Shown here: one piece after another, positions 1-64,000 of the stretch | How positions within the stretch are numbered: the stretch's first letter is position 1 | How the letters are laid out: every line of letters starts with the position of its first letter | Source of the DNA: Pontiella desulfatans | Lineage (GTDB): Bacteria > Verrucomicrobiota > Kiritimatiellia > Kiritimatiellales > Pontiellaceae | Length of the DNA stretch: 64,000 bases | Direction: 5' to 3' | NCBI RefSeq assembly: GCF_900890425.1 | Contig: NZ_CAAHFG010000001.1 | Location: 2,976,001 to 3,040,000, forward strand | Notes under the pieces: generated by a model | What the model was told of the DNA's origin: nothing | Seen by the model: the letters and a program-made list of their open reading frames with translations, nothing else | The model's database searches: none | Program-made: the position numbers and the translations under genes

Positions 1-1282
1 GGCTATCCTTGGCTGCGCCTTCGGGAAGCTCCATATCGAGCAAGCTCGCAAACGAGACGAACAGGTCGATTTGCCCCACGGTCGCAGCGGAAACGCCCGG
101 CTTGATTCTGGCCGGCCAGCTGACCACAAACGGTACGCGCGTACCGCCATCGTGCGGCATATACTTTCCGCCACGATACGGACCCGATCCGTCGTGCCCG
201 CGATCGAATTCCTCGCCGGGATTATTTTTTCTATCGATCGTGGCGCCGTCCTCGTAGCCGTCGATATAAACGGGGCCGTTATCGCTACTGAAGACAACAA
301 TTGTATTTTCGAGCACGCCCTTTTCCTTGAGTGCCTTGATGATTTCGCCGACTTTCCAGTCGAACTCGACCATCGAATCGCCGCGCGGACCGAGCTTGGT
401 TTTTCCCTGAAAACGCTTATTGGGCGTACGCGGTGTGTGGATCGCCTGCGACGGGAAGTAGAGGAAAAAGGGCTCGTCTTTTTTCTGCTTGGCAATGAAC
501 TTGCGGGCCTCATCAACCATTACATCCGAGATCGTGTAATCGTCCCAAAGTGCGGCTTTTCCGCCCACCATATGGCCGATACGCCCGATGCCGTTGATCA
601 CGCTGCCGTTGTGGCCTTTGGCGCTTTTCATGGTCGTCATCGCTTCCGGATTGGCTTTCCCATTCGGATATTGCGTGCTGTTCGGCTTATCAGTAATCGG
701 CTTGCCGGAGATATAGATCGGGTCGTTCGGATCCAGATTCACTACGCGGTGATTCCGCAAAAAGACACACGGCACGCGGTCGTTCGTGCTCGGGATCAGG
801 AAGGAATAATCGAATCCGATTTCGAGCGGCCCCGGCTTCACTTCGCCATTCCAGTCCGCATTACCAACACGGCCTTCGCCGGGGCCGATACCCAAGTGCC
901 ATTTACCGATAACGGCGGTGTTGTAGCCCGCTTTTTTGAACAGGTCCGGCAGGGTGAAGGTGTCCGGCTGAATGGCAAGCGGGCCACCCGGAGCAATAAC
1001 GCTCAATCCGCTGCGAAGCGGATGCGATCCGGTCAGCATCGCAAAGCGTGAAGGCGAGCAAACCGAAGAGGAGCAGTGTCCGTCGGTGAAGATGATGCCG
1101 CGTTTCGCGAGGGCATCAATATTCGGGGTCGGAATCAGTTTAGAACCGCCATATCCGACATCGCCGCATCCGACGTCATCGCCGTAAAGAATCACTACAT
1201 TGGGGCGCGGCGCGGCCAGCGTTGAAAGCGCACCCATCCACATCATTGCGACTAATGCCGCGGTCATCGTTTTTTTCATCAT
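1..1282 (-). CDS. Sulfatase, arylsulfatase type (3' end outside window)
   Basis: Exported sulfatase that should hydrolyse sulfate esters on a polysaccharide; it runs off the left edge, so the C-terminal part is missing. The ATG at 1282 follows AGGAG by about six bases. Residues 1-24 form a Sec signal peptide ending near LAA. The metal-binding pair YGDD is at about 33-36, and the formylglycine motif CSPSR has its Cys at about residue 75. Farther on comes the family-typical VPFVVSWPA segment followed by a sulfatase domain end. The sequence around the active site resembles the sulfatase at 8456-10099, so they are probably the same subfamily. A REPIN but no palindromic promoter separates it from the gene at 1401-2900, so it may be the last gene of that unit. 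Confidence 0.9.
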   Translation of the reverse strand, partial: MMKKTMTAALVAMMWMGALSTLAAPRPNVVILYGDDVGCGDVGYGGSKLIPTPNIDALAKRGIIFTDGHCSSSVCSPSRFAMLTGSHPLRSGLSVIAPGGPLAIQPDTFTLPDLFKKAGYNTAVIGKWHLGIGPGEGRVGNADWNGEVKPGPLEIGFDYSFLIPSTNDRVPCVFLRNHRVVNLDPNDPIYISGKPITDKPNSTQYPNGKANPEAMTTMKSAKGHNGSVINGIGRIGHMVGGKAALWDDYTISDVMVDEARKFIAKQKKDEPFFLYFPSQAIHTPRTPNKRFQGKTKLGPRGDSMVEFDWKVGEIIKALKEKGVLENTIVVFSSDNGPVYIDGYEDGATIDRKNNPGEEFDRGHDGSGPYRGGKYMPHDGGTRVPFVVSWPARIKPGVSAATVGQIDLFVSFASLLDMELPEGAAKDS

Positions 1283-1317
1283 ACCTATCTCCTATTCATC
1301 CTTTTGATTCTTCCCAT

Positions 1318-1396
1318 AAGTATGTTGTTCCGCCTTCAGGCGGCTCGCTTGAGCAGCTCTGCGGAATGGCCGCCTAAAGGCGGAACAACATGCCTT
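1318..1396. repeat. REPIN (inverted pair of REP hairpins)
   Basis: Two inverted REP copies. The left arm reads AAGTATGTTGTTCCGCC then TTCAGGCGGC; the right arm reads GCCGCCTAAAGGCGG then AACAACATGCCTT. It fills most of the space between the stop of the sulfatase at 1401-2900 and the start of the next gene. It is the same family as the repeats flanking the RAYT gene at 29982-30578. Confidence 0.85.
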
Positions 1397-1400
1397 CCCC

Positions 1401-2900
1401 CTACTCTTTTGCCTTTTTATTCTTTTTGGCCTTCATCTTTTCGAGATTCTTTGCGCTCAGTTTGCGCTCTGTTCCCGGACCGTCTTTCGGGATTCCGGTT
1501 TTACGATCCAGATATCCCTTATAATGACCGGCGCCTTTGAACGGATAATCGCCCACCTTAACCAACTCCTCTTTCAGCCGTTCTGCCATCTTCGTCTGAA
1601 GCGCTTTTGCTTCCGGATTTCCATACAGATTGTTCATTTGATACGGATCTTTTTCGCAATCGAACAGGAGTTTTTCTCCGTTATCCGCCTGCTCGGCATA
1701 CCAGTAGCGGGCGGTGCGAACGCCGCGGTACGGGATGCGTAAAGTCGATTGAGGCTTGATCTGCATCGTCAATGCCGCGCGGCCGATCTCTTTGCCCGGT
1801 TCTTTAATCAATACCGAAAGGTCTTCGCCTTCAATCGTGTCCGGGATCTCAATATCCGTCAGCGCGAGCAAGGTCGGCAGAATATCGGGCGTATTGAGCG
1901 GGGTTTTAATTTTCCGCGCTTTTCCGTCAGTCAACGGAGGATAGCGGAACAGGAACGGAACCAGGTTCGCCTCATCATACGGATGGAGCTTTGCGCTGGG
2001 TACTTTCCCGTGCGAGCCCATCATTTCGCCGTGATCAGACGTGAAAACAACGATCGTATTGTCTGCGATCCCCAGCTCATCCAGAGTATCCATCAAATCG
2101 CCAACACATTTATCGATGGCGGTACAGTGTCCGTAATAGCCTTGCAGCTCCTCGCGGACTTTGGCTTCCGGATATTTTTCCGTGAACTCAACATTCGGAC
2201 GCAACTTCAACGATTCCGGCGGATAGAGTGCCTTCAAATCCTCGGGCGCCGATTTATGCGGGAAGTGCGGACCGCCGAACGAGAAGAAGAAGAGGAACGG
2301 TTTGTCGTCGGTCGCATGCTTGCGGATGTAGGCCTGCGCGTCTTTCGTTTGAGCATACGCATCGTAGCCGTCCCACATTTTGATCTTCGGGTCGTTGTTA
2401 TCGTAATATTGCGATTGCTTATAGACGTGTGTGCATTCGAGCACTTTCCAGTAATCGAAACCCTGACGGCGTTCCGGCGGGATATAGCTTTTGCGGCCGT
2501 GTCCGTCGAGATGCCATTTGCCGATATAGGCCGTATTGTAGCCCGCCGCTTTGAAGAGTTCGCCCATCGTGATCTCTTCGGCCGGCAGATAGAGGTCGTT
2601 GGCATACATTCCCGTGCTGAGCGGAAAACGTCCGGTCAGCAGTGCGGCACGATACGGCGTGCAAATCGCGCAGACCGAAACCGTCGTATCAAAATTGATG
2701 CCCTCTTCGGCGAGTTTATCGAGACGCGGCGTTTTCACATTCGGATCGCCCGCATAGCCCAGTGCCTGCGCCCGCCATTGATCGGTCAGAATAAACAACA
2801 CATTGGGCTTCTTTGCGGAAGACGCCGAAAATGCGCTCGCCAAACAAAGCGCACCAATAATCACTCGCCGCCGAAGGGCGGAACAACACAGCGTATTCAT
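1401..2900 (-). CDS. Sulfatase (CTPYR motif), Sec-exported
   Basis: A 499-residue sulfatase. The ATG at 2900 has AGAGGA upstream. The formylglycine motif CTPYR has Cys at about residue 80; the TDQW metal site is at 39-42; GKWHLDG and FTSDHGEMMG are further sulfatase core motifs. The active-site region (CTPYRA, LLTGR, STG) matches the Tat-exported sulfatase at 53271-54695, so the two are one subfamily with different export routes. Residues about 4-13 of the signal peptide (LCCSALRRRV) are encoded by a REP repeat, and RRVIIGALC recurs in the sulfatase at 8456-10099. The C-terminus is a lysine-rich tail (KAKKNKKAKE). It heads its own unit under palindromic promoter site 1. Confidence 0.93.
   Translation of the reverse strand: MNTLCCSALRRRVIIGALCLASAFSASSAKKPNVLFILTDQWRAQALGYAGDPNVKTPRLDKLAEEGINFDTTVSVCAICTPYRAALLTGRFPLSTGMYANDLYLPAEEITMGELFKAAGYNTAYIGKWHLDGHGRKSYIPPERRQGFDYWKVLECTHVYKQSQYYDNNDPKIKMWDGYDAYAQTKDAQAYIRKHATDDKPFLFFFSFGGPHFPHKSAPEDLKALYPPESLKLRPNVEFTEKYPEAKVREELQGYYGHCTAIDKCVGDLMDTLDELGIADNTIVVFTSDHGEMMGSHGKVPSAKLHPYDEANLVPFLFRYPPLTDGKARKIKTPLNTPDILPTLLALTDIEIPDTIEGEDLSVLIKEPGKEIGRAALTMQIKPQSTLRIPYRGVRTARYWYAEQADNGEKLLFDCEKDPYQMNNLYGNPEAKALQTKMAERLKEELVKVGDYPFKGAGHYKGYLDRKTGIPKDGPGTERKLSAKNLEKMKAKKNKKAKE
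2864..2893 (-). repeat. REP hairpin inside a signal-peptide coding region
   Basis: The stem GCCGCC/GGCGG followed by AACAACAC on the plus strand is a diverged REP copy lying wholly within codons about 3-12 of the sulfatase at 1401-2900. It encodes the basic n-region, including three consecutive arginines. Confidence 0.8.
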
Positions 2901-2942
2901 ATTTAAGTCCTCTGATAGGGATTTTGATAAAAAACAGCATTC

Positions 2943-2988
2943 ATTATGCCTGACTCATAAAACCGCGCAACCTGCTGAAATCAGTAGG
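2943..2988 (-). promoter_or_regulatory. Palindromic promoter site 1
   Basis: The palindrome (2971-2988, CCTGCTGAAATCAGTAGG on the plus strand) directly abuts a -35-like TTGCGC (2965-2970); 16 bp further is a -10-like CATAAT (2943-2948). The start codon of the sulfatase at 1401-2900 is 42 bases below the -10. Confidence 0.75.
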
Positions 2989-3034
2989 GGTAAAACGCAT
3001 GGGGGTGACTTTACTCTGCGAGCTACGTCTCTTT

Positions 3035-4702
3035 CTACCCCCGTTTAATCCGTTGAGCATTTTCAGCAAATATCTTGTTTTGCTCCGCTGTAAGGATTTT
3101 AAATATCTGTTTTTTACGTCCTTTAGTGGCAACGGCCCTTGCCTTCTTATCCATTCCGGTCACATCGACCTCGGTGGCAAGGATATTCGCCTTCTGCTCT
3201 TCACTTAACTCAATGCCTGCATACAAAGGATTCGAGAAATCTGAAAGTCCGGATCTCTTTTCGGGTTCGGTCGGGGCCGGAACCGTGGATTTCTCTGGTT
3301 CCGGATTTGAGGGCGTGGATTCCGGCTGCGGTACCGGGATAACCGCTTCGGGCGCGGATTCCGGCTGCGGTGCCGGGGCAACCGCTTCGGGCGCGGAAGA
3401 GGCATTGAAGCGGATGGCGTCGAGGCCCTCGAGCCGCTTGTAGTCGCCATCCAGATCGTTGGTCAGCGTCTTGAACTTTCCGATGGGCGCATTGTTCGCC
3501 TTGGTCGTGAAATGGACGACGTTGAAGGAAAACTTATCCTTCTTTTTCTTCACGCCGCTGCGGATCTGGCTCCCGGCCCCATTGGCATGCTTTTTCCGGA
3601 CGGCTTTCATGCCTTCCTCGACCTCGCCGGGACCATATTGATGCTTCTTTTTATTGCCGGGCGGGAATTTGGTACCGGGCACATAGGTGTTGACGATCGC
3701 GCGTGTACTGGGCAGCACCTTCGGCGGCAATCCCTTCTCGCGCCGCTGACGGTTTTCCTCCGCAAACATACGCTTGGCCTTCTCGACCGCTTCCTTGAAC
3801 TGCGCCATTTTGGATTCCGACCACGCTTTCCCCTCAAAAACCTCCTTCACATAATGCAAGGCGCCCCAGCCTTCCGTGAGTACAAACACGGTATCGGCCT
3901 GTTGCTGCATCGCGATCAAGGCGGAACGGAGCCAGTAGCTGGCGCTGCGCAGCGGTGGTTCCGCAACGTCGGTCCTGGTTAAGCCCATGCCACCGGATCC
4001 GAGGGTGCTGGGGCCGTAGTCCCGGTTTCCCATCCCCGGCTTGAATTGGTTCAAGGGGCGCAACCACTTCTCGGCTTTGGCCACGTTGCCCGGGGTGGCC
4101 GACACCATCTTGGGAAACAGCAGATAGGTACCGCTCTTGCTGTAGACGGAAATGTTGAAGAGGGTTGTGTCGGGCAGGTTTTCGACAATGGCCAGCAGCT
4201 CGTTCTTGATAATGTTGAAGGCAGGGATGCCGCCGCGCTCATCCACCATCATGGAGGGGCCGCAATCCAGAATCAGGAAGACCTTTTCCCCGCGACTCTT
4301 CAGGCCGAAAATATTGATTTCCGGCATGGTGAATCCCAAGCTTCCCGCACCGCCCAATCCGTCACCGGCCGAACCAAGCCCGCCCTTGACGCCCGTAATT
4401 TCGGGCATCTTGATATCAGGAATGGGCTGATTAAGTTTGGGTTGCACAACAAGGCGCTTGCGCAACTTGGGCTTCTGCACTTTTTTCTTATTAATGTTCA
4501 CCGGAACCTGAAGCTTTTTGAGCGCCATTTTCGGGCGTTTCACCTTTTTCGCTTCAAAGATCTGATCCTCTTTCGTTATGACGGTAACCGCCACAAATGA
4601 AAGCGCAACAACGATAAGCACGGCATGGATCCCCAGACTCACCAGGGCGGCGCTCGACTTGGCATGCTTTGCGAAATAACGACGTTTAGGTCTTTGTTCC
4701 AT
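3035..4702 (-). CDS. TonB-type membrane anchor fused to a von Willebrand A-like domain
   Basis: A 555-residue protein. A short basic cytoplasmic N-terminus is followed by one membrane helix at about 18-42 containing SLGIH, the S-x3-H spacing (Ser22, His26) found in TonB anchors. A lysine/proline-rich linker follows (about 50-105), then a glycine-rich stretch. The vWA-like domain starts about 140; its MIDAS position reads DCGPS (Asp146) instead of DxSxS. Proline/glutamate repeats (PEAVAPAPQPES and PEAVIPVPQPES) lie near residues 440-490, and a charged helical C-terminus has EEQKANILA and LTAEQNKIF. The function is unknown; a periplasm-spanning structural or energy-transducing role is inference. 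It is monocistronic under site 2. Confidence 0.8.
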   Translation of the reverse strand: MEQRPKRRYFAKHAKSSAALVSLGIHAVLIVVALSFVAVTVITKEDQIFEAKKVKRPKMALKKLQVPVNINKKKVQKPKLRKRLVVQPKLNQPIPDIKMPEITGVKGGLGSAGDGLGGAGSLGFTMPEINIFGLKSRGEKVFLILDCGPSMMVDERGGIPAFNIIKNELLAIVENLPDTTLFNISVYSKSGTYLLFPKMVSATPGNVAKAEKWLRPLNQFKPGMGNRDYGPSTLGSGGMGLTRTDVAEPPLRSASYWLRSALIAMQQQADTVFVLTEGWGALHYVKEVFEGKAWSESKMAQFKEAVEKAKRMFAEENRQRREKGLPPKVLPSTRAIVNTYVPGTKFPPGNKKKHQYGPGEVEEGMKAVRKKHANGAGSQIRSGVKKKKDKFSFNVVHFTTKANNAPIGKFKTLTNDLDGDYKRLEGLDAIRFNASSAPEAVAPAPQPESAPEAVIPVPQPESTPSNPEPEKSTVPAPTEPEKRSGLSDFSNPLYAGIELSEEQKANILATEVDVTGMDKKARAVATKGRKKQIFKILTAEQNKIFAENAQRIKRG

Positions 4703-4759
4703 TCTCCCACACCCTACTCAGATCCAGATTCTTCAAACTTTCCAACGAAAACAGCGTTT

Positions 4760-4805
4760 AATATACCCGACCTGAAAAACCGCACAACCTGCTGAAATCA
4801 GTAGG
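4760..4805 (-). promoter_or_regulatory. Palindromic promoter site 2
   Basis: Palindrome 4788-4805 (CCTGCTGAAATCAGTAGG), -35-like TTGTGC at 4782-4787, 16-bp spacer, -10 TATATT at 4760-4765. It drives the vWA gene, whose start is 57 bases below the -10. A REP hairpin begins just upstream. Confidence 0.8.
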
Positions 4806-4811
4806 GTATGA

Positions 4812-4840
4812 AAAGGTATGTTGTCCCGCCTTTAGGCGGC
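4812..4840. repeat. REP hairpin next to promoter site 2
   Basis: AAAGGTATGTTGTCCCGCC then TTTAGGCGGC. It starts about 7-10 bases from the palindrome and leads into a degenerate partner arm that overlaps the 3' flank of the next gene (4841-4925). Confidence 0.85.
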
Positions 4841-4931
4841 TCGGTTGAGTGGCTTTGCGGTCAACCCTGCAGCGGCGGCGATGCCTCCGCTATTTCTTCT
4901 TCGATCTTCGGGAAGCCTTTTGGGACGGCTT

Positions 4932-7835
4932 TTATTCATTAACCTGCTGGGTCTTCTGCATTTCAACTTTGATCTTGTAGAACGCACTGCTCTCCAGCGA
5001 ATGAACGGCGTCCGTGAAGGCGGCATCGGGATGAACGATGTTGGTTGCCCACGGCTCAAACGGCACAAACAGGTTTGTGGTTCCCCAAACACTGTAGACA
5101 CGGCCGGTGACCGCATTCCACTGAAGGATGAATTTGGAATCCCCGGTCGTCGTCGAGGTCGCGGGTATGGTGGTGGTGGCACCAGCAACGGTGTACCTGA
5201 AATACACCGTATCGTCATTCTCTTTATCAGACGACCAAATCCAGTGCGCAGGGGTATTTGTAGGCATTCCGACAACTTGATACCTATATGGGCTTACACC
5301 ATATGCGCCATAATCAGTAGCATTCGTCCAGCCTGAGTCATCAAAGGTCTGGTCTTGCCAATTCGTCGGGCCGCTTAAACTTACTTTCCAGTCCGTACTG
5401 GTGCCTATGACGCTTTCACCCACTTCCAGCTCTGCCATTAAGCATCCTGCACCTCCACCAGAATCTATTGCTTTTACGGCAATCACATCGCCGTTATCAA
5501 GATCGGGATAATAGCTTTCAGCTGACTTCCACCCGCCCGCTGAACCCAGATATTCACCATTTACCCATATCTCATATTCATTATCACATGAGCTTGTGAT
5601 TTTCCCCGACCCCACCGCCGGGCTCGGCGTGATGGGGATCGTGTTGGTGGGTGTTGTCGGGGCGCCGACGACGGTCACGTTGTCGAAAGTCGCGGTGCAG
5701 AGCGTGCCGGTGGTGTGCGATGTTACGCTCAGCCCCATGCAGATATCGTCCTGCATGGAGATGCTCTGCGTGCCGATCTGGTTCCAATTGGTCCCGTTGC
5801 TCGAACTGTATCCCGTGAACGTGTCGTTGCTGCGCACCACCTTTACCCAGTACGGCACAACCATGCCGTCGCCCGGCGTCGTATTCCCGCTGCTGCCGTC
5901 GGTGGCCGTCCGGTACTGGAAGCTCGATCCGTTGCCGATGGTGATACTCTGACACGCGTGCTTGGAACCCGCAGCAACCGTCTCGCGGATCATCACGCCG
6001 GCCTCCGCCCAGGCGTTGGAGGCATCATGGTTGACCACACGCGCCTGGATCTCGCCGTCGCCGCTCAACGTCTGATGGAGATAGTGGAAGTTGTCCGCGG
6101 TGCCCCCGATGTCGTCGCCGGCGCCGATCACGGTGAACGTGCCGCCCGTGTGACTGGCGCCGCCCGCTGCGCCCGGAGCGCCAACGTCCTGGTTCCACCA
6201 GGGAGAGGGCAGACCGTCGATCATGGTTCTGAACTCTTCAGATTCCAAAACCTTCATCATGGTGTTCATTTGCGAGTATTGCAGTGTTTCCGGGCCGAGG
6301 TAGGTCGGATACGTGTGCCAGCCCGAAAACATAAGATCGGTCCCCGGATGGATGTTTGCCTGTGCAAAGCCCTTAAACATAGCCCTGATAGCCAGTTGGC
6401 AGTAGAGGTCGGAGTGGCCACCGAAGGACTTGCCTACCAGAAAGATACCGGTATCAACGCCGCGATCATGGAGGTACGCAAAGGCCTGGCGCATCCGTTC
6501 AAGGCAATGGAGTTCTGGATCGAGCATCGCACTAGTGTCCAGTTTCGTGCCCAACAGAAAATTCGATTCCGCGACTACGTGTGGCGTCGAACAAAAGCGC
6601 GAGAGCACGACTCCGTTGTTGGTGCATTCCTCCAATAAGATGTCTATGTAGTCTCTGAAAAATAATGGGGGGACATACTCACTGACATTCATGTCATTCG
6701 TGCCATACCCCTCATACTCGAACGCGAAAGTAGCCATTAAGCTTTCGTTTATGCCGTGTTCGACACCGGGGAATGCGGTCTGTAACTCTTTAAATGCATC
6801 TGCAATTATGGCACATATATTTGTCACATCATCCAGCTCCACTCTCATATCGGGACCCCAACAATTAGCTAAAAATTCCAGATCGCCGCTTGCATAACCT
6901 TTGTTAATGCCATATTCGTTCGTATCTACACCGGCCAGAGAAGAAACCGTCGAAGCCGAATCGGCAAAAGACGCAGTGGCGACAAGGATATCTGTAGCTT
7001 CAGGGGTGAAAGTCCATTTCGACCCGGTTTTATGGTTCGACCAGCACCATTGATTTTCCTCATAAAAAACACCGATGAAGTGGTCCGCATTGTCAGGATA
7101 AGGAGATGAAGCGGGGAACCCCGTGCCGAAACGAGTATGTATGCTTTCAGCGCTGTACATAATATATCCGTTCCTATTAGAAGTACTGGTAGAATCATCA
7201 ACTTTAATGCCGAAATTGAGGTCTCCTGCCGAAATACTATTGGTGTCCCCGTTGGGAATAAAGTAGGTGCCATCTATTGCAAATTCACCGGAACTCTTCC
7301 GGGATGTCACCGCATTTTTGCAAGCTTTCCCAAAAATGCCGTCACACTGCGTAGCGTCGACGTTTCCGCCAAGGTCCACCCACCGTTGAAGTAACGGGAT
7401 CTCCACTCTCTGCTGATACGCCGCGCCCGTTTCGAATTCGTCGGGGGCTATTCTTATGAGACTATAGCCTGACATCCCAAATCCTGTCTTCAGATCATGT
7501 TCATCTATGAAATTGATCAGTTCCGTTAAAATAGCGTCAGAGGTATTAATCGGATTTGTTTTTAGAATGGATATGTTCAACCATATCGAATCGACATGCT
7601 GAAAAGACTTCGGCCAGTTCTTCTCGACGTCAAGGAGCATGGCGAGATTGTTCGTGGTCCATGCCGGGCCATCCCCAGCCTGCGGGGTAAAGCCGACCTC
7701 CATTTCAGCATATGCGGCAAGCGGACCGCACAGGATCATACTCATAAAAACACTCAGAATCAGGCCATATCTTCTACCCCGCAAAACGACATCCAGACCA
7801 CTCATCTTGATATGATTTCTTCCTCTGCTGCTCAT
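4932..7835 (-). CDS. Large secreted modular protein with lectin-like and jelly-roll domains
   Basis: A 967-residue exported protein. An alternative start is the ATG at 7805; both give a signal peptide ending near AAYA. The N-terminal half (about 45-590) was not recognised; it begins with segments that look like a TIM-barrel (DSIWLNISIL, KTGFGMSGYSLI) and may be catalytic. Residues about 595-745 look like a concanavalin-type lectin module (AEAGVMIRET, then YWVKVVRSND). Residues about 765-890 resemble a GH2-like jelly roll (EYEIWVNGEYLG, then WQDQTFDDSGW). The last 80 residues are a small C-terminal module (LQWNAVTGRVYSVWGTTNL) also seen at the end of the protein at 26258-27844. It is the only gene of the unit under site 3. 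Confidence 0.75.
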   Translation of the reverse strand: MSSRGRNHIKMSGLDVVLRGRRYGLILSVFMSMILCGPLAAYAEMEVGFTPQAGDGPAWTTNNLAMLLDVEKNWPKSFQHVDSIWLNISILKTNPINTSDAILTELINFIDEHDLKTGFGMSGYSLIRIAPDEFETGAAYQQRVEIPLLQRWVDLGGNVDATQCDGIFGKACKNAVTSRKSSGEFAIDGTYFIPNGDTNSISAGDLNFGIKVDDSTSTSNRNGYIMYSAESIHTRFGTGFPASSPYPDNADHFIGVFYEENQWCWSNHKTGSKWTFTPEATDILVATASFADSASTVSSLAGVDTNEYGINKGYASGDLEFLANCWGPDMRVELDDVTNICAIIADAFKELQTAFPGVEHGINESLMATFAFEYEGYGTNDMNVSEYVPPLFFRDYIDILLEECTNNGVVLSRFCSTPHVVAESNFLLGTKLDTSAMLDPELHCLERMRQAFAYLHDRGVDTGIFLVGKSFGGHSDLYCQLAIRAMFKGFAQANIHPGTDLMFSGWHTYPTYLGPETLQYSQMNTMMKVLESEEFRTMIDGLPSPWWNQDVGAPGAAGGASHTGGTFTVIGAGDDIGGTADNFHYLHQTLSGDGEIQARVVNHDASNAWAEAGVMIRETVAAGSKHACQSITIGNGSSFQYRTATDGSSGNTTPGDGMVVPYWVKVVRSNDTFTGYSSSNGTNWNQIGTQSISMQDDICMGLSVTSHTTGTLCTATFDNVTVVGAPTTPTNTIPITPSPAVGSGKITSSCDNEYEIWVNGEYLGSAGGWKSAESYYPDLDNGDVIAVKAIDSGGGAGCLMAELEVGESVIGTSTDWKVSLSGPTNWQDQTFDDSGWTNATDYGAYGVSPYRYQVVGMPTNTPAHWIWSSDKENDDTVYFRYTVAGATTTIPATSTTTGDSKFILQWNAVTGRVYSVWGTTNLFVPFEPWATNIVHPDAAFTDAVHSLESSAFYKIKVEMQKTQQVNE

Positions 7836-7883
7836 GGTTATACTTTACTCTTTTTACACTGTTTTTCAATAAAAACTGTGGTC

Positions 7884-7929
7884 AGTATACCCGATTCAGC
7901 AGGCCGCGTAACCTACTGAAATCAGTAGG
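7884..7929 (-). promoter_or_regulatory. Palindromic promoter site 3
   Basis: Perfect palindrome CCTACTGAAATCAGTAGG at 7912-7929, -35-like TTACGC at 7906-7911, 16-bp spacer, -10 TATACT at 7884-7889. It drives the gene at 4932-7835. Confidence 0.8.
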
Positions 7930-7936
7930 GGTAATA

Positions 7937-8052
7937 CCGTATGTTGTCCCGCCTTTCGTGTCCGCCATAGCTCGCAGAGCGACGGCTGGAAGGCGGCCAT
8001 TCCGCAAAGCCGCTCAACCGAGCCGCCTAAAGGCGGGACAACGTACCTTTTC
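7937..8052. repeat. REPIN with one long-loop arm, next to site 3
   Basis: The left arm starts GTATGTTGTCCCGCC but carries the long-loop variant, in which CCGCCTTTCGTG and a complementary GGAAGGCGG enclose an inner stem. The right arm is the short form ending GGGACAACGTACC. The same long-loop variant occurs at 20879-20940 and 60096-60157. Confidence 0.8.
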
Positions 8053-8455
8053 ATGCGACGGCTGTTAGGAGCCGCAAAACGCAAAAAATCAACCTTTCCA
8101 ACCCCTGGAACAGATTCTTACAGACATTGGAAAAATGGAACTCAGCTTTTCCAAGCATTGGAAAAACGAAGGCCAAAGTTTCCAGGGAGGTTGAAAGAGG
8201 TTCACCACGGAACACGCTGAAAACACGGAAGGTTCCAAGGGAGGGCTGCAAAACGTAGAGGCGGTGCGGGCTCATGTTTTGACCGCGAATCACGCCAATT
8301 CCCGCGAAAAAATCCCCTCCTCCGGCTTCAACGACTTTAACGATTTACCGGGCGCCAGCTTTTGAACCGCAAAAACCGGAACTGAAAACTCGAAATGACG
8401 AATTAAGCGGCCCGACCATTTCAGCTTTTTATGGCTTTCGCTCTCATGATTTGCC
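8053..8455. other. Intergenic region with TTCCAA/TTGGAA palindromes
   Basis: No gene is supported in these 403 bases. Two short palindromes are visible, CTTTCCAACCCCTGGAACAG (8094-8113) and CTTTTCCAAGCATTGGAAAA (8146-8165); similar copies lie at 17745-17765 and 24931-24949. A phrase of the type ACCGCGAATCACGCCAATT near 8284 resembles the repeat at 25984-26137. Confidence 0.6.
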
Positions 8456-10099
8456 CTATTTCGCTTTGCTCTTTTTGCCTTTGCCCTTTTCTCGGTCTAG
8501 ATAGTCAAGGCGATTGATGTTACTTGCCTGCGGTTTCCCCGGAGTCGAACGGCCCCGCTCCAGATCGTGTTTCAATTTCTCGAACACGCGCTGCTTCACT
8601 TCGGGATATTCCAGCAGAAGATTCTTATATTCGCCGACATCGTCCTTAAGGTTGAATAGGCCCATCGGCAACGGGTTTTCATCCTTCACGGCTCCGAACG
8701 CGGTTTTCATATAGCGTTCGCCGGGGCGGGTCCAACCGCCCGACCCCTCTCCGACGATCAGTTTCCAGTCGCCGTCGGTGATCGCTAGTTTAGAACTAAT
8801 CGTATTATAAATGGCGCTTTTACGCGGCGAGGTGTCGGAGACTCCTTTCAGGAGCGGGAGAAAACTGATCGAGTCTTCGCCCTCGTTGTCGGCCAGTTTT
8901 TGTCCGGTGAGTTCGGCGAAGGTAGCCAGAAAATCGACATGGGAAATCAGCTGGTCGCTTCTGCGCCCTTTCGGTGCGCCGGCCGGCCACTGGATGACAA
9001 AGGGCACTCGGTTTCCGCCTTCGTACAGGTCCCCTTTTTGCCCCCGATAGATGTAGCTTGGATTATGTCCCTTTTCCAAGTGGACGGTGTAATCTGCGTG
9101 GGGCGCACAGCCGTTATCGGCGGTGAAGATGACGATGGTGTTTTCTTCCAGACCCGCCTCGCGCAGTGCGTTCAAAACCTGACCCACCACGCCGTCGGTC
9201 TGCATCGCGAAATCGGCATACTTTGTGCCAATCGCACTTTTGCCTTCCCATTCCGCCGACGGGACAATCGGGGTGTGCGGCGAGTTCAGCGCGAGATATA
9301 AAAAGAAGGGCGTGCCCGCTTTTGCTTCGGGTGCACACGCCTTAATCAAGTCCACCGCTTCATCGCCCATACGGGGCAACGCATCCACCATTTCAAACGA
9401 GGCGGCTTTCGGGCCTTCGCGCATATAGCCACCCGGTGCCTGCTTACCCTTGACGGCGGGCTGTGTTTCTGTGGGCACTTCGCTCACGCGGTTGTCGATC
9501 AACCAAACATAGGGCGGAATATCGAGCGAGGCGGCAATACCAAAAAAGCTGTCAAAACCGCGATCGACTGGCCCGCCGCCAAACGGCTTGCTGTAATCGA
9601 TATCCTTAAGAGCAATGACACCTTTTTTACTCTGCTTTGCATTCGGAAGAGGCTTCCAATCTAAACCCAGATGCCACTTGCCGATCATGGCCGTTCGATA
9701 TCCGGACTTTTTGAGAAGCGAAGCCAGGGTCGTGCGCCCCTCTTCGACACGTGCCGGACTGTTTCCTTTCGCAACCTGACCGCTAATTGAAGCGCGACAG
9801 CTGTAACGCCCAGTCAACAAACTGTACCGGCTCGGGGTACAGACGCCCGAACTGCTGTGCCCATTTAAGAGCGCCAGCCCATTGTCGATCATGCTGTCGA
9901 TATGTGGGGTAGGGATTTTTCCTTCCGGGTTCAGCCCCGACACATCGCCCACGCCCATATCGTCCGCATTGATCAAGACGATATTCGGCCTGCCCTGACC
10001 TGCGAAGGCCGAAAGCGCGGCCATGAAACATAGTGCACCAATGATCACTCGCCGTCCCGCTGAGCGAGACGGCAAGCATACATTCACTTCATTTTTCAT
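8456..10099 (-). CDS. Sulfatase (CTPSR motif), Sec-exported
   Basis: A 547-residue sulfatase. The metal site NADDMG is at about 45-50, CTPSR has Cys at about residue 87, GKWHLG follows near 150 and FTADNG near 330. The N-terminus (VCLPSRSAGRRVIIGALC) is encoded by a diverged REP-like hairpin and shares RRVIIGALC with the sulfatase at 1401-2900. The C-terminus is lysine-rich (KGKGKKSKAK). Its ATG overlaps the stop of the upstream gene by four bases (ATGA), so translation is probably coupled. It is the last gene of the unit starting at site 4. Confidence 0.93.
   Translation of the reverse strand: MKNEVNVCLPSRSAGRRVIIGALCFMAALSAFAGQGRPNIVLINADDMGVGDVSGLNPEGKIPTPHIDSMIDNGLALLNGHSSSGVCTPSRYSLLTGRYSCRASISGQVAKGNSPARVEEGRTTLASLLKKSGYRTAMIGKWHLGLDWKPLPNAKQSKKGVIALKDIDYSKPFGGGPVDRGFDSFFGIAASLDIPPYVWLIDNRVSEVPTETQPAVKGKQAPGGYMREGPKAASFEMVDALPRMGDEAVDLIKACAPEAKAGTPFFLYLALNSPHTPIVPSAEWEGKSAIGTKYADFAMQTDGVVGQVLNALREAGLEENTIVIFTADNGCAPHADYTVHLEKGHNPSYIYRGQKGDLYEGGNRVPFVIQWPAGAPKGRRSDQLISHVDFLATFAELTGQKLADNEGEDSISFLPLLKGVSDTSPRKSAIYNTISSKLAITDGDWKLIVGEGSGGWTRPGERYMKTAFGAVKDENPLPMGLFNLKDDVGEYKNLLLEYPEVKQRVFEKLKHDLERGRSTPGKPQASNINRLDYLDREKGKGKKSKAK
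10051..10081 (-). repeat. Diverged REP-like hairpin within a signal peptide
   Basis: GCCGTCCCGC, TGAGC, GAGACGGCAAGCATAC: an inverted repeat in the same position and context as the REP copies in other sulfatase signal peptides, but with both stem arms changed together (GCCGTC/GACGGC-like instead of CCGCC/GGCGG), which keeps the pairing. Confidence 0.55.
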
Positions 10100-11589
10100 T
10101 TTTTCTCTTTCCGTTTTTTCAATGCGTCATCTTTATTTTTTTTGGGTTTAGTCCCAATGAGGTTGCCCGTTTTGAGTTGATGCAGGTCGTTGACCATCCC
10201 CCTCTTTGCCTCCTCCCACCAGGGCTCGAACGCTTCCTGCAGGCGTTTCGCGACTTCGGGGTGCTGGTCGATCACGTTCTGTTTCTCGCCTGGGTCTGAC
10301 CGGTAATCGTAGAGCGCCAAACTCCTTTCAGCGTCCTTGTTTGACTTCCCCTTCCTCTCCCACACCAGGCGGTATCGATCTGTAATGACAGAGGCATTAT
10401 ATTTAAAGCTTTCCAACTCCGCGGGGTAGGTCCAGCGACCGCAGTGATTGTAAAGAATGCGATCTTTCGGGACGCTCGTTGGTTTGCCCAAAACATCGTT
10501 AAGCAGGCTGTGTCCCTGAAGCCCCGGATCATCGGGCTTGACCCCAATGATATCGCAAAACGTGGGTAGAATATCCATTCCGCTAGCCAGCGTAGTGTTA
10601 TCCCGAGCGGCATCCGCGACCCCGGGCCAATAGAGGAAAAACGGAACGCAGGTGCCGCCCTGCCACTGCTGGTTTTTCCCGCCTCGAAGTCCGGCGTTAT
10701 ACAGCCCGTCCGGCTGAAGCGTACCATCGGCATTGTGGCCGGCTCCTTGATACCCACTGATCGCATGTCCGTTATCGGTCATAAAAATAAGGATCGTTTT
10801 TCGTTTCCCCTGCCGTTTTTCGAGCCACTGCATCAACCGCCCCATATTGGTATCAACGTTGGATACCATCGCGTAATAGCCCGCCTGTTTCTTGGTTAAG
10901 CCGGAGTCCTGATAAAGGGCAAGATACTCTTCGGGTGCCGCCACGGGGCCGTGTGGAATGCTGGTGGCGAGATAAAGAAAATAGGGTTGTTCCACATCGC
11001 CATTTTCAATCCACTTCATCGCTTCAGCGAAAAGGATATCCCCGCAATAGCCTTCAAATTTTTCCAGCGTTCCATTTCTGCTCAAGAAAGGATTAAAGCG
11101 ATTCACTTGATTGCGGACGTAAAGCGCCATGTCGAATCCACGCTTGTAAGGGGCGAGCGGCTTGCCCGTCAGCCCCGTCTCTACGCTGGCAAGGTGCCAT
11201 TTGCCGATCATAGCGGTGCGATATCCGGCTTGTTTGAAGTACTGCGGCAGGATGGTGATGTCGTCGCGCAGATTATCGCGCTCATACCGCGTGTCGGTGA
11301 CCCCGGCAAAAAACTCGTGCCTTCCGCTCATCAATTGAGCGCGGGTCGGCGCACAATAGGATGCCACATGAAAATTCCTGAATCGAAGGCTCTGCTCATA
11401 GAGCCGATCAAGGTTTGGTGTGCGAATGATCTTGTTACCGCTGCAGCCCATTTCGCCCCAGCTCATATCATCGGTCAGAACAAAAATGATGTTGGGCTTG
11501 TCTGCATCCGTTCCGCTTTGATTATCTGGGGCAGCATATGCCGTTGTGAAAATCACCAGACTTAAAACAGCTGCAACTAGTTTTTTCAT
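10096..11589 (-). CDS. Sulfatase (CAPTR motif), Sec-exported
   Basis: A 497-residue sulfatase when started at the ATG at 11589, which gives a clean signal peptide (MKKLVAAVLSLVIFTTAYAA); the longer reading frame adds 33 residues that overlap the upstream gene and lack signal-peptide character. The metal site TDDMSW is near 39-44, CAPTR has Cys at about 79, GKWHLAS and MTDNGHAISG follow. The C-terminus is strongly basic (KPKKNKD then LKKRKEKK). It starts 23 bases after the GH2 gene stop and overlaps the next sulfatase by four bases, so the three genes form one operon segment. Confidence 0.92.
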   Translation of the reverse strand: MKKLVAAVLSLVIFTTAYAAPDNQSGTDADKPNIIFVLTDDMSWGEMGCSGNKIIRTPNLDRLYEQSLRFRNFHVASYCAPTRAQLMSGRHEFFAGVTDTRYERDNLRDDITILPQYFKQAGYRTAMIGKWHLASVETGLTGKPLAPYKRGFDMALYVRNQVNRFNPFLSRNGTLEKFEGYCGDILFAEAMKWIENGDVEQPYFLYLATSIPHGPVAAPEEYLALYQDSGLTKKQAGYYAMVSNVDTNMGRLMQWLEKRQGKRKTILIFMTDNGHAISGYQGAGHNADGTLQPDGLYNAGLRGGKNQQWQGGTCVPFFLYWPGVADAARDNTTLASGMDILPTFCDIIGVKPDDPGLQGHSLLNDVLGKPTSVPKDRILYNHCGRWTYPAELESFKYNASVITDRYRLVWERKGKSNKDAERSLALYDYRSDPGEKQNVIDQHPEVAKRLQEAFEPWWEEAKRGMVNDLHQLKTGNLIGTKPKKNKDDALKKRKEKK

Positions 11590-11611
11590 ATGTTTCACTT
11601 TTTCTATATTC

Positions 11612-14497
11612 CTATTGTTTCTTTTCGACCGCTTTAACCAGATACAGGGCATTAAGTTGATCGAGAGTGATTTCTGTATCGGGGTCAAATGCGTCGCTGT
11701 TCATGTATTGCAACAGCGAATAGCGGAACTGACGGGCGACCGGACGTGTATCCAAATCGGATGTCAGGTCCATGGAACAGACGATGAGCCGGCCGTTGCC
11801 GACCCTGGCTTCAGCCAGCAGCGCCAGCTTGTAGTTCGTGTTCCAGTCATTGACCGGTTGGATGAGAGGCCGATACGTTTTGGGCCAGGCATGTTCCATC
11901 TCCCATTCGTCCAGAATCATTGGACGTGCGGTGACCAGCAGTTCGTGCCAGTTCCAGTTGGTGGTTTTGTCGGTCGGGAAATGGGCGAAGAGCGGATGGT
12001 TGGGGTCGCAAATCTGGCCCATAGTTTGTGCGGCTCTGCTGGCGTAGACTGTACACCAGTAGGTGCTGGTGAAGCATTGCGGCAGGTTTCCGTTCAAGAG
12101 CTGAAGCTTGGGCAACAGCAACACCGTGCCGCCCGACTGGAGACGGTCCATTGCACGCTTATCCATAACCGGGGTGATATACACGTCGCCTTTCTTTTCA
12201 GCCGGTAGGCTTTGCGGGTAGACCCAGAAATCCCAGTCATTTTCGTGCGCATCGACCCGCACAACGAGTTTGTATTTTGCCGGCGCGGTATATTTCGACA
12301 GCGGAACGCTGATGGTGGTCAGCGGAATGGCGCCGCCGATGGAAACCGCTTTTGTCAGTTGCTCAGAGAAGAGCACTTTTTTATCCGGCCCCAAAACCTG
12401 AACTTCTACCTTCGCGTTCGGGATCGGTTCGGCGCCGTAATGCGTCACTTCCACCGTCGCTTCGAAGGTTTCGTTGGGCGACCAGATCCGTTTTTCCATC
12501 CGGGCCAACGGAACGGTCGGTGCGCAAAAGCGGCGGAATTCCTTACCGGTCACATAGCCTTTATCTTCCCAGAAGGCATCCAACACGCCGACCAGCGCGG
12601 TGCCCTGCCCCGGAAAATCCTGCAGTCCCAGCATCTGGAAGCCGGCCATATTCGGTGTACGCAGCGAGGCTTCGATCTCTTCCTTGAACTGCTGAACCTG
12701 CCAGCGGCCGGAGTGTTCGACAAAATCGGGGACTTGGTCGAGCATACCGCGTTCGGCGAGCTGATCTTTTGCGATCGCCAAATAGGCCGGCTGAAAACTG
12801 CCGGTATACTTTGCCTGCCATGCGGGATCCGGATAACTGGCGCGCTGTACGGTTTCATGGGAGATGAATGGCATATTAAACGAGCTGATCACTTCGCGCC
12901 AATCGATCGTTGTTTGCGGCGGGCGGGTGATGAAGTAGTTTTTACCTGCCGCGAGGTAGCGCGCGGAATCGGTGGTTTTAAGTTTTGCACTGTATCCTTT
13001 TACGCCCACGAAGAAGTCATACTTTTCGCCGACGGCCTTGTCCTTGAGCGCGCGGTTGTAGTTGCAGCCCCCGGAATAGATCCGGCGATTGTCCTGCTGC
13101 CAGGTTCCCAGCATTTCGGCTAGATATTCCGGCTCTGCATGCATTTCGTTGCCGAGCGCCATCAGCAGAAACGAGGGGTGGTTGCCGTAGGTTTCGAGCA
13201 TGCGCTTGGATTCGGCCAGCGCCCACTGGAATTTTTCCTCTTCGGTCAGACCCGCCCACATACTCACTTCCGGCTGGAGATAAACCCCTTCGAGGTCGGC
13301 GGCCTGAAAAGCGGCGCGGGGCGGACACCAGGAGTGGAAGCGGAGGTGGTTCAGCCCGTACTCTTTGGCTTTACGCATTATCTTGAGCCACGATTCCAGA
13401 TCGGTCGGCGGGTATCCGGTAAGCGGAAAAACGCAGCATTCGAGCGTACCCCGCAGGAAGATCGGGCTGCCATTCAGCAACAACCGGTTTCCGCTGCGCT
13501 TGATTTCGCGCAACCCGAACGAGGTTGCATAGTCCACGCTCATCTTTTTGTTTTTGAGCGAGACGGCCACATCATAAACGTGCGGATTGAACTCGTCCCA
13601 AAGCACCGCTTTTTTACCCAGCTCAAGCACGACTTCCTGCTCGCCGCCGTTCGCGGCCCATTTTGCTGGAAACTCTTTTTTGAGCACGGTTTTGCCCTTA
13701 TGCGAAACGACGGCGGTCAGTGTGCCGGAACCCGGTTTTTTTGTTTGGTCGCCGATTATAACCGTCATCCGCGCCTGCCGTTTCGCCACGTCGGGAACTA
13801 TTTTCACGTCTTCAATAAACACCGGCGCGGAGCATTGCAGCTCCATGCGGCCGATGATTCCGTTCCACGCGGACTGGGTCTGGTCGGAGATACTGTGCGC
13901 ATCAATGCCGAGGTTGAACAGCATGCTGTTATCCATACGGATGGTGAGCGTATGCTTGCCCGGCTTCAGCGACGACAGGTCGTAGATGTGCGGCATGCCC
14001 ATCGCGTCGTTTGTGCCGACGGCTTTGCCATCGACCCAGAGACTCGATTGCCAGTGGCATCGTTCCAGAAAGAGGGACATGCGCTGGCCTTTCCATGATT
14101 CCGGGATGGTTACCGTGCGCTGATACCATGCCGGGCCGACATAGTGACGTTCGGGGTTCAGCAGATACGGGAAACGGAAATGCGCGTCTTCACGATAGCG
14201 GCTGTACATCGGATGAACGAAATAGTTGGGAAAGTTTTGCTTAATAACGCGCTTGGCGATCCATTTCGTTTCGAAATTGGGTATGTTTCCGTAGCCCTGC
14301 TCCTGCAGCGTCCCGGGAAGTTTGAGTGAACCGCATCCCAAAGGCAATGCGGCATGCCACCCCTGCTCCTGCCCCTTGTTTTCCGGATCGAGCGCCAGGC
14401 TCCACTCTCCAGCAAGCGAGATGGTTTTCCCATACAAACTGCTGACTGAAGCCAGGCAAAACACCATCATTATAATTTTAGATTTCATTGTCCTCAT
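11612..14497 (-). CDS. GH2-type glycoside hydrolase
   Basis: A 961-residue secreted GH2-fold enzyme. Domains in order: signal peptide, sugar-binding jelly roll (YVGPAWYQRTVTIPESWKG region at about 120), immunoglobulin-like domain, TIM barrel with LRFHSWCPP, then a C-terminal extension. The acid/base candidate is Glu451 in MALGNEMH; the nucleophile candidate is about Glu548 in PFISHET. AGGAG precedes the ATG at 14497. It is paralogous to the GH2 at 38538-41375: shared features include the WNGxIGxxEL segment, FRFHxxCPPxAAFQAAD, the ...LQDFPGQGT/LQDYPGQGT segment and the C-terminal DLxTRPxARQ. The substrate cannot be read from the sequence; galactoside, glucuronide or similar is possible. Confidence 0.88.
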   Translation of the reverse strand: MRTMKSKIIMMVFCLASVSSLYGKTISLAGEWSLALDPENKGQEQGWHAALPLGCGSLKLPGTLQEQGYGNIPNFETKWIAKRVIKQNFPNYFVHPMYSRYREDAHFRFPYLLNPERHYVGPAWYQRTVTIPESWKGQRMSLFLERCHWQSSLWVDGKAVGTNDAMGMPHIYDLSSLKPGKHTLTIRMDNSMLFNLGIDAHSISDQTQSAWNGIIGRMELQCSAPVFIEDVKIVPDVAKRQARMTVIIGDQTKKPGSGTLTAVVSHKGKTVLKKEFPAKWAANGGEQEVVLELGKKAVLWDEFNPHVYDVAVSLKNKKMSVDYATSFGLREIKRSGNRLLLNGSPIFLRGTLECCVFPLTGYPPTDLESWLKIMRKAKEYGLNHLRFHSWCPPRAAFQAADLEGVYLQPEVSMWAGLTEEEKFQWALAESKRMLETYGNHPSFLLMALGNEMHAEPEYLAEMLGTWQQDNRRIYSGGCNYNRALKDKAVGEKYDFFVGVKGYSAKLKTTDSARYLAAGKNYFITRPPQTTIDWREVISSFNMPFISHETVQRASYPDPAWQAKYTGSFQPAYLAIAKDQLAERGMLDQVPDFVEHSGRWQVQQFKEEIEASLRTPNMAGFQMLGLQDFPGQGTALVGVLDAFWEDKGYVTGKEFRRFCAPTVPLARMEKRIWSPNETFEATVEVTHYGAEPIPNAKVEVQVLGPDKKVLFSEQLTKAVSIGGAIPLTTISVPLSKYTAPAKYKLVVRVDAHENDWDFWVYPQSLPAEKKGDVYITPVMDKRAMDRLQSGGTVLLLPKLQLLNGNLPQCFTSTYWCTVYASRAAQTMGQICDPNHPLFAHFPTDKTTNWNWHELLVTARPMILDEWEMEHAWPKTYRPLIQPVNDWNTNYKLALLAEARVGNGRLIVCSMDLTSDLDTRPVARQFRYSLLQYMNSDAFDPDTEITLDQLNALYLVKAVEKKQ

Positions 14498-14690
14498 TTT
14501 TTATCTCCTGCTTTTTGTCTTTCGACGTCCCTTGAGCCAGCAGGTCAAAAAAGATTTCTGACGCGCCTTTGATATACGACCTCGCGTTTTTATTTTCGCC
14601 AGCTTCGACTCCAGCGTTTCTGTTGCGTTCGCGTGCCGCCTCTACGGCTTTGGCAAACGGTGCCCGATTCTCGAACACGCAGAACTCTTT
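14478..14690 (-). pseudogene. C-terminal remnant of a sulfatase
   Basis: About 70 codons starting with VFENRAPFAKAVEAARERN and ending in a natural stop. They match the last part of the sulfatases at 35088-37004 (VENRAPFIDAVNEL...IFFEILARE) and 44402-46363 (IDNRALFVDAIDEL...IFSDIRERE). All the catalytic domain is missing. The relic sits between the GH106 stop and the GH2 start, and its end overlaps the GH2 start by 20 bases. It is probably a leftover of a deleted operon gene rather than a small protein. Confidence 0.7.
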
Positions 14691-14703
14691 TTTTCCTTCG
14701 TAG

Positions 14704-17631
14704 TTATTTGGTTTCAGACATTTCCATCAAACGGACAGGTCCCGTTAGCCCCGAGGGAAGGAGCTCGCCGCCCTCCTCATAGTGACTCCAGACGGCAAAG
14801 GTTTTGCGATGCCCCTCCGGGATCGGCTTTTCTGAAAGCACCCAATCGGGAAACTTCTGGTAGGCGTATTTTCGCCAGGCACCCGCGCCGTGGATTTTGC
14901 CGCTTTCAGGGAAGCGGGACTCTCCGATCAGTTTATTGACCCACAGGTTTGTGACGCGGATTTCCAATTCGTTTTTGCCTTTTTTAAGCGCGCCGGAAAG
15001 GTTTACACGGAACGGCGGTTTCCACAAAACTCCGAGATCTTTGCTGTTGAGCAAAACCCGCGCCATCACGTCCACCTGACCGAGGTCGAGATAGATCGCC
15101 TGATTCGGGATGGCGGAAAGGTTGAACGTTTTGCGATAGCTCGCGGTGCCAGAGAAGTATTTGATCTCCTCTTTCGTGTGTTCATTCCACGGGATCAGCT
15201 TGTCGAAAACCTGCGGTTTTTTCGGGCCGAACGGTCGGGAGAATGCGACGGTCCACGGTCCTTTCAGCTCCGCTCCGGCGTGATATTCCATTTTGGGCGC
15301 TGCGCCACCTTTTTCGGCGGTCGGCTCTCGGAAAACGACAAATACCGATTCGGCGGGTTCCAGCTGGAGTTCAACCTCTGTTCGCCCGTCCTGGGTTATG
15401 CGCCAGTTTTGCGCCGGTTCAATCTCGCCCGTTTCCGGATGCCACAATTCGGGCTGTTTGCCGCTTTGGCGGAAGCGAATCCGTTCCTGGCGTTCGCCAA
15501 ACGTCTGATTGCTCACAAAATAATAGTCGGCGCCATTCAGCTTGTGGTGCACATATTCCATCTGGTCGGGCAGTTCGCAATCCGCGCCGATTTTATCCAG
15601 CGCCTGCTTGACGTCGTTCGGGTCCTGGATCTTGCCGGAATCCCAATATGTTGCGACGAGCTTTTGCAGTTCGGCATCATTGCGTTTTGCATTCGTAAAG
15701 TGCGGGGTACGGATCGGTCGCGCGGCAAACACGGGAACGCCCTGCTCCGCCAGTTCGCCCAGTTTCCGGGCGGTTTCCACGCTCATCAGTGAAGCCTTGT
15801 TTACTACCAGCATTTTATAGCGGTTGGGCAACAGCTTCCCTTTATAACTCGCGCGCAGAAAGCCTTCTTTGTCCACCGACAATTCGTCAAGGGTGCCGAT
15901 TTCCCCAAAATCAATCTTGTGCCCCCTAACCCCGTCTAAATCGAGCCCTTCGCTTCCCGCAAAAGAGCGGAAGGCGCGCTCTTCGCCTTCAAGTGCCAAC
16001 AGGTCGGAGACATGGTCTCCGGTTTGCAGAATGTGCTGACAACGCGTGATGTATTTAATCCACGCCTCGCCTTCATAAAACCAGGTGTTGTTGCGATGGT
16101 TCTGGAATCCGAACCGCCCGTGGGTTACGCCGGGCTTCACATCATCGCGGAACGCCTGATGCACCGACGTGTGAAATATAAAACGGTTGACCCCTTGACA
16201 GAACATCCGGTCGCCCGTCGTTTTCATCAGATAGGGATGCGCGGTCCAGTCGCCATGGCTACGCGTATAGGACTCGGCGCCTAGTACTTTTTTGCCGCTC
16301 AGCCGTACAGCGCCCCCGACCACCTGGCTGGTCCAGCTCCACCCTTTTGACACTTGGTTTATTTTTTGCGTATTAAACCAAAACTCGGTCATCGGCCAAT
16401 CGACCAGCTTCGCCACACGCGAAGTATCGAACGGACCCGGGCCGTAGGGTTCCGCCATCAAATCGAGGCCGTTAGCGTGACATTTTTCGTAGAAATAGAG
16501 GAAATAATTCTCGTACACCAAATCGCTGATAGTCCGGCGCAGATCCCAAAGAACGCGCTCGGTAGTTTCGGTACTTTCCAGCACCCGACCGCTGAGGCAG
16601 AGCAATTTGGGAATCAAATCATACCCATTGCGCTCTTCGAAGAGTTTGTCAAATCCGTCGGTCCAGTTCTGATGATGTACTTCCCAGCTATCGATGGTGA
16701 TCGACTGGAAGGATTCGTGTTTTTTCGCGGTCGCGGCCACCCGATCCAGTAAATTTTTCCAATGCACATCGGCGGCGGCTCGGCTCATTTTATCGATTTC
16801 CAACCCTTTCGCGCCATCCGACGGCGGTTTGTTTTCTATGCCCGTACTGGTGTAGCCGAAGCGCAGAACAGTCCAGTCGCCGGATTTCGGTTTCCAGTTC
16901 AGCTTCCCGGATGAATCCATTTTGTCCGAAAGGATGATTACCTCCTCCGGCGAAATCAACGCGTCTTGAGGGGATGCCGCAGTCTGCGGAGCAAACATAT
17001 TGTATTGCACCGCCTTCATTTTAAGGAGCTCCATCGACTTTTTGTCGTTCAGCGACTTGCCGATCCAGTTTTCGAGGCGGTAGTCGTTATTCTTCGGCGT
17101 GGGGAACGCCAGCACGGCGATATCGCGATAGAACTCACGCGTAGCTTCGGGTTGCTTCAGCTGAACCGACTTGTCGCCCGCCTTAACCCGGGCCTCGGTC
17201 CAGACCACGGTTTTCATCGAGTGTTCCGGCATGATCCAGGGCCCGCCGGAACAGGTCCAGCCGGAACAGTTTTTCATCGCCATTTCCAACCCGAGTCGAT
17301 CGGCTTCGGACGCGGCGTGATCCAAACAGTCGTGATATTCGTCAGAATTGTAGGTCACTCCCCCATGCGGAATAAACCAATTGATATCAAACGTAACAAA
17401 GCTGCGGATGCCCACCTTTTTGAAGGCCTCGAGATCCTTGGTGATGCCCGGCTTGGAAACGTGCCCGTTCATCCAGAAATAGAAGGTGCCGGGCTTGGCG
17501 GAGTCGGGCGGATTCATAAATGATTCCGGCGCGATATCGGCGCGCGCACCCGCCACAACCAGGCACAAGCCCGCCAGTTTGATGATCGTTTTTTTCTTCA
17601 TATGTTTACGTCGTCCAGAATTTTTCATCAT
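14704..17631 (-). CDS. Alpha-L-rhamnosidase, GH106 type
   Basis: A 975-residue secreted protein expected to remove alpha-L-rhamnose from oligo- or polysaccharides. The N-terminus shows the GH106 opening (FMNPPDSAKPGTFYFWMNG at about 38-56), the central barrel has MAEPYGPGPFD, and the C-terminal jelly roll carries the family pattern DLGQVDVMARVLLN then LGVLWKPPF. The start is ambiguous: 17631 (used here, GGAG very close), 17628, or the ATG at 17601, which gives a simpler signal peptide (MKKKTIIKLAGLCLVVAGA). It is the first gene of the unit under site 4, followed by GH2 and two sulfatases. With rhaT at 32895-33938 it makes rhamnose a likely product of this locus. Confidence 0.88.
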   Translation of the reverse strand: MMKNSGRRKHMKKKTIIKLAGLCLVVAGARADIAPESFMNPPDSAKPGTFYFWMNGHVSKPGITKDLEAFKKVGIRSFVTFDINWFIPHGGVTYNSDEYHDCLDHAASEADRLGLEMAMKNCSGWTCSGGPWIMPEHSMKTVVWTEARVKAGDKSVQLKQPEATREFYRDIAVLAFPTPKNNDYRLENWIGKSLNDKKSMELLKMKAVQYNMFAPQTAASPQDALISPEEVIILSDKMDSSGKLNWKPKSGDWTVLRFGYTSTGIENKPPSDGAKGLEIDKMSRAAADVHWKNLLDRVAATAKKHESFQSITIDSWEVHHQNWTDGFDKLFEERNGYDLIPKLLCLSGRVLESTETTERVLWDLRRTISDLVYENYFLYFYEKCHANGLDLMAEPYGPGPFDTSRVAKLVDWPMTEFWFNTQKINQVSKGWSWTSQVVGGAVRLSGKKVLGAESYTRSHGDWTAHPYLMKTTGDRMFCQGVNRFIFHTSVHQAFRDDVKPGVTHGRFGFQNHRNNTWFYEGEAWIKYITRCQHILQTGDHVSDLLALEGEERAFRSFAGSEGLDLDGVRGHKIDFGEIGTLDELSVDKEGFLRASYKGKLLPNRYKMLVVNKASLMSVETARKLGELAEQGVPVFAARPIRTPHFTNAKRNDAELQKLVATYWDSGKIQDPNDVKQALDKIGADCELPDQMEYVHHKLNGADYYFVSNQTFGERQERIRFRQSGKQPELWHPETGEIEPAQNWRITQDGRTEVELQLEPAESVFVVFREPTAEKGGAAPKMEYHAGAELKGPWTVAFSRPFGPKKPQVFDKLIPWNEHTKEEIKYFSGTASYRKTFNLSAIPNQAIYLDLGQVDVMARVLLNSKDLGVLWKPPFRVNLSGALKKGKNELEIRVTNLWVNKLIGESRFPESGKIHGAGAWRKYAYQKFPDWVLSEKPIPEGHRKTFAVWSHYEEGGELLPSGLTGPVRLMEMSETK

Positions 17632-17668
17632 GCTCCTGCAAGAATGCAGTGGAATAAAAACAGCATCT

Positions 17669-17714
17669 AATATACCCGACTCAGAAGATCGCGAAACCTA
17701 CTGAAATCAGTAGG
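17669..17714 (-). promoter_or_regulatory. Palindromic promoter site 4
   Basis: Perfect palindrome CCTACTGAAATCAGTAGG at 17697-17714, -35-like TTTCGC at 17691-17696, 16-bp spacer, -10 TATATT at 17669-17674. It heads the GH106/GH2/sulfatase/sulfatase unit; the GH106 start is 37 bases below the -10. Confidence 0.82.
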
Positions 17715-17721
17715 GGGAGGC

Positions 17722-17765
17722 GGTATGTCGTCCCGCCTTTCACGTTTTCCAAGGTCTGGAATAAA
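17722..17765. repeat. Half REP plus TTCCAA palindrome next to site 4
   Basis: GGTATGTCGTCCCGCCTTTC is a REP left arm without its closing stem. It runs into GTTTTCCAAGGTCTGGAATA, a copy of the TTCCAA/TGGAA palindrome seen near 8.1 and 24.9 kb. Confidence 0.6.
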
Positions 17766-17789
17766 AGCTCCAATGGGTGGACGTTTTTT

Positions 17790-19049
17790 TTAGATGGATT
17801 CTCCGGCCCAGATGGCGCCGTTCCTTTCCAGCAGCGCTCTGAGTTCGGGAAGCGGAACCGCGCCCGGCGTGGTCTGCTTCTCAACCGCCAGCGCCGCGGC
17901 GGCTCCTGCCGCCTGACCCATCGCCATACAAGGCGCCTGAACGCGCAACGCGGAGTTGGCCATGCGGTCGCTCGATACGCAACGGCCCGCCACCATAATA
18001 TTCTTACAGCCTTTCGGGATCAGCGCGCCCAACGGAATGATCGGCACAATGCCTGACTTCAATTTTTTGCCCTTCAGCCCCGACATGGTGTGGAGATCAA
18101 TCGGATAAAAGGCATTACAGACCCCATCGTCATACGACTTGCCGGCGACGTAATCCGCCTCGGTAATAAACGCTTCGCCCATAATGCGATAATTCTCGCG
18201 GAACGAGGTTTCGGGCTGCATATGCATGAGCTGCTTTTTAGGGTTGCCGCGCAACCGTTCAAGAAGCATTTTTCGACCAAAGAGATTCGCAGCTGTTACC
18301 GTGCGAGAGTTGGTCGAATCGGCCCCCTCGACAGCAAAGCGCTTACACTGTCCCCGACCGGGATCAAGCGGTTTGCCTATCTTGAAGAGATAGGAGCCGG
18401 GTTGAGTCTCTGCTTCGCGCAAGCGCTCGCCCCCGATCAGCCCCACCACTGCGGCACCGCCGGTACAGTCAATGATCTGCTTACAGTTCACCGTACGCTG
18501 CGTCCCGAATCCGGCACAGGTGACCGTCCAGCCTTTACCCGTTTTAGTCACCTGAGTTGGAAATTCGTAGGTTGCGATATCCACGCCCGCTTTTTCGCAC
18601 TTTTCCTCGGCCAGCAGCGCATAGAGGAATTGGTTGATCATGACTTGGTTTTTCCAGTGCGGTTTCAGATAAACCGAAAAGTCGGGCATTTCGCCGCCAT
18701 CGAGTTCGACGCTCTCTTTCACCAGCTCCCAGCCGATTCCGCCGATCACCTGCTTGCCCCACGCGCCAAAGATTCCGGGCCACGCCACGCCGCCGGTGGT
18801 CATCGTTCCGCCCAACTGCGTCCCGCGCTCTACGATCATCGTCTTTGCGCCCGCTCGCGCTGCTTGAATCGCGGCAACCACACCGGCGGTTCCGCCGCCG
18901 ACCACCAACACGTCCACCTCGTTTTTAAGCGATGCATCCGCTTTCTTTGTTGGCGCAACGGGAACCAGGCCGTCAGCTTTCGCGACAGCACCCGCCGCGA
19001 GACCCAGCGCGGAGAGCTGCATAAATTTACGTCGTCTAATGTTTTTCAT
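17790..19049 (-). CDS. FAD-dependent oxidoreductase with Tat signal
   Basis: A 419-residue flavoprotein. The ATG at 19049 has AAGGAG eight bases upstream and gives a twin-arginine signal (MKNIRRRKFMQLSALGLAAG). The Rossmann FAD motif VLVVGGGTAGVVAA is at about 48-61, followed by MIVERGTQLGG. The C-terminal FAD contact region reads IMVAGRCVSSDRMANSALR then AMGQAAG. This is the FAD_oxidored type common in PVC polysaccharide loci; the substrate is unknown, and oxidation of a sugar or sugar acid is only a guess. It follows the sulfatase at 19327-20949 after a 277-base gap, so it may have its own promoter. Its stop is 76 bases before site 4's flanking repeat. Confidence 0.88.
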   Translation of the reverse strand: MKNIRRRKFMQLSALGLAAGAVAKADGLVPVAPTKKADASLKNEVDVLVVGGGTAGVVAAIQAARAGAKTMIVERGTQLGGTMTTGGVAWPGIFGAWGKQVIGGIGWELVKESVELDGGEMPDFSVYLKPHWKNQVMINQFLYALLAEEKCEKAGVDIATYEFPTQVTKTGKGWTVTCAGFGTQRTVNCKQIIDCTGGAAVVGLIGGERLREAETQPGSYLFKIGKPLDPGRGQCKRFAVEGADSTNSRTVTAANLFGRKMLLERLRGNPKKQLMHMQPETSFRENYRIMGEAFITEADYVAGKSYDDGVCNAFYPIDLHTMSGLKGKKLKSGIVPIIPLGALIPKGCKNIMVAGRCVSSDRMANSALRVQAPCMAMGQAAGAAAALAVEKQTTPGAVPLPELRALLERNGAIWAGESI

Positions 19050-19326
19050 AGTTATGCTCCTTTTTATATTTCTACGGAAACGGTGCGAACGCTTTTTTTT
19101 ACAGGATGAACAGGATATACATGATGGTTCTGAATGAATCCTGTTCAATCACAGCTGGCACGCCACAATTTTTTTATAAATTGACCTCGTTTCATTTCCA
19201 TTCCGGTGCTCGCATGCTTTCTGATTTACCGGATCAAATCCAGATAATCCTGTTATCCAGTCTAAAACGATACAGCCAAGCAATCCGTTGCATTTAAACT
19301 TTGAATCCTAGACGCTATGTAGAACT
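19050..19326. other. Intergenic region with ACAGGAT/ATCCTGT repeats
   Basis: No gene is supported. ACAGGATGAACAGGAT (19099-19114), AATCCTGTT (19137-19145) and AATCCTGTTATCC (19246-19258) form scattered inverted copies. No palindromic promoter of the CCTACTGA type is present. Confidence 0.5.
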
Positions 19327-20949
19327 CTATTTCTTCTTATTCGCGCTCTGCTTTTTCTTCTTCGCCTCAAGCTGCCTTTTCTTTTTCTCGGCCTGCTTCT
19401 TTAACTTCTGCTCTTCGGGATTGATCACTTTAACGCCGTTGATCCGGCAAGCCTCTTCAACATTGTAAAATCCATCGAATTTTATATCAAACAACGGGCT
19501 CGGTGTATGCGCTTCGGCCATAATTTCTTTGATCTGGCTCATCACCTCGGGATGTTGCTTCGCCACATTCTGGTTTTCAAGCTCGTCGCCTTCCAGATTG
19601 TAGAGCTCAATCTTTTCTGGGTATCTGAAATCTGGCACAACCCCTTTCCAGTTCCCCATCCGCACCGCCGCTGAGGGGCGACCGGCATAGTTTTCCCAGT
19701 AAAGATATTTATGTTGCTTCTGCTTTTCCGGCAACCCAAGCAGCGTCGGCAGCATCGAAATGCCGTCGGTCGGGCCGTTAACCGGCTCACCCGTAAACTC
19801 CGCCATCGTCGGCAGAAAATCCCAAAAGGCAGAGATGTGATCGGAGGTGGTTCCGGCGGGAACTTTGCCGGGCCAATAGGCGAACATCGGCGAGCGGATT
19901 CCGCCCTCATACACATAGCGTTTCGATTTTTTGAGCCCGCCGGTCGCCTCGAAAAACTCGCGCGTTCCTTTCAGGGCGTGTGTGCCGTTATCGGAGTTGA
20001 ACATGATCAGCGTGTTGTCCGCAATGCCGAGCTCTTCGAGCAAGCGCTTAACACGCCCGATATCGCGATCCATCCGCGAAACCATCGCCGCCTGGATTTT
20101 GAAATGTTCTTCGGGCCAGTCCTTATCGGCATATTCGCCGAGATCTGGCACTCGCCATTCCGTGTGCGGAATGCAGTAGGCCAGATAAAGGAACATCGGT
20201 TTATCTTTGTTTTCGGTAATCCACGTCACCGCCTCTTCGGTCATCAGGTCGTGACTGTAATCGTTATCGCTATCCGCACCGTTGGCTTTATTATTGAGCA
20301 TCACCCGCTCGGTGTTGCGCCACAGAAAATCGGGATAATACTTGTGCGCCCTTCGCTGATCGGCATAGCCGAAGAAATAGTCAAACCCCTGCTTGTGCGG
20401 ATGGCCGCTGTTCAGCACCGGATTATCCACGTTTTCCAGCACGCCACCGAGCCCCCACTTTCCAATCAGCGCGGTTTCGTAGCCCGCACGTTGCATCAGC
20501 TTGGCGACGGTTTCCGAATCTTCCGGAATCGGCGTTTGCCCGTTCGGGTAGAGCTTGCTGTTGGCTCGAATATAAGCATTTCCCGGATGCTTTCCCGTCA
20601 TCAGTGAACAGCGCGACGGCGCACAAACCGCATTCCCGGTGTAGTGAGCGGGAAACTTCATTCCCGCTTTAGCCATCGCGTCGAGCTCCGGCGTTTTGAT
20701 CTTTTTCTGCCCGTTATACCCGACCTCGCCGTAGCCGAGATCGTCCGCCAGAATATAAATCACATTCGGCCTGTCCTGAGGTTCTCGAAGGGGGGAGCGT
20801 GACGCTCCACCCATAGAAACCTGCCCGCCAAAGGAACAGACCGCGCCTATTAAACAGAGCATTCCCATGCTCATCTTCCGCCTTCCAGCCGTCGCCCAAG
20901 GGCTATGGTGGACACGAAAGGCGGGACAACGTACCTTTTTCTTACTCAT
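19327..20949 (-). CDS. Sulfatase (CAPSR motif) with repeat-built N-terminus
   Basis: A 540-residue sulfatase. AAGGAG precedes the ATG at 20949. The first 60 residues are unusual: VRCPAFRVHHSPWATAGRR (6-24) is encoded by a long-loop REP, a hydrophobic core follows (MGMLCLIGAVCSFGG), and SMGGASRSPLRE (45-56) is encoded over a second palindrome, GGAGCGTGACGCTCC. The conserved sulfatase fold starts at RPNVIYILADD. CAPSR has Cys at about 109, then GKHPGNAYIRANS, GKWGLGG and MFNSDNGTH. It belongs with the sulfatase at 56375-57817 (GKHSGH, VRMNS, GKWGIG). The C-terminus is a long lysine-rich tail (KKKRQLEAKKKKQSANKKK). It lies 62 bases after the LacZ-like GH2. Confidence 0.92.
   Translation of the reverse strand: MSKKKVRCPAFRVHHSPWATAGRRKMSMGMLCLIGAVCSFGGQVSMGGASRSPLREPQDRPNVIYILADDLGYGEVGYNGQKKIKTPELDAMAKAGMKFPAHYTGNAVCAPSRCSLMTGKHPGNAYIRANSKLYPNGQTPIPEDSETVAKLMQRAGYETALIGKWGLGGVLENVDNPVLNSGHPHKQGFDYFFGYADQRRAHKYYPDFLWRNTERVMLNNKANGADSDNDYSHDLMTEEAVTWITENKDKPMFLYLAYCIPHTEWRVPDLGEYADKDWPEEHFKIQAAMVSRMDRDIGRVKRLLEELGIADNTLIMFNSDNGTHALKGTREFFEATGGLKKSKRYVYEGGIRSPMFAYWPGKVPAGTTSDHISAFWDFLPTMAEFTGEPVNGPTDGISMLPTLLGLPEKQKQHKYLYWENYAGRPSAAVRMGNWKGVVPDFRYPEKIELYNLEGDELENQNVAKQHPEVMSQIKEIMAEAHTPSPLFDIKFDGFYNVEEACRINGVKVINPEEQKLKKQAEKKKRQLEAKKKKQSANKKK
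20794..20808. repeat. GGAGCGTGACGCTCC palindrome inside a gene
   Basis: A near-perfect 15-base palindrome lying between the signal peptide and the start of the sulfatase fold in the gene at 19327-20949. It is a different sequence from the REP family; its presence in the linker suggests a second repeat insertion. Confidence 0.5.
20879..20940 (-). repeat. Long-loop REP inside a signal-peptide coding region
   Basis: The outer stem CGCCTTCC/GAAAGGCGG and the inner arms CGTCGCCCAAGGGC and TATGGTGGACACG end in GGACAACGTACC. It codes for residues about 4-24 of the sulfatase at 19327-20949. The same variant encodes the start of the relic at 59969-60163. Confidence 0.8.
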
Positions 20950-21011
20950 TTTATCTCCTTACTAAACTAATTTAAATTCGCTGAGCTGGAACTGGGTAGA
21001 GTGCGTCTCTT

Positions 21012-24000
21012 TTACTTGGCTTCGCCGAAGATTTTAATGCCTTTGAGGCTAAAGGTCACCCGATCACCTACCAGCCCCACTTTTACGTAGCGAGCTTCCT
21101 TCGCCGGATTCACCGAAATCGTCCAATCTTTTTGCGCCTCTTCGCCCTGGAACACTTGCTTCCATTTCTGCTTATCGCTGGAAACCCAAACGTGCAAATT
21201 CTTGGCGTGCTTCATTCCACCATCCATGCGGTTTAGAATCGTCACCGCACGGATTTTTTGCGCTGCGCCCAAATCGACAATCACCCACGGATCGTTCGCT
21301 TTGTTTGAGATGAACGCAGCGGTCGCGCTCTGGGTGGTCAGCAGTGTGTCGACATATTTTGATTCCTTGAGCCCACTAAACTCAACGCTCGCCTTTTCGG
21401 AAATGCAGGGCAGCTCGATCACTTTGCCGTCCATCTTCAGCGCCTGCGTGTTGGAAATCTCATATTTAACCCCGGCAGGCACGCGGCGCGCGGCGCGGGT
21501 TTCGACCGGTTCGCTGCCATCGAGCAGGCGAATCGTGTAGCTAAAGGGGTACCGATCAGCGAAGTCGAGATTCGGCTGTTTATTCAACACCGAGAGCGCG
21601 GCGTCATATCGCAGGATCCAACGATCGCTCTGCGGCAGCGCGCTCCAGTGACGAACCTGTTTCATCTCCTGGGCGGTATGCCCCATCACGGAACCGTTCC
21701 CCGTTTCGTCGGAGATAATCATCAAACCGACGCCTTTCTTGTTTTGCATGGCCATCCATTCGAGATCGCCTCGGTTTCCACTCTCCTGCGGACGCACGTA
21801 GCGGCCCTTCATCGACTCGGCATCCGCTTTGTAGTGCCCAAAACGCCCGGAGGTCCTCCTTGTCTTGTAGTTTTCATACGGCCCAAGCGCCGCGTATTCC
21901 ACCCGGTCAAACGCCTTCTTGAGTGGCAGGCGGGCGCCGATACGCATCTGCATGGAGCTGACAGCCAAATCAAGCTTGCGCACATCGTTATCGACCTGAA
22001 TCGTGCCGTCGGACAGGATTGTATAGTAGGCGATATGGCGGAAACCGTACTCGTGTCCATTCGCCAAGTAGTCGCATTCGGCTTTGATCCGAACCATACC
22101 GGCGGGCGCATCGACCACACTAACCGTGCCGTTCTTGCGCACGAAATCATTGAGACCGGCGGCAATATCCTTCTTCATATTCGGCGACTGCCAAACGGTC
22201 CGGTCGTCGGTAAAGCAAACGTTCGGGTTAAACTCGATGCCCGGCAAATCGGACTCGGGCGAGAGGAGCATCTCCCCTTTCACCCGCAGCTGTTCGAGCA
22301 AGCCGGTTTTGCGATTGAACACCGCCTGGCTTTCCCCGGGCATATCGACCACCAGCCAGTCGCCTTTGGCCTGAATCTTAGGCGCGGCCTTCGGCATAGC
22401 GGCCGCCACCTCGGCTTTGGCCTGAAGCGGAACCTGGCCCGCCGCCACAAAGTCGCCTTTTTTGCCGCGGAACTCGTCGGCTTTCAGCGCGACATCGAAG
22501 TTGATGTCATAGCGTTGTCCCTTTTTGAGCTTATATTTGAATGGCGCTTTAAACTCGGTCTCCGAAAGCGGAGCCAGATCAAAGTCCACTTGCGCGCTCT
22601 CGACCGCTTTTCCGTTTTCAAGCAGTGCCCAGCGGAAATCGAACTCGTTAAGGTTGCGGATGCCGAACTTGTTTTTGATCGTCGCTACGCCGGCCGCATC
22701 GGCGGGATCAAACTGGACCTGCTGATACACCGCGCGAACCTGATACGATTTTCCGTTGAAGGAACGGTCGGGAAGCACCACGCCGTTATTACAAAACAGG
22801 CCGCTGTTGTCGAACGCGCCCCAGTCGCCGCCATAGGTCCAGTGCTTACCCTTCTGGCCCTCCACTTCCATCAAGACCGACTGGTCCGCAAAGTCCCAGA
22901 TGTATCCGCCGTTCATACCGCGGTTGGCTTCAAAGAAGTGCCACTGCTCCTGGAAACGCGGCATGGAGTTACCCATCGCATGCGCATATTCGCACATAAA
23001 GAAGGGGCGCCGGTCCTGCCCGCTCTCGTTCCATTTTGGATAACGCTCGAACCCGCCGTACATCGGCGCGATGAGCTCGATATTGTGGAGATGCGTATTC
23101 TTGTCGTTGTGCTTTTGGAAGGTGCGCTCGGCGAAGCCCGGGCGGGTCGGATCGGTTTTCTTGGTGGCTTCAGCCATCGCCGTAAGCGTCGGGATCTCTT
23201 CCAGGTTTTTCGGGAACTGCTCGTTGCCGTAGGACCATATAATCACACAGGGCTGGTTCTTGTCGCGCTGAACCATGTTGTTCATGCGGAACAGGGCCTG
23301 CGGACGATAGAGCGGCTCGACCGCCGGATCGGCGTAGATCCGGTCAAAGGTATGGCTCTCCATGTTGCATTCATCCGCCACCGCGATGCCGTAGCGGTTA
23401 CAGAGCGCGTAATAGCGAATATCTTTCGGGTAGTGCGCCATCCGCAGGCTGTTAATGTTCAACGCGCGCATGGTGGTGACATCCTTCACCATCTCTTCAT
23501 AACTGAGGGTGCGGCCGGTGTGCTGACTCGTATCGTGCGCGTTCACCCCGCGGATCATATAGCGGGCGCCGTTGAGGTACATATTCCCGAACTCATCCCA
23601 CGAAAACGTGCGGAACCCGACATCCTGGCGAAGCATTTCTTCGACCTTGTCCCCCTTTTTCAGGGTAAGGAATGCGGTGTAAAGTTTCGGCTGCTCTACG
23701 TGCCAGAGATCCGGCTTGGCAACCGATGCATTGATCTGGACTTTGCCGCCTTTTGACTTCGCCGCTTTGTTGAGTACGCTTTTGCCCGTCTGATTGTTGA
23801 CCAGTTCAAACTCGACCGTGCGCGGCTCAGACGAACCGCCCAGGTCAACGTCCAGCTTGATCGTTCCCGCGCTCAGCTCATCGTTCAGTTCCGGGATCAG
23901 GAAAAAGTCCGCGATATGGGTCATGGGCGTCTGATAGATGTAGACATCGCGGATAATGCCGCTCATGCGGAGCATATCCTGGTTTTCCATATAGGTTCCG

Positions 24001-24737
24001 TCGCTCCAACGGATCACTTTAACCGCCAGACGGTTTTTACCCGATTTCAGGAACGAAGTAATGTCAAATTCTGCGGGCGTGAAACTGTCCTGCGAATAGC
24101 CCACCTGCTTGCCGTTGACCCAGCAATAAAAGGCGCTTTTCACGCCGCCGAAGTGCAGAATCACCCGCTCTTTGTTCCAGTTTTCAGGCACGGTAAACTC
24201 GGTCACATAACTGCCGACCGGATTGAATTCGGTTGGAACAAACCCTTCGGTCGCCGCTTTCTTTTTGGCCATACCCACTTGCTTGTCATTGGTCAAGTCG
24301 AGGTCGTTGCCCGTCTCGCCACCGCGTCCATTGCGCGGGTGAGAAACCATCGCCATGCCCGTATTGAAATAATAGAGCTCGCCGTACCCGGCAATCTGCC
24401 ACGGCAACGGAACGGGGATCTCATCCCAGTCTTTGACGCTGTAGCTGGGCTTGTAAAAGTCCGCGGGAGCAGACTTCGGGTTCTCGCTCCAGTTAAACTT
24501 CCAGTTTCCGTTCAGCATCTTATAGCGGTCGGGGTGATACGGCATCGCCCAGTTCGGTTCGGGGCGCGCCGTCTCCATACTCGGGAAACGGTGGGCAAAC
24601 GCATGGGACGGCAGCCGGTTTACGGCAAACACCTCCCGGTTGGCCCACTCCGGCTTGGTTTCGGCCGATTTTGCCGAAGCCATCACCGCAAACAACATAG
24701 CGACAGCCAAAAAAGCTCTCTGACTCGAAAACATCAT
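21012..24737 (-). CDS. Beta-galactosidase-like GH2 with C-terminal discoidin domain
   Basis: A 1241-residue secreted LacZ-type enzyme. Order: signal peptide, jelly roll (GSYVTEFTVPENW, FGGVKSAFYCWVNG), Ig-like domain, TIM barrel, LacZ-type small-chain domain (about 820-1070, with ALGPYENY), and an F5/8-type-C (CBM32-like) domain at about 1120-1241 (WVIVDLGAAQKIRAVTILN). The acid/base candidate is Glu506 in YGNEQF; the nucleophile candidate is Glu583 in FFMCEYAHAMGNS. Both contexts are typical of beta-galactosidases. AAGGAG precedes the ATGATG start (24737 or 24734). It is the first gene of the unit under site 5, followed by a sulfatase. Confidence 0.92.
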   Translation of the reverse strand: MMFSSQRAFLAVAMLFAVMASAKSAETKPEWANREVFAVNRLPSHAFAHRFPSMETARPEPNWAMPYHPDRYKMLNGNWKFNWSENPKSAPADFYKPSYSVKDWDEIPVPLPWQIAGYGELYYFNTGMAMVSHPRNGRGGETGNDLDLTNDKQVGMAKKKAATEGFVPTEFNPVGSYVTEFTVPENWNKERVILHFGGVKSAFYCWVNGKQVGYSQDSFTPAEFDITSFLKSGKNRLAVKVIRWSDGTYMENQDMLRMSGIIRDVYIYQTPMTHIADFFLIPELNDELSAGTIKLDVDLGGSSEPRTVEFELVNNQTGKSVLNKAAKSKGGKVQINASVAKPDLWHVEQPKLYTAFLTLKKGDKVEEMLRQDVGFRTFSWDEFGNMYLNGARYMIRGVNAHDTSQHTGRTLSYEEMVKDVTTMRALNINSLRMAHYPKDIRYYALCNRYGIAVADECNMESHTFDRIYADPAVEPLYRPQALFRMNNMVQRDKNQPCVIIWSYGNEQFPKNLEEIPTLTAMAEATKKTDPTRPGFAERTFQKHNDKNTHLHNIELIAPMYGGFERYPKWNESGQDRRPFFMCEYAHAMGNSMPRFQEQWHFFEANRGMNGGYIWDFADQSVLMEVEGQKGKHWTYGGDWGAFDNSGLFCNNGVVLPDRSFNGKSYQVRAVYQQVQFDPADAAGVATIKNKFGIRNLNEFDFRWALLENGKAVESAQVDFDLAPLSETEFKAPFKYKLKKGQRYDINFDVALKADEFRGKKGDFVAAGQVPLQAKAEVAAAMPKAAPKIQAKGDWLVVDMPGESQAVFNRKTGLLEQLRVKGEMLLSPESDLPGIEFNPNVCFTDDRTVWQSPNMKKDIAAGLNDFVRKNGTVSVVDAPAGMVRIKAECDYLANGHEYGFRHIAYYTILSDGTIQVDNDVRKLDLAVSSMQMRIGARLPLKKAFDRVEYAALGPYENYKTRRTSGRFGHYKADAESMKGRYVRPQESGNRGDLEWMAMQNKKGVGLMIISDETGNGSVMGHTAQEMKQVRHWSALPQSDRWILRYDAALSVLNKQPNLDFADRYPFSYTIRLLDGSEPVETRAARRVPAGVKYEISNTQALKMDGKVIELPCISEKASVEFSGLKESKYVDTLLTTQSATAAFISNKANDPWVIVDLGAAQKIRAVTILNRMDGGMKHAKNLHVWVSSDKQKWKQVFQGEEAQKDWTISVNPAKEARYVKVGLVGDRVTFSLKGIKIFGEAK

Positions 24738-24767
24738 CTATCTCCTTTATGAATAAAAACGGACCCC

Positions 24768-24813
24768 AGTATACCGAATGCAGGCATGCGCACAACCTGC
24801 TGAAATCAGTAGG
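24768..24813 (-). promoter_or_regulatory. Palindromic promoter site 5
   Basis: Palindrome CCTGCTGAAATCAGTAGG at 24796-24813, -35-like TTGTGC at 24790-24795, 16-bp spacer, -10 TATACT at 24768-24773, only 30 bases above the start of the LacZ-like GH2. Confidence 0.82.
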
Positions 24814-24817
24814 GGGA

Positions 24818-24910
24818 AAGTACGTTGTTCCGCCTTTAGGCGGCCTTTCCGCAGAGCCAGTTCGCAGAGCCATTTCGCAGAGCCGCCTAAAGGCGGTACA
24901 ACATACCTTT
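24818..24910. repeat. REPIN next to site 5
   Basis: The left arm AAGTACGTTGTTCCGCC, TTTAGGCGGC and the right arm GCCGCCTAAAGGCGG, TACAACATACC enclose a spacer with three copies of TTYCGCAGAGCC. A TTCCAA/TGGAA palindrome follows at 24931-24949. Confidence 0.85.
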
Positions 24911-24970
24911 TCTGAATCATTTTACCCAGCGTTTCCAACATCTGGAACATTATCGGCTTCGCCGATTTAT

Positions 24971-25006
24971 ATAAAAAACCTCCCCCTGCTGGAAGGGAGA
25001 GGTTTG
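24971..25006 (-). terminator. Rho-independent terminator after the PEP-CTERM gene
   Basis: On the minus strand AACCTCTCCC and GGGGGAGGTT pair around a loop containing TTCCAGCA, followed by a T run. It lies 25 bases below the stop of the gene at 25032-25841 and separates that gene from the LacZ-like unit. Confidence 0.8.
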
Positions 25007-25031
25007 TGCAGTTCGATGCCTGCCTGCTTGC

Positions 25032-25841
25032 CTAGAGTATCATCTTGCGGCGGATGACGAGTATGGTCGAAGCGCCAAGCCCCAGCAGGCCGATCGTGGC
25101 CGGTTCCGGGATGGCAACGATGGTGTTTCCACCAACAAAAGAAACCTGGTCCGCATTGACGCCTGTGAGGTGCCCATCCGTAATAGCTTGCTGGAAATAA
25201 CTCACCATATTCGTACCGGAAACAATCAACTCACCGTCGTTGGCCACATCGATTTCGTAGCCCCCGTAATAGGCAGCACCTGTGTCAAACCAGTCCACAT
25301 CGGTGAAGGTCATCGTACCGCCATGCAGGTTCAGAAAACCGCTATTGCCAGTTGCACCAAGCAATCCAACTGCATCAAAGGTTCCGTCTAGCATATTGAA
25401 GGTACCACCTTCCTTTATACTCAAGGCTGCGGCTGTTGTCGTACTATTGATATCCCCCGTATTATCAAACACGGAGCTGGATTTATTTACACCAATGTAA
25501 AGTTGCATATTAAGAGTTCCAGCGTTCGTAATTGAAGCAGCGCTACCAAAAATGACAGCTCTCGAACTAAGTGTCCCCGCACTACCAATGGTAAGAGCGG
25601 TCCCCAAGGTAAGATTGTGCGACGCAGCACCCGCTGCATCGACCAGAACCGGACCACCGTCGGCACCAAGAGTTACCTTGTCGGTGGATAAGGGAACCCG
25701 ACTCACCGGAAGTCCAGTGGTCTTATCAAGCCAGTTCGCAGTCGTGCTCCATGCGTTACCACTTGCATTGGTAAATATAAGGTCGGCATGCGCTACGCCG
25801 GCCAACCCCAACATGATCACCCCTATCATTGCTCTCTTCAT
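25032..25841 (-). CDS. PEP-CTERM surface protein with beta-strand repeats
   Basis: A 269-residue exported protein. AAGGAG precedes the ATG at 25841. The signal peptide (MKRAMIGVIMLGLAGVAHA) is followed by strand-rich repeats of the autotransporter-associated type (SGNAWSTTANWLD, then LNLHGGTMTF). The C-terminus is a full PEP-CTERM sorting signal: IPEPATIGLLGLG, hydrophobic segment, RRKMIL (about 244-269). In other PEP-CTERM bacteria this signal is cut by an exosortase; none is encoded here. Its first 235 residues are paralogous to the N-terminus of the protein at 26258-27844 (VSYFQ, then LTGV and DQV). It is monocistronic between site 6 and a terminator. Confidence 0.88.
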   Translation of the reverse strand: MKRAMIGVIMLGLAGVAHADLIFTNASGNAWSTTANWLDKTTGLPVSRVPLSTDKVTLGADGGPVLVDAAGAASHNLTLGTALTIGSAGTLSSRAVIFGSAASITNAGTLNMQLYIGVNKSSSVFDNTGDINSTTTAAALSIKEGGTFNMLDGTFDAVGLLGATGNSGFLNLHGGTMTFTDVDWFDTGAAYYGGYEIDVANDGELIVSGTNMVSYFQQAITDGHLTGVNADQVSFVGGNTIVAIPEPATIGLLGLGASTILVIRRKMIL

Positions 25842-25882
25842 TTCATTCTCCTTTGTTGGTTGTTATCGTTAAAACAGGCACC

Positions 25883-25929
25883 AATTTACCCGACTCAGAA
25901 GAATCGCACAACCTACTGAAATCAGTAGG
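25883..25929 (-). promoter_or_regulatory. Palindromic promoter site 6
   Basis: Perfect palindrome CCTACTGAAATCAGTAGG at 25912-25929, -35-like TTGTGC at 25906-25911, 17-bp spacer, -10 TAAATT at 25883-25888. It drives the PEP-CTERM gene. Confidence 0.8.
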
Positions 25930-25983
25930 GGTGTAAAAAGGCAGGCCGGAGGGAACTTTCATCCTAAAAACGGAGATGACAAA

Positions 25984-26137
25984 CCGCGAATGAACGCCAA
26001 TAGACGCGAATGGACAATGATACAGGGCTTTTTGCTTAAATTCGGGAGGGGTATCTCTTCTACTTTTTCAGGTGAAGGGATTGGTTTTCATAACCTCTTC
26101 ATTATTAGCGTTCATTGGCGTCCATTAGCGGTTCTAT
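25984..26137. repeat. Imperfect inverted repeat in a non-coding stretch
   Basis: GCGAATGAACGCCAATAGAC (from about 25987) and GCGTTCATTGGCGTCCATTA (from about 26108) are imperfect inverted copies separated by about 85 bases. The stretch between site 6 and the terminator at 26183 shows no other feature. Confidence 0.5.
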
Positions 26138-26182
26138 TCCCGGATATAGGTTCATCCCTGCTACATGCCATGGCTGCCGTAC

Positions 26183-26220
26183 AAAAAAGCGTGCCCGCGC
26201 ATTTCGCACGGACACGCCTT
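26183..26220 (-). terminator. Rho-independent terminator
   Basis: On the minus strand GCGTGTCCGTGCGAAA pairs with TGCGCGGGCACGC, followed by six T. It lies 38 bases below the stop of the gene at 26258-27844, so that gene is monocistronic. Confidence 0.85.
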
Positions 26221-26257
26221 CTATCCTCCGAACGGACGCCCGGATCTTAACTCCGGG

Positions 26258-27844
26258 TTATGGAGTCGTTACTTTATAGAACAGTTCATCAAGAATCGTA
26301 CTGTTCGTAACCGAAACGGGAGACCCATCCCCGATAATCGTGTCCTGGATGCCCCATCCCGAAGGGATCGTCAGGTCGGCGTTGGTTTCGACGTTATAGG
26401 TCTGTCCATCGGATGTTCCCCACGAGAAGACCAGATCGCCGTCGACGAGACCGCCCATGGTGATGTCGCCGATCGGATCCGGATCTTCCGGCAGTTCGAC
26501 GCGGATGGGCTCGATCAAGACGCTGTTCAAGTAGCCATTTGTCGACATGGCCCGAAAGGAAACATGCGCATAATCCAACGTTGGGGTTACAGCGTTCGTC
26601 GCACTATCAACTGGACTTATAGCCAGCCCGGTAAAATAATCCGTTCCATCAATGGCGAGGTCGGCCGTATTGTTCTTGTAGTAGGTAAATTCAAAAACGG
26701 ATGCAGTATCGTTGGAAAACACATTAGCCGCCGTGCTGTCTATCGAACCGTTGTTGAGTCCCACTCCAGCGTGAACAGTAACAGAATTGCCGCTACTGAA
26801 GCGACTCCACGGCAATCCGTACTTGACCATATTTACATTGGCGGAATCGGCAAAGCCGAAGCCGGACAGTTGACCGCCGTCAACCCTCATCACAGCGGTG
26901 ATTTTGAGTCCGGTCACGGAGCTGTCGTTATCCAGATCCAACGCGCTGAGATTAATGCTGAAACCATCCGTGCTGGCCCCTCCTGACGAGTTGGTGACCG
27001 ATAATGTGCCACCGCTAATCTCCACTCCGTTGCTAGTGGTTGTGACTCCGGTCGCCTTGAATTCGGCTCCGGCAAAATCATTTGAATAAATGACCGATGT
27101 AAAGGCCGGCGGCACCTCCACGCTGCTAACGATCGTGTCTGAACCATCAAAAACAACCTGATCCGACGTGACGCCGGTGAGCAAATTAGACGAAATAGCA
27201 CTCTGGAAATAACTCACCATATTCGTGCCTTCAATAATCAGCGCGCCGTCGTTGGCCACATCGATGAAGTAGTTTCCGTAAGTGCTAGTATTACTTATGT
27301 CAAAAAAGTCCGTATCACCGAACGTCATCGTACCGCCATGCACATTCAGCAGACCGTCAGTGCCAGTTGCAGTGAGTATACCAACACCAAAAGTAGAAGC
27401 AGTAAAGGTTCCGCCCAACATAGTAAAGGTACCCGATTCGAATTTAATACCTTGGTCGGGGTTTTTTGTATTTCCCTCCACAATCACCGTCCCCGTATTA
27501 ACAAATGTGCCATTATGGTTGATGGCGAGAAACGACGCAATAGTCCCATTGTTCGTCACGGTCTGGTTGTCGGGTTGAAAGAAAGCTCTCATATCAAGCG
27601 TAGCCCCACTATCAACGGTAAGAGTGGAGCCAACTAAAGTAAGAGCTTTTGCCTCGGCAGTACCTGCATCGATCAGAATCGTTTGGTTAGTAGCAACTAC
27701 GTTATCGCTTCCTGCGGGAAGCGCTAGCGTGTCCCAGTTGTTGGTGTTTGACCACAAATGATCCCCGCTAGCATCCGTGTATATAATGGCATGCGCCACA
27801 CCGGCCAAACCCATCATGATCAGTCCTATCAGTATTCTCTTCAT
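26258..27844 (-). CDS. Secreted beta-strand protein, paralogue of the PEP-CTERM protein, with swapped C-terminus
   Basis: A 528-residue protein when started at the ATG at 27844, seven bases after GGAG; an upstream start would add ten residues. The signal peptide (MKRILIGLIMMGLAGVAHA) and first 230 residues match the neighbour at 25032-25841 (LLNVHGGTMTFGD, TNMVSYFQSAI). Instead of a PEP-CTERM tail it continues with a lectin-like domain (about 255-450) and ends in an 80-residue module (GDLVFSWGTSDGQTYNVETN, then LFYKVTT) similar to the end of the protein at 4932-7835. The function is unknown; adhesion or polysaccharide binding at the cell surface is plausible. Confidence 0.8.
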   Translation of the reverse strand: MKRILIGLIMMGLAGVAHAIIYTDASGDHLWSNTNNWDTLALPAGSDNVVATNQTILIDAGTAEAKALTLVGSTLTVDSGATLDMRAFFQPDNQTVTNNGTIASFLAINHNGTFVNTGTVIVEGNTKNPDQGIKFESGTFTMLGGTFTASTFGVGILTATGTDGLLNVHGGTMTFGDTDFFDISNTSTYGNYFIDVANDGALIIEGTNMVSYFQSAISSNLLTGVTSDQVVFDGSDTIVSSVEVPPAFTSVIYSNDFAGAEFKATGVTTTSNGVEISGGTLSVTNSSGGASTDGFSINLSALDLDNDSSVTGLKITAVMRVDGGQLSGFGFADSANVNMVKYGLPWSRFSSGNSVTVHAGVGLNNGSIDSTAANVFSNDTASVFEFTYYKNNTADLAIDGTDYFTGLAISPVDSATNAVTPTLDYAHVSFRAMSTNGYLNSVLIEPIRVELPEDPDPIGDITMGGLVDGDLVFSWGTSDGQTYNVETNADLTIPSGWGIQDTIIGDGSPVSVTNSTILDELFYKVTTP

Positions 27845-27888
27845 TTCATTCTCCTTTTGGTAGTAGTTAACCATTAACTACAGATATC

Positions 27889-27934
27889 AATTTACCCGAT
27901 TTTCGAAATCGCACAACCTACTGAAATCAGTAGG
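27889..27934 (-). promoter_or_regulatory. Palindromic promoter site 7, shared intergenic with the kinase gene
   Basis: Perfect palindrome CCTACTGAAATCAGTAGG at 27917-27934, -35-like TTGTGC at 27911-27916, 16-bp spacer, -10 TAAATT at 27889-27894. It drives the gene at 26258-27844. The ATG of the rightward kinase gene is only 47 bases from the palindrome, so a bound regulator could also affect that gene. Confidence 0.8.
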
Positions 27935-27980
27935 AGTGTGCGGGCTTCCATTTCTCCGGATTTTCTGCTCTTTTAGCGGA

Positions 27981-29924
27981 ATGAAATCCGCACTTTATAT
28001 CGTAACCAGCGCATTGCTCCTGGGCTGCACCCCGGAGCAAAACCGCTTGGAGGCCGAGCGAACAGCTACCGCAGCCCAACTGGAAAAACTGCCGCGCCTT
28101 AAAATCGATACGCTCATCCCGACGCTGGGCTATCTCTCTAAAGTTGCGGAAAACCAGCGGACGGGTGATCGCATCACGATTGCGTTTCCCGAGCCGAAGC
28201 CGGCCGATACGGTTGTGCTGGTTCCGGTAAATTTCCTGAACAACAAAAACGAGTATGTCGCCCGCGGATTTCCGCTCCGCTTTAAGATCGAAGCACAAAC
28301 GCCGGAAAACGAAACCCTCCTGATTGCGGATCATACGCAGTCCGATTTTCTCTGCCCGGGCATCGCTCCGGTCATTTTCAAGATCGCCGACCCGCGCCCC
28401 GTGAAAAGCCTCACGTTGAGCGTTACAAAACTGAGCCCTGGAAACGTCTGGTTTTCAAAACTGCCTATTTTCATGCTGAACGAGCTGCTGGTTTTTTCGG
28501 GCGAAGAAAACATGGCGCTCAACGCGGCGGTTGACAGCGAAAGCCCCTTTCGTTCCCCCTTCGTTTTCGACCCCGATTATCTGGTGGACGGCTATTCCTA
28601 TTTCCCGCCCATTGATCCGGCGACCGGCAAACCGTTCCGCCAGTTTACTTCGTTCGAAGCGCAGCTTCAGCTTTTCTTCGATCTCGGGAAAACGCAAACC
28701 CTGAACGGGGCGCGCTTTTATCCAAATAATCTCAACCCGCAGTTTTTGAATCCACATTCGGCCAGCATCGGGTTTCCAAAAGAAATTTTGCTCAAGGTCT
28801 CTGACTCACCCTCTTTTGAAAACGCCGTCACCCGGATCATCTCAAATGCAAAGCACCCCACCTATGTAAGCAACGCTCCGCTCTGTAAAAAACTTAAATC
28901 GATCACAGGGCGCTACGTTCAAATCACACTGAAAGAAGGACGGAAAGACCCACGCAGAAGCGGATCGCCGATGATATCGCTCTCCGAAATTGAACTGCTG
29001 CACAACGGCATAAACCGGCTGACCGGAATCCCGTTCGAGACCGCCACCCCTTTAAAAATAGGTGAAATCCACAAAATAAAGCCCACGGTTTTGACCGACG
29101 GCAAATCGATTCTCGGAACAATTGTCCCGCAGAAAAAGTGGCTGCTCCAGCTCGCGCGCCGGGCGGAACTCGAACAGGAAAACGCCGAACTGATCCTCAA
29201 GCAGGAACGCAGCTATGCCCAACAAAAGGAGACGGTGCGCAACCTGCTCTTTGCCATCCCTTTTCTGCTGATTTCGTTCCTCTTTCTTCTGCTCCGAAAC
29301 CGGTATCAACACCGCAAGAACACGCAGGCCCTGCGCGAACGGATTGCCGACGATTTGCACGACGAAACGGGTGCCACGCTCAGCAGCATCGCCAACTCCG
29401 CGCAACTGCTCGCCGAACTCTCCTCCGGCAAGAACAGCGACGATGAGGCCGAGCTGATCGCCGATATTATCGGAAGCGCCGAGCGCAGTGCCAAAGAGAC
29501 CCGCGCACTCATCCTGTTCCTGGAAAAAAACTCAAGCCAGGGCGACCTGATCGACCGCTTCCGCAACACCGCCCGTCAAATGCTCTCCGGCTTTGAGCTG
29601 ACGCTGGATTTGCAGGCGGAAAAACAGTTCAACCAACTGATTCCCATCCAGAAGTGGGATCTGCTCCTCTTCTTCAAGGAGGTACTCAACAACATTATCA
29701 AACACGCCGCCGCCGATGCGGTGGAAATCCGCACACGAAAAAAGGGACACGCGCTTCACCTTGAAATCCGTGATAATGGTAAAGGGCTGCCGCTGAACAC
29801 CCAGCCGACCCATTTAGCTAAACGCGCCAAAAAACTGAACGCCAAAATTGAGGTCACTTCCCCCGAAACGGGAGGCACGACGATTAAATGCACGTTGTCG
29901 AAAGGTACGTTGTCCCGCCTTTAG
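27981..29924 (+). CDS. Lipoprotein-type sensor histidine kinase, NarX/HisKA_3 class
   Basis: A 647-residue kinase from the ATG at 27981; a GTG at 27936 is also in frame but would spoil the lipoprotein signal. MKSALYIVTSALLLGC is a classical lipobox with Cys16. Residues about 40-380 hold two discoidin-like modules; the second is clear (FDLGKTQTLNGARFYP, GRYVQITL, ISLSEIELL). One membrane helix lies at about 420-438. The HisKA_3 H-box RIADDLHDETGATL has His460; the N-box EVLNNIIKHA is at about 568 and DNGKGL at about 597. This class normally pairs with NarL/FixJ-type regulators, as encoded at 30676-31311. The last seven codons and the TAG stop come from a REP repeat. Confidence 0.9.
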   Translation: MKSALYIVTSALLLGCTPEQNRLEAERTATAAQLEKLPRLKIDTLIPTLGYLSKVAENQRTGDRITIAFPEPKPADTVVLVPVNFLNNKNEYVARGFPLRFKIEAQTPENETLLIADHTQSDFLCPGIAPVIFKIADPRPVKSLTLSVTKLSPGNVWFSKLPIFMLNELLVFSGEENMALNAAVDSESPFRSPFVFDPDYLVDGYSYFPPIDPATGKPFRQFTSFEAQLQLFFDLGKTQTLNGARFYPNNLNPQFLNPHSASIGFPKEILLKVSDSPSFENAVTRIISNAKHPTYVSNAPLCKKLKSITGRYVQITLKEGRKDPRRSGSPMISLSEIELLHNGINRLTGIPFETATPLKIGEIHKIKPTVLTDGKSILGTIVPQKKWLLQLARRAELEQENAELILKQERSYAQQKETVRNLLFAIPFLLISFLFLLLRNRYQHRKNTQALRERIADDLHDETGATLSSIANSAQLLAELSSGKNSDDEAELIADIIGSAERSAKETRALILFLEKNSSQGDLIDRFRNTARQMLSGFELTLDLQAEKQFNQLIPIQKWDLLLFFKEVLNNIIKHAAADAVEIRTRKKGHALHLEIRDNGKGLPLNTQPTHLAKRAKKLNAKIEVTSPETGGTTIKCTLSKGTLSRL

Positions 29925-29964
29925 GCGGCAGTGGGAAAGGTATGTTGTCCCGCCTTTAGGCGGC
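29901..29964 (+). repeat. Two tandem REP copies upstream of the RAYT
   Basis: Direct copies at 29901-29929 and 29936-29964, each AAAGGTAYGTTGTCCCGCC then TTTAGGCGGC, differing at one base in the shared part. The first supplies the end of the kinase gene; the second ends 17 bases before the transposase start. Confidence 0.9.
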
Positions 29965-29981
29965 GAATGAGATAAAGAAAA

Positions 29982-30578
29982 ATGTATACATGGCGAAAAC
30001 TAAATAAAGAACAGCAATCAGAGCTATTGCAGTTCCGAGAACAGCTTTCTCGGCCGATGCATTCCCCTCCACATTTTAAATGCGATTCCCCCACCCGCTT
30101 TCATCTTTCCGGTGCATGCTATGAGCACAAACCGATCATCGGTTATTCTTATGAACGAATGTTGAGCTTTTCATCACAGCTGATTTCATTTTTCGAAGAA
30201 AATGCGGATGAAATTTATGCCTGGTGTGTGCTTCCAAACCACTGGCATATTTTGGCTCTGACTGCTGACTTAAAAGGGTTAACGAAAAAACTCGGTGTGT
30301 TGCACGGAAAGGCGTCGTTTCAGTGGAATCGAGAGGAAAAGTTACAGGGGCGTACGTGCTGGAGTAAATGCGCCGACCGAAGAATCCGTTCAAAAGCGCA
30401 TTTTTATGCGGCCTGTAATTATATTCACAACAATCCAGTAAAGCATGGATATGTTAAAAAATGGCAGGAATGGGAATTTTCGAGTGCCGGAGCCTTTGTA
30501 GAAACCCTCGGGAGAGAAACCTGTCTTGAGCTTTGGGAGACGTATCCTGTTTTGGATATGGGAGAGAAATGGGATTAA
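29982..30578 (+). CDS. REP-associated tyrosine transposase (RAYT, Y1/IS200-like)
   Basis: A 198-residue single-domain transposase. The HUH motif PNHWHIL carries His87 and His89, and YIHNNPVKHGYV near residue 137 is the characteristic RAYT segment with the likely catalytic tyrosine region. It is flanked by REP copies on both sides (two tandem upstream, one REPIN downstream), the arrangement known for RAYTs that act on REP sequences in trans. It lies between the kinase and its likely response regulator. GAGATAAAG precedes the ATG. It appears intact. Confidence 0.92.
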   Translation: MYTWRKLNKEQQSELLQFREQLSRPMHSPPHFKCDSPTRFHLSGACYEHKPIIGYSYERMLSFSSQLISFFEENADEIYAWCVLPNHWHILALTADLKGLTKKLGVLHGKASFQWNREEKLQGRTCWSKCADRRIRSKAHFYAACNYIHNNPVKHGYVKKWQEWEFSSAGAFVETLGRETCLELWETYPVLDMGEKWD

Positions 30579-30591
30579 AGAAGGTATGTAG

Positions 30592-30663
30592 AAAAGGTAC
30601 GTTGTCCCGCCTTTAGGCGGCTCTGCGGAATGACCGCCTAAAGGCGGGACAACGTACCTTTTA
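30592..30663. repeat. REPIN between the RAYT and the response regulator
   Basis: Inverted arms AAAGGTACGTTGTCCCGCC, TTTAGGCGGC (30594-30621) and CCGCCTAAAGGCGGG, ACAACGTACCTTT (30634-30662) around a 12-base spacer. It ends 12 bases before the ATG of the response regulator and occupies its whole leader; no clear ribosome binding site remains. Confidence 0.9.
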
Positions 30664-30675
30664 CATTAAAATCTT

Positions 30676-31311
30676 ATGATAAAAATAGCCATTGTAGAAG
30701 ATAACGAGTCGTACCGGAAATCGCTCCTGAAAATTATTAAACTGACGGACGATATGACCTGCCTCGGAAGCTTTCCTTCCACGGAAGCCTACCTTAAAGC
30801 ACTCAAAGGGTCGGCTCTCAAAAAACCCGACATTCTCTTGCTCGATCTCAATCTGCCCGGCGAGCACGGCCTCAAAATGCTTCCGCTACTTAAAGAAACG
30901 GCCCCCGAAACCGACGTCATTGTGCTGACGCAAGACAGCGATTTTCGAACCGCGCTTGAAGCGTTTCACCTCGACGCGGCGGGCTATCTGATTAAAGGCG
31001 CATCCATCGATAAAATCCGCGAAGTCATCCGAGCCATTGCCGAGGGAGGGACCTATATCGACGCCCAGCTTTCGCGCGTTGTGCTCAGCGTGTTGTGCGG
31101 CCACGATGCCACGGAAAAGAACCCGCTCTCTCCGCGCGAAATCCAAATCCTCAAACTCCTCGCGCAGGGCTTCGCTCAAAAGGAGGTGGCGGAGAAACTG
31201 GAGCTGAGCTACCACACCGTCTGCTTTCACATCCGCGGAACGTTCAAGAAACTCGACGTGCCCAACCTCACCGCCGCCGTCGCCAAAGCCACCCGCCAAG
31301 GGCTGATTTAA
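30676..31311 (+). CDS. Response regulator, NarL/FixJ family
   Basis: A 211-residue regulator. The receiver domain (1-120) has the acidic pocket ED at 8-9, the phospho-acceptor Asp57 in LLLDLNLPG and the lysine of YLIKGAS. The LuxR-type HTH (about 148-211) reads LSPREIQILKLLAQGFAQKEVAEKL, split here as LSPREIQILKLLAQG and FAQKEVAEKLELSYHTV, with recognition helix near SYHTVCFHIRG. It is the natural partner of the HisKA_3 kinase at 27981-29924. NarL-type proteins bind 16-18 bp inverted repeats with TAC cores, which fits the CCTACTGA-AA-TCAGTAGG sites in this window; the binding itself is inference. Confidence 0.92.
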   Translation: MIKIAIVEDNESYRKSLLKIIKLTDDMTCLGSFPSTEAYLKALKGSALKKPDILLLDLNLPGEHGLKMLPLLKETAPETDVIVLTQDSDFRTALEAFHLDAAGYLIKGASIDKIREVIRAIAEGGTYIDAQLSRVVLSVLCGHDATEKNPLSPREIQILKLLAQGFAQKEVAEKLELSYHTVCFHIRGTFKKLDVPNLTAAVAKATRQGLI

Positions 31312-31377
31312 CCTACATCCGGCAATTAAAATGATGGAAAAATGTACGCAACCTTCAGTACGCCCAACGTTTATCCA

Positions 31378-32784
31378 TCAACAAATTCGACTCACTTCAA
31401 TACCGAGCAGTGCGCCGAGTTTTTCGATTTTGTCGCCGATATGGCCCACGCCGATCGCACAGTGGTGCGCGGGCCCGCCTTTGGACCAGTCGTTCATGAA
31501 GCCTTTGGCGCCAATGCTGAATTTGTAGCGGCTGTTGGTGTTGCCGATCTGCAGGATCGGCCCTGGAACGGATTCGCCTTCCGCAAACTGGAGAAAGACA
31601 GAGCCGTCGCGGCGCGTCACCACGGAAAGAATTGTGACCGGTCCGTGCTGGACGGTCATCTGAACCGAAAGCCCTTTGCCGGGCTTGCCGTGATAGACCG
31701 ACAACGGAACGAGTGCGACGCGTCCTTCGGAAATCGCGAAATGCGCCGGCCCGTCGTGACCGAGATAAACGACATCATCGACGAAATCAGAGAGATAGAA
31801 TTCGGAGAAGGAACCGCCGACGCCGAACAGATCCATGATTTTCATCGCCTGCACATTCTTCACTTCGCACTCGCCCGCGACCGGAATATTGCGACCGGTT
31901 AAGAGCGTGTTGCCTGCAATGACAGAAGTAACGATGTTTTCATATTCGCCCGCGCCTTCATAATAATAGGCCATGGAACCGAGGTTGTGTTTATCGATCA
32001 GCTTATCGAGCGCAACGGAAGTCTTTGCCGCCCGCTCGATTTCAGCCTGCTCGCACTCGGCCGAGACTTCAAATTTCTCATTAAGCTCAGCCACTTTTGT
32101 AGCAACTTCGTCATCCGTCACCGCTTTGCGCAGCTCATACACCTCGCACATTTCCAAGAGTTGGAAATGATTGCCGAAGGTGGCCGACTGCTGAGTCAGG
32201 TCGGAATAGACATCGAGCATGCCGCAGTAGTAGTGGCCGAGCACACCGACCCGGTTTTCGCGCATCCCAGCGGCGACGTTGGCGGCGTCCACCCAATCCT
32301 GAATCTCCTGCCACGCTTCCTCTTCCTGGAGGTAGCCGGTCACGACGTGGTAGTCGATTCCCGTCCGGTTAAAAACACAAGCCAGCTCCGGCACGGAGCA
32401 GGACTGACAGTGTTCGAGCCAAACACCGGTCATGACGCCGCGATCGCCGAGTGCGTTAAACTTTTCGTAATCGAGTTGCGCCACCGGCTGCAGATTGAGC
32501 ATCACCACCGGCACCTTGGTTTTCTGCACCACTGGCAGCACGGTCGACGAGAGCGCGTAGGTGGAAATGAAGAGGAAGATCACCTCGACATCCTCTTTCT
32601 TGAAGAGCTCCGCCGCCGCGCCCGCCTTTTCGACGTTGTCCACCATGCCGGCATCGACAAGCTCCGCGCCCATGTCCCCAATGCGGTCGCGGATTTCGGC
32701 ATGATAACCGTTCAGGTTGTCGAGCAATCCGTCAAACTGCGGCCAGTACGTGTCGAGTCCGATTGAAAAAATTCCTGCCTTCAT
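31378..32784 (-). CDS. L-fucose/L-arabinose isomerase family protein
   Basis: A 468-residue cytoplasmic protein (no signal peptide) of the fucose/arabinose isomerase-like superfamily, which interconverts aldoses and ketoses. Visible segments include VIFLFISTYALSSTVLP, VVMLNLQPVAQLDY, the central GVLGHYYCGMLDVYSD, VAGECEVKNVQAMKI and the C-terminal metal-site-like GPAHHCAIGVGH. AGGAG precedes the ATG at 32784. It follows rhaT by 110 bases in one operon, so an L-rhamnose or similar deoxy-sugar is a plausible substrate; it is not a recognisable RhaA. No palindromic site of the degradation regulon is present. Confidence 0.82.
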   Translation of the reverse strand: MKAGIFSIGLDTYWPQFDGLLDNLNGYHAEIRDRIGDMGAELVDAGMVDNVEKAGAAAELFKKEDVEVIFLFISTYALSSTVLPVVQKTKVPVVMLNLQPVAQLDYEKFNALGDRGVMTGVWLEHCQSCSVPELACVFNRTGIDYHVVTGYLQEEEAWQEIQDWVDAANVAAGMRENRVGVLGHYYCGMLDVYSDLTQQSATFGNHFQLLEMCEVYELRKAVTDDEVATKVAELNEKFEVSAECEQAEIERAAKTSVALDKLIDKHNLGSMAYYYEGAGEYENIVTSVIAGNTLLTGRNIPVAGECEVKNVQAMKIMDLFGVGGSFSEFYLSDFVDDVVYLGHDGPAHFAISEGRVALVPLSVYHGKPGKGLSVQMTVQHGPVTILSVVTRRDGSVFLQFAEGESVPGPILQIGNTNSRYKFSIGAKGFMNDWSKGGPAHHCAIGVGHIGDKIEKLGALLGIEVSRIC

Positions 32785-32894
32785 GATTATTTCTCCTGCG
32801 TTTGTTTAAAAATAATTTCCTTAAATTCTGATGCCCGAACAACTACTGCTTTTTTTTGACCGCAAAGACGCGAAATTTAATCCCTGACGGCGTA

Positions 32895-33938
32895 CTAGTG
32901 TCCGCCCCCTGCACCTTGCAGATAGTTACCAAGCCCAATGAGTACCGTGGAAAAGGCGATGACCAAAATGCCGAAGACAAGGGTTCCAATGGCCTTCCGG
33001 CCGGTGCCCTTCCACTCCTTCAGATAGAGACTCCACAGGTTGCTGGCCATGATCACGAACGACATATGCAGTGTCCAGCTCGTGAAATCATACTCGCCCA
33101 TTTTAGTCGAACCCATCCCGTAGAACATGAACTGTAGATACCAGGTGACCCCCGCGAGCGCCGCGAAACTGTAGTTTTTCTTTAGAGGTGCATCCTTGCT
33201 GGATAAATCTTTCCAGCTTCCGTTCGAGCGGAGGAGGTATCCACACCAGACCGCATTGGTGGTAAAGCCGCCAAGCAACACCACCACGAGAACGGCATTG
33301 TTTACCCAAAGACCTGCGGTGCCGGATGCGGCCGCTGCTTCTGCAACAGGCTTACCCGCCGCGAAGGCAAACGCCATGCAAGCGCTCATCAGCCCGGCAA
33401 ATCCGGCCACCAGCAGCCCGCGTCCGAGATGGAAATCCTGTTTATCCTCTTCCTCTTTCGTCAACGCGGACTCCTTCAGATGTCCCGCGTAACCGCATAC
33501 CCCTATGCCGATCAGGCAAACCAGAATGCCGGAGAGCACCACCCAGCCGGGGCCGGTTGTAAGCAACGTGATGATGCTGCCGTCATAAATCGCCGGAACC
33601 AGCGTCCCGAAGGCTGCGCAGAATCCCAGCGCCACGCCGTAGCCGAGCGACATGCCCAGATAGCGGACCGACAACCCGAACGTCAGCCCGCCGATGCCCC
33701 AAAGCAGGCCAAACAGAAACGTCCACCCCAGTGCGGCTGTCGGCGTACTTAGAATGGTGCCGAAGAGTTCGGGCACCGTCAGCAGCGCCACCACCAGCGG
33801 CGCAATGATCCACGAAAAGAACCCGTTCACCAGCCAGCCGCTCTCCCACGACCACTCGCGAACCTTTTTCAACGGCAGATAAAAACTCCCCGCCGCAAAT
33901 CCGCCCACCGCATGCAAAAATATACCCAACGCAACCAT
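32895..33938 (-). CDS. rhaT: L-rhamnose-proton symporter, RhaT type
   Basis: A 347-residue integral membrane protein with about ten hydrophobic helices and no signal peptide. Segments typical of RhaT are the N-terminal GFAAGSFYLPLKKVREWSWE, GLLWGIGGLTFGLSVRYLGMS (split: GLLWGIGGLT and FGLSVRYLGMS), GYGVALGFCAAFGTLVP and the C-terminal GMGSTKMGEYDFTSWTLHMS. AAGGAG precedes the ATG at 33938. It is the first gene of an operon with the isomerase and is divergent from the AraC-type gene. Together with the GH106 enzyme it argues that the degraded polymer contains rhamnose. Confidence 0.9.
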   Translation of the reverse strand: MVALGIFLHAVGGFAAGSFYLPLKKVREWSWESGWLVNGFFSWIIAPLVVALLTVPELFGTILSTPTAALGWTFLFGLLWGIGGLTFGLSVRYLGMSLGYGVALGFCAAFGTLVPAIYDGSIITLLTTGPGWVVLSGILVCLIGIGVCGYAGHLKESALTKEEEDKQDFHLGRGLLVAGFAGLMSACMAFAFAAGKPVAEAAAASGTAGLWVNNAVLVVVLLGGFTTNAVWCGYLLRSNGSWKDLSSKDAPLKKNYSFAALAGVTWYLQFMFYGMGSTKMGEYDFTSWTLHMSFVIMASNLWSLYLKEWKGTGRKAIGTLVFGILVIAFSTVLIGLGNYLQGAGGGH

Positions 33939-34002
33939 GTTAGCTCCTTTATCCCAAACTTCTTGTTCTTTTATGATCCATCACCAACCGCTTCGACAAC
34001 CT

Positions 34003-34062
34003 ATTGCCGATTGATGATTGCCGATTAAAAGTGCAGAAGCTACCGGCAAAAAAATCGGCAAT
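34003..34062. promoter_or_regulatory. Three ATTGCCGATT repeats between rhaT and the AraC gene
   Basis: ATTGCCGATT occurs directly repeated at 34003-34012 and 34017-34026 (period 14) and inverted at 34053-34062. The position in the divergent intergenic region fits an AraC-family operator. Similar phrases also occur as non-regulatory repeats in related genomes, so the role is unproven. Confidence 0.45.
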
Positions 34063-34163
34063 CTACTTCGACTCTTCCAAACCGGTTACATAACAAAAAG
34101 TACCACCCCGCCCAAATTTAACAATGGACAGAATGGCATCATTTTTGCACATTATGACTTTTA

Positions 34164-35048
34164 ATGAACAGAAACGAAAAAGCTTGGTCCTGCTACCTTC
34201 CGCATTCGCCCGAAGCGGAGGAATGGGGATTGTTTATCCTGGATGCCGGCTACACGGTCATTCCGCCCAACACCCCCTATCCGCCCGGACAGCACCCCGA
34301 TGATCACATGTCGGTGACCAGCGGCCGCACGCTCGACAGCTATACGCTCGTCTACATCACCCGTGGCGGCGGCACCTTTGAATCGCGCTCTGGAGGCGCA
34401 CACACGATCAACGAAGGCGATCTGTTTATGGTGCATCCCGACGAATGGCACTGTTACCAGCCCGATCCGGCAACGGGCTGGGATGAATACTGGGTGGAAT
34501 TTGACGGCGAACAGGCGCGACGCATCATGGGTCACGACGAGTTTTCGCTAAAGAAGCCGGTGCACTCCATCGGCGCCGACGACCAGATCCTGCGGCTGTT
34601 CATCGAGATAGCCGAAGCCACACAAACCCAGTCGCCCGGATTCGAGCATATTATCGCCACGCAAGCCTCGCAGATTGTTGCCCGCATCCTGGCGCGCCTG
34701 CGCTACAGCAGCGCTGAAGCGCGCGAAACGGAAACCCTCATCCGCCAAGCCCGTTTACATATTTTGAAAAACGCCGAACAGTCGATTGACTTCCCGGAAC
34801 TCGCCGGCGAACTCGGCATCAGCTATTCCGCCTTCCGCCACCGCTTCAAGCAGATCACCGGCCTGCCGCCCGGGCAGTACCAGATTCAGATTCGGCTCAA
34901 CAAAGCCCGTCGACTCCTGCGCAACAGTCCGCTCTCCGTCGCCGACATCGCCGCACAGCTCGGCTTCGAGTCGATCTACTACTTTTCCCGCCTCTTCAAA
35001 AAGAAAACCGGCATCTCCCCCCTGCACTACCGCACAGACCAGCATTGA
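34164..35048 (+). CDS. AraC-family transcriptional regulator
   Basis: A 294-residue regulator. The N-terminal cupin-like sensor domain (about 20-130) contains YTLVYITRGGGTFESRSGG and LFMVHPDEWHCYQPD. The C-terminal double HTH (about 195-292) reads FPELAGELGISYSAFRHRFK and then VADIAAQLGFESIYYFSRLF, followed by KKKTGISPLHYR. It is divergent from the rhaT-isomerase operon and probably activates it in response to rhamnose or a product, as RhaS/RhaR do in enterobacteria; the ligand is inference. No ribosome binding site is obvious before the ATG. Confidence 0.9.
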   Translation: MNRNEKAWSCYLPHSPEAEEWGLFILDAGYTVIPPNTPYPPGQHPDDHMSVTSGRTLDSYTLVYITRGGGTFESRSGGAHTINEGDLFMVHPDEWHCYQPDPATGWDEYWVEFDGEQARRIMGHDEFSLKKPVHSIGADDQILRLFIEIAEATQTQSPGFEHIIATQASQIVARILARLRYSSAEARETETLIRQARLHILKNAEQSIDFPELAGELGISYSAFRHRFKQITGLPPGQYQIQIRLNKARRLLRNSPLSVADIAAQLGFESIYYFSRLFKKKTGISPLHYRTDQH

Positions 35049-35087
35049 TTTTTCATGTTGTCCCGGCTGTTAACGGACGCCGCGAGA

Positions 35088-37004
35088 TTATTCAGATTTG
35101 GCCTGTTCCTCCCGGGCGAGGATTTCGAAAAAGATGATGCAGGAGCTGCTGACATATTTTAGCCGCTGTTTTTCCGCCTTCTCTACTTTGGCTTTGCGGC
35201 AACCGTCGTTGAGTTCGTTGACTGCGTCAATGAACGGCGCGCGGTTTTCGACGTAAAACAGATAGTTGACCGCCATCAATTTGATGAACCAGTTTTCGTG
35301 CTGGAAATATTCCTTAATTTTTTCTTCCGCCGCTTTGGTTTCGAAGTTTTTCCAGATCACAGCGGCGGCGGTTACACCGGCGGGCGGACAGGCGTCGTTC
35401 ATGACCTCGGCGATTTCTGCTTCGTACGGCGCCAAATCCTGTTTGCTTTGCGACATCAATCCCAACGCAGCCCAATAGCGGACAAACCGGTTCGGGTCTT
35501 TCAGCAAGGCCACCTGTTTTTTGGTAACATCTGCGCCTCGGAAACCGGAGAGCGACGCGGCGGCAACCACCTCTTTAATTGGATAGTTTTTGTCGTCGAG
35601 CCGGAACTCGTACGCGGTGCTCTCTTTGGAAACCAGTCCGATTTCGTATTCCGGCAGCAAGTGCACATCGCGCCCTGAAACCAGTTTAGCTTCAAGCTGT
35701 TTGCGCATTTTTTCCAGCCGTTTTTTGTGCTTCGGATCACTGGCGAGATTTTTCGTTTCCCACGGATCTTCTTTGATATTGAATAGAAATTCCGGCTCGC
35801 GCGGAACGAAGAGGCTCGCCTGAAATTCGTTCAGCTCCCCTGCCCCTAAATCTGAGCGCATCTGCTTCATGATATCGGAGATTTCGGTGTAGGATTTGAA
35901 CCGTTCTTCGGGCATGTACGCCATATAGTTGCGCGCGTAGAAATAGTCGCCATTGCTGACCCCGCGCATCAGCCCGATCCCGTTGTCGCAGCGGTCAGCG
36001 GAAAAGACTAGGTGATCGGTCGGTTTGGTGCGATTTTTTCCCATCAAAATCCGCCCGTTCATATGTTCGGGAATTGTTCCGCCCGCCAGGCTGATGAGGG
36101 TCGGCGCCAGATCTTCAAAGCTGATCAGCTCGTCGGTCGTTACGCCGCCCGTGCCCCACGGTGAGAGGTGTTTCCATTTTTCAGGAATCGAGATGACAAA
36201 CGGAACCTGGTAGCTCAGGTTGATTCCGTTCTGTTTTCCGCGCGGAATGCCTTCGCCGTGGTCAGCATAGAAAAAGATGATGGTATCGTCGCGCAGTCCG
36301 TCGTCTTCGAGCTTTTTGAGCAGTTCGCCGATGCGGATATCCGTGAGTTTGATCGAGTTATAAACGCGGGCGAATTGCTTGCGCATTTCCGGGCTGTCTT
36401 TCAGGAACGGCGGCATCACGAACTGGTCGTCGCGGATCATCTGCTCCGGCGAAAGGTTTTCGAGCACCATTTTTTCATACCATTCGAAGGATTTAGACAT
36501 CGTTCGGGATTGATGCGAATCGTTCTGATTGAAGACGCAGAAAAACGGTTGGCCCTCTTCGCGCTTCCACCAGCCGACTGTACCGTCCATCGTCCACGCC
36601 TCGTGTTTCTTCCACTCAATGTCGGCAAAATTGTAGTCCTTTTTGCCGCAGTTACTCGTGAAGTATCCGACCTCTTTCATGTAATAGGGGAATCCTTTGA
36701 TGAACTCGGGAACAGGGTACTGGCTGCGATGGTTGCCGGTTCCCATTTCATAGGTTCGGGCGCCCGTAAAAATGGTGGAACGGCTTGACGAACAAACCGG
36801 GCCGGTTGCGTACGCATTCGTGAAGCGAACGCCCTCGCGCGCCAAGCGGTCGATATTCGGGGTGCGCGCATTTTTATCGCCATAGCATCCGATAAAATGC
36901 GGCGAGGTGTCTTCCATCGTAATCCAGAGGATATTCGGTTTTTCTGCCGCGAAGGCTACGGACGACAGTGCAAACAGAACCATTAACAAACCCAGTTTCT
37001 TCAT
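35088..37004 (-). CDS. Sulfatase (CSSSR motif) with extended C-terminus
   Basis: A 638-residue sulfatase from the ATG at 37004, preceded by GGAG; the longer frame would begin inside the IS border. Signal peptide 1-20, TMEDTSPHFIGCYGDKN at 29-45, and formylglycine motif CSSSR with Cys71 (Ser instead of Pro/Ala at the third position). DHGEGIPRGKQNG follows. The last 150 residues are an alpha-helical HEAT-like extension (RYWAALGLMSQSKQDLAPYE). It is a close paralogue of 44402-46363; long stretches are identical. The IS4-type element starts 32 bases upstream, so it is cut off from the rest of the 28-kb operon unless transcription crosses the IS. Confidence 0.92.
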   Translation of the reverse strand: MKKLGLLMVLFALSSVAFAAEKPNILWITMEDTSPHFIGCYGDKNARTPNIDRLAREGVRFTNAYATGPVCSSSRSTIFTGARTYEMGTGNHRSQYPVPEFIKGFPYYMKEVGYFTSNCGKKDYNFADIEWKKHEAWTMDGTVGWWKREEGQPFFCVFNQNDSHQSRTMSKSFEWYEKMVLENLSPEQMIRDDQFVMPPFLKDSPEMRKQFARVYNSIKLTDIRIGELLKKLEDDGLRDDTIIFFYADHGEGIPRGKQNGINLSYQVPFVISIPEKWKHLSPWGTGGVTTDELISFEDLAPTLISLAGGTIPEHMNGRILMGKNRTKPTDHLVFSADRCDNGIGLMRGVSNGDYFYARNYMAYMPEERFKSYTEISDIMKQMRSDLGAGELNEFQASLFVPREPEFLFNIKEDPWETKNLASDPKHKKRLEKMRKQLEAKLVSGRDVHLLPEYEIGLVSKESTAYEFRLDDKNYPIKEVVAAASLSGFRGADVTKKQVALLKDPNRFVRYWAALGLMSQSKQDLAPYEAEIAEVMNDACPPAGVTAAAVIWKNFETKAAEEKIKEYFQHENWFIKLMAVNYLFYVENRAPFIDAVNELNDGCRKAKVEKAEKQRLKYVSSSCIIFFEILAREEQAKSE

Positions 37005-37035
37005 GCGGACATTCTCCTTATTTTTATTACTTGGA

Positions 37036-38499
37036 TTCACTGTCATCCCATAGAGAACGCTAATGAAGTATAAGCGCCCGTTTTTGTTAAGGTTTTTGAT
37101 GTTCGATTCATTTAGTCGATTTCGATTTTTTATCGAAGGTTAATGATGGTTTCCCGTTTTAAACAGTTGGCTGTCCCACAGCTTTTAGACGAACCCCGGC
37201 AGATACGCCTGTTCCGGTGCTCCTCTGATACGACTGGGTGGTTTGGCTGTCCCATAGGATTCCAGCAAGGCCGTCAGATCCCAGCGTCGCCACAGCGCGG
37301 CGCGCACAACGGTAAAGAGACGCTTGAAGCTGTGTCCCCACCCGTGCATGAACGCCAGGCAGCGCATGAGCAGATGCACCAGCAGCCCCGTCCAGACCTG
37401 CCAGCGAACGGCGTTGGCGCTGTAGCCGAGGAAGTCGGAGAGCTGGAGCGTCTGCTTGATCTCTTTGAAAAATACCTCGATGTCCCATCGGCAACGGTAG
37501 AGTTCAGCGATCGTCCACGCGCTCCACTCCATGTGGTTGGTCATGAAGACTATTTCGACATCTTTGCCGTTGATCTCCACGAGGGCAACGACGCGGCGCA
37601 GCTCGCTCGGGTAGGCCTCCTTCGATTTTTCGAGCGCCATCTCAATCACCTCGTCGCGAATGATGCGCTTGTGTCCGGTAGTTTCGAGCGTGCGCACCAC
37701 ATCGTATTGCATGTTGTCCTTGGCCCGGCCTACCCACCAGATGCCGCGCTCCGTCAGTTCGTAGAGATGCCCGAATTTCGTGTAAGCCTTGTCGAACACG
37801 GCGATTTCACCGGATTTGAGCCCTGCGCACAACGCCTGCGCCTTGGTGCTATCATGGTGCTTCGCCGTATCAACGATGGCGCACCGGGGCAGAAAGCTCT
37901 GCAGGTCGAGGCGCAGATGACACTTGGCCGCGGCTTTGCGACGGCGGTGCTTCGCCCAGTCCATGCAGTTGGCGACCAGTTGGACCGTGGTCGAGTCCAT
38001 CGCATGGATCGCCTTGCTGAAGCGCCGAAGGTATCCGCGCCGAACTTTGCCTTTCGCGAAGCCCGGAACCGTATCCATCAGATGCTTCATCATGCTCCAG
38101 TAGAGTTCTTCAGCCATGTCCGCGCTGCGGACCCTGTTCGCATGGCTCAGGTTGTTGCGCGAAGGAGGAACTGCACCTCGTATAGTCGAGAGCGCCGCCG
38201 CATTCATCTGGAGCGCGTCGCACACATCATTGAGTCCAAGCGCGTGCGAGAAGTGGGCGTACATCAACGAAACCACATGGCTCCACGGCGCGTACGTCCG
38301 GCATCGGGCGTCTACGCCATGCTTCTTCGCAAGGTTCGACACCATGTGTCCGGGAATCAGATTGCACATTTGTTTCAAGGTAGTATACCTATGTCCGGCT
38401 GGTTTGTGTTTTTGTCTTTGTTTTTTCATACCCTCCGAGTGGAGGATTTAAGACGCACTTACCAGCCTTTTTATTTAAGAGCTATGGGATGACAGTGAA
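37036..38499 (-). mobile_element. IS4-family insertion sequence
   Basis: About 1.46 kb bounded by 18-bp inverted repeats: TTCACTGTCATCCCATAG at 37036-37053 and its complement CTATGGGATGACAGTGAA at 38482-38499. One transposase gene fills most of it. No convincing target-site duplication is visible. The right border lies 10 bases inside the start of a lost gene (stub 38497-38509), so a deletion accompanied or followed insertion. Confidence 0.88.
37185..38429 (-). CDS. IS4-family DDE transposase
   Basis: A 414-residue transposase that appears intact. The catalytic residues are visible: first Asp in AIHAMDSTTVQL, second in AVFDKAYTKF, and the Y-2-R-3-E-6-K signature of IS4 as YRCRWDIEVFFKEIK, which contains the catalytic Glu. 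The N-terminal region (CNLIPGHMVSNLAKKHGVD) resembles the DUF4372-like N-terminus of this group. It has an ATG start at 38429 near the right end and ends 130 bases inside the left inverted repeat. Confidence 0.93.
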   Translation of the reverse strand: MKKQRQKHKPAGHRYTTLKQMCNLIPGHMVSNLAKKHGVDARCRTYAPWSHVVSLMYAHFSHALGLNDVCDALQMNAAALSTIRGAVPPSRNNLSHANRVRSADMAEELYWSMMKHLMDTVPGFAKGKVRRGYLRRFSKAIHAMDSTTVQLVANCMDWAKHRRRKAAAKCHLRLDLQSFLPRCAIVDTAKHHDSTKAQALCAGLKSGEIAVFDKAYTKFGHLYELTERGIWWVGRAKDNMQYDVVRTLETTGHKRIIRDEVIEMALEKSKEAYPSELRRVVALVEINGKDVEIVFMTNHMEWSAWTIAELYRCRWDIEVFFKEIKQTLQLSDFLGYSANAVRWQVWTGLLVHLLMRCLAFMHGWGHSFKRLFTVVRAALWRRWDLTALLESYGTAKPPSRIRGAPEQAYLPGFV

Positions 38500-38509
38500 A
38501 TAACTTCAT
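38497..38509 (-). pseudogene. 13-base stub of a lost (alpha/alpha)6-protein gene
   Basis: On the minus strand GGAGATTAAG ATGAAGTTATTTC precisely matches the ribosome binding site and first codons of the gene at 57846-59939, then changes into the IS end. The homology continues upstream through the end of the GH2 gene (compare 38500-38600 with 59930-60036). The rest of the gene is missing on the far side of the IS. Confidence 0.65.
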
Positions 38510-38537
38510 CTTAATCTCCTGATGTTTTTTCTAAACG

Positions 38538-41375
38538 CTACCGGTCCGTCCGCCCGAGGAACTCCTGCATCGCTTCCGGCGTCACGGGTACGTCCGGTTT
38601 GAACAGCGGCGAAGCGGCATAGTTGAGCAGGCTTTTGCGAAGCTGACGCGCTTCTGGGCGAGTTTCGAGATCGTTGACAATATCGGCGGTACAGACCAGC
38701 ACCGATCCGTTTTTGTATTTGAACTCGAAGATCATCGCCAGCGAGCGGTTGTGGTGGAAATTATCGACTGTGCGTACCGCCGGGCGAATCGCAAGCGGCA
38801 GACTTTCGATCCTGACCGAGAAGGAACGGTTCACCAAATCCTGCCATTGCCAATCGCTGTGAAATTCCGAGGGGAAGTCGGCGAGGGCCGGGTTGGCCGA
38901 ATCAATCAGCAGTCCCATGGTTTTGGAAATCTGGCGATGTTTCATCCGCGCGTTCCAGAAGGTTCCGCTGAACGTGCCGGGGACCGAATCTTTGAACGCC
39001 TTCGCGCTCGGTGCACAGACCACCTTTACGCCGTTTTCGAGTGCGGCCTCGACCGAGTCATCCCACGCCGTTGCAAACATTACCCCTTCCGGAATATCCA
39101 CTTGGTTTTGCTGCGGATAGACCCAAATGTTGTAGCGGTTGACGCGTCCGTTGGAGGCGCTGACAACCAGCTCCAATGCCGTTGCCGTTTTGATGTCACC
39201 AAGTGGAATGTTGATTTCACCCGCGGACGAAAGCTGCCCGGTCGGCGCATTCACTTTTTTCAGGTTTCCGGAAGCAACGACTTGCCCGATTTTATTGCGC
39301 AACGCCCAGTTCATTTCACCCGTAAAGTCAGCTGCGGAATAGTTTGAGATTTGAAGGTCAGCCTTAAACGTTTCGCTGTTGTCCCACACCATTTTTTCGA
39401 GGCGCGCCATCGGCACAAAGTCGGAACAGAACTGACGGAATTCCGCCGGTGTGGTCAGCCCTTTCGATTCCCACATCGCATTGATGATTCCGATGGGCGA
39501 GGTACCCTGCCCCGGGTAGTCCTGCAATGAGAGCAGTTGAAATCCGCTCAGTTCGGGTGTGCAAAGAAGCGCCTCGATTTCGGCTTTGTAGAGCAGCAGG
39601 GTCAGTTTGCCGGACGCCAGCGTAAAATCGTTTGCCCAATCGCCGAGTCCTTTTTTGCACAAATCCTTTTGGAAATCTTCATAGTTATACGCGCGCATGG
39701 CTCCGTAATAGCGCGTGATTTCGCGGAAATCAGCATACACACACCACTGTCCATTTTCATGCGTGATCAACGGGCGGTTCAATCCTTCCAGACGTCCCGC
39801 AAAGTCGAACGCTGACCCGTAACGGTAGCCTTCCTTATTGAATGGCTCGTAACCCTTAACCGGTCCACCACCCCATTTTACGCCGCAGAGATGCTCCTTT
39901 TGGGTACCCCAGGCACTGCTGTAAAAGTCATCGATCCGATCCGATGTCCATGGGTGCGTCGTTGAAGAATACAAATGACGCGGATCGGTGGTCTGCCCGT
40001 ATTGTACCTTTTCAGCCAGGCGCGCGGTTTGTCGTTCAATAAAGTCCGGTTCTCCCTGCATAATCAGTTGCTCGTTGCCCATCGAAGCGAGCATAAATGA
40101 CGGGTGGTTCCCGTAATAATAGATGATCCGCTTGAGTTCGTCGGTCAGATACTGCGTAGTCGCAGCATCCTCTTCGCGCTTTGTGCTTGGGCAGGAGGTA
40201 CCCGGCACTTCAACCTGCAGATAAAAACCGAGCTCATCCGCCGCCTGAAAAGCCGCGTCTGGTGGACAACCTGTATGAAAACGGAAATAGTTCAGCCCGT
40301 AGGATTGAGCGATGCCGATCTGTTTTTTCCACGAGGCCACATCCATCGGTTCGTGCCCCAAAATCGGGTAGAACATACATTCAAGTGTACCGCGCAACGA
40401 AATACGTTTTCCGTTCAGCATCATTTGGATTCCGTCGCTTTTCAGCTCACGCATTCCGAACTGCGTTTCCGTTTGCTGATCGCCCATCGCGAGTTTGAGA
40501 GTGTAAAGCGCCGGGTTGAATTCGCTCCACAGTTTCGCGTTTTTAATCGGCATCGAAAATTCGACGGTTTGTTCTACCGCTCCGCTTAATTTAAACTGCG
40601 CCGTTTTTTTCTGCCCGTCCACTTCGGCGGTGATTTTGATTTCCTCCGCCTTTTTATTCGCGTTGGCGATCAGGACTTTGACATTGATTTCCGATTTTTG
40701 GATGTCGCTGAAAACGTCGGCTTTTACGATATGCGTTTTATCAAAAACGCGCAGTTCAATTTTTCCGATGGCACCATTCCAGTTGTGAACGAGATTATGC
40801 CCGCCGCAGTTGAGCTTGGCGCTCTTTTTTACATCGGTCGTCAGGTCATAATGAAGCACCATTTCATTGTCGCCCGGCGCCACACCGCGTCCTTTGCGGT
40901 TCAGGTTATCGAACAGAACCGTCAGCTGGTTTTTTCCTTTTTTGAGGGATTTTGTGAGGTTGTGTTCGTGTGGCGCGACCAATGAATTCTGCGTTCCGGC
41001 ATATTTCCCGTTTACCCAAATGAATGATTCCCAGCCACACCGTTCCATAAACAAAATGTACTCTTTGGATAGGTCATCGATTTCAATTTCGCGCTGATAC
41101 CAGATGCTGCCGCGATAGGAGCGTGGTTCCGTAGAATTGGCCATGTCCCGTCTATTGCTGGTTTCGTTCTTTAAGTTGTCGTGGTTCGTGCCGGGCAGAA
41201 CGCCCGTTTCGCCACTGAACGTTTCCGCAAAAAATTTCTGAGCAACGCCCTCCCCTTTGTCATCGACCCGCATCTGCCATTCGCCATCTAGCGCAATGGT
41301 ATTACCGAACACGCCACAAGCGGATAAACAGAGCAAACCCGCGACCACCAATTTACATTTCTTTGTTTTCATCAT
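38538..41375 (-). CDS. GH2-type glycoside hydrolase
   Basis: A 945-residue secreted GH2-fold enzyme, paralogous to the one at 11612-14497. Signal peptide 1-24, jelly roll with YRGSIWYQREIEID and FIWVNGKYAGTQN, Ig-like domain, TIM barrel (FRFHTGCPPDAAFQAADE). The acid/base candidate is about Glu435 in MLASMGNEQL; the nucleophile candidate is about Glu540 in PLITHENGQW. Its ATG overlaps the stop of the upstream GH2 by four bases. The last 22 residues (SPLFKPDVPVTPEAMQEF) recur at the end of the relic at 59969-60163, showing that a second copy of this gene existed. Confidence 0.88.
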   Translation of the reverse strand: MMKTKKCKLVVAGLLCLSACGVFGNTIALDGEWQMRVDDKGEGVAQKFFAETFSGETGVLPGTNHDNLKNETSNRRDMANSTEPRSYRGSIWYQREIEIDDLSKEYILFMERCGWESFIWVNGKYAGTQNSLVAPHEHNLTKSLKKGKNQLTVLFDNLNRKGRGVAPGDNEMVLHYDLTTDVKKSAKLNCGGHNLVHNWNGAIGKIELRVFDKTHIVKADVFSDIQKSEINVKVLIANANKKAEEIKITAEVDGQKKTAQFKLSGAVEQTVEFSMPIKNAKLWSEFNPALYTLKLAMGDQQTETQFGMRELKSDGIQMMLNGKRISLRGTLECMFYPILGHEPMDVASWKKQIGIAQSYGLNYFRFHTGCPPDAAFQAADELGFYLQVEVPGTSCPSTKREEDAATTQYLTDELKRIIYYYGNHPSFMLASMGNEQLIMQGEPDFIERQTARLAEKVQYGQTTDPRHLYSSTTHPWTSDRIDDFYSSAWGTQKEHLCGVKWGGGPVKGYEPFNKEGYRYGSAFDFAGRLEGLNRPLITHENGQWCVYADFREITRYYGAMRAYNYEDFQKDLCKKGLGDWANDFTLASGKLTLLLYKAEIEALLCTPELSGFQLLSLQDYPGQGTSPIGIINAMWESKGLTTPAEFRQFCSDFVPMARLEKMVWDNSETFKADLQISNYSAADFTGEMNWALRNKIGQVVASGNLKKVNAPTGQLSSAGEINIPLGDIKTATALELVVSASNGRVNRYNIWVYPQQNQVDIPEGVMFATAWDDSVEAALENGVKVVCAPSAKAFKDSVPGTFSGTFWNARMKHRQISKTMGLLIDSANPALADFPSEFHSDWQWQDLVNRSFSVRIESLPLAIRPAVRTVDNFHHNRSLAMIFEFKYKNGSVLVCTADIVNDLETRPEARQLRKSLLNYAASPLFKPDVPVTPEAMQEFLGRTDR

Positions 41376-44300
41376 TTCACCTCAAAGGTTGCACGTCCCA
41401 CAACAACTGTCCCCGAATTCATCTCTCGGGGCGTTCCAAATTTGCAATGATGCTCACTGCCATGCCCGGAATAATCGGCGGCGAGCATCCGCGTCATTTT
41501 TGGCAGCACCCAGCAGCGAACGTGCTGCGATGCGTCCGAATTAAACCGCAAACCATTTCCATCCGCATCCGAAAGCGACGCGGTAAAGACATTATATTTC
41601 GTGGAGCGGAAATCGTTACAGCCCAAGTCCGTCGCATCCTGCGACCACGGATAATCCACATCGGAAAGCGGGCCGAACACGCCGCACCGTTTCACATCCG
41701 GATAAAAGGCGGGCGATGAGCCTACAGGGCGGCCGATATGGTCGTCGGGATAAATACTTAGCTCGGCATCACGTTCCCAGCTCAGCTGATCCATCACGCG
41801 TGGCAGATCGAGCACGACGCCGGTCTGCAAAACCTTCAGATCCTTTTTCAATTTGAAATCGTGGGCCACATCGAATGTGCCGTCGTCTTTAACGGCAACC
41901 GTAAAGAAACCGTCTGCTTCGTCGTAACTGCCCGGAATAGTGATCACCACATCCGCGCCGATCTTTTTCGCCGAAATTTTTCCGGATTTCCAGTTCGAGC
42001 AAACCGGACTTGCCGGTGTGTTCGGCTCGTGTTTGGTAATGATTTTCCGGGTGGCGACCGCCTCCAGCACCATCAGGTGCGGACCGCCTGTTACGATCGG
42101 ATCGCCCTCTTTTTCGATTTGGAGCGAACCTGTTGCATCAACTTTCACTGCAAGCGATCCTGCCGTTACTCCAAACCCATCGCCGTTATCCTTCAGGGAC
42201 ACGGCATGCTCTTCTGTCGTTTTTTTATCCGCAGCTTTCGGCGCGTCCGCGAAGGCGAGCTTCCAGCGGTTGACTTCAAATCCGAGCGGGCTAATCGCGC
42301 GCAAAATCACCGACTGATCTTCAGCAACCCCGCGAAGCCCCTTCAGTTTCAGCGTTCCGGTTTCCTGCGGCGCGACATCCGCCGTGGCGGTTCCGGTTTT
42401 ATCGCCCGCGCTCCACTCGAAGCGAAATTCGTCGAGGTTACTGAAAAAGTTGCGGTTTTCGATTTCGAGCATTGCGTCCGAGCCGATTGTGGTGTTCGAA
42501 AGTTGGATCGGCGCGTAGGCTTTTTTAATGTACCAGTATTCCGGCTTTTCGCGGCGCCATCCATCGATGAAGCCCCACGCCCCGCAACCCGTTGCGAGTA
42601 GAGGTTCATTTTTTTCTTCGACCTGTTTCTCTTTATAAATGGCGTGCAGTCCAAAATTCTGCTCCACATCACCCACATTTTTTCCGGCGGTGTCGATGAA
42701 GAAAATCGAGTCGATGCCGCACCAGATGGTGCCGCCCATCAGTTGCTCTTCCGCATCCACCTGATTCCAGTATTTAATGAAACCGGGGCCCCATAAATCG
42801 CGCAGGCCGGGATCGTAGCCCAACTCGCGATAGTCGTAGCAATAGAGGTGCGCGTATTCGCCGAGGAAAACCGGGCGTGTTTCGTTTTTCATCAAATCGA
42901 AAATAAACTGCCCCGGATAGTGCGACGCCGCCACTTCGCAAAGGCCGTTGTCGTACGCCTTCTTTTTATAGAACGACATATCGAAAATGGTCGGGCGGGC
43001 CGGGTCCAGCTTCCTGACCGCGTGATACGCATTCTCAAAATATTCGTTCCAGTCACATTCGTTGGCGAGCGACCAGAGCACGACGCTCGGATGACTGCGA
43101 TCGCGCTGCACCATTTCGAGCGTGGAGCGCATGATCAGATCCCCGAATTCGTCGGTCAGCGGAACGCCCTGATTCTTTGTGCCCCAATGCCAGCCCCAGA
43201 ATGGTGCTTCCACTTCGACCATCAGCCCGACTTCATCGCAGATATCGAGGAACCGTCCGTCGGGCGGATAATGCGAGGTGCGGATAAAGTTGACGTTCGC
43301 GGCGCGGAAAAGCTCGGCATCTTCGCGCTGCATGGCTTCCGGAATACCGCGCCCGAGAATCGGGTGCGTTTCGTGACGGTTCGTACCGCGCGCTTTAACC
43401 GCCACGCCGTTGACCAAAAACTCGGTACCGCGCACCTCAATTTCGCGGACGCCAAAACTGCGCTCAACCTTCATCACCGCTTTTTTATTCAGCGCCAGCG
43501 TGCCGTGCGCCATGTAAAGGTTCGGGTGTTCGGGATCCCATTTCTTCGGCGATTTAACCGGGATTTTAATGTGTTCGGTACGCGATTCGCCCGCCGCCAA
43601 CGGCTTAAATTCCGCCACAGCTTTCGCCACCGTTTGATCCTTTTTCCATTCGGTCAGCTGAAGAGAAATCGCGAGCGGACCGCTCGGCGACGCGCCTTCG
43701 TTGGTTAGTTCAATTTCAACATCGACGACAGCATCGGTATAGGTTTCGTCCAGCTCGGTGCTGACGTGGAACAACGAGACATTGACCGCCGGAAGCGCGA
43801 CAAGACGCAGCGGGCGCATCAGACCGCCGCAATCGGCGTGGTCATACATATCGGGCGATTTCTGCATCACCACCACCATCCGGTTTTCTTTGCCCGGTTG
43901 GCAGGCCTCCGTCACATCCCACTCGAATGCGGTATGCCCGATGCCCCAGCGTTCCGACCAGAGCCGATCCCGTTCTTCAGGATGACGCGGAAAACCGATG
44001 CGTTTGCCGACCGTTTTACCGTTAATGAACACTTCGGCGGGTCCGACAAACCCGTCAAACTGAAGCTTAACGCGCTGGCCGTTCCAGTCGGACGGAATAT
44101 CGATCGTTCGGGTATAGATGGCCCGCAGTTCGTCATCGCTCTCAAGCCAGTAGCCCTGCCCGCCCCATTGGCCCGGCACACGGATTTGATCCCATTTCGC
44201 GTAATCGACCTCGCCCTGCCAGGCGTCCGGCTTCACGTCGTAGGCAAACTGCCAAACACCGGAGAGCTCCATCACTGATTCCTTTACCGTCGGGTTCTCC

Positions 44301-44386
44301 GTCGGCAACGGGCTCAGCCGCGGAACTTCCGCATGGGCAAAACCTGCCAACAGCATCAAATTAAACAGTACAATTTTCTTATTCAT
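41372..44386 (-). CDS. GH2-type glycoside hydrolase, beta-galactosidase-like
   Basis: A 1004-residue secreted enzyme. Signal peptide 1-19 (MNKKIVLFNLMLLAGFAHA), jelly roll (AIYTRTIDIPSDWNG, DGFVGPAEVFINGKTVG), Ig-like domain, TIM barrel starting at FLVNGVAVKARGTNRHETHP with IRTSHYPPDGRFLD. The acid/base candidate is Glu443 in WSLANECDW; the nucleophile candidate is Glu510 in PVFLGEYAHLY. A long beta-rich C-terminal region (about 700-1004) follows. It sits 16 bases after a CSSSR sulfatase and overlaps the next GH2, so the two GH2 enzymes are made together in the 28-kb operon and probably act on the same desulfated chain. Confidence 0.9.
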   Translation of the reverse strand: MNKKIVLFNLMLLAGFAHAEVPRLSPLPTENPTVKESVMELSGVWQFAYDVKPDAWQGEVDYAKWDQIRVPGQWGGQGYWLESDDELRAIYTRTIDIPSDWNGQRVKLQFDGFVGPAEVFINGKTVGKRIGFPRHPEERDRLWSERWGIGHTAFEWDVTEACQPGKENRMVVVMQKSPDMYDHADCGGLMRPLRLVALPAVNVSLFHVSTELDETYTDAVVDVEIELTNEGASPSGPLAISLQLTEWKKDQTVAKAVAEFKPLAAGESRTEHIKIPVKSPKKWDPEHPNLYMAHGTLALNKKAVMKVERSFGVREIEVRGTEFLVNGVAVKARGTNRHETHPILGRGIPEAMQREDAELFRAANVNFIRTSHYPPDGRFLDICDEVGLMVEVEAPFWGWHWGTKNQGVPLTDEFGDLIMRSTLEMVQRDRSHPSVVLWSLANECDWNEYFENAYHAVRKLDPARPTIFDMSFYKKKAYDNGLCEVAASHYPGQFIFDLMKNETRPVFLGEYAHLYCYDYRELGYDPGLRDLWGPGFIKYWNQVDAEEQLMGGTIWCGIDSIFFIDTAGKNVGDVEQNFGLHAIYKEKQVEEKNEPLLATGCGAWGFIDGWRREKPEYWYIKKAYAPIQLSNTTIGSDAMLEIENRNFFSNLDEFRFEWSAGDKTGTATADVAPQETGTLKLKGLRGVAEDQSVILRAISPLGFEVNRWKLAFADAPKAADKKTTEEHAVSLKDNGDGFGVTAGSLAVKVDATGSLQIEKEGDPIVTGGPHLMVLEAVATRKIITKHEPNTPASPVCSNWKSGKISAKKIGADVVITIPGSYDEADGFFTVAVKDDGTFDVAHDFKLKKDLKVLQTGVVLDLPRVMDQLSWERDAELSIYPDDHIGRPVGSSPAFYPDVKRCGVFGPLSDVDYPWSQDATDLGCNDFRSTKYNVFTASLSDADGNGLRFNSDASQHVRCWVLPKMTRMLAADYSGHGSEHHCKFGTPREMNSGTVVVGRATFEVK

Positions 44387-44401
44387 TTCTATCTTCTTTA
44401 G

Positions 44402-46363
44402 TTACGGGTTTGCTGAGGCAGCCGCCTCTCTTTCACGGATGTCGGAAAAAATATCGCAGGCGTTTCTTACATTTTTCACCCGCTGTTTGAACTCCTTCTC
44501 CGCTTTCGCCACGCCCTCAATGGTACGTTCGCGGAGCTCATCGATCGCGTCGACAAACAGCGCGCGGTTATCGATGTAAAACAGATAGTTGACCATCCGC
44601 AGATTGATAAGCCAGTGATCAAACTGGAGATATTCCTTCACCTTTTGTTCCGCCTCGTTTGTTTCAAAATTTTTCCACATCACCGCTGCGACGGTTGCGC
44701 CGGCGGGCGGATAGGTATCGTTCATCGCGGCGGCAATCTCCGCTTCATACGGTGCCAATTCCTGCTTGCTTTGCGCGAACAGCCCCATCGCCGCCCAATA
44801 CCGGACAAAGCGGTTCGGGCTTTTCAGCAGACTCACTTGTTTTTTAGTGACCGCTACGCCCCGGAAACCTGAGAGCGACGCGGCGGCATAAATCTCTCTA
44901 ATCGGATAGTTTTTGTCGTCGAGCCGGAACTCATACGCCGTGCCCTCTTTTGAAATCAGGTCGATTTCGTATTCCGGCAACAGCATTACGTCGCGCTTGG
45001 AAATGATTTCCTTTTTTAACTGTTGGCGCATTTTCTGGAGTCGCTCTTTATGTGCGGGATCGCTCGCCAGATTTTTTGTTTCCCACGGATCGGCTTTGAT
45101 ATTGAACAGGAATTCGGGCGGACGCGGAATAAAGAGACTTTTCTGCAATTCATTCAACTCACCATCGCCCAAATCGTCGCGCATTTGCTGCATGATCTCG
45201 GAGATTTCGGAGTAGGTTTTGAACCGTTCTTCGGGCATATGCGCCATAAAGTTGCGCGTGTAGAAATAGTCGCCATGAGTGACCGCCCGCATCACGTCGA
45301 TTCCATTGCCGGAACGGTTGGCAGAAAGGATCAAGTGGTCGGTTGGTTTGCTGCGGTTTTCGCCCATCAGAATCCGGCCGTTCATATGCTCGGGAATCGT
45401 TCCGCCCGCCAGACTGATCAGCGTCGGCCCCAAATCTTCAAAGCTGACGAGTTCGTCTGTCGTCGAGCCCGGCTTGCCCCACGGCGAGAGATGCTTCCAT
45501 TTTTCGGGAACCGAGATGATAAACGGAACCTGATACGCCAAATTGATCCCGTTCTGTTTTCCGCGCGGGATGCCTTCGCCGTGGTCGGCATAGAGAAAGA
45601 TGATCGTATCGTCGCGCAGTCCGTCATCTTCGAGTCGTTTGAGCAGTTCACCGATTTTTTTGTCCGTGAGCTGGATCGAGTTATAGACGCGCGCGAATTG
45701 TTTGCGCATTTCCGGGCTGTCTTTCAAAAACGGCGGCATTTCGAACTGGTCGTCCCGGACGATTTGTTCCGGCCCAAGGTTTTTGAGCACCGCTTCCTCA
45801 TACCAATCGAAGGGTTTAGACATCGTCCGAGATTGATGCGAGTCGTTTTGATTAAAGACGCAGAAAAACGGGCGATCATCTTCGCGGTCCCACCAGCCGA
45901 CAACGCCATCGAGCGTCCAAGCCTCGTGTTTCTTGCGCTCGCGGTCAGCAATCGCGTAATCCTTTTTGCCGCAGTTGCTCGTGAAGTAGCCGACCTCTTT
46001 CATGTAATACGGGAACCCTTTAATGTAATCGGGGATCGGATAGGCACTGCGATGGTTTCCGGTACCCATTTCGTAGGTTCGTTCGCCGGTAAAGATGGTG
46101 GATCGGCTCGACGAGCATACCGCGCCCGTTGCAAAAGCGCGGGTAAAACGAACGCCTTCGCGCGCCAGACGGTCGATATTCGGCGTGCGCGCATTTTTAT
46201 CGCCATAGCAACCGATAAAATGCGGAGAGGTATCTTCCATCGTGATCCAGAGAATGTTCGGCCGTTCTGCCGCTTGCCCATTCCAAAGCAAGCCTGCAAA
46301 ACAAACCAAACCTAAACTCACTCGCCGCCTGAAGGCGGAACAACATACCTTATTCATTTTCAC
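44402..46363 (-). CDS. Sulfatase (CSSSR motif) with repeat-built signal peptide
   Basis: A 653-residue sulfatase. Start choice: GTG at 46363, eight bases after AGGAG and overlapping the upstream stop (GTGA), or ATG at 46357. The signal peptide n-region VCCSAFRRRV is encoded by a REP copy. TMEDTSPHFIGCYGDKN, then CSSSR with Cys83, DSHQSRTMSKPF, DHGEGIPRGKQNG. The C-terminal 150 residues are a HEAT-like helical extension. Close paralogue of 35088-37004, with a third, eroded copy at 14478-14690. Its place directly after a URO-D family gene and before two GH2 genes suggests one catabolic module. Confidence 0.92.
   Translation of the reverse strand: MKMNKVCCSAFRRRVSLGLVCFAGLLWNGQAAERPNILWITMEDTSPHFIGCYGDKNARTPNIDRLAREGVRFTRAFATGAVCSSSRSTIFTGERTYEMGTGNHRSAYPIPDYIKGFPYYMKEVGYFTSNCGKKDYAIADRERKKHEAWTLDGVVGWWDREDDRPFFCVFNQNDSHQSRTMSKPFDWYEEAVLKNLGPEQIVRDDQFEMPPFLKDSPEMRKQFARVYNSIQLTDKKIGELLKRLEDDGLRDDTIIFLYADHGEGIPRGKQNGINLAYQVPFIISVPEKWKHLSPWGKPGSTTDELVSFEDLGPTLISLAGGTIPEHMNGRILMGENRSKPTDHLILSANRSGNGIDVMRAVTHGDYFYTRNFMAHMPEERFKTYSEISEIMQQMRDDLGDGELNELQKSLFIPRPPEFLFNIKADPWETKNLASDPAHKERLQKMRQQLKKEIISKRDVMLLPEYEIDLISKEGTAYEFRLDDKNYPIREIYAAASLSGFRGVAVTKKQVSLLKSPNRFVRYWAAMGLFAQSKQELAPYEAEIAAAMNDTYPPAGATVAAVMWKNFETNEAEQKVKEYLQFDHWLINLRMVNYLFYIDNRALFVDAIDELRERTIEGVAKAEKEFKQRVKNVRNACDIFSDIREREAAASANP
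46324..46351 (-). repeat. REP hairpin inside a signal-peptide coding region
   Basis: GCCGCCTGAAGGCGG then AACAACATACCTTA on the plus strand: an almost consensus REP copy in codons about 4-13 of the sulfatase at 44402-46363, read in the frame V-C-C-S-A-F-R-R-R-V that avoids the TAG of the repeat. Confidence 0.88.
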
Positions 46364-47475
46364 CAGCTCTTCTCCTTCAAAATTTGATCAATGCGCAAGG
46401 CCGTATCGAGAACGTCGCGTTCTTCGGTTGTATATTTTCCGTTGTCCAGCGCATAGCGAGCCATCACAAACGAGGCAAGAATGGTGCCTTCCGGCTTAAG
46501 AACCGAAAACAATTCGTTGTAGTACTGCTCCGGATTATGAGGAGCAAAATCGCAGATCATTAAGGCGGCGCGATCCTTAAACAGTTCCTGCATGAGCTGC
46601 ACCTGCTCAAAGTCGCCCATGCAGAAATTGTTCACCCCGACGAGTCCGTCCGTATCCACAAAATTCTGAAGCTGATGTTTGGCCGAGCCGCAAAAATGGA
46701 GCGTGCCGCCGCCAAACTCCTTAAAAATCCGCGAGTTATACGGAACCACAAACTCGCGGTAGAACTCCGCGGAAATCTGCGTGCAGTCATCATCGGCCAG
46801 CCAGATGTTTCCAAATTTTTCCGGCAGGAAAATCCCGTGCGGAAAATTGCCGCGTAGCCGGTCTTTGCCCGCGTATTTCTGCTGAATTTTTATCCAATCG
46901 ATCAGAACGTCCGTAGCAAAATCCATCAGTTGATGGGCTTCGTCGGGGTTGGTGTAAAACCAGCAAAACAGATTTTCCAATCCGCAAATATTCAAAGCGA
47001 TATTCAGCGGGCCCTGCACATCCGTGTAGGCAATCGGCAAATCGCTGTTTTCGCGCATATAGGTAATCGTGCGCAAAACATCCGGCATTAACCCGTCTTT
47101 TTCGTAGTCCGGCTTTTTCAAACTGGCGACCTGTTCAGGCTCGCTGATAACCGAACCGTTCACGCCTGGATCACCGTCGGCTGAAAAATGGACGGGACAG
47201 CCCAGCGCGGATGGAACCACGCAGGTGCCGAACCAGGGCATCAAAAACGGAATATAGTCATCGTCGATCTGCTCCTGATGAATCCGTATATTCTCAAGCT
47301 GATAGTCCATCATGGCTTTCGGGTTCGTGAAATAATCCGACGGAATCCGCTCCGGCTTCTCCCCGTCCATCCAGTAATTCATATGACTGACGACATAGGG
47401 AATATAATCGTGGTTTTCGAACCGATACGCCGCTTCGATCCGTTTTTGAATGGCTTCAACTTTTCTGGTCATCAT
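46360..47475 (-). CDS. Uroporphyrinogen decarboxylase (URO-D) family protein
   Basis: A 371-residue cytoplasmic protein without signal peptide. The URO-D/MtaA fold is recognisable from AYTDVQGPLNIALNICG, CWFYTNPDEAHQLMD, the metal-site-like LHFCGSAKHQL and CDFAPHNPEQYYNELF near the end. Members of this family in PVC and Bacteroidetes sugar loci are not heme-synthesis enzymes; corrinoid- or methyl-transfer roles are known for MtaA-type relatives, but no such partner is seen here. It ends by overlapping the following sulfatase start and begins 8 bases after the previous sulfatase stop. Function in this operon: unknown. Confidence 0.82.
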   Translation of the reverse strand: MMTRKVEAIQKRIEAAYRFENHDYIPYVVSHMNYWMDGEKPERIPSDYFTNPKAMMDYQLENIRIHQEQIDDDYIPFLMPWFGTCVVPSALGCPVHFSADGDPGVNGSVISEPEQVASLKKPDYEKDGLMPDVLRTITYMRENSDLPIAYTDVQGPLNIALNICGLENLFCWFYTNPDEAHQLMDFATDVLIDWIKIQQKYAGKDRLRGNFPHGIFLPEKFGNIWLADDDCTQISAEFYREFVVPYNSRIFKEFGGGTLHFCGSAKHQLQNFVDTDGLVGVNNFCMGDFEQVQLMQELFKDRAALMICDFAPHNPEQYYNELFSVLKPEGTILASFVMARYALDNGKYTTEERDVLDTALRIDQILKEKSW

Positions 47476-47482
47476 GGGCCCT

Positions 47483-48859
47483 TTACTTCTTCTTCTTTTT
47501 CCCCTTCGGGGCGAGCGGCGGGCTCGGCACTTCCTCTTTCGGGAGCCAGGCGGCGAGTTTCTTCTTCAACTTTGCATATTCGGGATTGTTCGCCTGATTC
47601 GTCCATTCGTACGGATCTTTGGCGTTGTGATAGATCTCTTCGTCGCCGTTCGCGTAGCGGATATAGCGATGCGTCTCGGTTCGGACGGCATGGTTTCCGC
47701 GACCGTATGTCGTGATGGCGGGATAAGCCCAGTCGGCGTTCGGATTTTTGAGCAGCGGCGTGATGTCGTGTCCGGACACATGTTCCGGTTTTTCAATGCC
47801 CGCCAACGAGCAGAGCGTCGGATACACGCTCATCAAGTCGACCGGTTTCGTCGACTTTGTGCCGGGCTGGGTCAGGCCGGGCACGACCCAAATAAAGGGA
47901 GCGCGCGCCGGTTCTTCCCAAAGCGCGAATTTATGCCAACGCTGTTTTTCGCCGAGCGACCAGCCGTGATCGGACCAGAGCACGATAATCGTGTTGTCTT
48001 TGTGCGGACTCTTTTCCAGCGCATCGAGCAGGCGGCCGATGTTCATATCGGCGTAGAGCATGGTCGCGAGGTAGGACTGAATGGCGCGGTCCCACTGATT
48101 GTTCTCCAGCATTTTCTTATGCTTCGAGGTCGACAACATTTTCAGCGCCGCCGGCGGCAGGTCTTTGATGTCGCCCTCTTTTGTTACAGGGCGTTGAATC
48201 GATTCGAGCGGGAACGGCTCGTAATATTTTCGCGGTGCGACGAATGCCAGATGCGGCTTATAGATGCCGCAGGCGAGAAAGAACGGTTGGTCGTCATCAC
48301 GCTGCAGGCGTTCCGCAATGTAATCGACCGAATGCCAATCGATGATGTCTTCGTCTTTCAGGTCCGGATGAATTTTGTCATTCAGGAATCCGTCATCCAC
48401 TTTCACGCCACGTCCGTGCAGCGAGAGCCCTTTCGAGTTCATATATTCCGACCACTCTTCCGGATAGTAATGCATACTATGATAAATCTTTCCGGCGCCG
48501 GCCACATGGTAGCCCGCCTTCAAAAACTGGGCACTCAACCCCTCGCCCGGTTGCTGGAATTTTTTCCATTCGTGCCGATTCAAATAACAGCCACTTGTCC
48601 ACGGGCGGCGTCCGCCCATGATCGCCGCGCGCGAAGGCTCGCAGGCCGGCACGGCACATTGTGCATTCACGAAGGTCACCCCCATATCGGCCAACCGCTG
48701 AATATTCGGGGTCTTCGCCTGCGGGTGACGGCCGAGCGGCTCAATCCAGTGGTTCAAGTCGTCAACGGCAATAAACAGCACATTCGGTTTTTGAGCAGCT
48801 GAGGCTGAAAGTGCCAAACCGAACAGACCGGCGATTAATAATTGTGTTCTCTTTTTCAT
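47483..48859 (-). CDS. Sulfatase, iduronate-2-sulfatase-like (CEPSR motif)
   Basis: A 458-residue sulfatase. The signal peptide (KKRTQLLIAGLFGLALS) is almost identical, also in DNA, to that of the otherwise different sulfatase at 60160-61755. AVDDLNHWIEPLG then HPQAKTPNIQRLA is the opening typical of the iduronate-2-sulfatase-like group. CEPSR has Cys73; WSDHGWSLGEK follows. Together with 54846-56339 (CNPSR, same opening) it forms a subfamily pair in this operon. The C-terminus is polylysine (GKKKKK). AGGGA precedes the ATG at 48859. Substrate inferred only at the level of the subfamily (sulfated uronic acid or related sugar). Confidence 0.9.
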   Translation of the reverse strand: MKKRTQLLIAGLFGLALSASAAQKPNVLFIAVDDLNHWIEPLGRHPQAKTPNIQRLADMGVTFVNAQCAVPACEPSRAAIMGGRRPWTSGCYLNRHEWKKFQQPGEGLSAQFLKAGYHVAGAGKIYHSMHYYPEEWSEYMNSKGLSLHGRGVKVDDGFLNDKIHPDLKDEDIIDWHSVDYIAERLQRDDDQPFFLACGIYKPHLAFVAPRKYYEPFPLESIQRPVTKEGDIKDLPPAALKMLSTSKHKKMLENNQWDRAIQSYLATMLYADMNIGRLLDALEKSPHKDNTIIVLWSDHGWSLGEKQRWHKFALWEEPARAPFIWVVPGLTQPGTKSTKPVDLMSVYPTLCSLAGIEKPEHVSGHDITPLLKNPNADWAYPAITTYGRGNHAVRTETHRYIRYANGDEEIYHNAKDPYEWTNQANNPEYAKLKKKLAAWLPKEEVPSPPLAPKGKKKKK

Positions 48860-48898
48860 GCGGTTCCCTATTTTTTTAGGTGTCTTCTCTTTATCTTA

Positions 48899-51658
48899 TT
48901 ATTTCCCATCAATGTTGTCGGTTACAGGTTGGAGGCGGTCGATCACCGGTGCGTTTTTGATCGTGGGTCTAACGGCAAAGCGGTCAAATTCCGGACCGAC
49001 CGGGTCGGGAATCATCCGGATCTCTTTGTCGCCGCGATAGACGCAGTTCGCATCGACCCACGCCATCAGGCGCCGCAAATCATCGCCTTCAATTTTCACA
49101 TTCTTATGCGTACCTTCACGCACCATTTTAATCAGAGGGCTCGTGTACGAAAGAACGGTGCGCGGTTTAAGCAGACGCACGTTAAAGTTTCCATTATCGG
49201 CCTCCACCTGAAGCGCGCCAGCGATGCCCGTGCCCGGAGTATCGTATTTAACCGGTGAATATGATGGCATAGACTTCACATTTTTAATCTCGTGCCTTCC
49301 TTTAAACCACGTCGGACCAACCAGCGTTAGGTACGGTTGCTTAAACGGCCAAAGCTCTTTAGGCACGCCGAGTTCAGGTAATCCGCCGCGCAACGTCAGG
49401 TCGAGTGCCTTACGCGCTTTCGGGTTTTTATCGCCCTGATGACAGCTTCCGCAGTGCTTGTCGAGCACCGGCTGGGCGAAACGTTCATAACTGATGCTGA
49501 CCGGTCCCCACGGCGGCGGCGTGATTTCTGAAGGGGCGCGACGCAGCGCTGTTGAAGCGGCTTGAAATGCGACCGGAGTGCGGTTGTCCTGTTCATGACA
49601 TCCAGTACAGCCGCGCGTTTCGCCGGGCATCACGCCCGTGAACGAGCGCATAATTTGCAGACAGCGGTAGTCTTTATCGAGCAATTGGAAATGGAGCGCT
49701 TTGCCGCTCGGCACTTTAAAGTGAACGGAGCCGTCCTCTTCAACCGGAACCGTGCCGAGAATCCGTTTGACCCCGTCTTCCTGAATAATCGAAACCGCCG
49801 GACCGGAATGCCGGAAGCTCTTGACCATCGACGTGTAGGTCTTCGCATCCATTTCGAGAATCCGCAGATATTTCGCGGTTCCGCGCGGCAGATCTTTTTC
49901 GATGCCCTCATAGACATCGGCGCTGTATAGCACGCCGTCTTTCGCCGGCTCGCCTTTTTTGGGCCAATCGACGGTGTCCGCGCGGGCGGGCGGAACGGGG
50001 CGCGGTTTCAACGGCATCGCGTACAGGATATTATTGTTGCCGCGATAAATCAGTTCGCGGTTCCCGTCCATATCCATCAGATAGAGTGAGAATGGATTAT
50101 ATACCGACACCCTATTCCCGCCACTGTTGCCGGGCCCGCTCCGGACCGAAACCAGAAAATCGTTTTCACCGATGGGGTACGGCGTTTTATAGGCGCCGTA
50201 GCTTCCGCTCACGTGATAGTTTGGCGAATAGGTCGGATGCGGCGGTTTCGGGTCGCCCGTTTCAGGCCATACCAGATCGGACGTAATCTTATAAATCCCG
50301 TCCGGATGCTCGCGCCCTTCGCTCAAATTGATGACGCCGAGCGAGCCGCTGAACACGCGGTGGTGCCCCTGTCCGACAAACATCACTTTGCCCGTTCCGG
50401 GGATGGGGCGCGCCTCGATCAGCATATCGGGGGTAAACGTACGGTTGCCCCAATAGATTTGCGGATTGGTTCCGTCCGGGTTCATCGTCCACAACCCCTG
50501 AAGGCGCCAGAGCGGGCGCTCGGTGTATTCCCAGCGCGTATAGATCACCGAGCCGTCGGGCATCATCGCGGGCAGATAGTCCGGCTCGTTGTTGCGCGAA
50601 ATAATGCGGATATTCTTTCCGTCCGCATCGGCGCGGGCCAATACGAAAGCGGGCGAAGTGGGCAGGCAGCGGACATAGGTATGTGCGCGGGTGGTCGAAA
50701 AAAGAATGTTCCCGTCCGGCAGATAAATCGGGTCGAGATCGTCGTAGTCGCTGTTCGTCAACTGTTTGAGCCCGCTCCCGTCCACGTTAACTTCAAAGAG
50801 CTTGAACGACGGGTCGAAGTGGTCCTTTTTCGAGAAGATGATTTTTTCCGCGTCGTACGACAGATCGGGGCGCCAGATATAGGTATCCAAATCGTCCGGC
50901 AACAGATTTTGCACGACCGCGTTCGGGTTCAGCCCGCTGATAATCTGGAGCTTACTGCCCGAGTTGAATTGCTGCGAGCCGTTCCGGTGTCCTGACTCGT
51001 GGTTTGAGTGCACCGTTTCCGGATGCGGGCTGTCGATTAAAAGGATGCGGTCAAAATCGACCGTCGGGTTGCTGAACATAATTTCGCGTTTGGCGCGACG
51101 AATGTCTATGTAGAGTTCTTCGAGTTTATCTTTGCCGCTGGTTTTCGGAATTTCGCGTTCGAGTTTTTCGATTTTTTTGAGCGCGGCCGTTCGGGCTTCT
51201 GCCGTTTTGTCTGCGCCCTTCATTGAATCGATTCGAGTGGCGAGCTGTTTTGCCCAGCCGATTTCCTGCGCGATTCTCGCCGACGTCACCTGATGGTTCG
51301 CCTGAAAAAGCCAATCAGCTTTCAGCAGTTTTTCGGCATCGGTTTTGCTGACCGGACGCATTGCGGGAATCGACGGGAAGAAATCGGTATTCCTGAGCGC
51401 TTTGATCTCGGCTTTGAGTTGCTGGAGCTGATCGTATGCCGCTTGCAGCGATTCCGGGTTTTGTTCGACCTGCTTCCGTAAAGCGTCGGCTTGCTGCATA
51501 AACTTCGCGTGTTTCTCCTTCGGGAACACCTCTTTGCGCGTTTCTTTCAACAGCGAGTTCTTCGTCCAATCCACCTCATCGTTAAACCGCTGCGGCGTTA
51601 ATTCCGCGCCACTCACCATCGCCCCCATTAAAAAAGCGATACACATGTTATATTTCAT
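48899..51658 (-). CDS. Secreted diheme protein with TolB/PD40-like propeller (hydrazine synthase alpha-like architecture)
   Basis: A 919-residue exported protein. GGGAGG precedes the ATG at 51658. A helical charged region (about 20-200) is followed by beta-propeller-type repeats (WRPDLSYDAEKIIFSKKD, LDPIYLPDGNILFSTTRAH, YLPAMMPDGSVIYTRWEY). Two c-type heme motifs lie near the C-terminus: CTGCH at about 683-687 and CGSCH at about 736-740. The architecture resembles PVC proteins annotated as HZS-alpha-like; it is not evidence for hydrazine synthesis. Its role beside sulfatases is unknown; an extracytoplasmic oxidoreductase acting on a sugar is possible. It would need c-type cytochrome maturation, which is not encoded here. 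Confidence 0.8.
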   Translation of the reverse strand: MKYNMCIAFLMGAMVSGAELTPQRFNDEVDWTKNSLLKETRKEVFPKEKHAKFMQQADALRKQVEQNPESLQAAYDQLQQLKAEIKALRNTDFFPSIPAMRPVSKTDAEKLLKADWLFQANHQVTSARIAQEIGWAKQLATRIDSMKGADKTAEARTAALKKIEKLEREIPKTSGKDKLEELYIDIRRAKREIMFSNPTVDFDRILLIDSPHPETVHSNHESGHRNGSQQFNSGSKLQIISGLNPNAVVQNLLPDDLDTYIWRPDLSYDAEKIIFSKKDHFDPSFKLFEVNVDGSGLKQLTNSDYDDLDPIYLPDGNILFSTTRAHTYVRCLPTSPAFVLARADADGKNIRIISRNNEPDYLPAMMPDGSVIYTRWEYTERPLWRLQGLWTMNPDGTNPQIYWGNRTFTPDMLIEARPIPGTGKVMFVGQGHHRVFSGSLGVINLSEGREHPDGIYKITSDLVWPETGDPKPPHPTYSPNYHVSGSYGAYKTPYPIGENDFLVSVRSGPGNSGGNRVSVYNPFSLYLMDMDGNRELIYRGNNNILYAMPLKPRPVPPARADTVDWPKKGEPAKDGVLYSADVYEGIEKDLPRGTAKYLRILEMDAKTYTSMVKSFRHSGPAVSIIQEDGVKRILGTVPVEEDGSVHFKVPSGKALHFQLLDKDYRCLQIMRSFTGVMPGETRGCTGCHEQDNRTPVAFQAASTALRRAPSEITPPPWGPVSISYERFAQPVLDKHCGSCHQGDKNPKARKALDLTLRGGLPELGVPKELWPFKQPYLTLVGPTWFKGRHEIKNVKSMPSYSPVKYDTPGTGIAGALQVEADNGNFNVRLLKPRTVLSYTSPLIKMVREGTHKNVKIEGDDLRRLMAWVDANCVYRGDKEIRMIPDPVGPEFDRFAVRPTIKNAPVIDRLQPVTDNIDGK

Positions 51659-51711
51659 TTTATTTCCTCCCTGCCAAACCCTGAAGACAGGGTTTTCAAC
51701 GTATTACAAAA

Positions 51712-53274
51712 TCACTTCACCTTTTTGTTTTGCCGAAATTGATCCACCTGCGCCAGCCATAGTCTCTCCAGCTCTTTTACTTTCTCCGGATGGCTTGCGG
51801 ACAGGTCATTGGTTTCGGTTCGGTCTTCGGCCAGGTTAAACAGCTCCCACTTCGCTTGGTTCACTTTCACCAGTTTCCAATCGCCGTGCCTGAGCGCATG
51901 ATTGCCCTTATGCGACCACCAGAGCATGCGCTTCTTTTCGATATCGTCGTTAAAGAGTGATGTGCCGGGAAAAGGCACTTTCTGGTCCCCCACCGTTACA
52001 CCGGCAACATCCAGCAGGGTTGGAACCAGATCGATGACATGGCCCGGGGTTTGGTTGATCGCCCCTTTAGCGGATATCCCGTTGGGCCAATGCGCGATAA
52101 ATGGAGTGCATGCCCCGCCCTCATGGGACCATTTCTTATATTTTCGAAAAGGTGTATTACAGGTCGTGGCCCATCCCGGTCCCAGGCACAGAAAACTGCC
52201 GGCAGAACCCGGCGAGGCGCTTGGGTCGTGACTGTCACCACGCACCATCAGTTCCCGGGTTGCTCCATTATCGGACAGGAAGAAGATCAGGGTATCATCG
52301 AATGCGTCCATCGCTTTAAGCTGAGCGACGATTCTTGCTACCTCAATGTCGATGCGCTCAACCATCGCGGCATGAATGCTCATCTTGGCCTGCTGGAACT
52401 GCATCTGTTTTTCCGTAAGCTCATTCCAGGGAACCGTGCAAGCGACCTCATCCTCGCCAATGAGTGCGAGTTGTTTTAACACATTCTTAGGAACGCTCTG
52501 ATTGTAATCCGCTTCAGAAAGTTTTCCGGTAACCAGCCCCATTTTCTGGAGCCGTTCCCAGCGTTCATTGCGAATAGTATCCCACCCGACCGCGTACCGG
52601 TCGCCAACCCGCGCGATATCCTCCGGCAGGGCGTGTAAGGGGAAATGAGGCGCGGCAAAAGCAACATAGGAGAAGAAGGGCTGATCCGGATGATTCGCTT
52701 TATGATCTTTCAGAAATTCAATGGTATGCTCTGCAACCGCTGTCGTGCCATAAAACCCATCGTTCCGTTTCACTGGAGCCTGCTTGTTATCATTGAGATA
52801 CAATTCTTGAGGACTGAAGAAACGATCTGGATCTGCGATATGAAGGGATTGATCGAAACCGCTCGCGGTCGGTTTACCGTCATCCCATTTTCCGGCGTGA
52901 TGGGAGCGATACCCCGCTGATTTCAGATACTCCGGAACTAATGTGGCCCAGGCGGGCCGTTTATGACCACCGCCTCCGCCACTTATATCCAGAACGTTAT
53001 CGCGGTTGACCTGATGCGGATAATATCCACACATCAAGGCCGCTCGCGTCGACCAGCAGCGGGCACAGTTGTAATATTGAGCGTACCGCACGCCATTTGA
53101 AGCCAAGCCGTCAATGGCCGGCGTTTTTATTTCGCCACCATAGCACCCTAAATCGGAGTAGCCCATATCATCGACCAGGATCAGCATGACATTCGGTTTC
53201 TTTGCATGAGCCGCGCCCACAAAGAACATGCTCATTAGAAGCAGCAGCCATAATTTAGGTTTCAAATTACTCAT
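51712..53274 (-). CDS. Sulfatase (CWSTR motif)
   Basis: A 520-residue sulfatase with a Sec signal peptide (1-24, ending AAHA). ILVDDMGYSDLGCYGGEIKT is the canonical metal-site opening; NCARCWSTRAALM carries the formylglycine motif C-W-S-T-R with Cys73, again with Ser at the third position. HHAGKWDDGK replaces the usual GKWHLG, and FLSDNGATRELM provides the second metal site. The subfamily resembles arylsulfatases with the ARCxxTR signature. Its ATG overlaps the stop of the Tat-exported sulfatase by four bases, so both are translated together. Confidence 0.92.
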   Translation of the reverse strand: MSNLKPKLWLLLLMSMFFVGAAHAKKPNVMLILVDDMGYSDLGCYGGEIKTPAIDGLASNGVRYAQYYNCARCWSTRAALMCGYYPHQVNRDNVLDISGGGGGHKRPAWATLVPEYLKSAGYRSHHAGKWDDGKPTASGFDQSLHIADPDRFFSPQELYLNDNKQAPVKRNDGFYGTTAVAEHTIEFLKDHKANHPDQPFFSYVAFAAPHFPLHALPEDIARVGDRYAVGWDTIRNERWERLQKMGLVTGKLSEADYNQSVPKNVLKQLALIGEDEVACTVPWNELTEKQMQFQQAKMSIHAAMVERIDIEVARIVAQLKAMDAFDDTLIFFLSDNGATRELMVRGDSHDPSASPGSAGSFLCLGPGWATTCNTPFRKYKKWSHEGGACTPFIAHWPNGISAKGAINQTPGHVIDLVPTLLDVAGVTVGDQKVPFPGTSLFNDDIEKKRMLWWSHKGNHALRHGDWKLVKVNQAKWELFNLAEDRTETNDLSASHPEKVKELERLWLAQVDQFRQNKKVK

Positions 53275-54695
53275 TCCTGCTTCCCTTTCGGCAACTTGAC
53301 TGGGTCGGGTTGTATTCCTTTTAGCGGTATCGTTTCGCCCAATTCGGCGCGCATCGCTTCGAGCTGATCACGCAACTTTTTCTTTTGGGCTGCGTACGCG
53401 GGGTTATCAATCAGGTTGTCCAACTCGTAGGGGTCGTTTTTCAAATCATACATCACCCAATCGCCCGAATAGTGGTAGGCATAGACCCATTCTTTGGTGC
53501 GGATGCCGCGCCAGTCGGTTCCCGGGCCGCCCCCGCCATGTACGTTGAAGAGGAAGGCCGCATCGCGTTCCTTATCGGATTTGCCCAAAAAGGTGTCTGA
53601 ATAATCCATTCCCTCAACTTGTGGAGGAATCGGCACATTGCACATTCCCAGCAGGGTCGGCATCACATCGACCGACGAGACGATCCAGTCCTTAACCTGC
53701 CCCTGCTTGATTTTAGATGGATACCGAACAATGAACGGGATATTGATGGACTCTTCCCAAGGACGCTGTTTGCGGATATGCCCCTGCGACCCGAGCATAT
53801 CACCGTGATCGGAAGTGAATACCACAATCGTATCGTCGGCGACGCCCGCCTCTTCCAGTGCCGCATTGATCCGCCCCATGCATTCATCCACGCTCGTCAC
53901 CATGGCGTAGTACTCGTGCAGCACTTCTGCCATCGAAGGTTTCACGGTATCGCCCTTTCCCTTCACGGGATAGATTTCATATGGAACATTCGGGCGGGGC
54001 TTGAGTGTTTGCCTCTCGTACATATTCAAATATTTTTGGGGCGCCTTATACGGTTGATGCGGAGGTCCAAACGATAAAAACAGGCAGAACGGATCGTTCT
54101 TTTTCTTTTTAATAAATTCAACCGCCAGATCGGTCTGCACATCGGGTTCCCAGCCGGGGACACGGGTCGGTTGTTTTGAATCATTCAGCCAGTAGACCGG
54201 ATCGGAGTGTTTATGCGAGCAGTTGCGCACGGCCCAGAAATCCCAGCCACGGCTGCTTTTTGCATCGATCGGATTTAGACGAGTCTCGGTCAAATGCCAT
54301 TTGCCGATATAGCCGGTGGCATAGCCCGCCTTTTTCATCTGTTCGGGGAGCAGCGTTTCACGGTCCGGCAGACGAATATCGTTGTGGATCACGCCGGTGG
54401 AATGACCATAGCGGCCGGTAAGAAGATGGGCGCGATACGGTGTACAGACCGGCTGAATCGATAATGCATTCCTAACCAGCAACCCGTCGGCCGCCATTTT
54501 ATCGAGGTTCGGCGTAATCACCTGATCGTTCCCCATACAGCCCATCGCATGGGCGCGCATTTGGTCAGCAAAAACAAAAACGAGATTCGGCTTTTTACCC
54601 GCTCCCGTTGCGGCAAAAAGCTGATTTCCTATGCCGAGGGCAGGAATCGCCGCGCTTGCGGTTTTAATAAATTGACGTCGTGTTTGTCTGTTCAT
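53271..54695 (-). CDS. Sulfatase (CTPYR motif), Tat-exported
   Basis: A 474-residue sulfatase with a twin-arginine signal (NRQTRRQFIKTASAAIPALG), the only Tat-type sulfatase in the window. VFADQMRAHAMGCMGN, CTPYR with Cys84, GKWHLTE and FTSDHGDMLGSQGH mark the family. It is in the same subfamily as the Sec-exported 1401-2900. Tat passengers fold in the cytoplasm, so formylglycine formation would have to happen there before export. It has no strong ribosome binding site, and the region just upstream holds a gene relic (54741-54842) and a trace of a REP end (GACAACATACG). Confidence 0.92.
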   Translation of the reverse strand: MNRQTRRQFIKTASAAIPALGIGNQLFAATGAGKKPNLVFVFADQMRAHAMGCMGNDQVITPNLDKMAADGLLVRNALSIQPVCTPYRAHLLTGRYGHSTGVIHNDIRLPDRETLLPEQMKKAGYATGYIGKWHLTETRLNPIDAKSSRGWDFWAVRNCSHKHSDPVYWLNDSKQPTRVPGWEPDVQTDLAVEFIKKKKNDPFCLFLSFGPPHQPYKAPQKYLNMYERQTLKPRPNVPYEIYPVKGKGDTVKPSMAEVLHEYYAMVTSVDECMGRINAALEEAGVADDTIVVFTSDHGDMLGSQGHIRKQRPWEESINIPFIVRYPSKIKQGQVKDWIVSSVDVMPTLLGMCNVPIPPQVEGMDYSDTFLGKSDKERDAAFLFNVHGGGGPGTDWRGIRTKEWVYAYHYSGDWVMYDLKNDPYELDNLIDNPAYAAQKKKLRDQLEAMRAELGETIPLKGIQPDPVKLPKGKQE

Positions 54696-54740
54696 AGTCG
54701 ATACTCACGTATGTTGTCGTTTGCTCTACCTTTTCGGAGA

Positions 54741-54842
54741 TTAATAAAAGGTGTACTCCACCATCTCGGTTTTATCTTGGGTTAGCGCTTTCACATTGCG
54801 GAGTTCCGCGTCGCCGGGAACATTCAGTGGCTGAATGTTTAT
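54741..54842 (-). pseudogene. 33-codon C-terminal remnant of an unidentified gene
   Basis: An open stretch reading INIQPLNVPGDAELRNV, KALTQDKTEMVEYTFY and a TAA stop. It has no start codon. It begins three bases after the TGA of the sulfatase at 54846-56339 and stays in that gene's frame. The composition is protein-like and it looks like the end of a larger enzyme, but the family was not recognised. Confidence 0.5.
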
Positions 54843-54845
54843 TTC

Positions 54846-56339
54846 TCATTTGGGTTTTCGCGCCATGCTATTGCTTTTCTTCTTTTTTGATCGTTTTGGG
54901 TCGGCAGGAATCGGTTCTCCACGGCTGACCGCTTCAGTAGCGAAAAATGAGCTGTGCCCGGTTGAGTTTTCTCCCAGAATTTCGTGCCGTTGCTGCGGGA
55001 CTTGAGCGCGGTGTCTTTTGATGCGCTCGGCATATTCCGGGTTATTAGCCAGATTGTTCCACTCGTGCGTGTCTTTTTTATGGTCATAGAACTCTTCCGA
55101 GCCGTCATTATAATGGATATAACGATAGTTCTCTGAGACTATCGAATAATTGCCCGGCCCGAAACTGGTACGCGCCATGTGGGGCCAATCGGCCTGTGGG
55201 TTCTTCAACAGTGGAACAAGTGAATTCCCTTCGAGTTTCGAGTCGGCTTTCAATCCGGTCAGCTCCAGCAGCGTCGGATAAATATCGAGCAACTGCGCTG
55301 GTTTGGAGCATACAGCCCCTTCCGCAATGCCCGGCCCGGCGATGATCATCGGCGTACGTGTTCCGTCCTCCCATAAACTGCGCTTAGCAAAGCGCTCCTT
55401 CTCGCCCAGATGAAACCCATGATCAGTGTAGAGCACAATATATGCGTTCTCTTTGCAAGGGCTGTTTTCCAAGGCATCGAGCAGTTTTCCGACCTGATGG
55501 TCCACAAAACTCACACAGGCCAGATAGGACTGGACAAGTGGCTTCCATTGGTCATTCTTCTCGGTCCACTTCATGTTTGGACCCGAGTGTCTGAGTCGAG
55601 TGATATTAATTCCGTATTCAGAAATGTCTTCCAAATCGCGTTCTGCCACCTTAGGTAACTGCAGTGTTTCCATCGGATAGAGATCAAACCACTTTTGCGG
55701 AGCAAACTGCGGTACGTGGGGAGTGTAAAAGCCTGTCGCCAGAAATAAAGGTTTATCATGACTCTTTGCCAACTGCTCTGCTCCCCAGGCGGCAATTTTA
55801 TAATCCGGCATTAGGTCATCCTGCTCCGGAAACACACCCCAATCCCACACTTTCATCCCGGGAAACGGGCTAATTTTCTTTTGAGGATAAGGTCCGAAAC
55901 CGCCAAAGGATCCCGCCCAATTCGGCTGGTGTTTTTCGTTCTGGTCGTTGCCATGAAAGAGTTTCCCCGCTCCGGTAACATAATATCCTTCGTCCTGAAA
56001 CCGAACCGGCAGCAAGGTATTTTCCATTGCTACAGGAGATCCCTCAATACCGGGTTTCAGAAAGTAGATCCCCGATGTACTCGGATAGAGCGAAGTCATC
56101 ATACTGGCCCGCGACGGATTGCAGACCGGTGACTGGCAGTGCGCATTATTGAAAAGTACCCCGCGCGCGGCGAGACGGTCCATATTCGGCGTCTTCGCCT
56201 GCGGGTGTCCGCCCATACAGCCGATCCAGTCGTTCAAATCATCAATCGCAATCAGCAGCACATTCGGCTTTTCCTGCGCTTTGGTGTTTATACAACAGCA
56301 TGCAAGAAGTGCGCTTGCAACAATTGAAATATTCTTCAT
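54846..56339 (-). CDS. Sulfatase, iduronate-2-sulfatase-like (CNPSR motif), probable lipoprotein
   Basis: A 497-residue sulfatase from the ATG at 56339; the ATG at 56348 is an alternative. The signal peptide ends SALLACCC, which contains a lipobox (LLAC, Cys14), so it may be membrane-anchored, unlike its neighbours. IAIDDLNDWIGCMGGHPQAK is the subfamily opening shared with 47483-48859; CNPSR has Cys73, TDHGFHLGEKERF follows. The C-terminus is basic (KRSKKKKSNSMARKPK). It lies 35 bases after the preceding gene in the long operon. Confidence 0.9.
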   Translation of the reverse strand: MKNISIVASALLACCCINTKAQEKPNVLLIAIDDLNDWIGCMGGHPQAKTPNMDRLAARGVLFNNAHCQSPVCNPSRASMMTSLYPSTSGIYFLKPGIEGSPVAMENTLLPVRFQDEGYYVTGAGKLFHGNDQNEKHQPNWAGSFGGFGPYPQKKISPFPGMKVWDWGVFPEQDDLMPDYKIAAWGAEQLAKSHDKPLFLATGFYTPHVPQFAPQKWFDLYPMETLQLPKVAERDLEDISEYGINITRLRHSGPNMKWTEKNDQWKPLVQSYLACVSFVDHQVGKLLDALENSPCKENAYIVLYTDHGFHLGEKERFAKRSLWEDGTRTPMIIAGPGIAEGAVCSKPAQLLDIYPTLLELTGLKADSKLEGNSLVPLLKNPQADWPHMARTSFGPGNYSIVSENYRYIHYNDGSEEFYDHKKDTHEWNNLANNPEYAERIKRHRAQVPQQRHEILGENSTGHSSFFATEAVSRGEPIPADPKRSKKKKSNSMARKPK

Positions 56340-56374
56340 ACCCCTCATCTCTCTTATAATTTTTGCCACAGATT

Positions 56375-57817
56375 TTACTCAAGATATGCTTTGGGCTTGT
56401 TTTTACCTTTCCACATTTTTGATTTGTCGAGGATTTTGCCATTTACTTCCGGGATGTGAGATTCTTTTGCAAGACCCATAAGCCGCGCAACGATCTCAGG
56501 ATGCTGTTCTGCAATGTTGTTTGATTCGGACACATCGCTTGCGAGATTATACAGCTCCTTTTTTTGATATTCTGAATCGGTTATCAGCTTCCAATCCCCC
56601 TGACGCACCGCTACCTGCCCCTTGTATTCCCAGTACAGATAATCATGTTTCTTCTGTTGGTCATCCTGCCCCAACAGGGTTGGCAGAAAAGATATACCAT
56701 CGATGTCTTCAGGAATTTGCGCCCCGGCCAACGTCGCGAGGGTGGGAAAAGCATCGGGGAAGTATCCGAGGTGGTCCGAGGTCGAATTCGCTTTTATTTT
56801 CCCGGGCCAGCGCACCAGATAAGCAACCCGCAATCCCCCTTCATAGACGTGCCCTTTTCCTAAGCGAAACACAACGCCCGTTTTAGGATCTTTGTTGGGG
56901 CCAAAAAAGCCATGCGGATACTTTTTGCTGGTGAACGGTTTACAACTCCCCCCATTATCGCCCGTCAAGATAACGATGGTATTATCATCCACTCCGGCTT
57001 CTTTCAGGATGGCTAGAATTTCACCAAGCTGTCGGTCCATCATAGATACAAATGCTGCGTAACGATGAGCTTCATCCGGCGGAGCAACCTTCGGATTTCT
57101 GTGATGAGGCGGAGCATCCCAGTCTTTATCTTTGTATTTCAAATAATCCGGATCATTCTCAGGAATTCCGTAATAAGCATGAGGTGGTGTATAGGGGAGA
57201 TAAGCAAAGAAAGGTCGTTTACCCGCGTGTTCACGAATAAACTTCTTGGCCTCATCGTGAATTAGATACTGAGAAAAAGTTTCCCCTTTGAATGCATGAT
57301 TTGTGTTTCCCTTCAGCGGAACAAGTTCACTGTTCTTTATCAGACAGTCCGGATAGTAGGAATGTGCATGGCCCTGATTGTAGTAACCGTAGAAAATGTC
57401 AAAGCCGTGCTTTTCAGGGACTCCTTCGGTACCACGATCGCCAATCCCCCATTTGCCGAAACCGCCCACGGCATAACCGGCATCTTTGATCACTTTTGCC
57501 AGTGTCACATCTTCAGCGCGAATCGGAGTCGAACCGCTATTCATCCGCACACTGGTATGACCGGAATGCTTCCCGAGCATAAGGGTTGCGCGTGTGGGCG
57601 CACATACGACGGATCCTGCCAGCATCTGCGTAAAACGCATGCCCTCTTTTCTGAATTGATCCATATTTGGTGTTTCCAGAAGCGGATGACCCAGATTTGA
57701 CATCTCGTAATAGCCCCATTCATCCAGCATCATATACACAATGTTAGGCTGTTCAGCAGCCTGGATGCTAACCGCCGCTACAAGACCACTGACTATCAAA
57801 CTAATTTTCTTCATCAT
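56375..57817 (-). CDS. Sulfatase (CAPTR motif), Sec-exported
   Basis: A 480-residue sulfatase from the ATG at 57817, five bases after AGGAGGT; the longer frame would overlap the upstream gene. Signal peptide MMKKISLIVSGLVAAVSIQA. The metal-site opening is changed to MMLDEWGYYE. CAPTR has Cys72, then LGKHSGHTSVRMNSG, FGKWGIGD and LTGDNGGSCKPF. It is in the same subfamily as 19327-20949. The C-terminus ends KMWKGKNKPKAYLE. It follows the (alpha/alpha)6 protein by 28 bases. Confidence 0.92.
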   Translation of the reverse strand: MMKKISLIVSGLVAAVSIQAAEQPNIVYMMLDEWGYYEMSNLGHPLLETPNMDQFRKEGMRFTQMLAGSVVCAPTRATLMLGKHSGHTSVRMNSGSTPIRAEDVTLAKVIKDAGYAVGGFGKWGIGDRGTEGVPEKHGFDIFYGYYNQGHAHSYYPDCLIKNSELVPLKGNTNHAFKGETFSQYLIHDEAKKFIREHAGKRPFFAYLPYTPPHAYYGIPENDPDYLKYKDKDWDAPPHHRNPKVAPPDEAHRYAAFVSMMDRQLGEILAILKEAGVDDNTIVILTGDNGGSCKPFTSKKYPHGFFGPNKDPKTGVVFRLGKGHVYEGGLRVAYLVRWPGKIKANSTSDHLGYFPDAFPTLATLAGAQIPEDIDGISFLPTLLGQDDQQKKHDYLYWEYKGQVAVRQGDWKLITDSEYQKKELYNLASDVSESNNIAEQHPEIVARLMGLAKESHIPEVNGKILDKSKMWKGKNKPKAYLE

Positions 57818-57845
57818 AGTACCTCCTGAATCTCTGAATACTAAA

Positions 57846-59939
57846 TTACTGTGCACGCTTAAGTCCCTCCCAGCGCACCTTCCATTGCCCGTTACCCGGG
57901 AAACCGGGCGCATGGCGTTCGGGAGCCCCGTCCCAACCGGCCGCCATCATGGCTACCGCGTAGAGTACGCCGCCGTTGCCCGGTAAATACCAGTCGCCAT
58001 TGATGCCCCGCTCAGAATAGTGGTTTCGAGGATTATCCTTAAGCAACAGTTCAACTGCCAGTTCAGGCTGTTCTGTTCTGGCCGCAGCCATAGCCGCCCA
58101 GGGGAAGTCCCACCCCCAACACCGGGTCCACACCCAGCTGTCGTTAATGTGCCGGACCGTATTAGCCGCAATCTGCGGACTCACTCCGTCGACAAACGGA
58201 ACAAAACTAAACCCGCCGATTTGATCCGGGTGTCCATAGTCGGTTCTATTTTTCGGGTTCGTCCACACCCACTCCTCACACCATGCGAAGACCTGCTCCC
58301 CCGTCTTAGGATTTTTTTCAAGCGTCAGCGGGACTAAATTATCACTCACTTCCTGCCAGCTCTTTTCGGGCTTCATGCCCAATCGCTTTCTCCACTCCTG
58401 AGCTTTGTTCAGACCCCAGCGCCAATACGCCGATTCAAAAGCCGGGTTATGACAAATTCCGTTTTCATTTGCCGTGACGACAAATTCCAGCTTATACCGC
58501 CCTTCTTCATCTTTCACTGGAAACGAGGCCATATATTCAGCGGTGGCAAAAACCACCTCGTTCCATTTCTCCAGCGTTTTTATATCGGGATTGATCCGGT
58601 ATTCCTGTTCTGCAAAAAATATCGGGTGGGGCTGCTGCCAGCTCAGGCTCAAATTACCGTCCCAAGGCTTCATTCTTCCGTCAGGGCTGTTTTGTTTGCC
58701 CCACTTAGCCCCCTTGTAGTCGAGCTGGGCCGCCCGTTTACGGGCAATCGGAAGAAATCGCTGATACATAGTCAATGCCTCCTCTGCCAGGTGCCAACGA
58801 TCCCAAACCCCGTAATGAGCCATATGCCACCAGGCCATTTCCATATGGAACTGACCGGCCCAACCCCCGAATGCCATGAGTCCGTATTCAGCCGTGGGTA
58901 GCGAACCGGCGTTATTGCTTCGCATCAGGTATTGAGAGAGAACCAGGCGGCGCTCTAACTCTTTCCAACGCGGATCTTTACTCTGGGAAAGGTCAATAGC
59001 CCCTCCACTCATCCAAAACGTTTCCCAAAAACCAGCAGTCTGCTTTTTGATACCGTCAAAGTCGGTATACGATGCGGAGCCCGGTTGGGTCTGACCGAAC
59101 AGACAAACAAACGAAAGAACATCTCCATCGCCAGGGATCAGTCGGGCCTTACGTTCATCGGGGTACGCGTTGAAGCTTGCGGTTCCTTCACATACGCGCC
59201 ACCCCCCTTTGTAGATGTCATTGTCCATCTGCCGCTCAAAAGAGAGTTCTTCACCAGCGACCGTCATCGTGGTTTTGTGAACCTTGCAAGGACCTCCCTC
59301 GGCTTTATATCTTCTTTTGCCCTCCGCAATGGGGAAGTCCAGTTCAACACCGATTTTGCCTTCCCGCAACAGTTCCGACTGCACTCGGACCGCAACCCCG
59401 TCCTGATCAGACAATCCCAGGGTTTCCACCTTTACCTCGACGCCTTCATATAGAAACGAGGCAACCTGTATCCCTTGCCACACGTCGAGTTTTCGCTTCG
59501 GATTTTTTATAGATTCCGCAGCAAGAACCTTGCCCGCCGCGTCGATAAACCGGAGCCTGCCAAGATGGACGGGCCATGGATTATCAGACATCCATCTCCA
59601 AACCAGCCCTTTTTCTTTAGGAGTAGCCATGTGCCCCGTGATCCGTCCACGATCAAAGGTACCCGTTTCCGGAATATCTTTTTCTGTAACGCCAGGAGGA
59701 AGAGGCGCCGTGTGTTTGCCCCAATGGGAAAATGAATTTCCATCCAATGTCTGCAGTCCGGTAGCATCCACGCCGAAACAAAACTCACCATTGCCCAAAG
59801 GCAGCGGCATATCAACGGGCGGATCAATAATATGATGCCGTGATACGAGCGCTTTACGGTCAATAGCCTCCTCTGAGTGTGTCATCTGCGCACTCAGGGC
59901 GATTATAGCTAAATAAATGGATGCTCGAAATAACTTCAT
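57846..59939 (-). CDS. (Alpha/alpha)6-barrel glycosidase-like protein
   Basis: A 697-residue secreted protein. AAGGAG precedes the ATG at 59939; signal peptide 1-22. An N-terminal beta-sandwich (PLPLGNGEFCFGVDATGLQT) is followed by a helical barrel of six-hairpin type: FHMEMAWWHMAHYGVWDRW, then FESAYWRWGLNKAQEWR and WTRCWGWDFPWAAMAAAR. This layout is like GH65/GH95-type enzymes, but the exact family is not assigned. The same gene once existed downstream of the GH2 at 38538-41375, where only its first 13 bases remain. It is preceded by the tiny GH2 relic. Confidence 0.72.
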   Translation of the reverse strand: MKLFRASIYLAIIALSAQMTHSEEAIDRKALVSRHHIIDPPVDMPLPLGNGEFCFGVDATGLQTLDGNSFSHWGKHTAPLPPGVTEKDIPETGTFDRGRITGHMATPKEKGLVWRWMSDNPWPVHLGRLRFIDAAGKVLAAESIKNPKRKLDVWQGIQVASFLYEGVEVKVETLGLSDQDGVAVRVQSELLREGKIGVELDFPIAEGKRRYKAEGGPCKVHKTTMTVAGEELSFERQMDNDIYKGGWRVCEGTASFNAYPDERKARLIPGDGDVLSFVCLFGQTQPGSASYTDFDGIKKQTAGFWETFWMSGGAIDLSQSKDPRWKELERRLVLSQYLMRSNNAGSLPTAEYGLMAFGGWAGQFHMEMAWWHMAHYGVWDRWHLAEEALTMYQRFLPIARKRAAQLDYKGAKWGKQNSPDGRMKPWDGNLSLSWQQPHPIFFAEQEYRINPDIKTLEKWNEVVFATAEYMASFPVKDEEGRYKLEFVVTANENGICHNPAFESAYWRWGLNKAQEWRKRLGMKPEKSWQEVSDNLVPLTLEKNPKTGEQVFAWCEEWVWTNPKNRTDYGHPDQIGGFSFVPFVDGVSPQIAANTVRHINDSWVWTRCWGWDFPWAAMAAARTEQPELAVELLLKDNPRNHYSERGINGDWYLPGNGGVLYAVAMMAAGWDGAPERHAPGFPGNGQWKVRWEGLKRAQ

Positions 59940-59968
59940 CTTAATCTCCTTATGTTTTTATCAAAACG

Positions 59969-60163
59969 TTACCGGCCCGCCCGCCCGAGGAACAGCTGCA
60001 TCGCTTCCGGCGTCACGGGAACATCCGGCAGGAAGAGCGGCGAGGCGGCGAAGGCAGAAAATGCGCCTGCCAAAAAAACCAAACCTAAAAAAACTCGCCG
60101 CCTTCCAGCCGTCGCCCAAGGGCTATGGCGGACACGAAAGGCGGAACAACGTACCTTATTCAT
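59969..60163 (-). pseudogene. Internally deleted GH2 gene: signal peptide fused to C-terminal tail
   Basis: A 64-codon frame. Residues 1-41 are a signal peptide of REP-built type (RVRHSPWATAGRRRVFLGLV); residues 41-64 read SPLFLPDVPVTPEAMQLF and LGRAGR, matching the last 22 residues of the GH2 at 38538-41375. Everything between, about 900 codons, is gone. It still starts with an ATGA overlap with the upstream sulfatase stop and ends 29 bases before the next gene. It is probably non-functional, though it could still be translated and keep downstream translation coupled. Confidence 0.75.
60096..60157 (-). repeat. Long-loop REP inside the relic's signal peptide
   Basis: The outer stem CGCCGCCTTCC/GAAAGGCGG and an inner arm pair around CGTCGCCCAAGGGCTATGG, ending GGAACAACGTACC. 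It is nearly identical to the copy at 20879-20940. Confidence 0.82.
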
Positions 60164-61755
60164 TTCTTACTCCAGTTTTTTTGCTCGATTTTCAGGCGTT
60201 CAATTTCAGCGAGCAGCTCGGCGCGCATCTTTTTGATTGTCGGCTGATATTCCGGGTTGTCCGCCAGATTAACCTTTTCAAAGGGATCTTTTTTCAGATT
60301 GACCAGCTGGACCGGGTCGAAATAGTTCGGGTAATATCTCTCGACATAATACCGCATGCCGTGCCAACCCACACGTCGCTCTTTTTTGGTCTTTTTATAA
60401 ATCTCGGTTTTTCCGCTCGCAATCGCATTGCGGACCTTATCCGGCGCGAAGTATTCGATATATTTATAGTCGCCTTCGATCAAAGCGCGCGCGTAATTGA
60501 TTTCCAGCAGCACCGAGTCGCGTCCTTTGAACTCCTTTTCGCCGAGCAATAACGGCGCAAAACTTTGGCCATCGATCTTCGCTTGGGCGGGGATTTTTGC
60601 ACCGACGATTTCGGCCAGCGTCGGCAGCACATCGATGTTCGCGCAGAGCGCATCGCTGCGCCACTGCTTCTTGAATTTTGCGGGCCAGCGGATCACGAAC
60701 GGCACGTGCGTCGCGCCGTGTGGATTGTTCTTGGCCAGCTTTTGGTGGTCGCTCAAATAAATAAAAATCGTGTTTTCGTAATTTCCGGTCTCGCGCAGTT
60801 TGGTCTCAATCGCACCGAGCGCGTGGTCCACCATCGTCAAGCTATCAGTCGCGTTCGGATTCCCGCCCGCGTCGCGGATCTGTTGGCGCGCGACTTCGAT
60901 ATCCGGCAAAACGCCCGGAATTTGTTCGAGCATCCCCAACGGGGTTTTGCGCCGCGCCTCTTCGCTGAATCGGTGAACTCCCGCCCCGGACACGCCATGC
61001 GGATAGTTCACTGAAAAATAGAGGAAGAACGGCTCGTCCTTGCCTGTTTCAAGAAACTCGAGCGCCCCCTCCGTACACCAATCCAGGTTGAATGCTTTTA
61101 GCGGTCTGGGGAAGTAACCGGACTCGGCGTTGTCGAAATAAATCCGATCCGCATAATCGCATTGATACAACTCTTTGATCTCTTTAACAAAGTTCAAGTA
61201 CCCCGCCGTCAGCTCCGCCGACGCCTCCGGGCTCAGCGGGTTTTCTTTGGTGTATTTCTTATACAGGGCACTCATCGCATAATAGCTGTCCTCGCAGTGC
61301 AGTTTCCCGACAATCCCCGTGCGGTATCCGGCGGACTTGAACATTCCGGGCAGCGTATACTGCCCCAGCTTCACGTGCGGCGACCAGTCGAGCATATGCA
61401 CCGTCTGACCGGGTAAAAAATCGTTTTTCAGGTTGTACGCGGTCGAAGCATATTTGCCGGTGAGCAGCGAGAAACGCGAGGGCGAGCAGACGGGCGAGGT
61501 GATGAAAAACTGGTCAAAAATCAGCGACTGCTCCACCAGCTTATCCGTGTGCGGCGTGACAATCACCGGGAATTCCGGCTCGCCGCCCGCCAGCCGTTCA
61601 CATGACGAAAACTCCATCAGATCATAACCAGCACCCATCCCCGAAAAGTCCAGGTCGTCCATAAAAAAGACAACCACATTCGGCTTTTGAGCGGCGGATA
61701 CTGAAAGTGCCAAACTAAATAGTCCGGCGATTAATAATAGGGTTCTCTTTTTCAT
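60160..61755 (-). CDS. Sulfatase (CSPSR motif), Sec-exported
   Basis: A 531-residue sulfatase from the ATG at 61755; an ATG at 61770 adds five residues. The signal peptide (KKRTLLLIAGLFSLALS) is a near copy of that at 47483-48859, although the mature proteins belong to different subfamilies. FFMDDLDFSGMGAGYDL is the metal-site opening with an insertion before the active site; CSPSR has Cys90. HCEDSYYAMSALYKKYT and YLSDHQKLAKNNPHG replace the more usual GKWHLG and DNG motifs. The C-terminus is basic (LKIEQKNWSKK). It is the second gene of the 28-kb operon. Confidence 0.9.
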   Translation of the reverse strand: MKKRTLLLIAGLFSLALSVSAAQKPNVVVFFMDDLDFSGMGAGYDLMEFSSCERLAGGEPEFPVIVTPHTDKLVEQSLIFDQFFITSPVCSPSRFSLLTGKYASTAYNLKNDFLPGQTVHMLDWSPHVKLGQYTLPGMFKSAGYRTGIVGKLHCEDSYYAMSALYKKYTKENPLSPEASAELTAGYLNFVKEIKELYQCDYADRIYFDNAESGYFPRPLKAFNLDWCTEGALEFLETGKDEPFFLYFSVNYPHGVSGAGVHRFSEEARRKTPLGMLEQIPGVLPDIEVARQQIRDAGGNPNATDSLTMVDHALGAIETKLRETGNYENTIFIYLSDHQKLAKNNPHGATHVPFVIRWPAKFKKQWRSDALCANIDVLPTLAEIVGAKIPAQAKIDGQSFAPLLLGEKEFKGRDSVLLEINYARALIEGDYKYIEYFAPDKVRNAIASGKTEIYKKTKKERRVGWHGMRYYVERYYPNYFDPVQLVNLKKDPFEKVNLADNPEYQPTIKKMRAELLAEIERLKIEQKNWSKK

Positions 61756-61824
61756 CTCATTGTTTTCCATCGATTCTGTTTCTCAAAACAGACGTTATTT
61801 TTAATACCTTCGGCGTTCTGCGGT

Positions 61825-63459
61825 TCAACGCTTCTTTTGCGTTTCCTGCGAGGGGCGGATCTGATGCTTTACGGGCTCGCCTTTTTTGGTCAGCGGACCC
61901 GGCATCTGCTTATCCCATTCGGCATAGAGGGCGCGCAATTCCTTCGCGATCTCGGGGTTCTGCTCGATCAGATTTTTTGTTTCGCCAATATCCGCGTCCA
62001 GATTAAACAATTGTGGCTCGTTCGGATACACGTACTCTTCGGCAGCTTCCGCCACATCGCCGTTGGGCAGCACATCGAAATCCTTGTGCTTCCAGCCCAC
62101 GTTATTCGTCAGCTTCCATTTTCCTTTACGGATCACCCACGAGTCGCGGCTCATCGCCCAGGCCAGCCATTCGTGCTGGGTATCGCGCTCGCCTTTAACC
62201 AGCGGGATGAGGCTTTTTCCGTCGAGGTTGGCGGGGATCTCCTGCCCCGCCAGATCAACAAACGTCGGGAACAGGTCCATTGAGGAAACAATCGCTTTGT
62301 CGTTCACTTGGTTCTGCGGAATCGTGCCCGGCATGCTGACCAACATCGGAATACGGATCCCGCCTTCGCCGAACATATATTTGAAGCCGCTCAACGGGGT
62401 ATTGTTGGCATAGGTATTGATGGTGCCGCCGTTATCTGAAATGAGCACCACCACGGTATTTTCCCGCTGCCCGCTCTCCTCCAGCGCATCGAGGATGCGG
62501 GTGACACTGTGATCCAGCGCAAGCAGGTTGGCCAGATAGCAACGACGCCCTTCCGGATCAATCTCGCCCATATGCCCCCATTTAACGAGAAACTTAGCGG
62601 ACGACCCATGGTTCGGCTCCCAGTACGGGTAGCCCCACTCCTCGGCATCGCGATCCCAAGGCACGTAGCGCGCACCTGTTTTTTTGGCCCAGCTCTCCTC
62701 GACGATAAAGGTCGGATAGTGAACCGCATTATGGGCCACATGCAGGTAGAACGGCTTATCGCCCTTGTCGCGTTTGATGAATTCAACCGCCTTATCCGTC
62801 AGCACCTCGGTGATAAAGCCATCCTCAAACGAAACCTCTTCGATCTGATCGTAACTCGCGCCGAGTCCATTGACGGATACCAGCGGCCCCACGACATTCG
62901 AACCCATATGAGTCAGCGGCTTGCCCTCGAGGCGCTTGCGGGACATGACGGCATCCCGGTCCTTTTCACTCAGACGGATGTAGTCCCAGGTGTGCTTTAA
63001 GTAGCCCAAGTATTCCTCGAATCCATGTAAGGTCGGAAGATGCTTGGGCCCGCCGTTCATGTGGGTTTTCCCGTATTTGGCCGTCGTATACCCCGCTTTG
63101 AGGAGCGCTTCCGGAATGGTCTGCTCATTCAGAGGCAACCCGCCGTTTCCGTACCAGTAGTTCCCCCAGCGCTGCTGATAGCGGCCCGTAATGATCCCCG
63201 CGCGCGAGGAGCTGCAGATCGGGCATGTTGAGTATGCATTCGCGAAATAGGTTCCCGACGAGGCCAGCCGGTCAAATCCCGGGGTTTTAAACTTTTTCAC
63301 ATCGGCCGGTGCCTGCGGCAAAAAGGACATATCGGCATAACCCAAGTCATCCGCAATGATCACAATAAAGTTCGGCTTCTTCTCCGCCGCCGTCATCGCA
63401 TGAGCCGAACCCATGGCCGCCAGCAACACGGCGATCAATAAAAACGCGCTCTTTTTCAT
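61825..63459 (-). CDS. Sulfatase (CSSSR motif), first gene of the 28-kb operon
   Basis: A 544-residue sulfatase from the ATG at 63459, after AGGAAT; an ATG at 63474 adds five residues. Signal peptide 1-21 (ending SAHA). IIADDLGYADMSFLP is the metal site; CPICSSSRAGIITGRY contains CSSSR with Cys82 (Ser at position three). YGKTHMNGGPKHLPT stands where GKWHLG is usual, and LISDNGGTINTY gives the second metal site. It lies under degenerate palindromic site 8, from which all downstream genes to 35088 are separated by gaps under about 110 bases, except at the IS. Confidence 0.92.
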   Translation of the reverse strand: MKKSAFLLIAVLLAAMGSAHAMTAAEKKPNFIVIIADDLGYADMSFLPQAPADVKKFKTPGFDRLASSGTYFANAYSTCPICSSSRAGIITGRYQQRWGNYWYGNGGLPLNEQTIPEALLKAGYTTAKYGKTHMNGGPKHLPTLHGFEEYLGYLKHTWDYIRLSEKDRDAVMSRKRLEGKPLTHMGSNVVGPLVSVNGLGASYDQIEEVSFEDGFITEVLTDKAVEFIKRDKGDKPFYLHVAHNAVHYPTFIVEESWAKKTGARYVPWDRDAEEWGYPYWEPNHGSSAKFLVKWGHMGEIDPEGRRCYLANLLALDHSVTRILDALEESGQRENTVVVLISDNGGTINTYANNTPLSGFKYMFGEGGIRIPMLVSMPGTIPQNQVNDKAIVSSMDLFPTFVDLAGQEIPANLDGKSLIPLVKGERDTQHEWLAWAMSRDSWVIRKGKWKLTNNVGWKHKDFDVLPNGDVAEAAEEYVYPNEPQLFNLDADIGETKNLIEQNPEIAKELRALYAEWDKQMPGPLTKKGEPVKHQIRPSQETQKKR

Positions 63460-63509
63460 CTCATTCCTGCCCATCGATCTTTTGAAATTCTCTCAAAATA
63501 GCCGCTTAT

Positions 63510-63554
63510 TAAATACGGATTCTGAGCCGTTGTAAACCTACCAAAATTAGTAGG
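63510..63554 (-). promoter_or_regulatory. Degenerate palindromic promoter site 8
   Basis: CCTACCAAAATTAGTAGG at 63537-63554 keeps the outer CCTAC/GTAGG but differs inside. TTTACA (63531-63536) abuts it, a better -35 than at the other sites; a -10-like TATTTA is at 63510-63515 after 15 bp. The sulfatase start is 50 bases below. Confidence 0.6.
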
Positions 63555-64000
63555 TGCAAAGGAGACGCTAGCCTGCATTTGCCGCTTCGCTGCCGCCTCT
63601 TCGAGTCGGCCTCACTTCGTGTCTCACCGCCTTTGGCGGAAAATACAGGAAGTTCTAAATCCGAAGCACCCAAATCCGAAACAATGTCAAAATCCAAAAC
63701 ACTCAAATCCCAAGCAATGTGTTTTTGGCCTTGTCGGCAGACATCTGTCGGCGTTTTGAATTTTACTACTTTAAACATTAGGTTTTGTTTCGTGGTGAAC
63801 CACTCCCGCTGGTCGTTATTTCCTGCGGAAATTATATTTCCTCTTCGCTCCAATGGGGTCTTTAGGATTTGCCATTCCGCTTCGCTTCATTGCCGCCTCT
63901 TCGAGTCGGCCTCTGCGTTGCCATTCGCTTCGCTCATTGCTTTGCATTCGCAAAGCCCGTCTCCCTTCGGTCGGCTCGGCGGTCGCACTTCCCGAATTTC
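63555..64000. other. Non-coding region with direct repeats
   Basis: No gene is supported. GCCGCCTCTTCGAGTCGGCC occurs twice (from about 63592 and 63892), and imperfect phrases of the AAATCCGAA/AAATCCAAA type lie at 63656-63715. The composition is skewed toward simple TTCGCT-like repeats, typical of eroded intergenic DNA. Confidence 0.55.

Follow-up and report, generated by a model that had tools for sequence, protein, structure and literature searches.

Introduction

'vWA force transducers' were predicted in the PVC group, in the Tichowtungia family, by Williams-Jones et al. 2025 (PMC12204202). In the PVC group their genes are described as 'often' following TPR and tolQ-like genes and a pair of tolR-like genes, an arrangement given as typical and not as required. 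The same paper treats a second class, the TPH-vWA proteins, which are paired with TolQ-like motors. The words PA14, orphan, polysaccharide and Pontiella do not occur in its main text. In TonB and TolA the SHLS motif reads S-x3-H-x6-L-x3-S, and the S/H half of the motif has been reported as the interaction hub with TM1 of ExbB or TolQ (PMC12905483). The Akkermansia mul system was also weighed as an analogue and set aside; the text passages on it do not name motor genes.

Here we describe a transducer gene of Pontiella desulfatans, a marine bacterium rich in sulfatases. The window, i.e. the whole stretch of DNA analysed, comprises 64,000 nucleotides (G000:C1:2976001-3040000) of a genome of 8.66 Mb with a G+C content of 56.7% (over 862,056 bases). 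Strain F1 of this species was described with 8.6 Mbp and 56.0% G+C (PMC7356697).

Results

Architecture of the window protein

The transducer gene (3035..4702, minus strand) is an ORF with an ATG start coding for 555 amino acids, arranged as anchor, linker, vWA head and tail. No family of Pfam or NCBIfam matched the protein at cut-off, and for TonB_C no Pfam match was found up to E 1. The initial annotation, which proposed structure prediction as a check, had described a single helix containing SLGIH with the Ser/His spacing of TonB, a Lys/Pro-rich linker and a vWA-like domain with a degenerate MIDAS. An AlphaFold2 model built on an alignment of 40 sequences showed a helix at residues 17-41 (4580..4654, minus strand), a disordered linker reaching to about residue 121, a confidently predicted head (about 123-437) and a tail that is helical in part, in agreement with that description. 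The pLDDT of the helix was modest (block means 50-76). Residues 16-41 contain no Asp, Glu, Lys or Arg, and a single transmembrane helix is predicted here. The TonB/TolA-type motor-binding motif, S22-L-G-I-H26 (4625..4639, minus strand), lies inside it and is recognized by the conservation of Ser/Thr and His across the aligned rows. The linker (residues 42-122; 4337..4579, minus strand) has 16 K, 3 R, 7 P and 9 G among its 81 residues, so that it is indeed Lys-rich, but its proline content is only modest. It is predicted to be disordered (block-mean pLDDT 43-59 for residues 41-120, i.e. below 60) but is nevertheless conserved, with a column identity of 0.77.

The head (residues 123-437; 3392..4336, minus strand) was assigned to the vWA fold by three comparisons. 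The best Foldseek match was inter-alpha-inhibitor heavy chain 1 (E 1.5e-6), VIA-align gave a best Z of 15.9 with the vWA fold (167 aligned residues, rmsd 2.7), and the sequence profile matched inter-alpha-trypsin inhibitor heavy chain H4 (ITIH4, E 6.1e-5). The MIDAS consensus of metal-binding vWA domains is D-x-S-x-S. In the window protein the MIDAS position is occupied by DCGPS (residues 146-150; 4253..4267, minus strand), the degenerate form reported in the initial annotation, and there is therefore no case for a metal-dependent ligand of this protein. The complete DxSxS was present in 2 of the 40 aligned proteins and in 2 of 18 paralogues of the own genome, indicating that binding through a metal is no general trait of the transducer family.

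The C-terminal tail (3038..3391, minus strand) consists of a Pro/Glu spacer followed by helices. The best hit of residues 435-555 among PDB sequences had an E value of only 0.66. Residues 511-550 matched the Spy family model weakly (E 0.023, 15 bits against a cut-off of 174). The last 86 residues occur only once in the genome.

Conservation of the Ser/His motif

A full-length query of the own genome detected 29 paralogous places, 28 of which carry S/T-x3-H; one further match was short (residues 411-481) and was taken as chance. An anchor-only search returned the same 29 places and one short fragment. In other assemblies the motif was found in 80 of 85 homologous ORFs (the five lacking it are L084, L113 and L125, which are cut or split, plus L124 and L126), and the anchor model matched 68 of the 69 related loci that were fetched, many of which carry the names Pontiellaceae or Pontiella. 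When own and foreign sequences were aligned together (115 rows), Ser or Thr was present in 111 and His in 108 of the 111 rows having a residue at the position. Non-conservation of Ser22 and His26 in orthologues had been named beforehand as an observation that would speak against a TonB-like anchor; these numbers point the other way, and the frequency of S/T-x3-H among paralogues and homologous ORFs shows that the motif did not arise by chance.

Cys replaces His in three rows (L048 of the own genome, L124 and L126). Their ORFs are 700-933 amino acids long and their heads were matched by none of the three head models; the L048 head fits neither the vWA nor the variant vWA nor the PA14-like type described below. 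L048:6282-9083(-), L124 and L126 form a related class of long ORFs with a recognizable linker and Cys at the His position. Where the L048 ORF starts is uncertain, and its C-terminal part presumably resembles a YfbK-type vWA.

The SHLS motif is incomplete in the window protein: S22 and H26 are present, and the Leu and the second Ser are replaced by A33 and V37. The replacements are themselves nearly invariant (Ala33 in 106 and Val37 in 110 of 111 rows). Thus the half of the motif reported as the hub with TM1 of ExbB/TolQ has been kept and the other half substituted. Mean column identity decreased from the helix (0.87) through the linker (0.77) to the head (0.53), as expected if the anchors serve a common motor and the heads differ.

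Linkage to ExbB/ExbD motor genes

ExbB-family matches were detected at 12 places of the own genome and ExbD matches at 12, whereas the absence of these proteins from the genome had been the other observation expected to contradict the TonB-like reading. At C1:231024-239207 the genes follow each other in the order TPR (940 aa), TPR (293), ExbB (257), ExbD (134), ExbD (144), transducer (401), transducer (421). The anchor of the window protein is 66.7% identical over 132 columns to that of each of these two motor-linked paralogues. In both ExbD proteins the membrane helix contains an Asp (PMIDLVF and PLIDVVF), which was taken as the ExbD pore Asp.

Co-occurrence with exbB/exbD had been suggested in the initial annotation as a check. 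Two of the 28 S/T-x3-H anchors of the genome stand directly behind TPR-TPR-ExbB-ExbD-ExbD, and in 9 of 10 other genomes, hand-picked among those with a match, an anchor was located within about 0.5 kb behind ExbD, as read from the coordinates. No motor gene was found alongside the window gene (3035-4702), and motor genes were absent beside about 26 of the 28 anchor copies. Among the 69 related loci the order ExbB-ExbD-ExbD-transducer was complete in 12, and ExbD-transducer stood at a contig edge in one more. The tenth genome (G383) has an operon that equals the L035 motor operon in gene order and sizes as far as the second ExbD, with no transducer behind it (L147, G383:C1:826018-831515). This genome has 11 anchor matches elsewhere, a situation that suits the sharing of motors by dispersed transducers. 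The notion of a transducer behind every motor was discarded: in addition to G383, the ExbB-ExbD-ExbD operons L052, L053 and L054 have no anchor behind them.

The linked operons also bear on a different geometry, in which the vWA protein would itself be the pore-helix partner of a TolQ-like motor and turn inside the pentamer. The TPH-vWA class, which likewise joins vWA heads to TolQ-like motors (PMC12204202), offers a precedent. A helix devoid of Asp and Glu and the retention of two ExbD genes in the linked operons argue against this geometry, which we consider extremely improbable.

Three other ExbB-ExbD operons of the own genome are accompanied by TonB-type genes: two adjoin a TonB_C gene scoring above the cut-off and the third a match below it. 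Four TonB-dependent receptor barrels were found (E 0.01). These operons and receptors were taken as systems separate from the transducers. With a TonB-type anchor on the one side and TonB-dependent receptors in the genome on the other, the protein might be thought to stand in for TonB and to energize outer-membrane receptors through its vWA head. However, four barrels face 28 anchors, and ExbB-ExbD operons with TonB genes of their own (two above the cut-off, one below) are at hand; such a role is very unlikely.

Coupling of the window protein to a motor is well supported, if indirectly, by the conservation of Ser and His, by the anchor it has in common with ExbB-ExbD-ExbD-linked proteins and by the independent prediction of the class (PMC12204202).

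A dispersed set of transducers with different heads

The 28 anchors of the own genome carry vWA heads in 13 cases (L034, a broken copy, and the divergent L039 among them), variant vWA heads in 6 and PA14-like heads in 9. In the six variant heads, letters similar to HFGPATIG stand where the MIDAS would be. The PA14-type head was modelled on the relative L122 (mean pLDDT 67.6); Foldseek matched it to the PA14 sugar-binding domain of an RTX adhesin (E 1.7e-7) and also to yeast Epa/Flo adhesins. Judged by its sequence, L037 displays head exchange directly: its first approximately 149 residues are 61% identical to the window protein, and over nearly its full length it is 36% identical to the PA14-headed L043. 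In a tree built from 109 anchors, four changes of the PA14 label were needed, two of which are forced by the starred branches alone, indicating that the PA14-headed anchors do not form one clean side; the tree was made by a quick method, with 52 of its 106 inner branches open and long branches flagged.

vWA and PA14 are folds frequently found in adhesion proteins. The helix could therefore merely anchor periplasmic vWA and PA14 domains as an envelope tether or adhesion scaffold, with the motif inherited without energy coupling in the motor-less copies. The adhesins among the Foldseek matches of the alternative head would fit such a scaffold, as would the loss of half of the SHLS motif and the lack of motor genes beside about 26 of 28 copies. 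But drift would be expected of a helix that serves only as an anchor, and Ser, His and the whole helix are the best-conserved part of the family, motor-less copies included. We regard the tether as unlikely, yet as the most serious of the competitors to a motor-driven transducer.

Anchor matches numbered 28 plus the L048 place in the own genome, 16, 11, 22, 25 and 18 in five genomes of the same genus, 11 and 3 in two genomes of the same order, and 4, 1 and 1 in three genomes of other families of the phylum; a few of the entries counted are fragments of a single gene. Not every genome has the family: the full-length model matched 104 of 387 sampled genomes of the phylum, at most four candidates per genome being scored where many were present.

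Some individual copies deserve mention. L034:6658-8516(+) is broken; its anchor and the start of a vWA head run to a stop codon, after which comes an ORF whose first stretch is PA14-like. Two PA14 transducers from separate contigs, L046:7165-9021(+) and L047 (whose ORF ends at 9218), are identical over 609 residues and differ at 9 of 1830 bases; their sequences identify them as products of a recent duplication or conversion. Of the 69 related loci, at least 11 (L061, L062, L070, L073, L074, L075, L083, L086, L087, L088 and L094) have a transducer gene of the vWA type near or immediately next to one of a second type. The second head is PA14-like in nine of these, L073 and L074 being judged by the anchor only.

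A palindrome shared with sulfatase and glycosidase genes

The palindrome CCTACTGATTTCAGYAGGTT occurs in seven exact copies (0 mismatches) in the window, with 0 expected in shuffles. Its 16-bp core CTRCTGATTTCAGCAG, with at most one mismatch, was found seven times in the 8.66-Mb genome, each time inside one 25-kb part of the window; 14 further matches with two mismatches each lie elsewhere in the genome, and a reversed control pattern gave 2 in all. Each of the seven sites (all on the minus strand) precedes the start codon of a different minus-strand gene, at a distance of 43-86 bp. Site 1 (2969..2988) is 71 bp upstream of a sulfatase gene (1401..2900, minus strand; Pfam PF00884, E 7.4e-58) and site 2 (4786..4805) is 86 bp upstream of the transducer gene, in support of the co-regulation with sulfatases through site 2 proposed in the initial annotation. 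The others precede the gene at 4932-7835 (site 7910..7929), a GH106 gene (14704-17631; site 17695..17714), a GH2 gene (21012-24737; site 24794..24813), both assigned by Pfam, and the gene of a PEP-CTERM protein (25032-25841; site 25910..25929). The last site (27915..27934) lies between the gene at 26258-27874 and a sensor histidine kinase gene.

This last site is also 47 bp before the kinase gene, which is on the opposite strand (27981..29924, plus strand; Pfam HisKA_3 and HATPase_c) and is followed by the gene of a LuxR-type response regulator (30676..31311, plus strand; Pfam Response_reg and GerE). From position and symmetry we infer that the kinase/LuxR-type pair reads the palindrome, with the kinase as candidate partner and the response regulator as candidate reader. 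The transducer would then apparently be switched on together with the sulfatase/glycosidase cluster.

Three upstream elements of the window copy are common with its neighbours; one is the regulon palindrome and two resemble the dispersed repeat TGTTGTTCCGCCTTTAGGCGG. L026, L040 and one L035 copy each have one element in common with neighbours at 15 of 16 positions, and for the remaining 24 of the 28 transducers no such upstream element was found. When the upstream elements were compared with sampled other loci, one match (L029) was obtained. Since shared promoter elements were hardly found at other copies, there is little sign of a private regulon as a general property of these genes.

The REP-like palindrome TGTTGTTCCGCCTTTAGGCGG has 12 copies in the window with up to three mismatches (0 expected), at 1323-1390, 2868-2888, 4819-4839, 8023-8043, 24823-24903, 29908-29963, 30600-30654 and 46325-46345. 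The copies at 2868-2888 and 46325-46345 fall within the opening codons of two sulfatase-like genes, where they specify N-termini starting with MNTLCCSALRRRV and MNKVCCSAFRRRV.

Sulfatases near transducer genes

Sulfatase genes number at least 150 in the own genome: out of 555 first-look candidates, 150 were scored and every one of them exceeded the cut-off. No enrichment of sulfatases near transducers was seen: within 6.5 kb they were present at 9 of 28 transducers (mean 0.54) versus 6 of 19 controls (mean 0.68). Counted among the 28 stretches were the two tandem L035 copies and the broken copy L034; the stretch around L031 was shorter on one side. Fourteen of the controls were drawn at random from contigs C1-C5 and five were moved by hand because they overlapped with another stretch or draw or were next to the window.

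In a Pfam tally of adjacent genes, fucosidase (4 of 49), Peripla_BP_3 (LacI-type, 4 of 49) and sulfatase (3 of 49) were found next to transducers; the control genes gave fucosidase 1 of 57 and sulfatase 4 of 57, with no Peripla_BP_3 among the families listed. The tallies cover the 25 of 89 (transducer) and 25 of 78 (control) families listed and 49 of 54 transducer-adjacent genes (both of L035, both of L041 and one of L036 omitted); they carry no statistic, and the differences are suggestive at most. Some transducers adjoin unrelated genes, e.g. that of pyruvate:ferredoxin oxidoreductase. With such neighbours and no excess of sulfatases, there is no firm ground for the rule 'one transducer per polysaccharide locus'. 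The initial annotation had supposed that inner-membrane energy could be coupled to the handling of surface polysaccharide. The first half of this idea agrees with the probable motor coupling, but the sulfatase counts leave the link to polysaccharide plausible and suggestive only.

Discussion

We propose that the window protein is a motor-driven force transducer, anchored in the inner membrane and acting in the periplasm. For this mechanism as a whole we estimate a probability of about 0.68. The helix would dock through S22 and H26 on the side of the ExbB pentamer, like TonB and TolA, and a proton-driven ExbB-ExbD-ExbD motor would move or strain the protein. The most likely motor is that at G000:C1:234753-236421, encoded with the two close paralogues, or a sister motor. 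The conserved linker would span the periplasm, and the vWA head would engage a partner in place of the TonB box. Probably the approximately 28 anchors with their exchangeable heads share the proton-powered ExbB/ExbD motors, the approximately 26 motor-less transducers using a few of them and offering different heads (vWA, variant vWA and PA14). The window copy would be made when the local kinase/LuxR-type regulator turns on the sulfatase/glycosidase cluster; because of this co-expression, its head would most likely act on an envelope component of the cluster or on the glycan delivered by it.

If this is true, many exchangeable heads within a single cell can be served by a motor of the Ton/Tol type. 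The four receptor barrels found contrast with no fewer than 150 sulfatase genes, and the apparently motor-coupled heads are a testable candidate for the passage or handling of polysaccharide at the envelope. A still wider scheme for the Kiritimatiellota is tentative and, in our opinion, rather doubtful: modular, motor-driven glycan handling might fill the role of SusCD/TonB uptake, with few ExbB-ExbD-ExbD motors, dozens of interchangeable vWA/PA14 heads and loci that switch on their own head, here by a private kinase/LuxR-type regulator and seven palindromes.

In literature searches no paper was found pointing to PA14-headed or dispersed vWA transducers, nor was a printed account found of about 26 motor-less copies in one genome, of PA14 domains borne by this anchor or of a palindrome regulon with seven sites. 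What looks new is how large the scattered set is, that PA14 heads occur on the anchor as well, and that this copy is apparently co-regulated with a sulfatase and glycosidases of its own locus.

By the protein features tested, the window protein belongs to the vWA force transducers, and its gene stands alone without motor genes. With the class as described in PMC12204202 it shares the Ser/His-motif helix, the disordered linker and a globular vWA domain, to which the class assigns the C-terminal position, and its close paralogues stand behind TPR-TPR-ExbB-ExbD-ExbD. It differs in that the gene itself does not follow TPR, tolQ-like and tolR-like genes, in the additional tail and the residues A33 and V37, in its place within a seven-site sulfatase/glycosidase regulon, and in being one of 28 copies with vWA and PA14 heads. 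The TPH-vWA proteins (PMC12204202) are similar as membrane-tethered vWA proteins linked to an ExbB/TolQ-like motor; the Asp of their transmembrane helix is absent here, whereas the linked operons here have ExbD genes. The PA14 sugar-binding domains of the RTX adhesin and of the yeast Epa/Flo adhesins have the fold matched by the alternative head of the sister transducers, but there it is carried by adhesins and here by a TonB-like anchor. TonB and TolA, finally, have the same S-x3-H in a single N-terminal helix, followed by a periplasmic linker and a C-terminal globular head; in the window protein a vWA domain takes the place of their C-terminal domain, the linker is conserved within the family and half of the SHLS motif is replaced.
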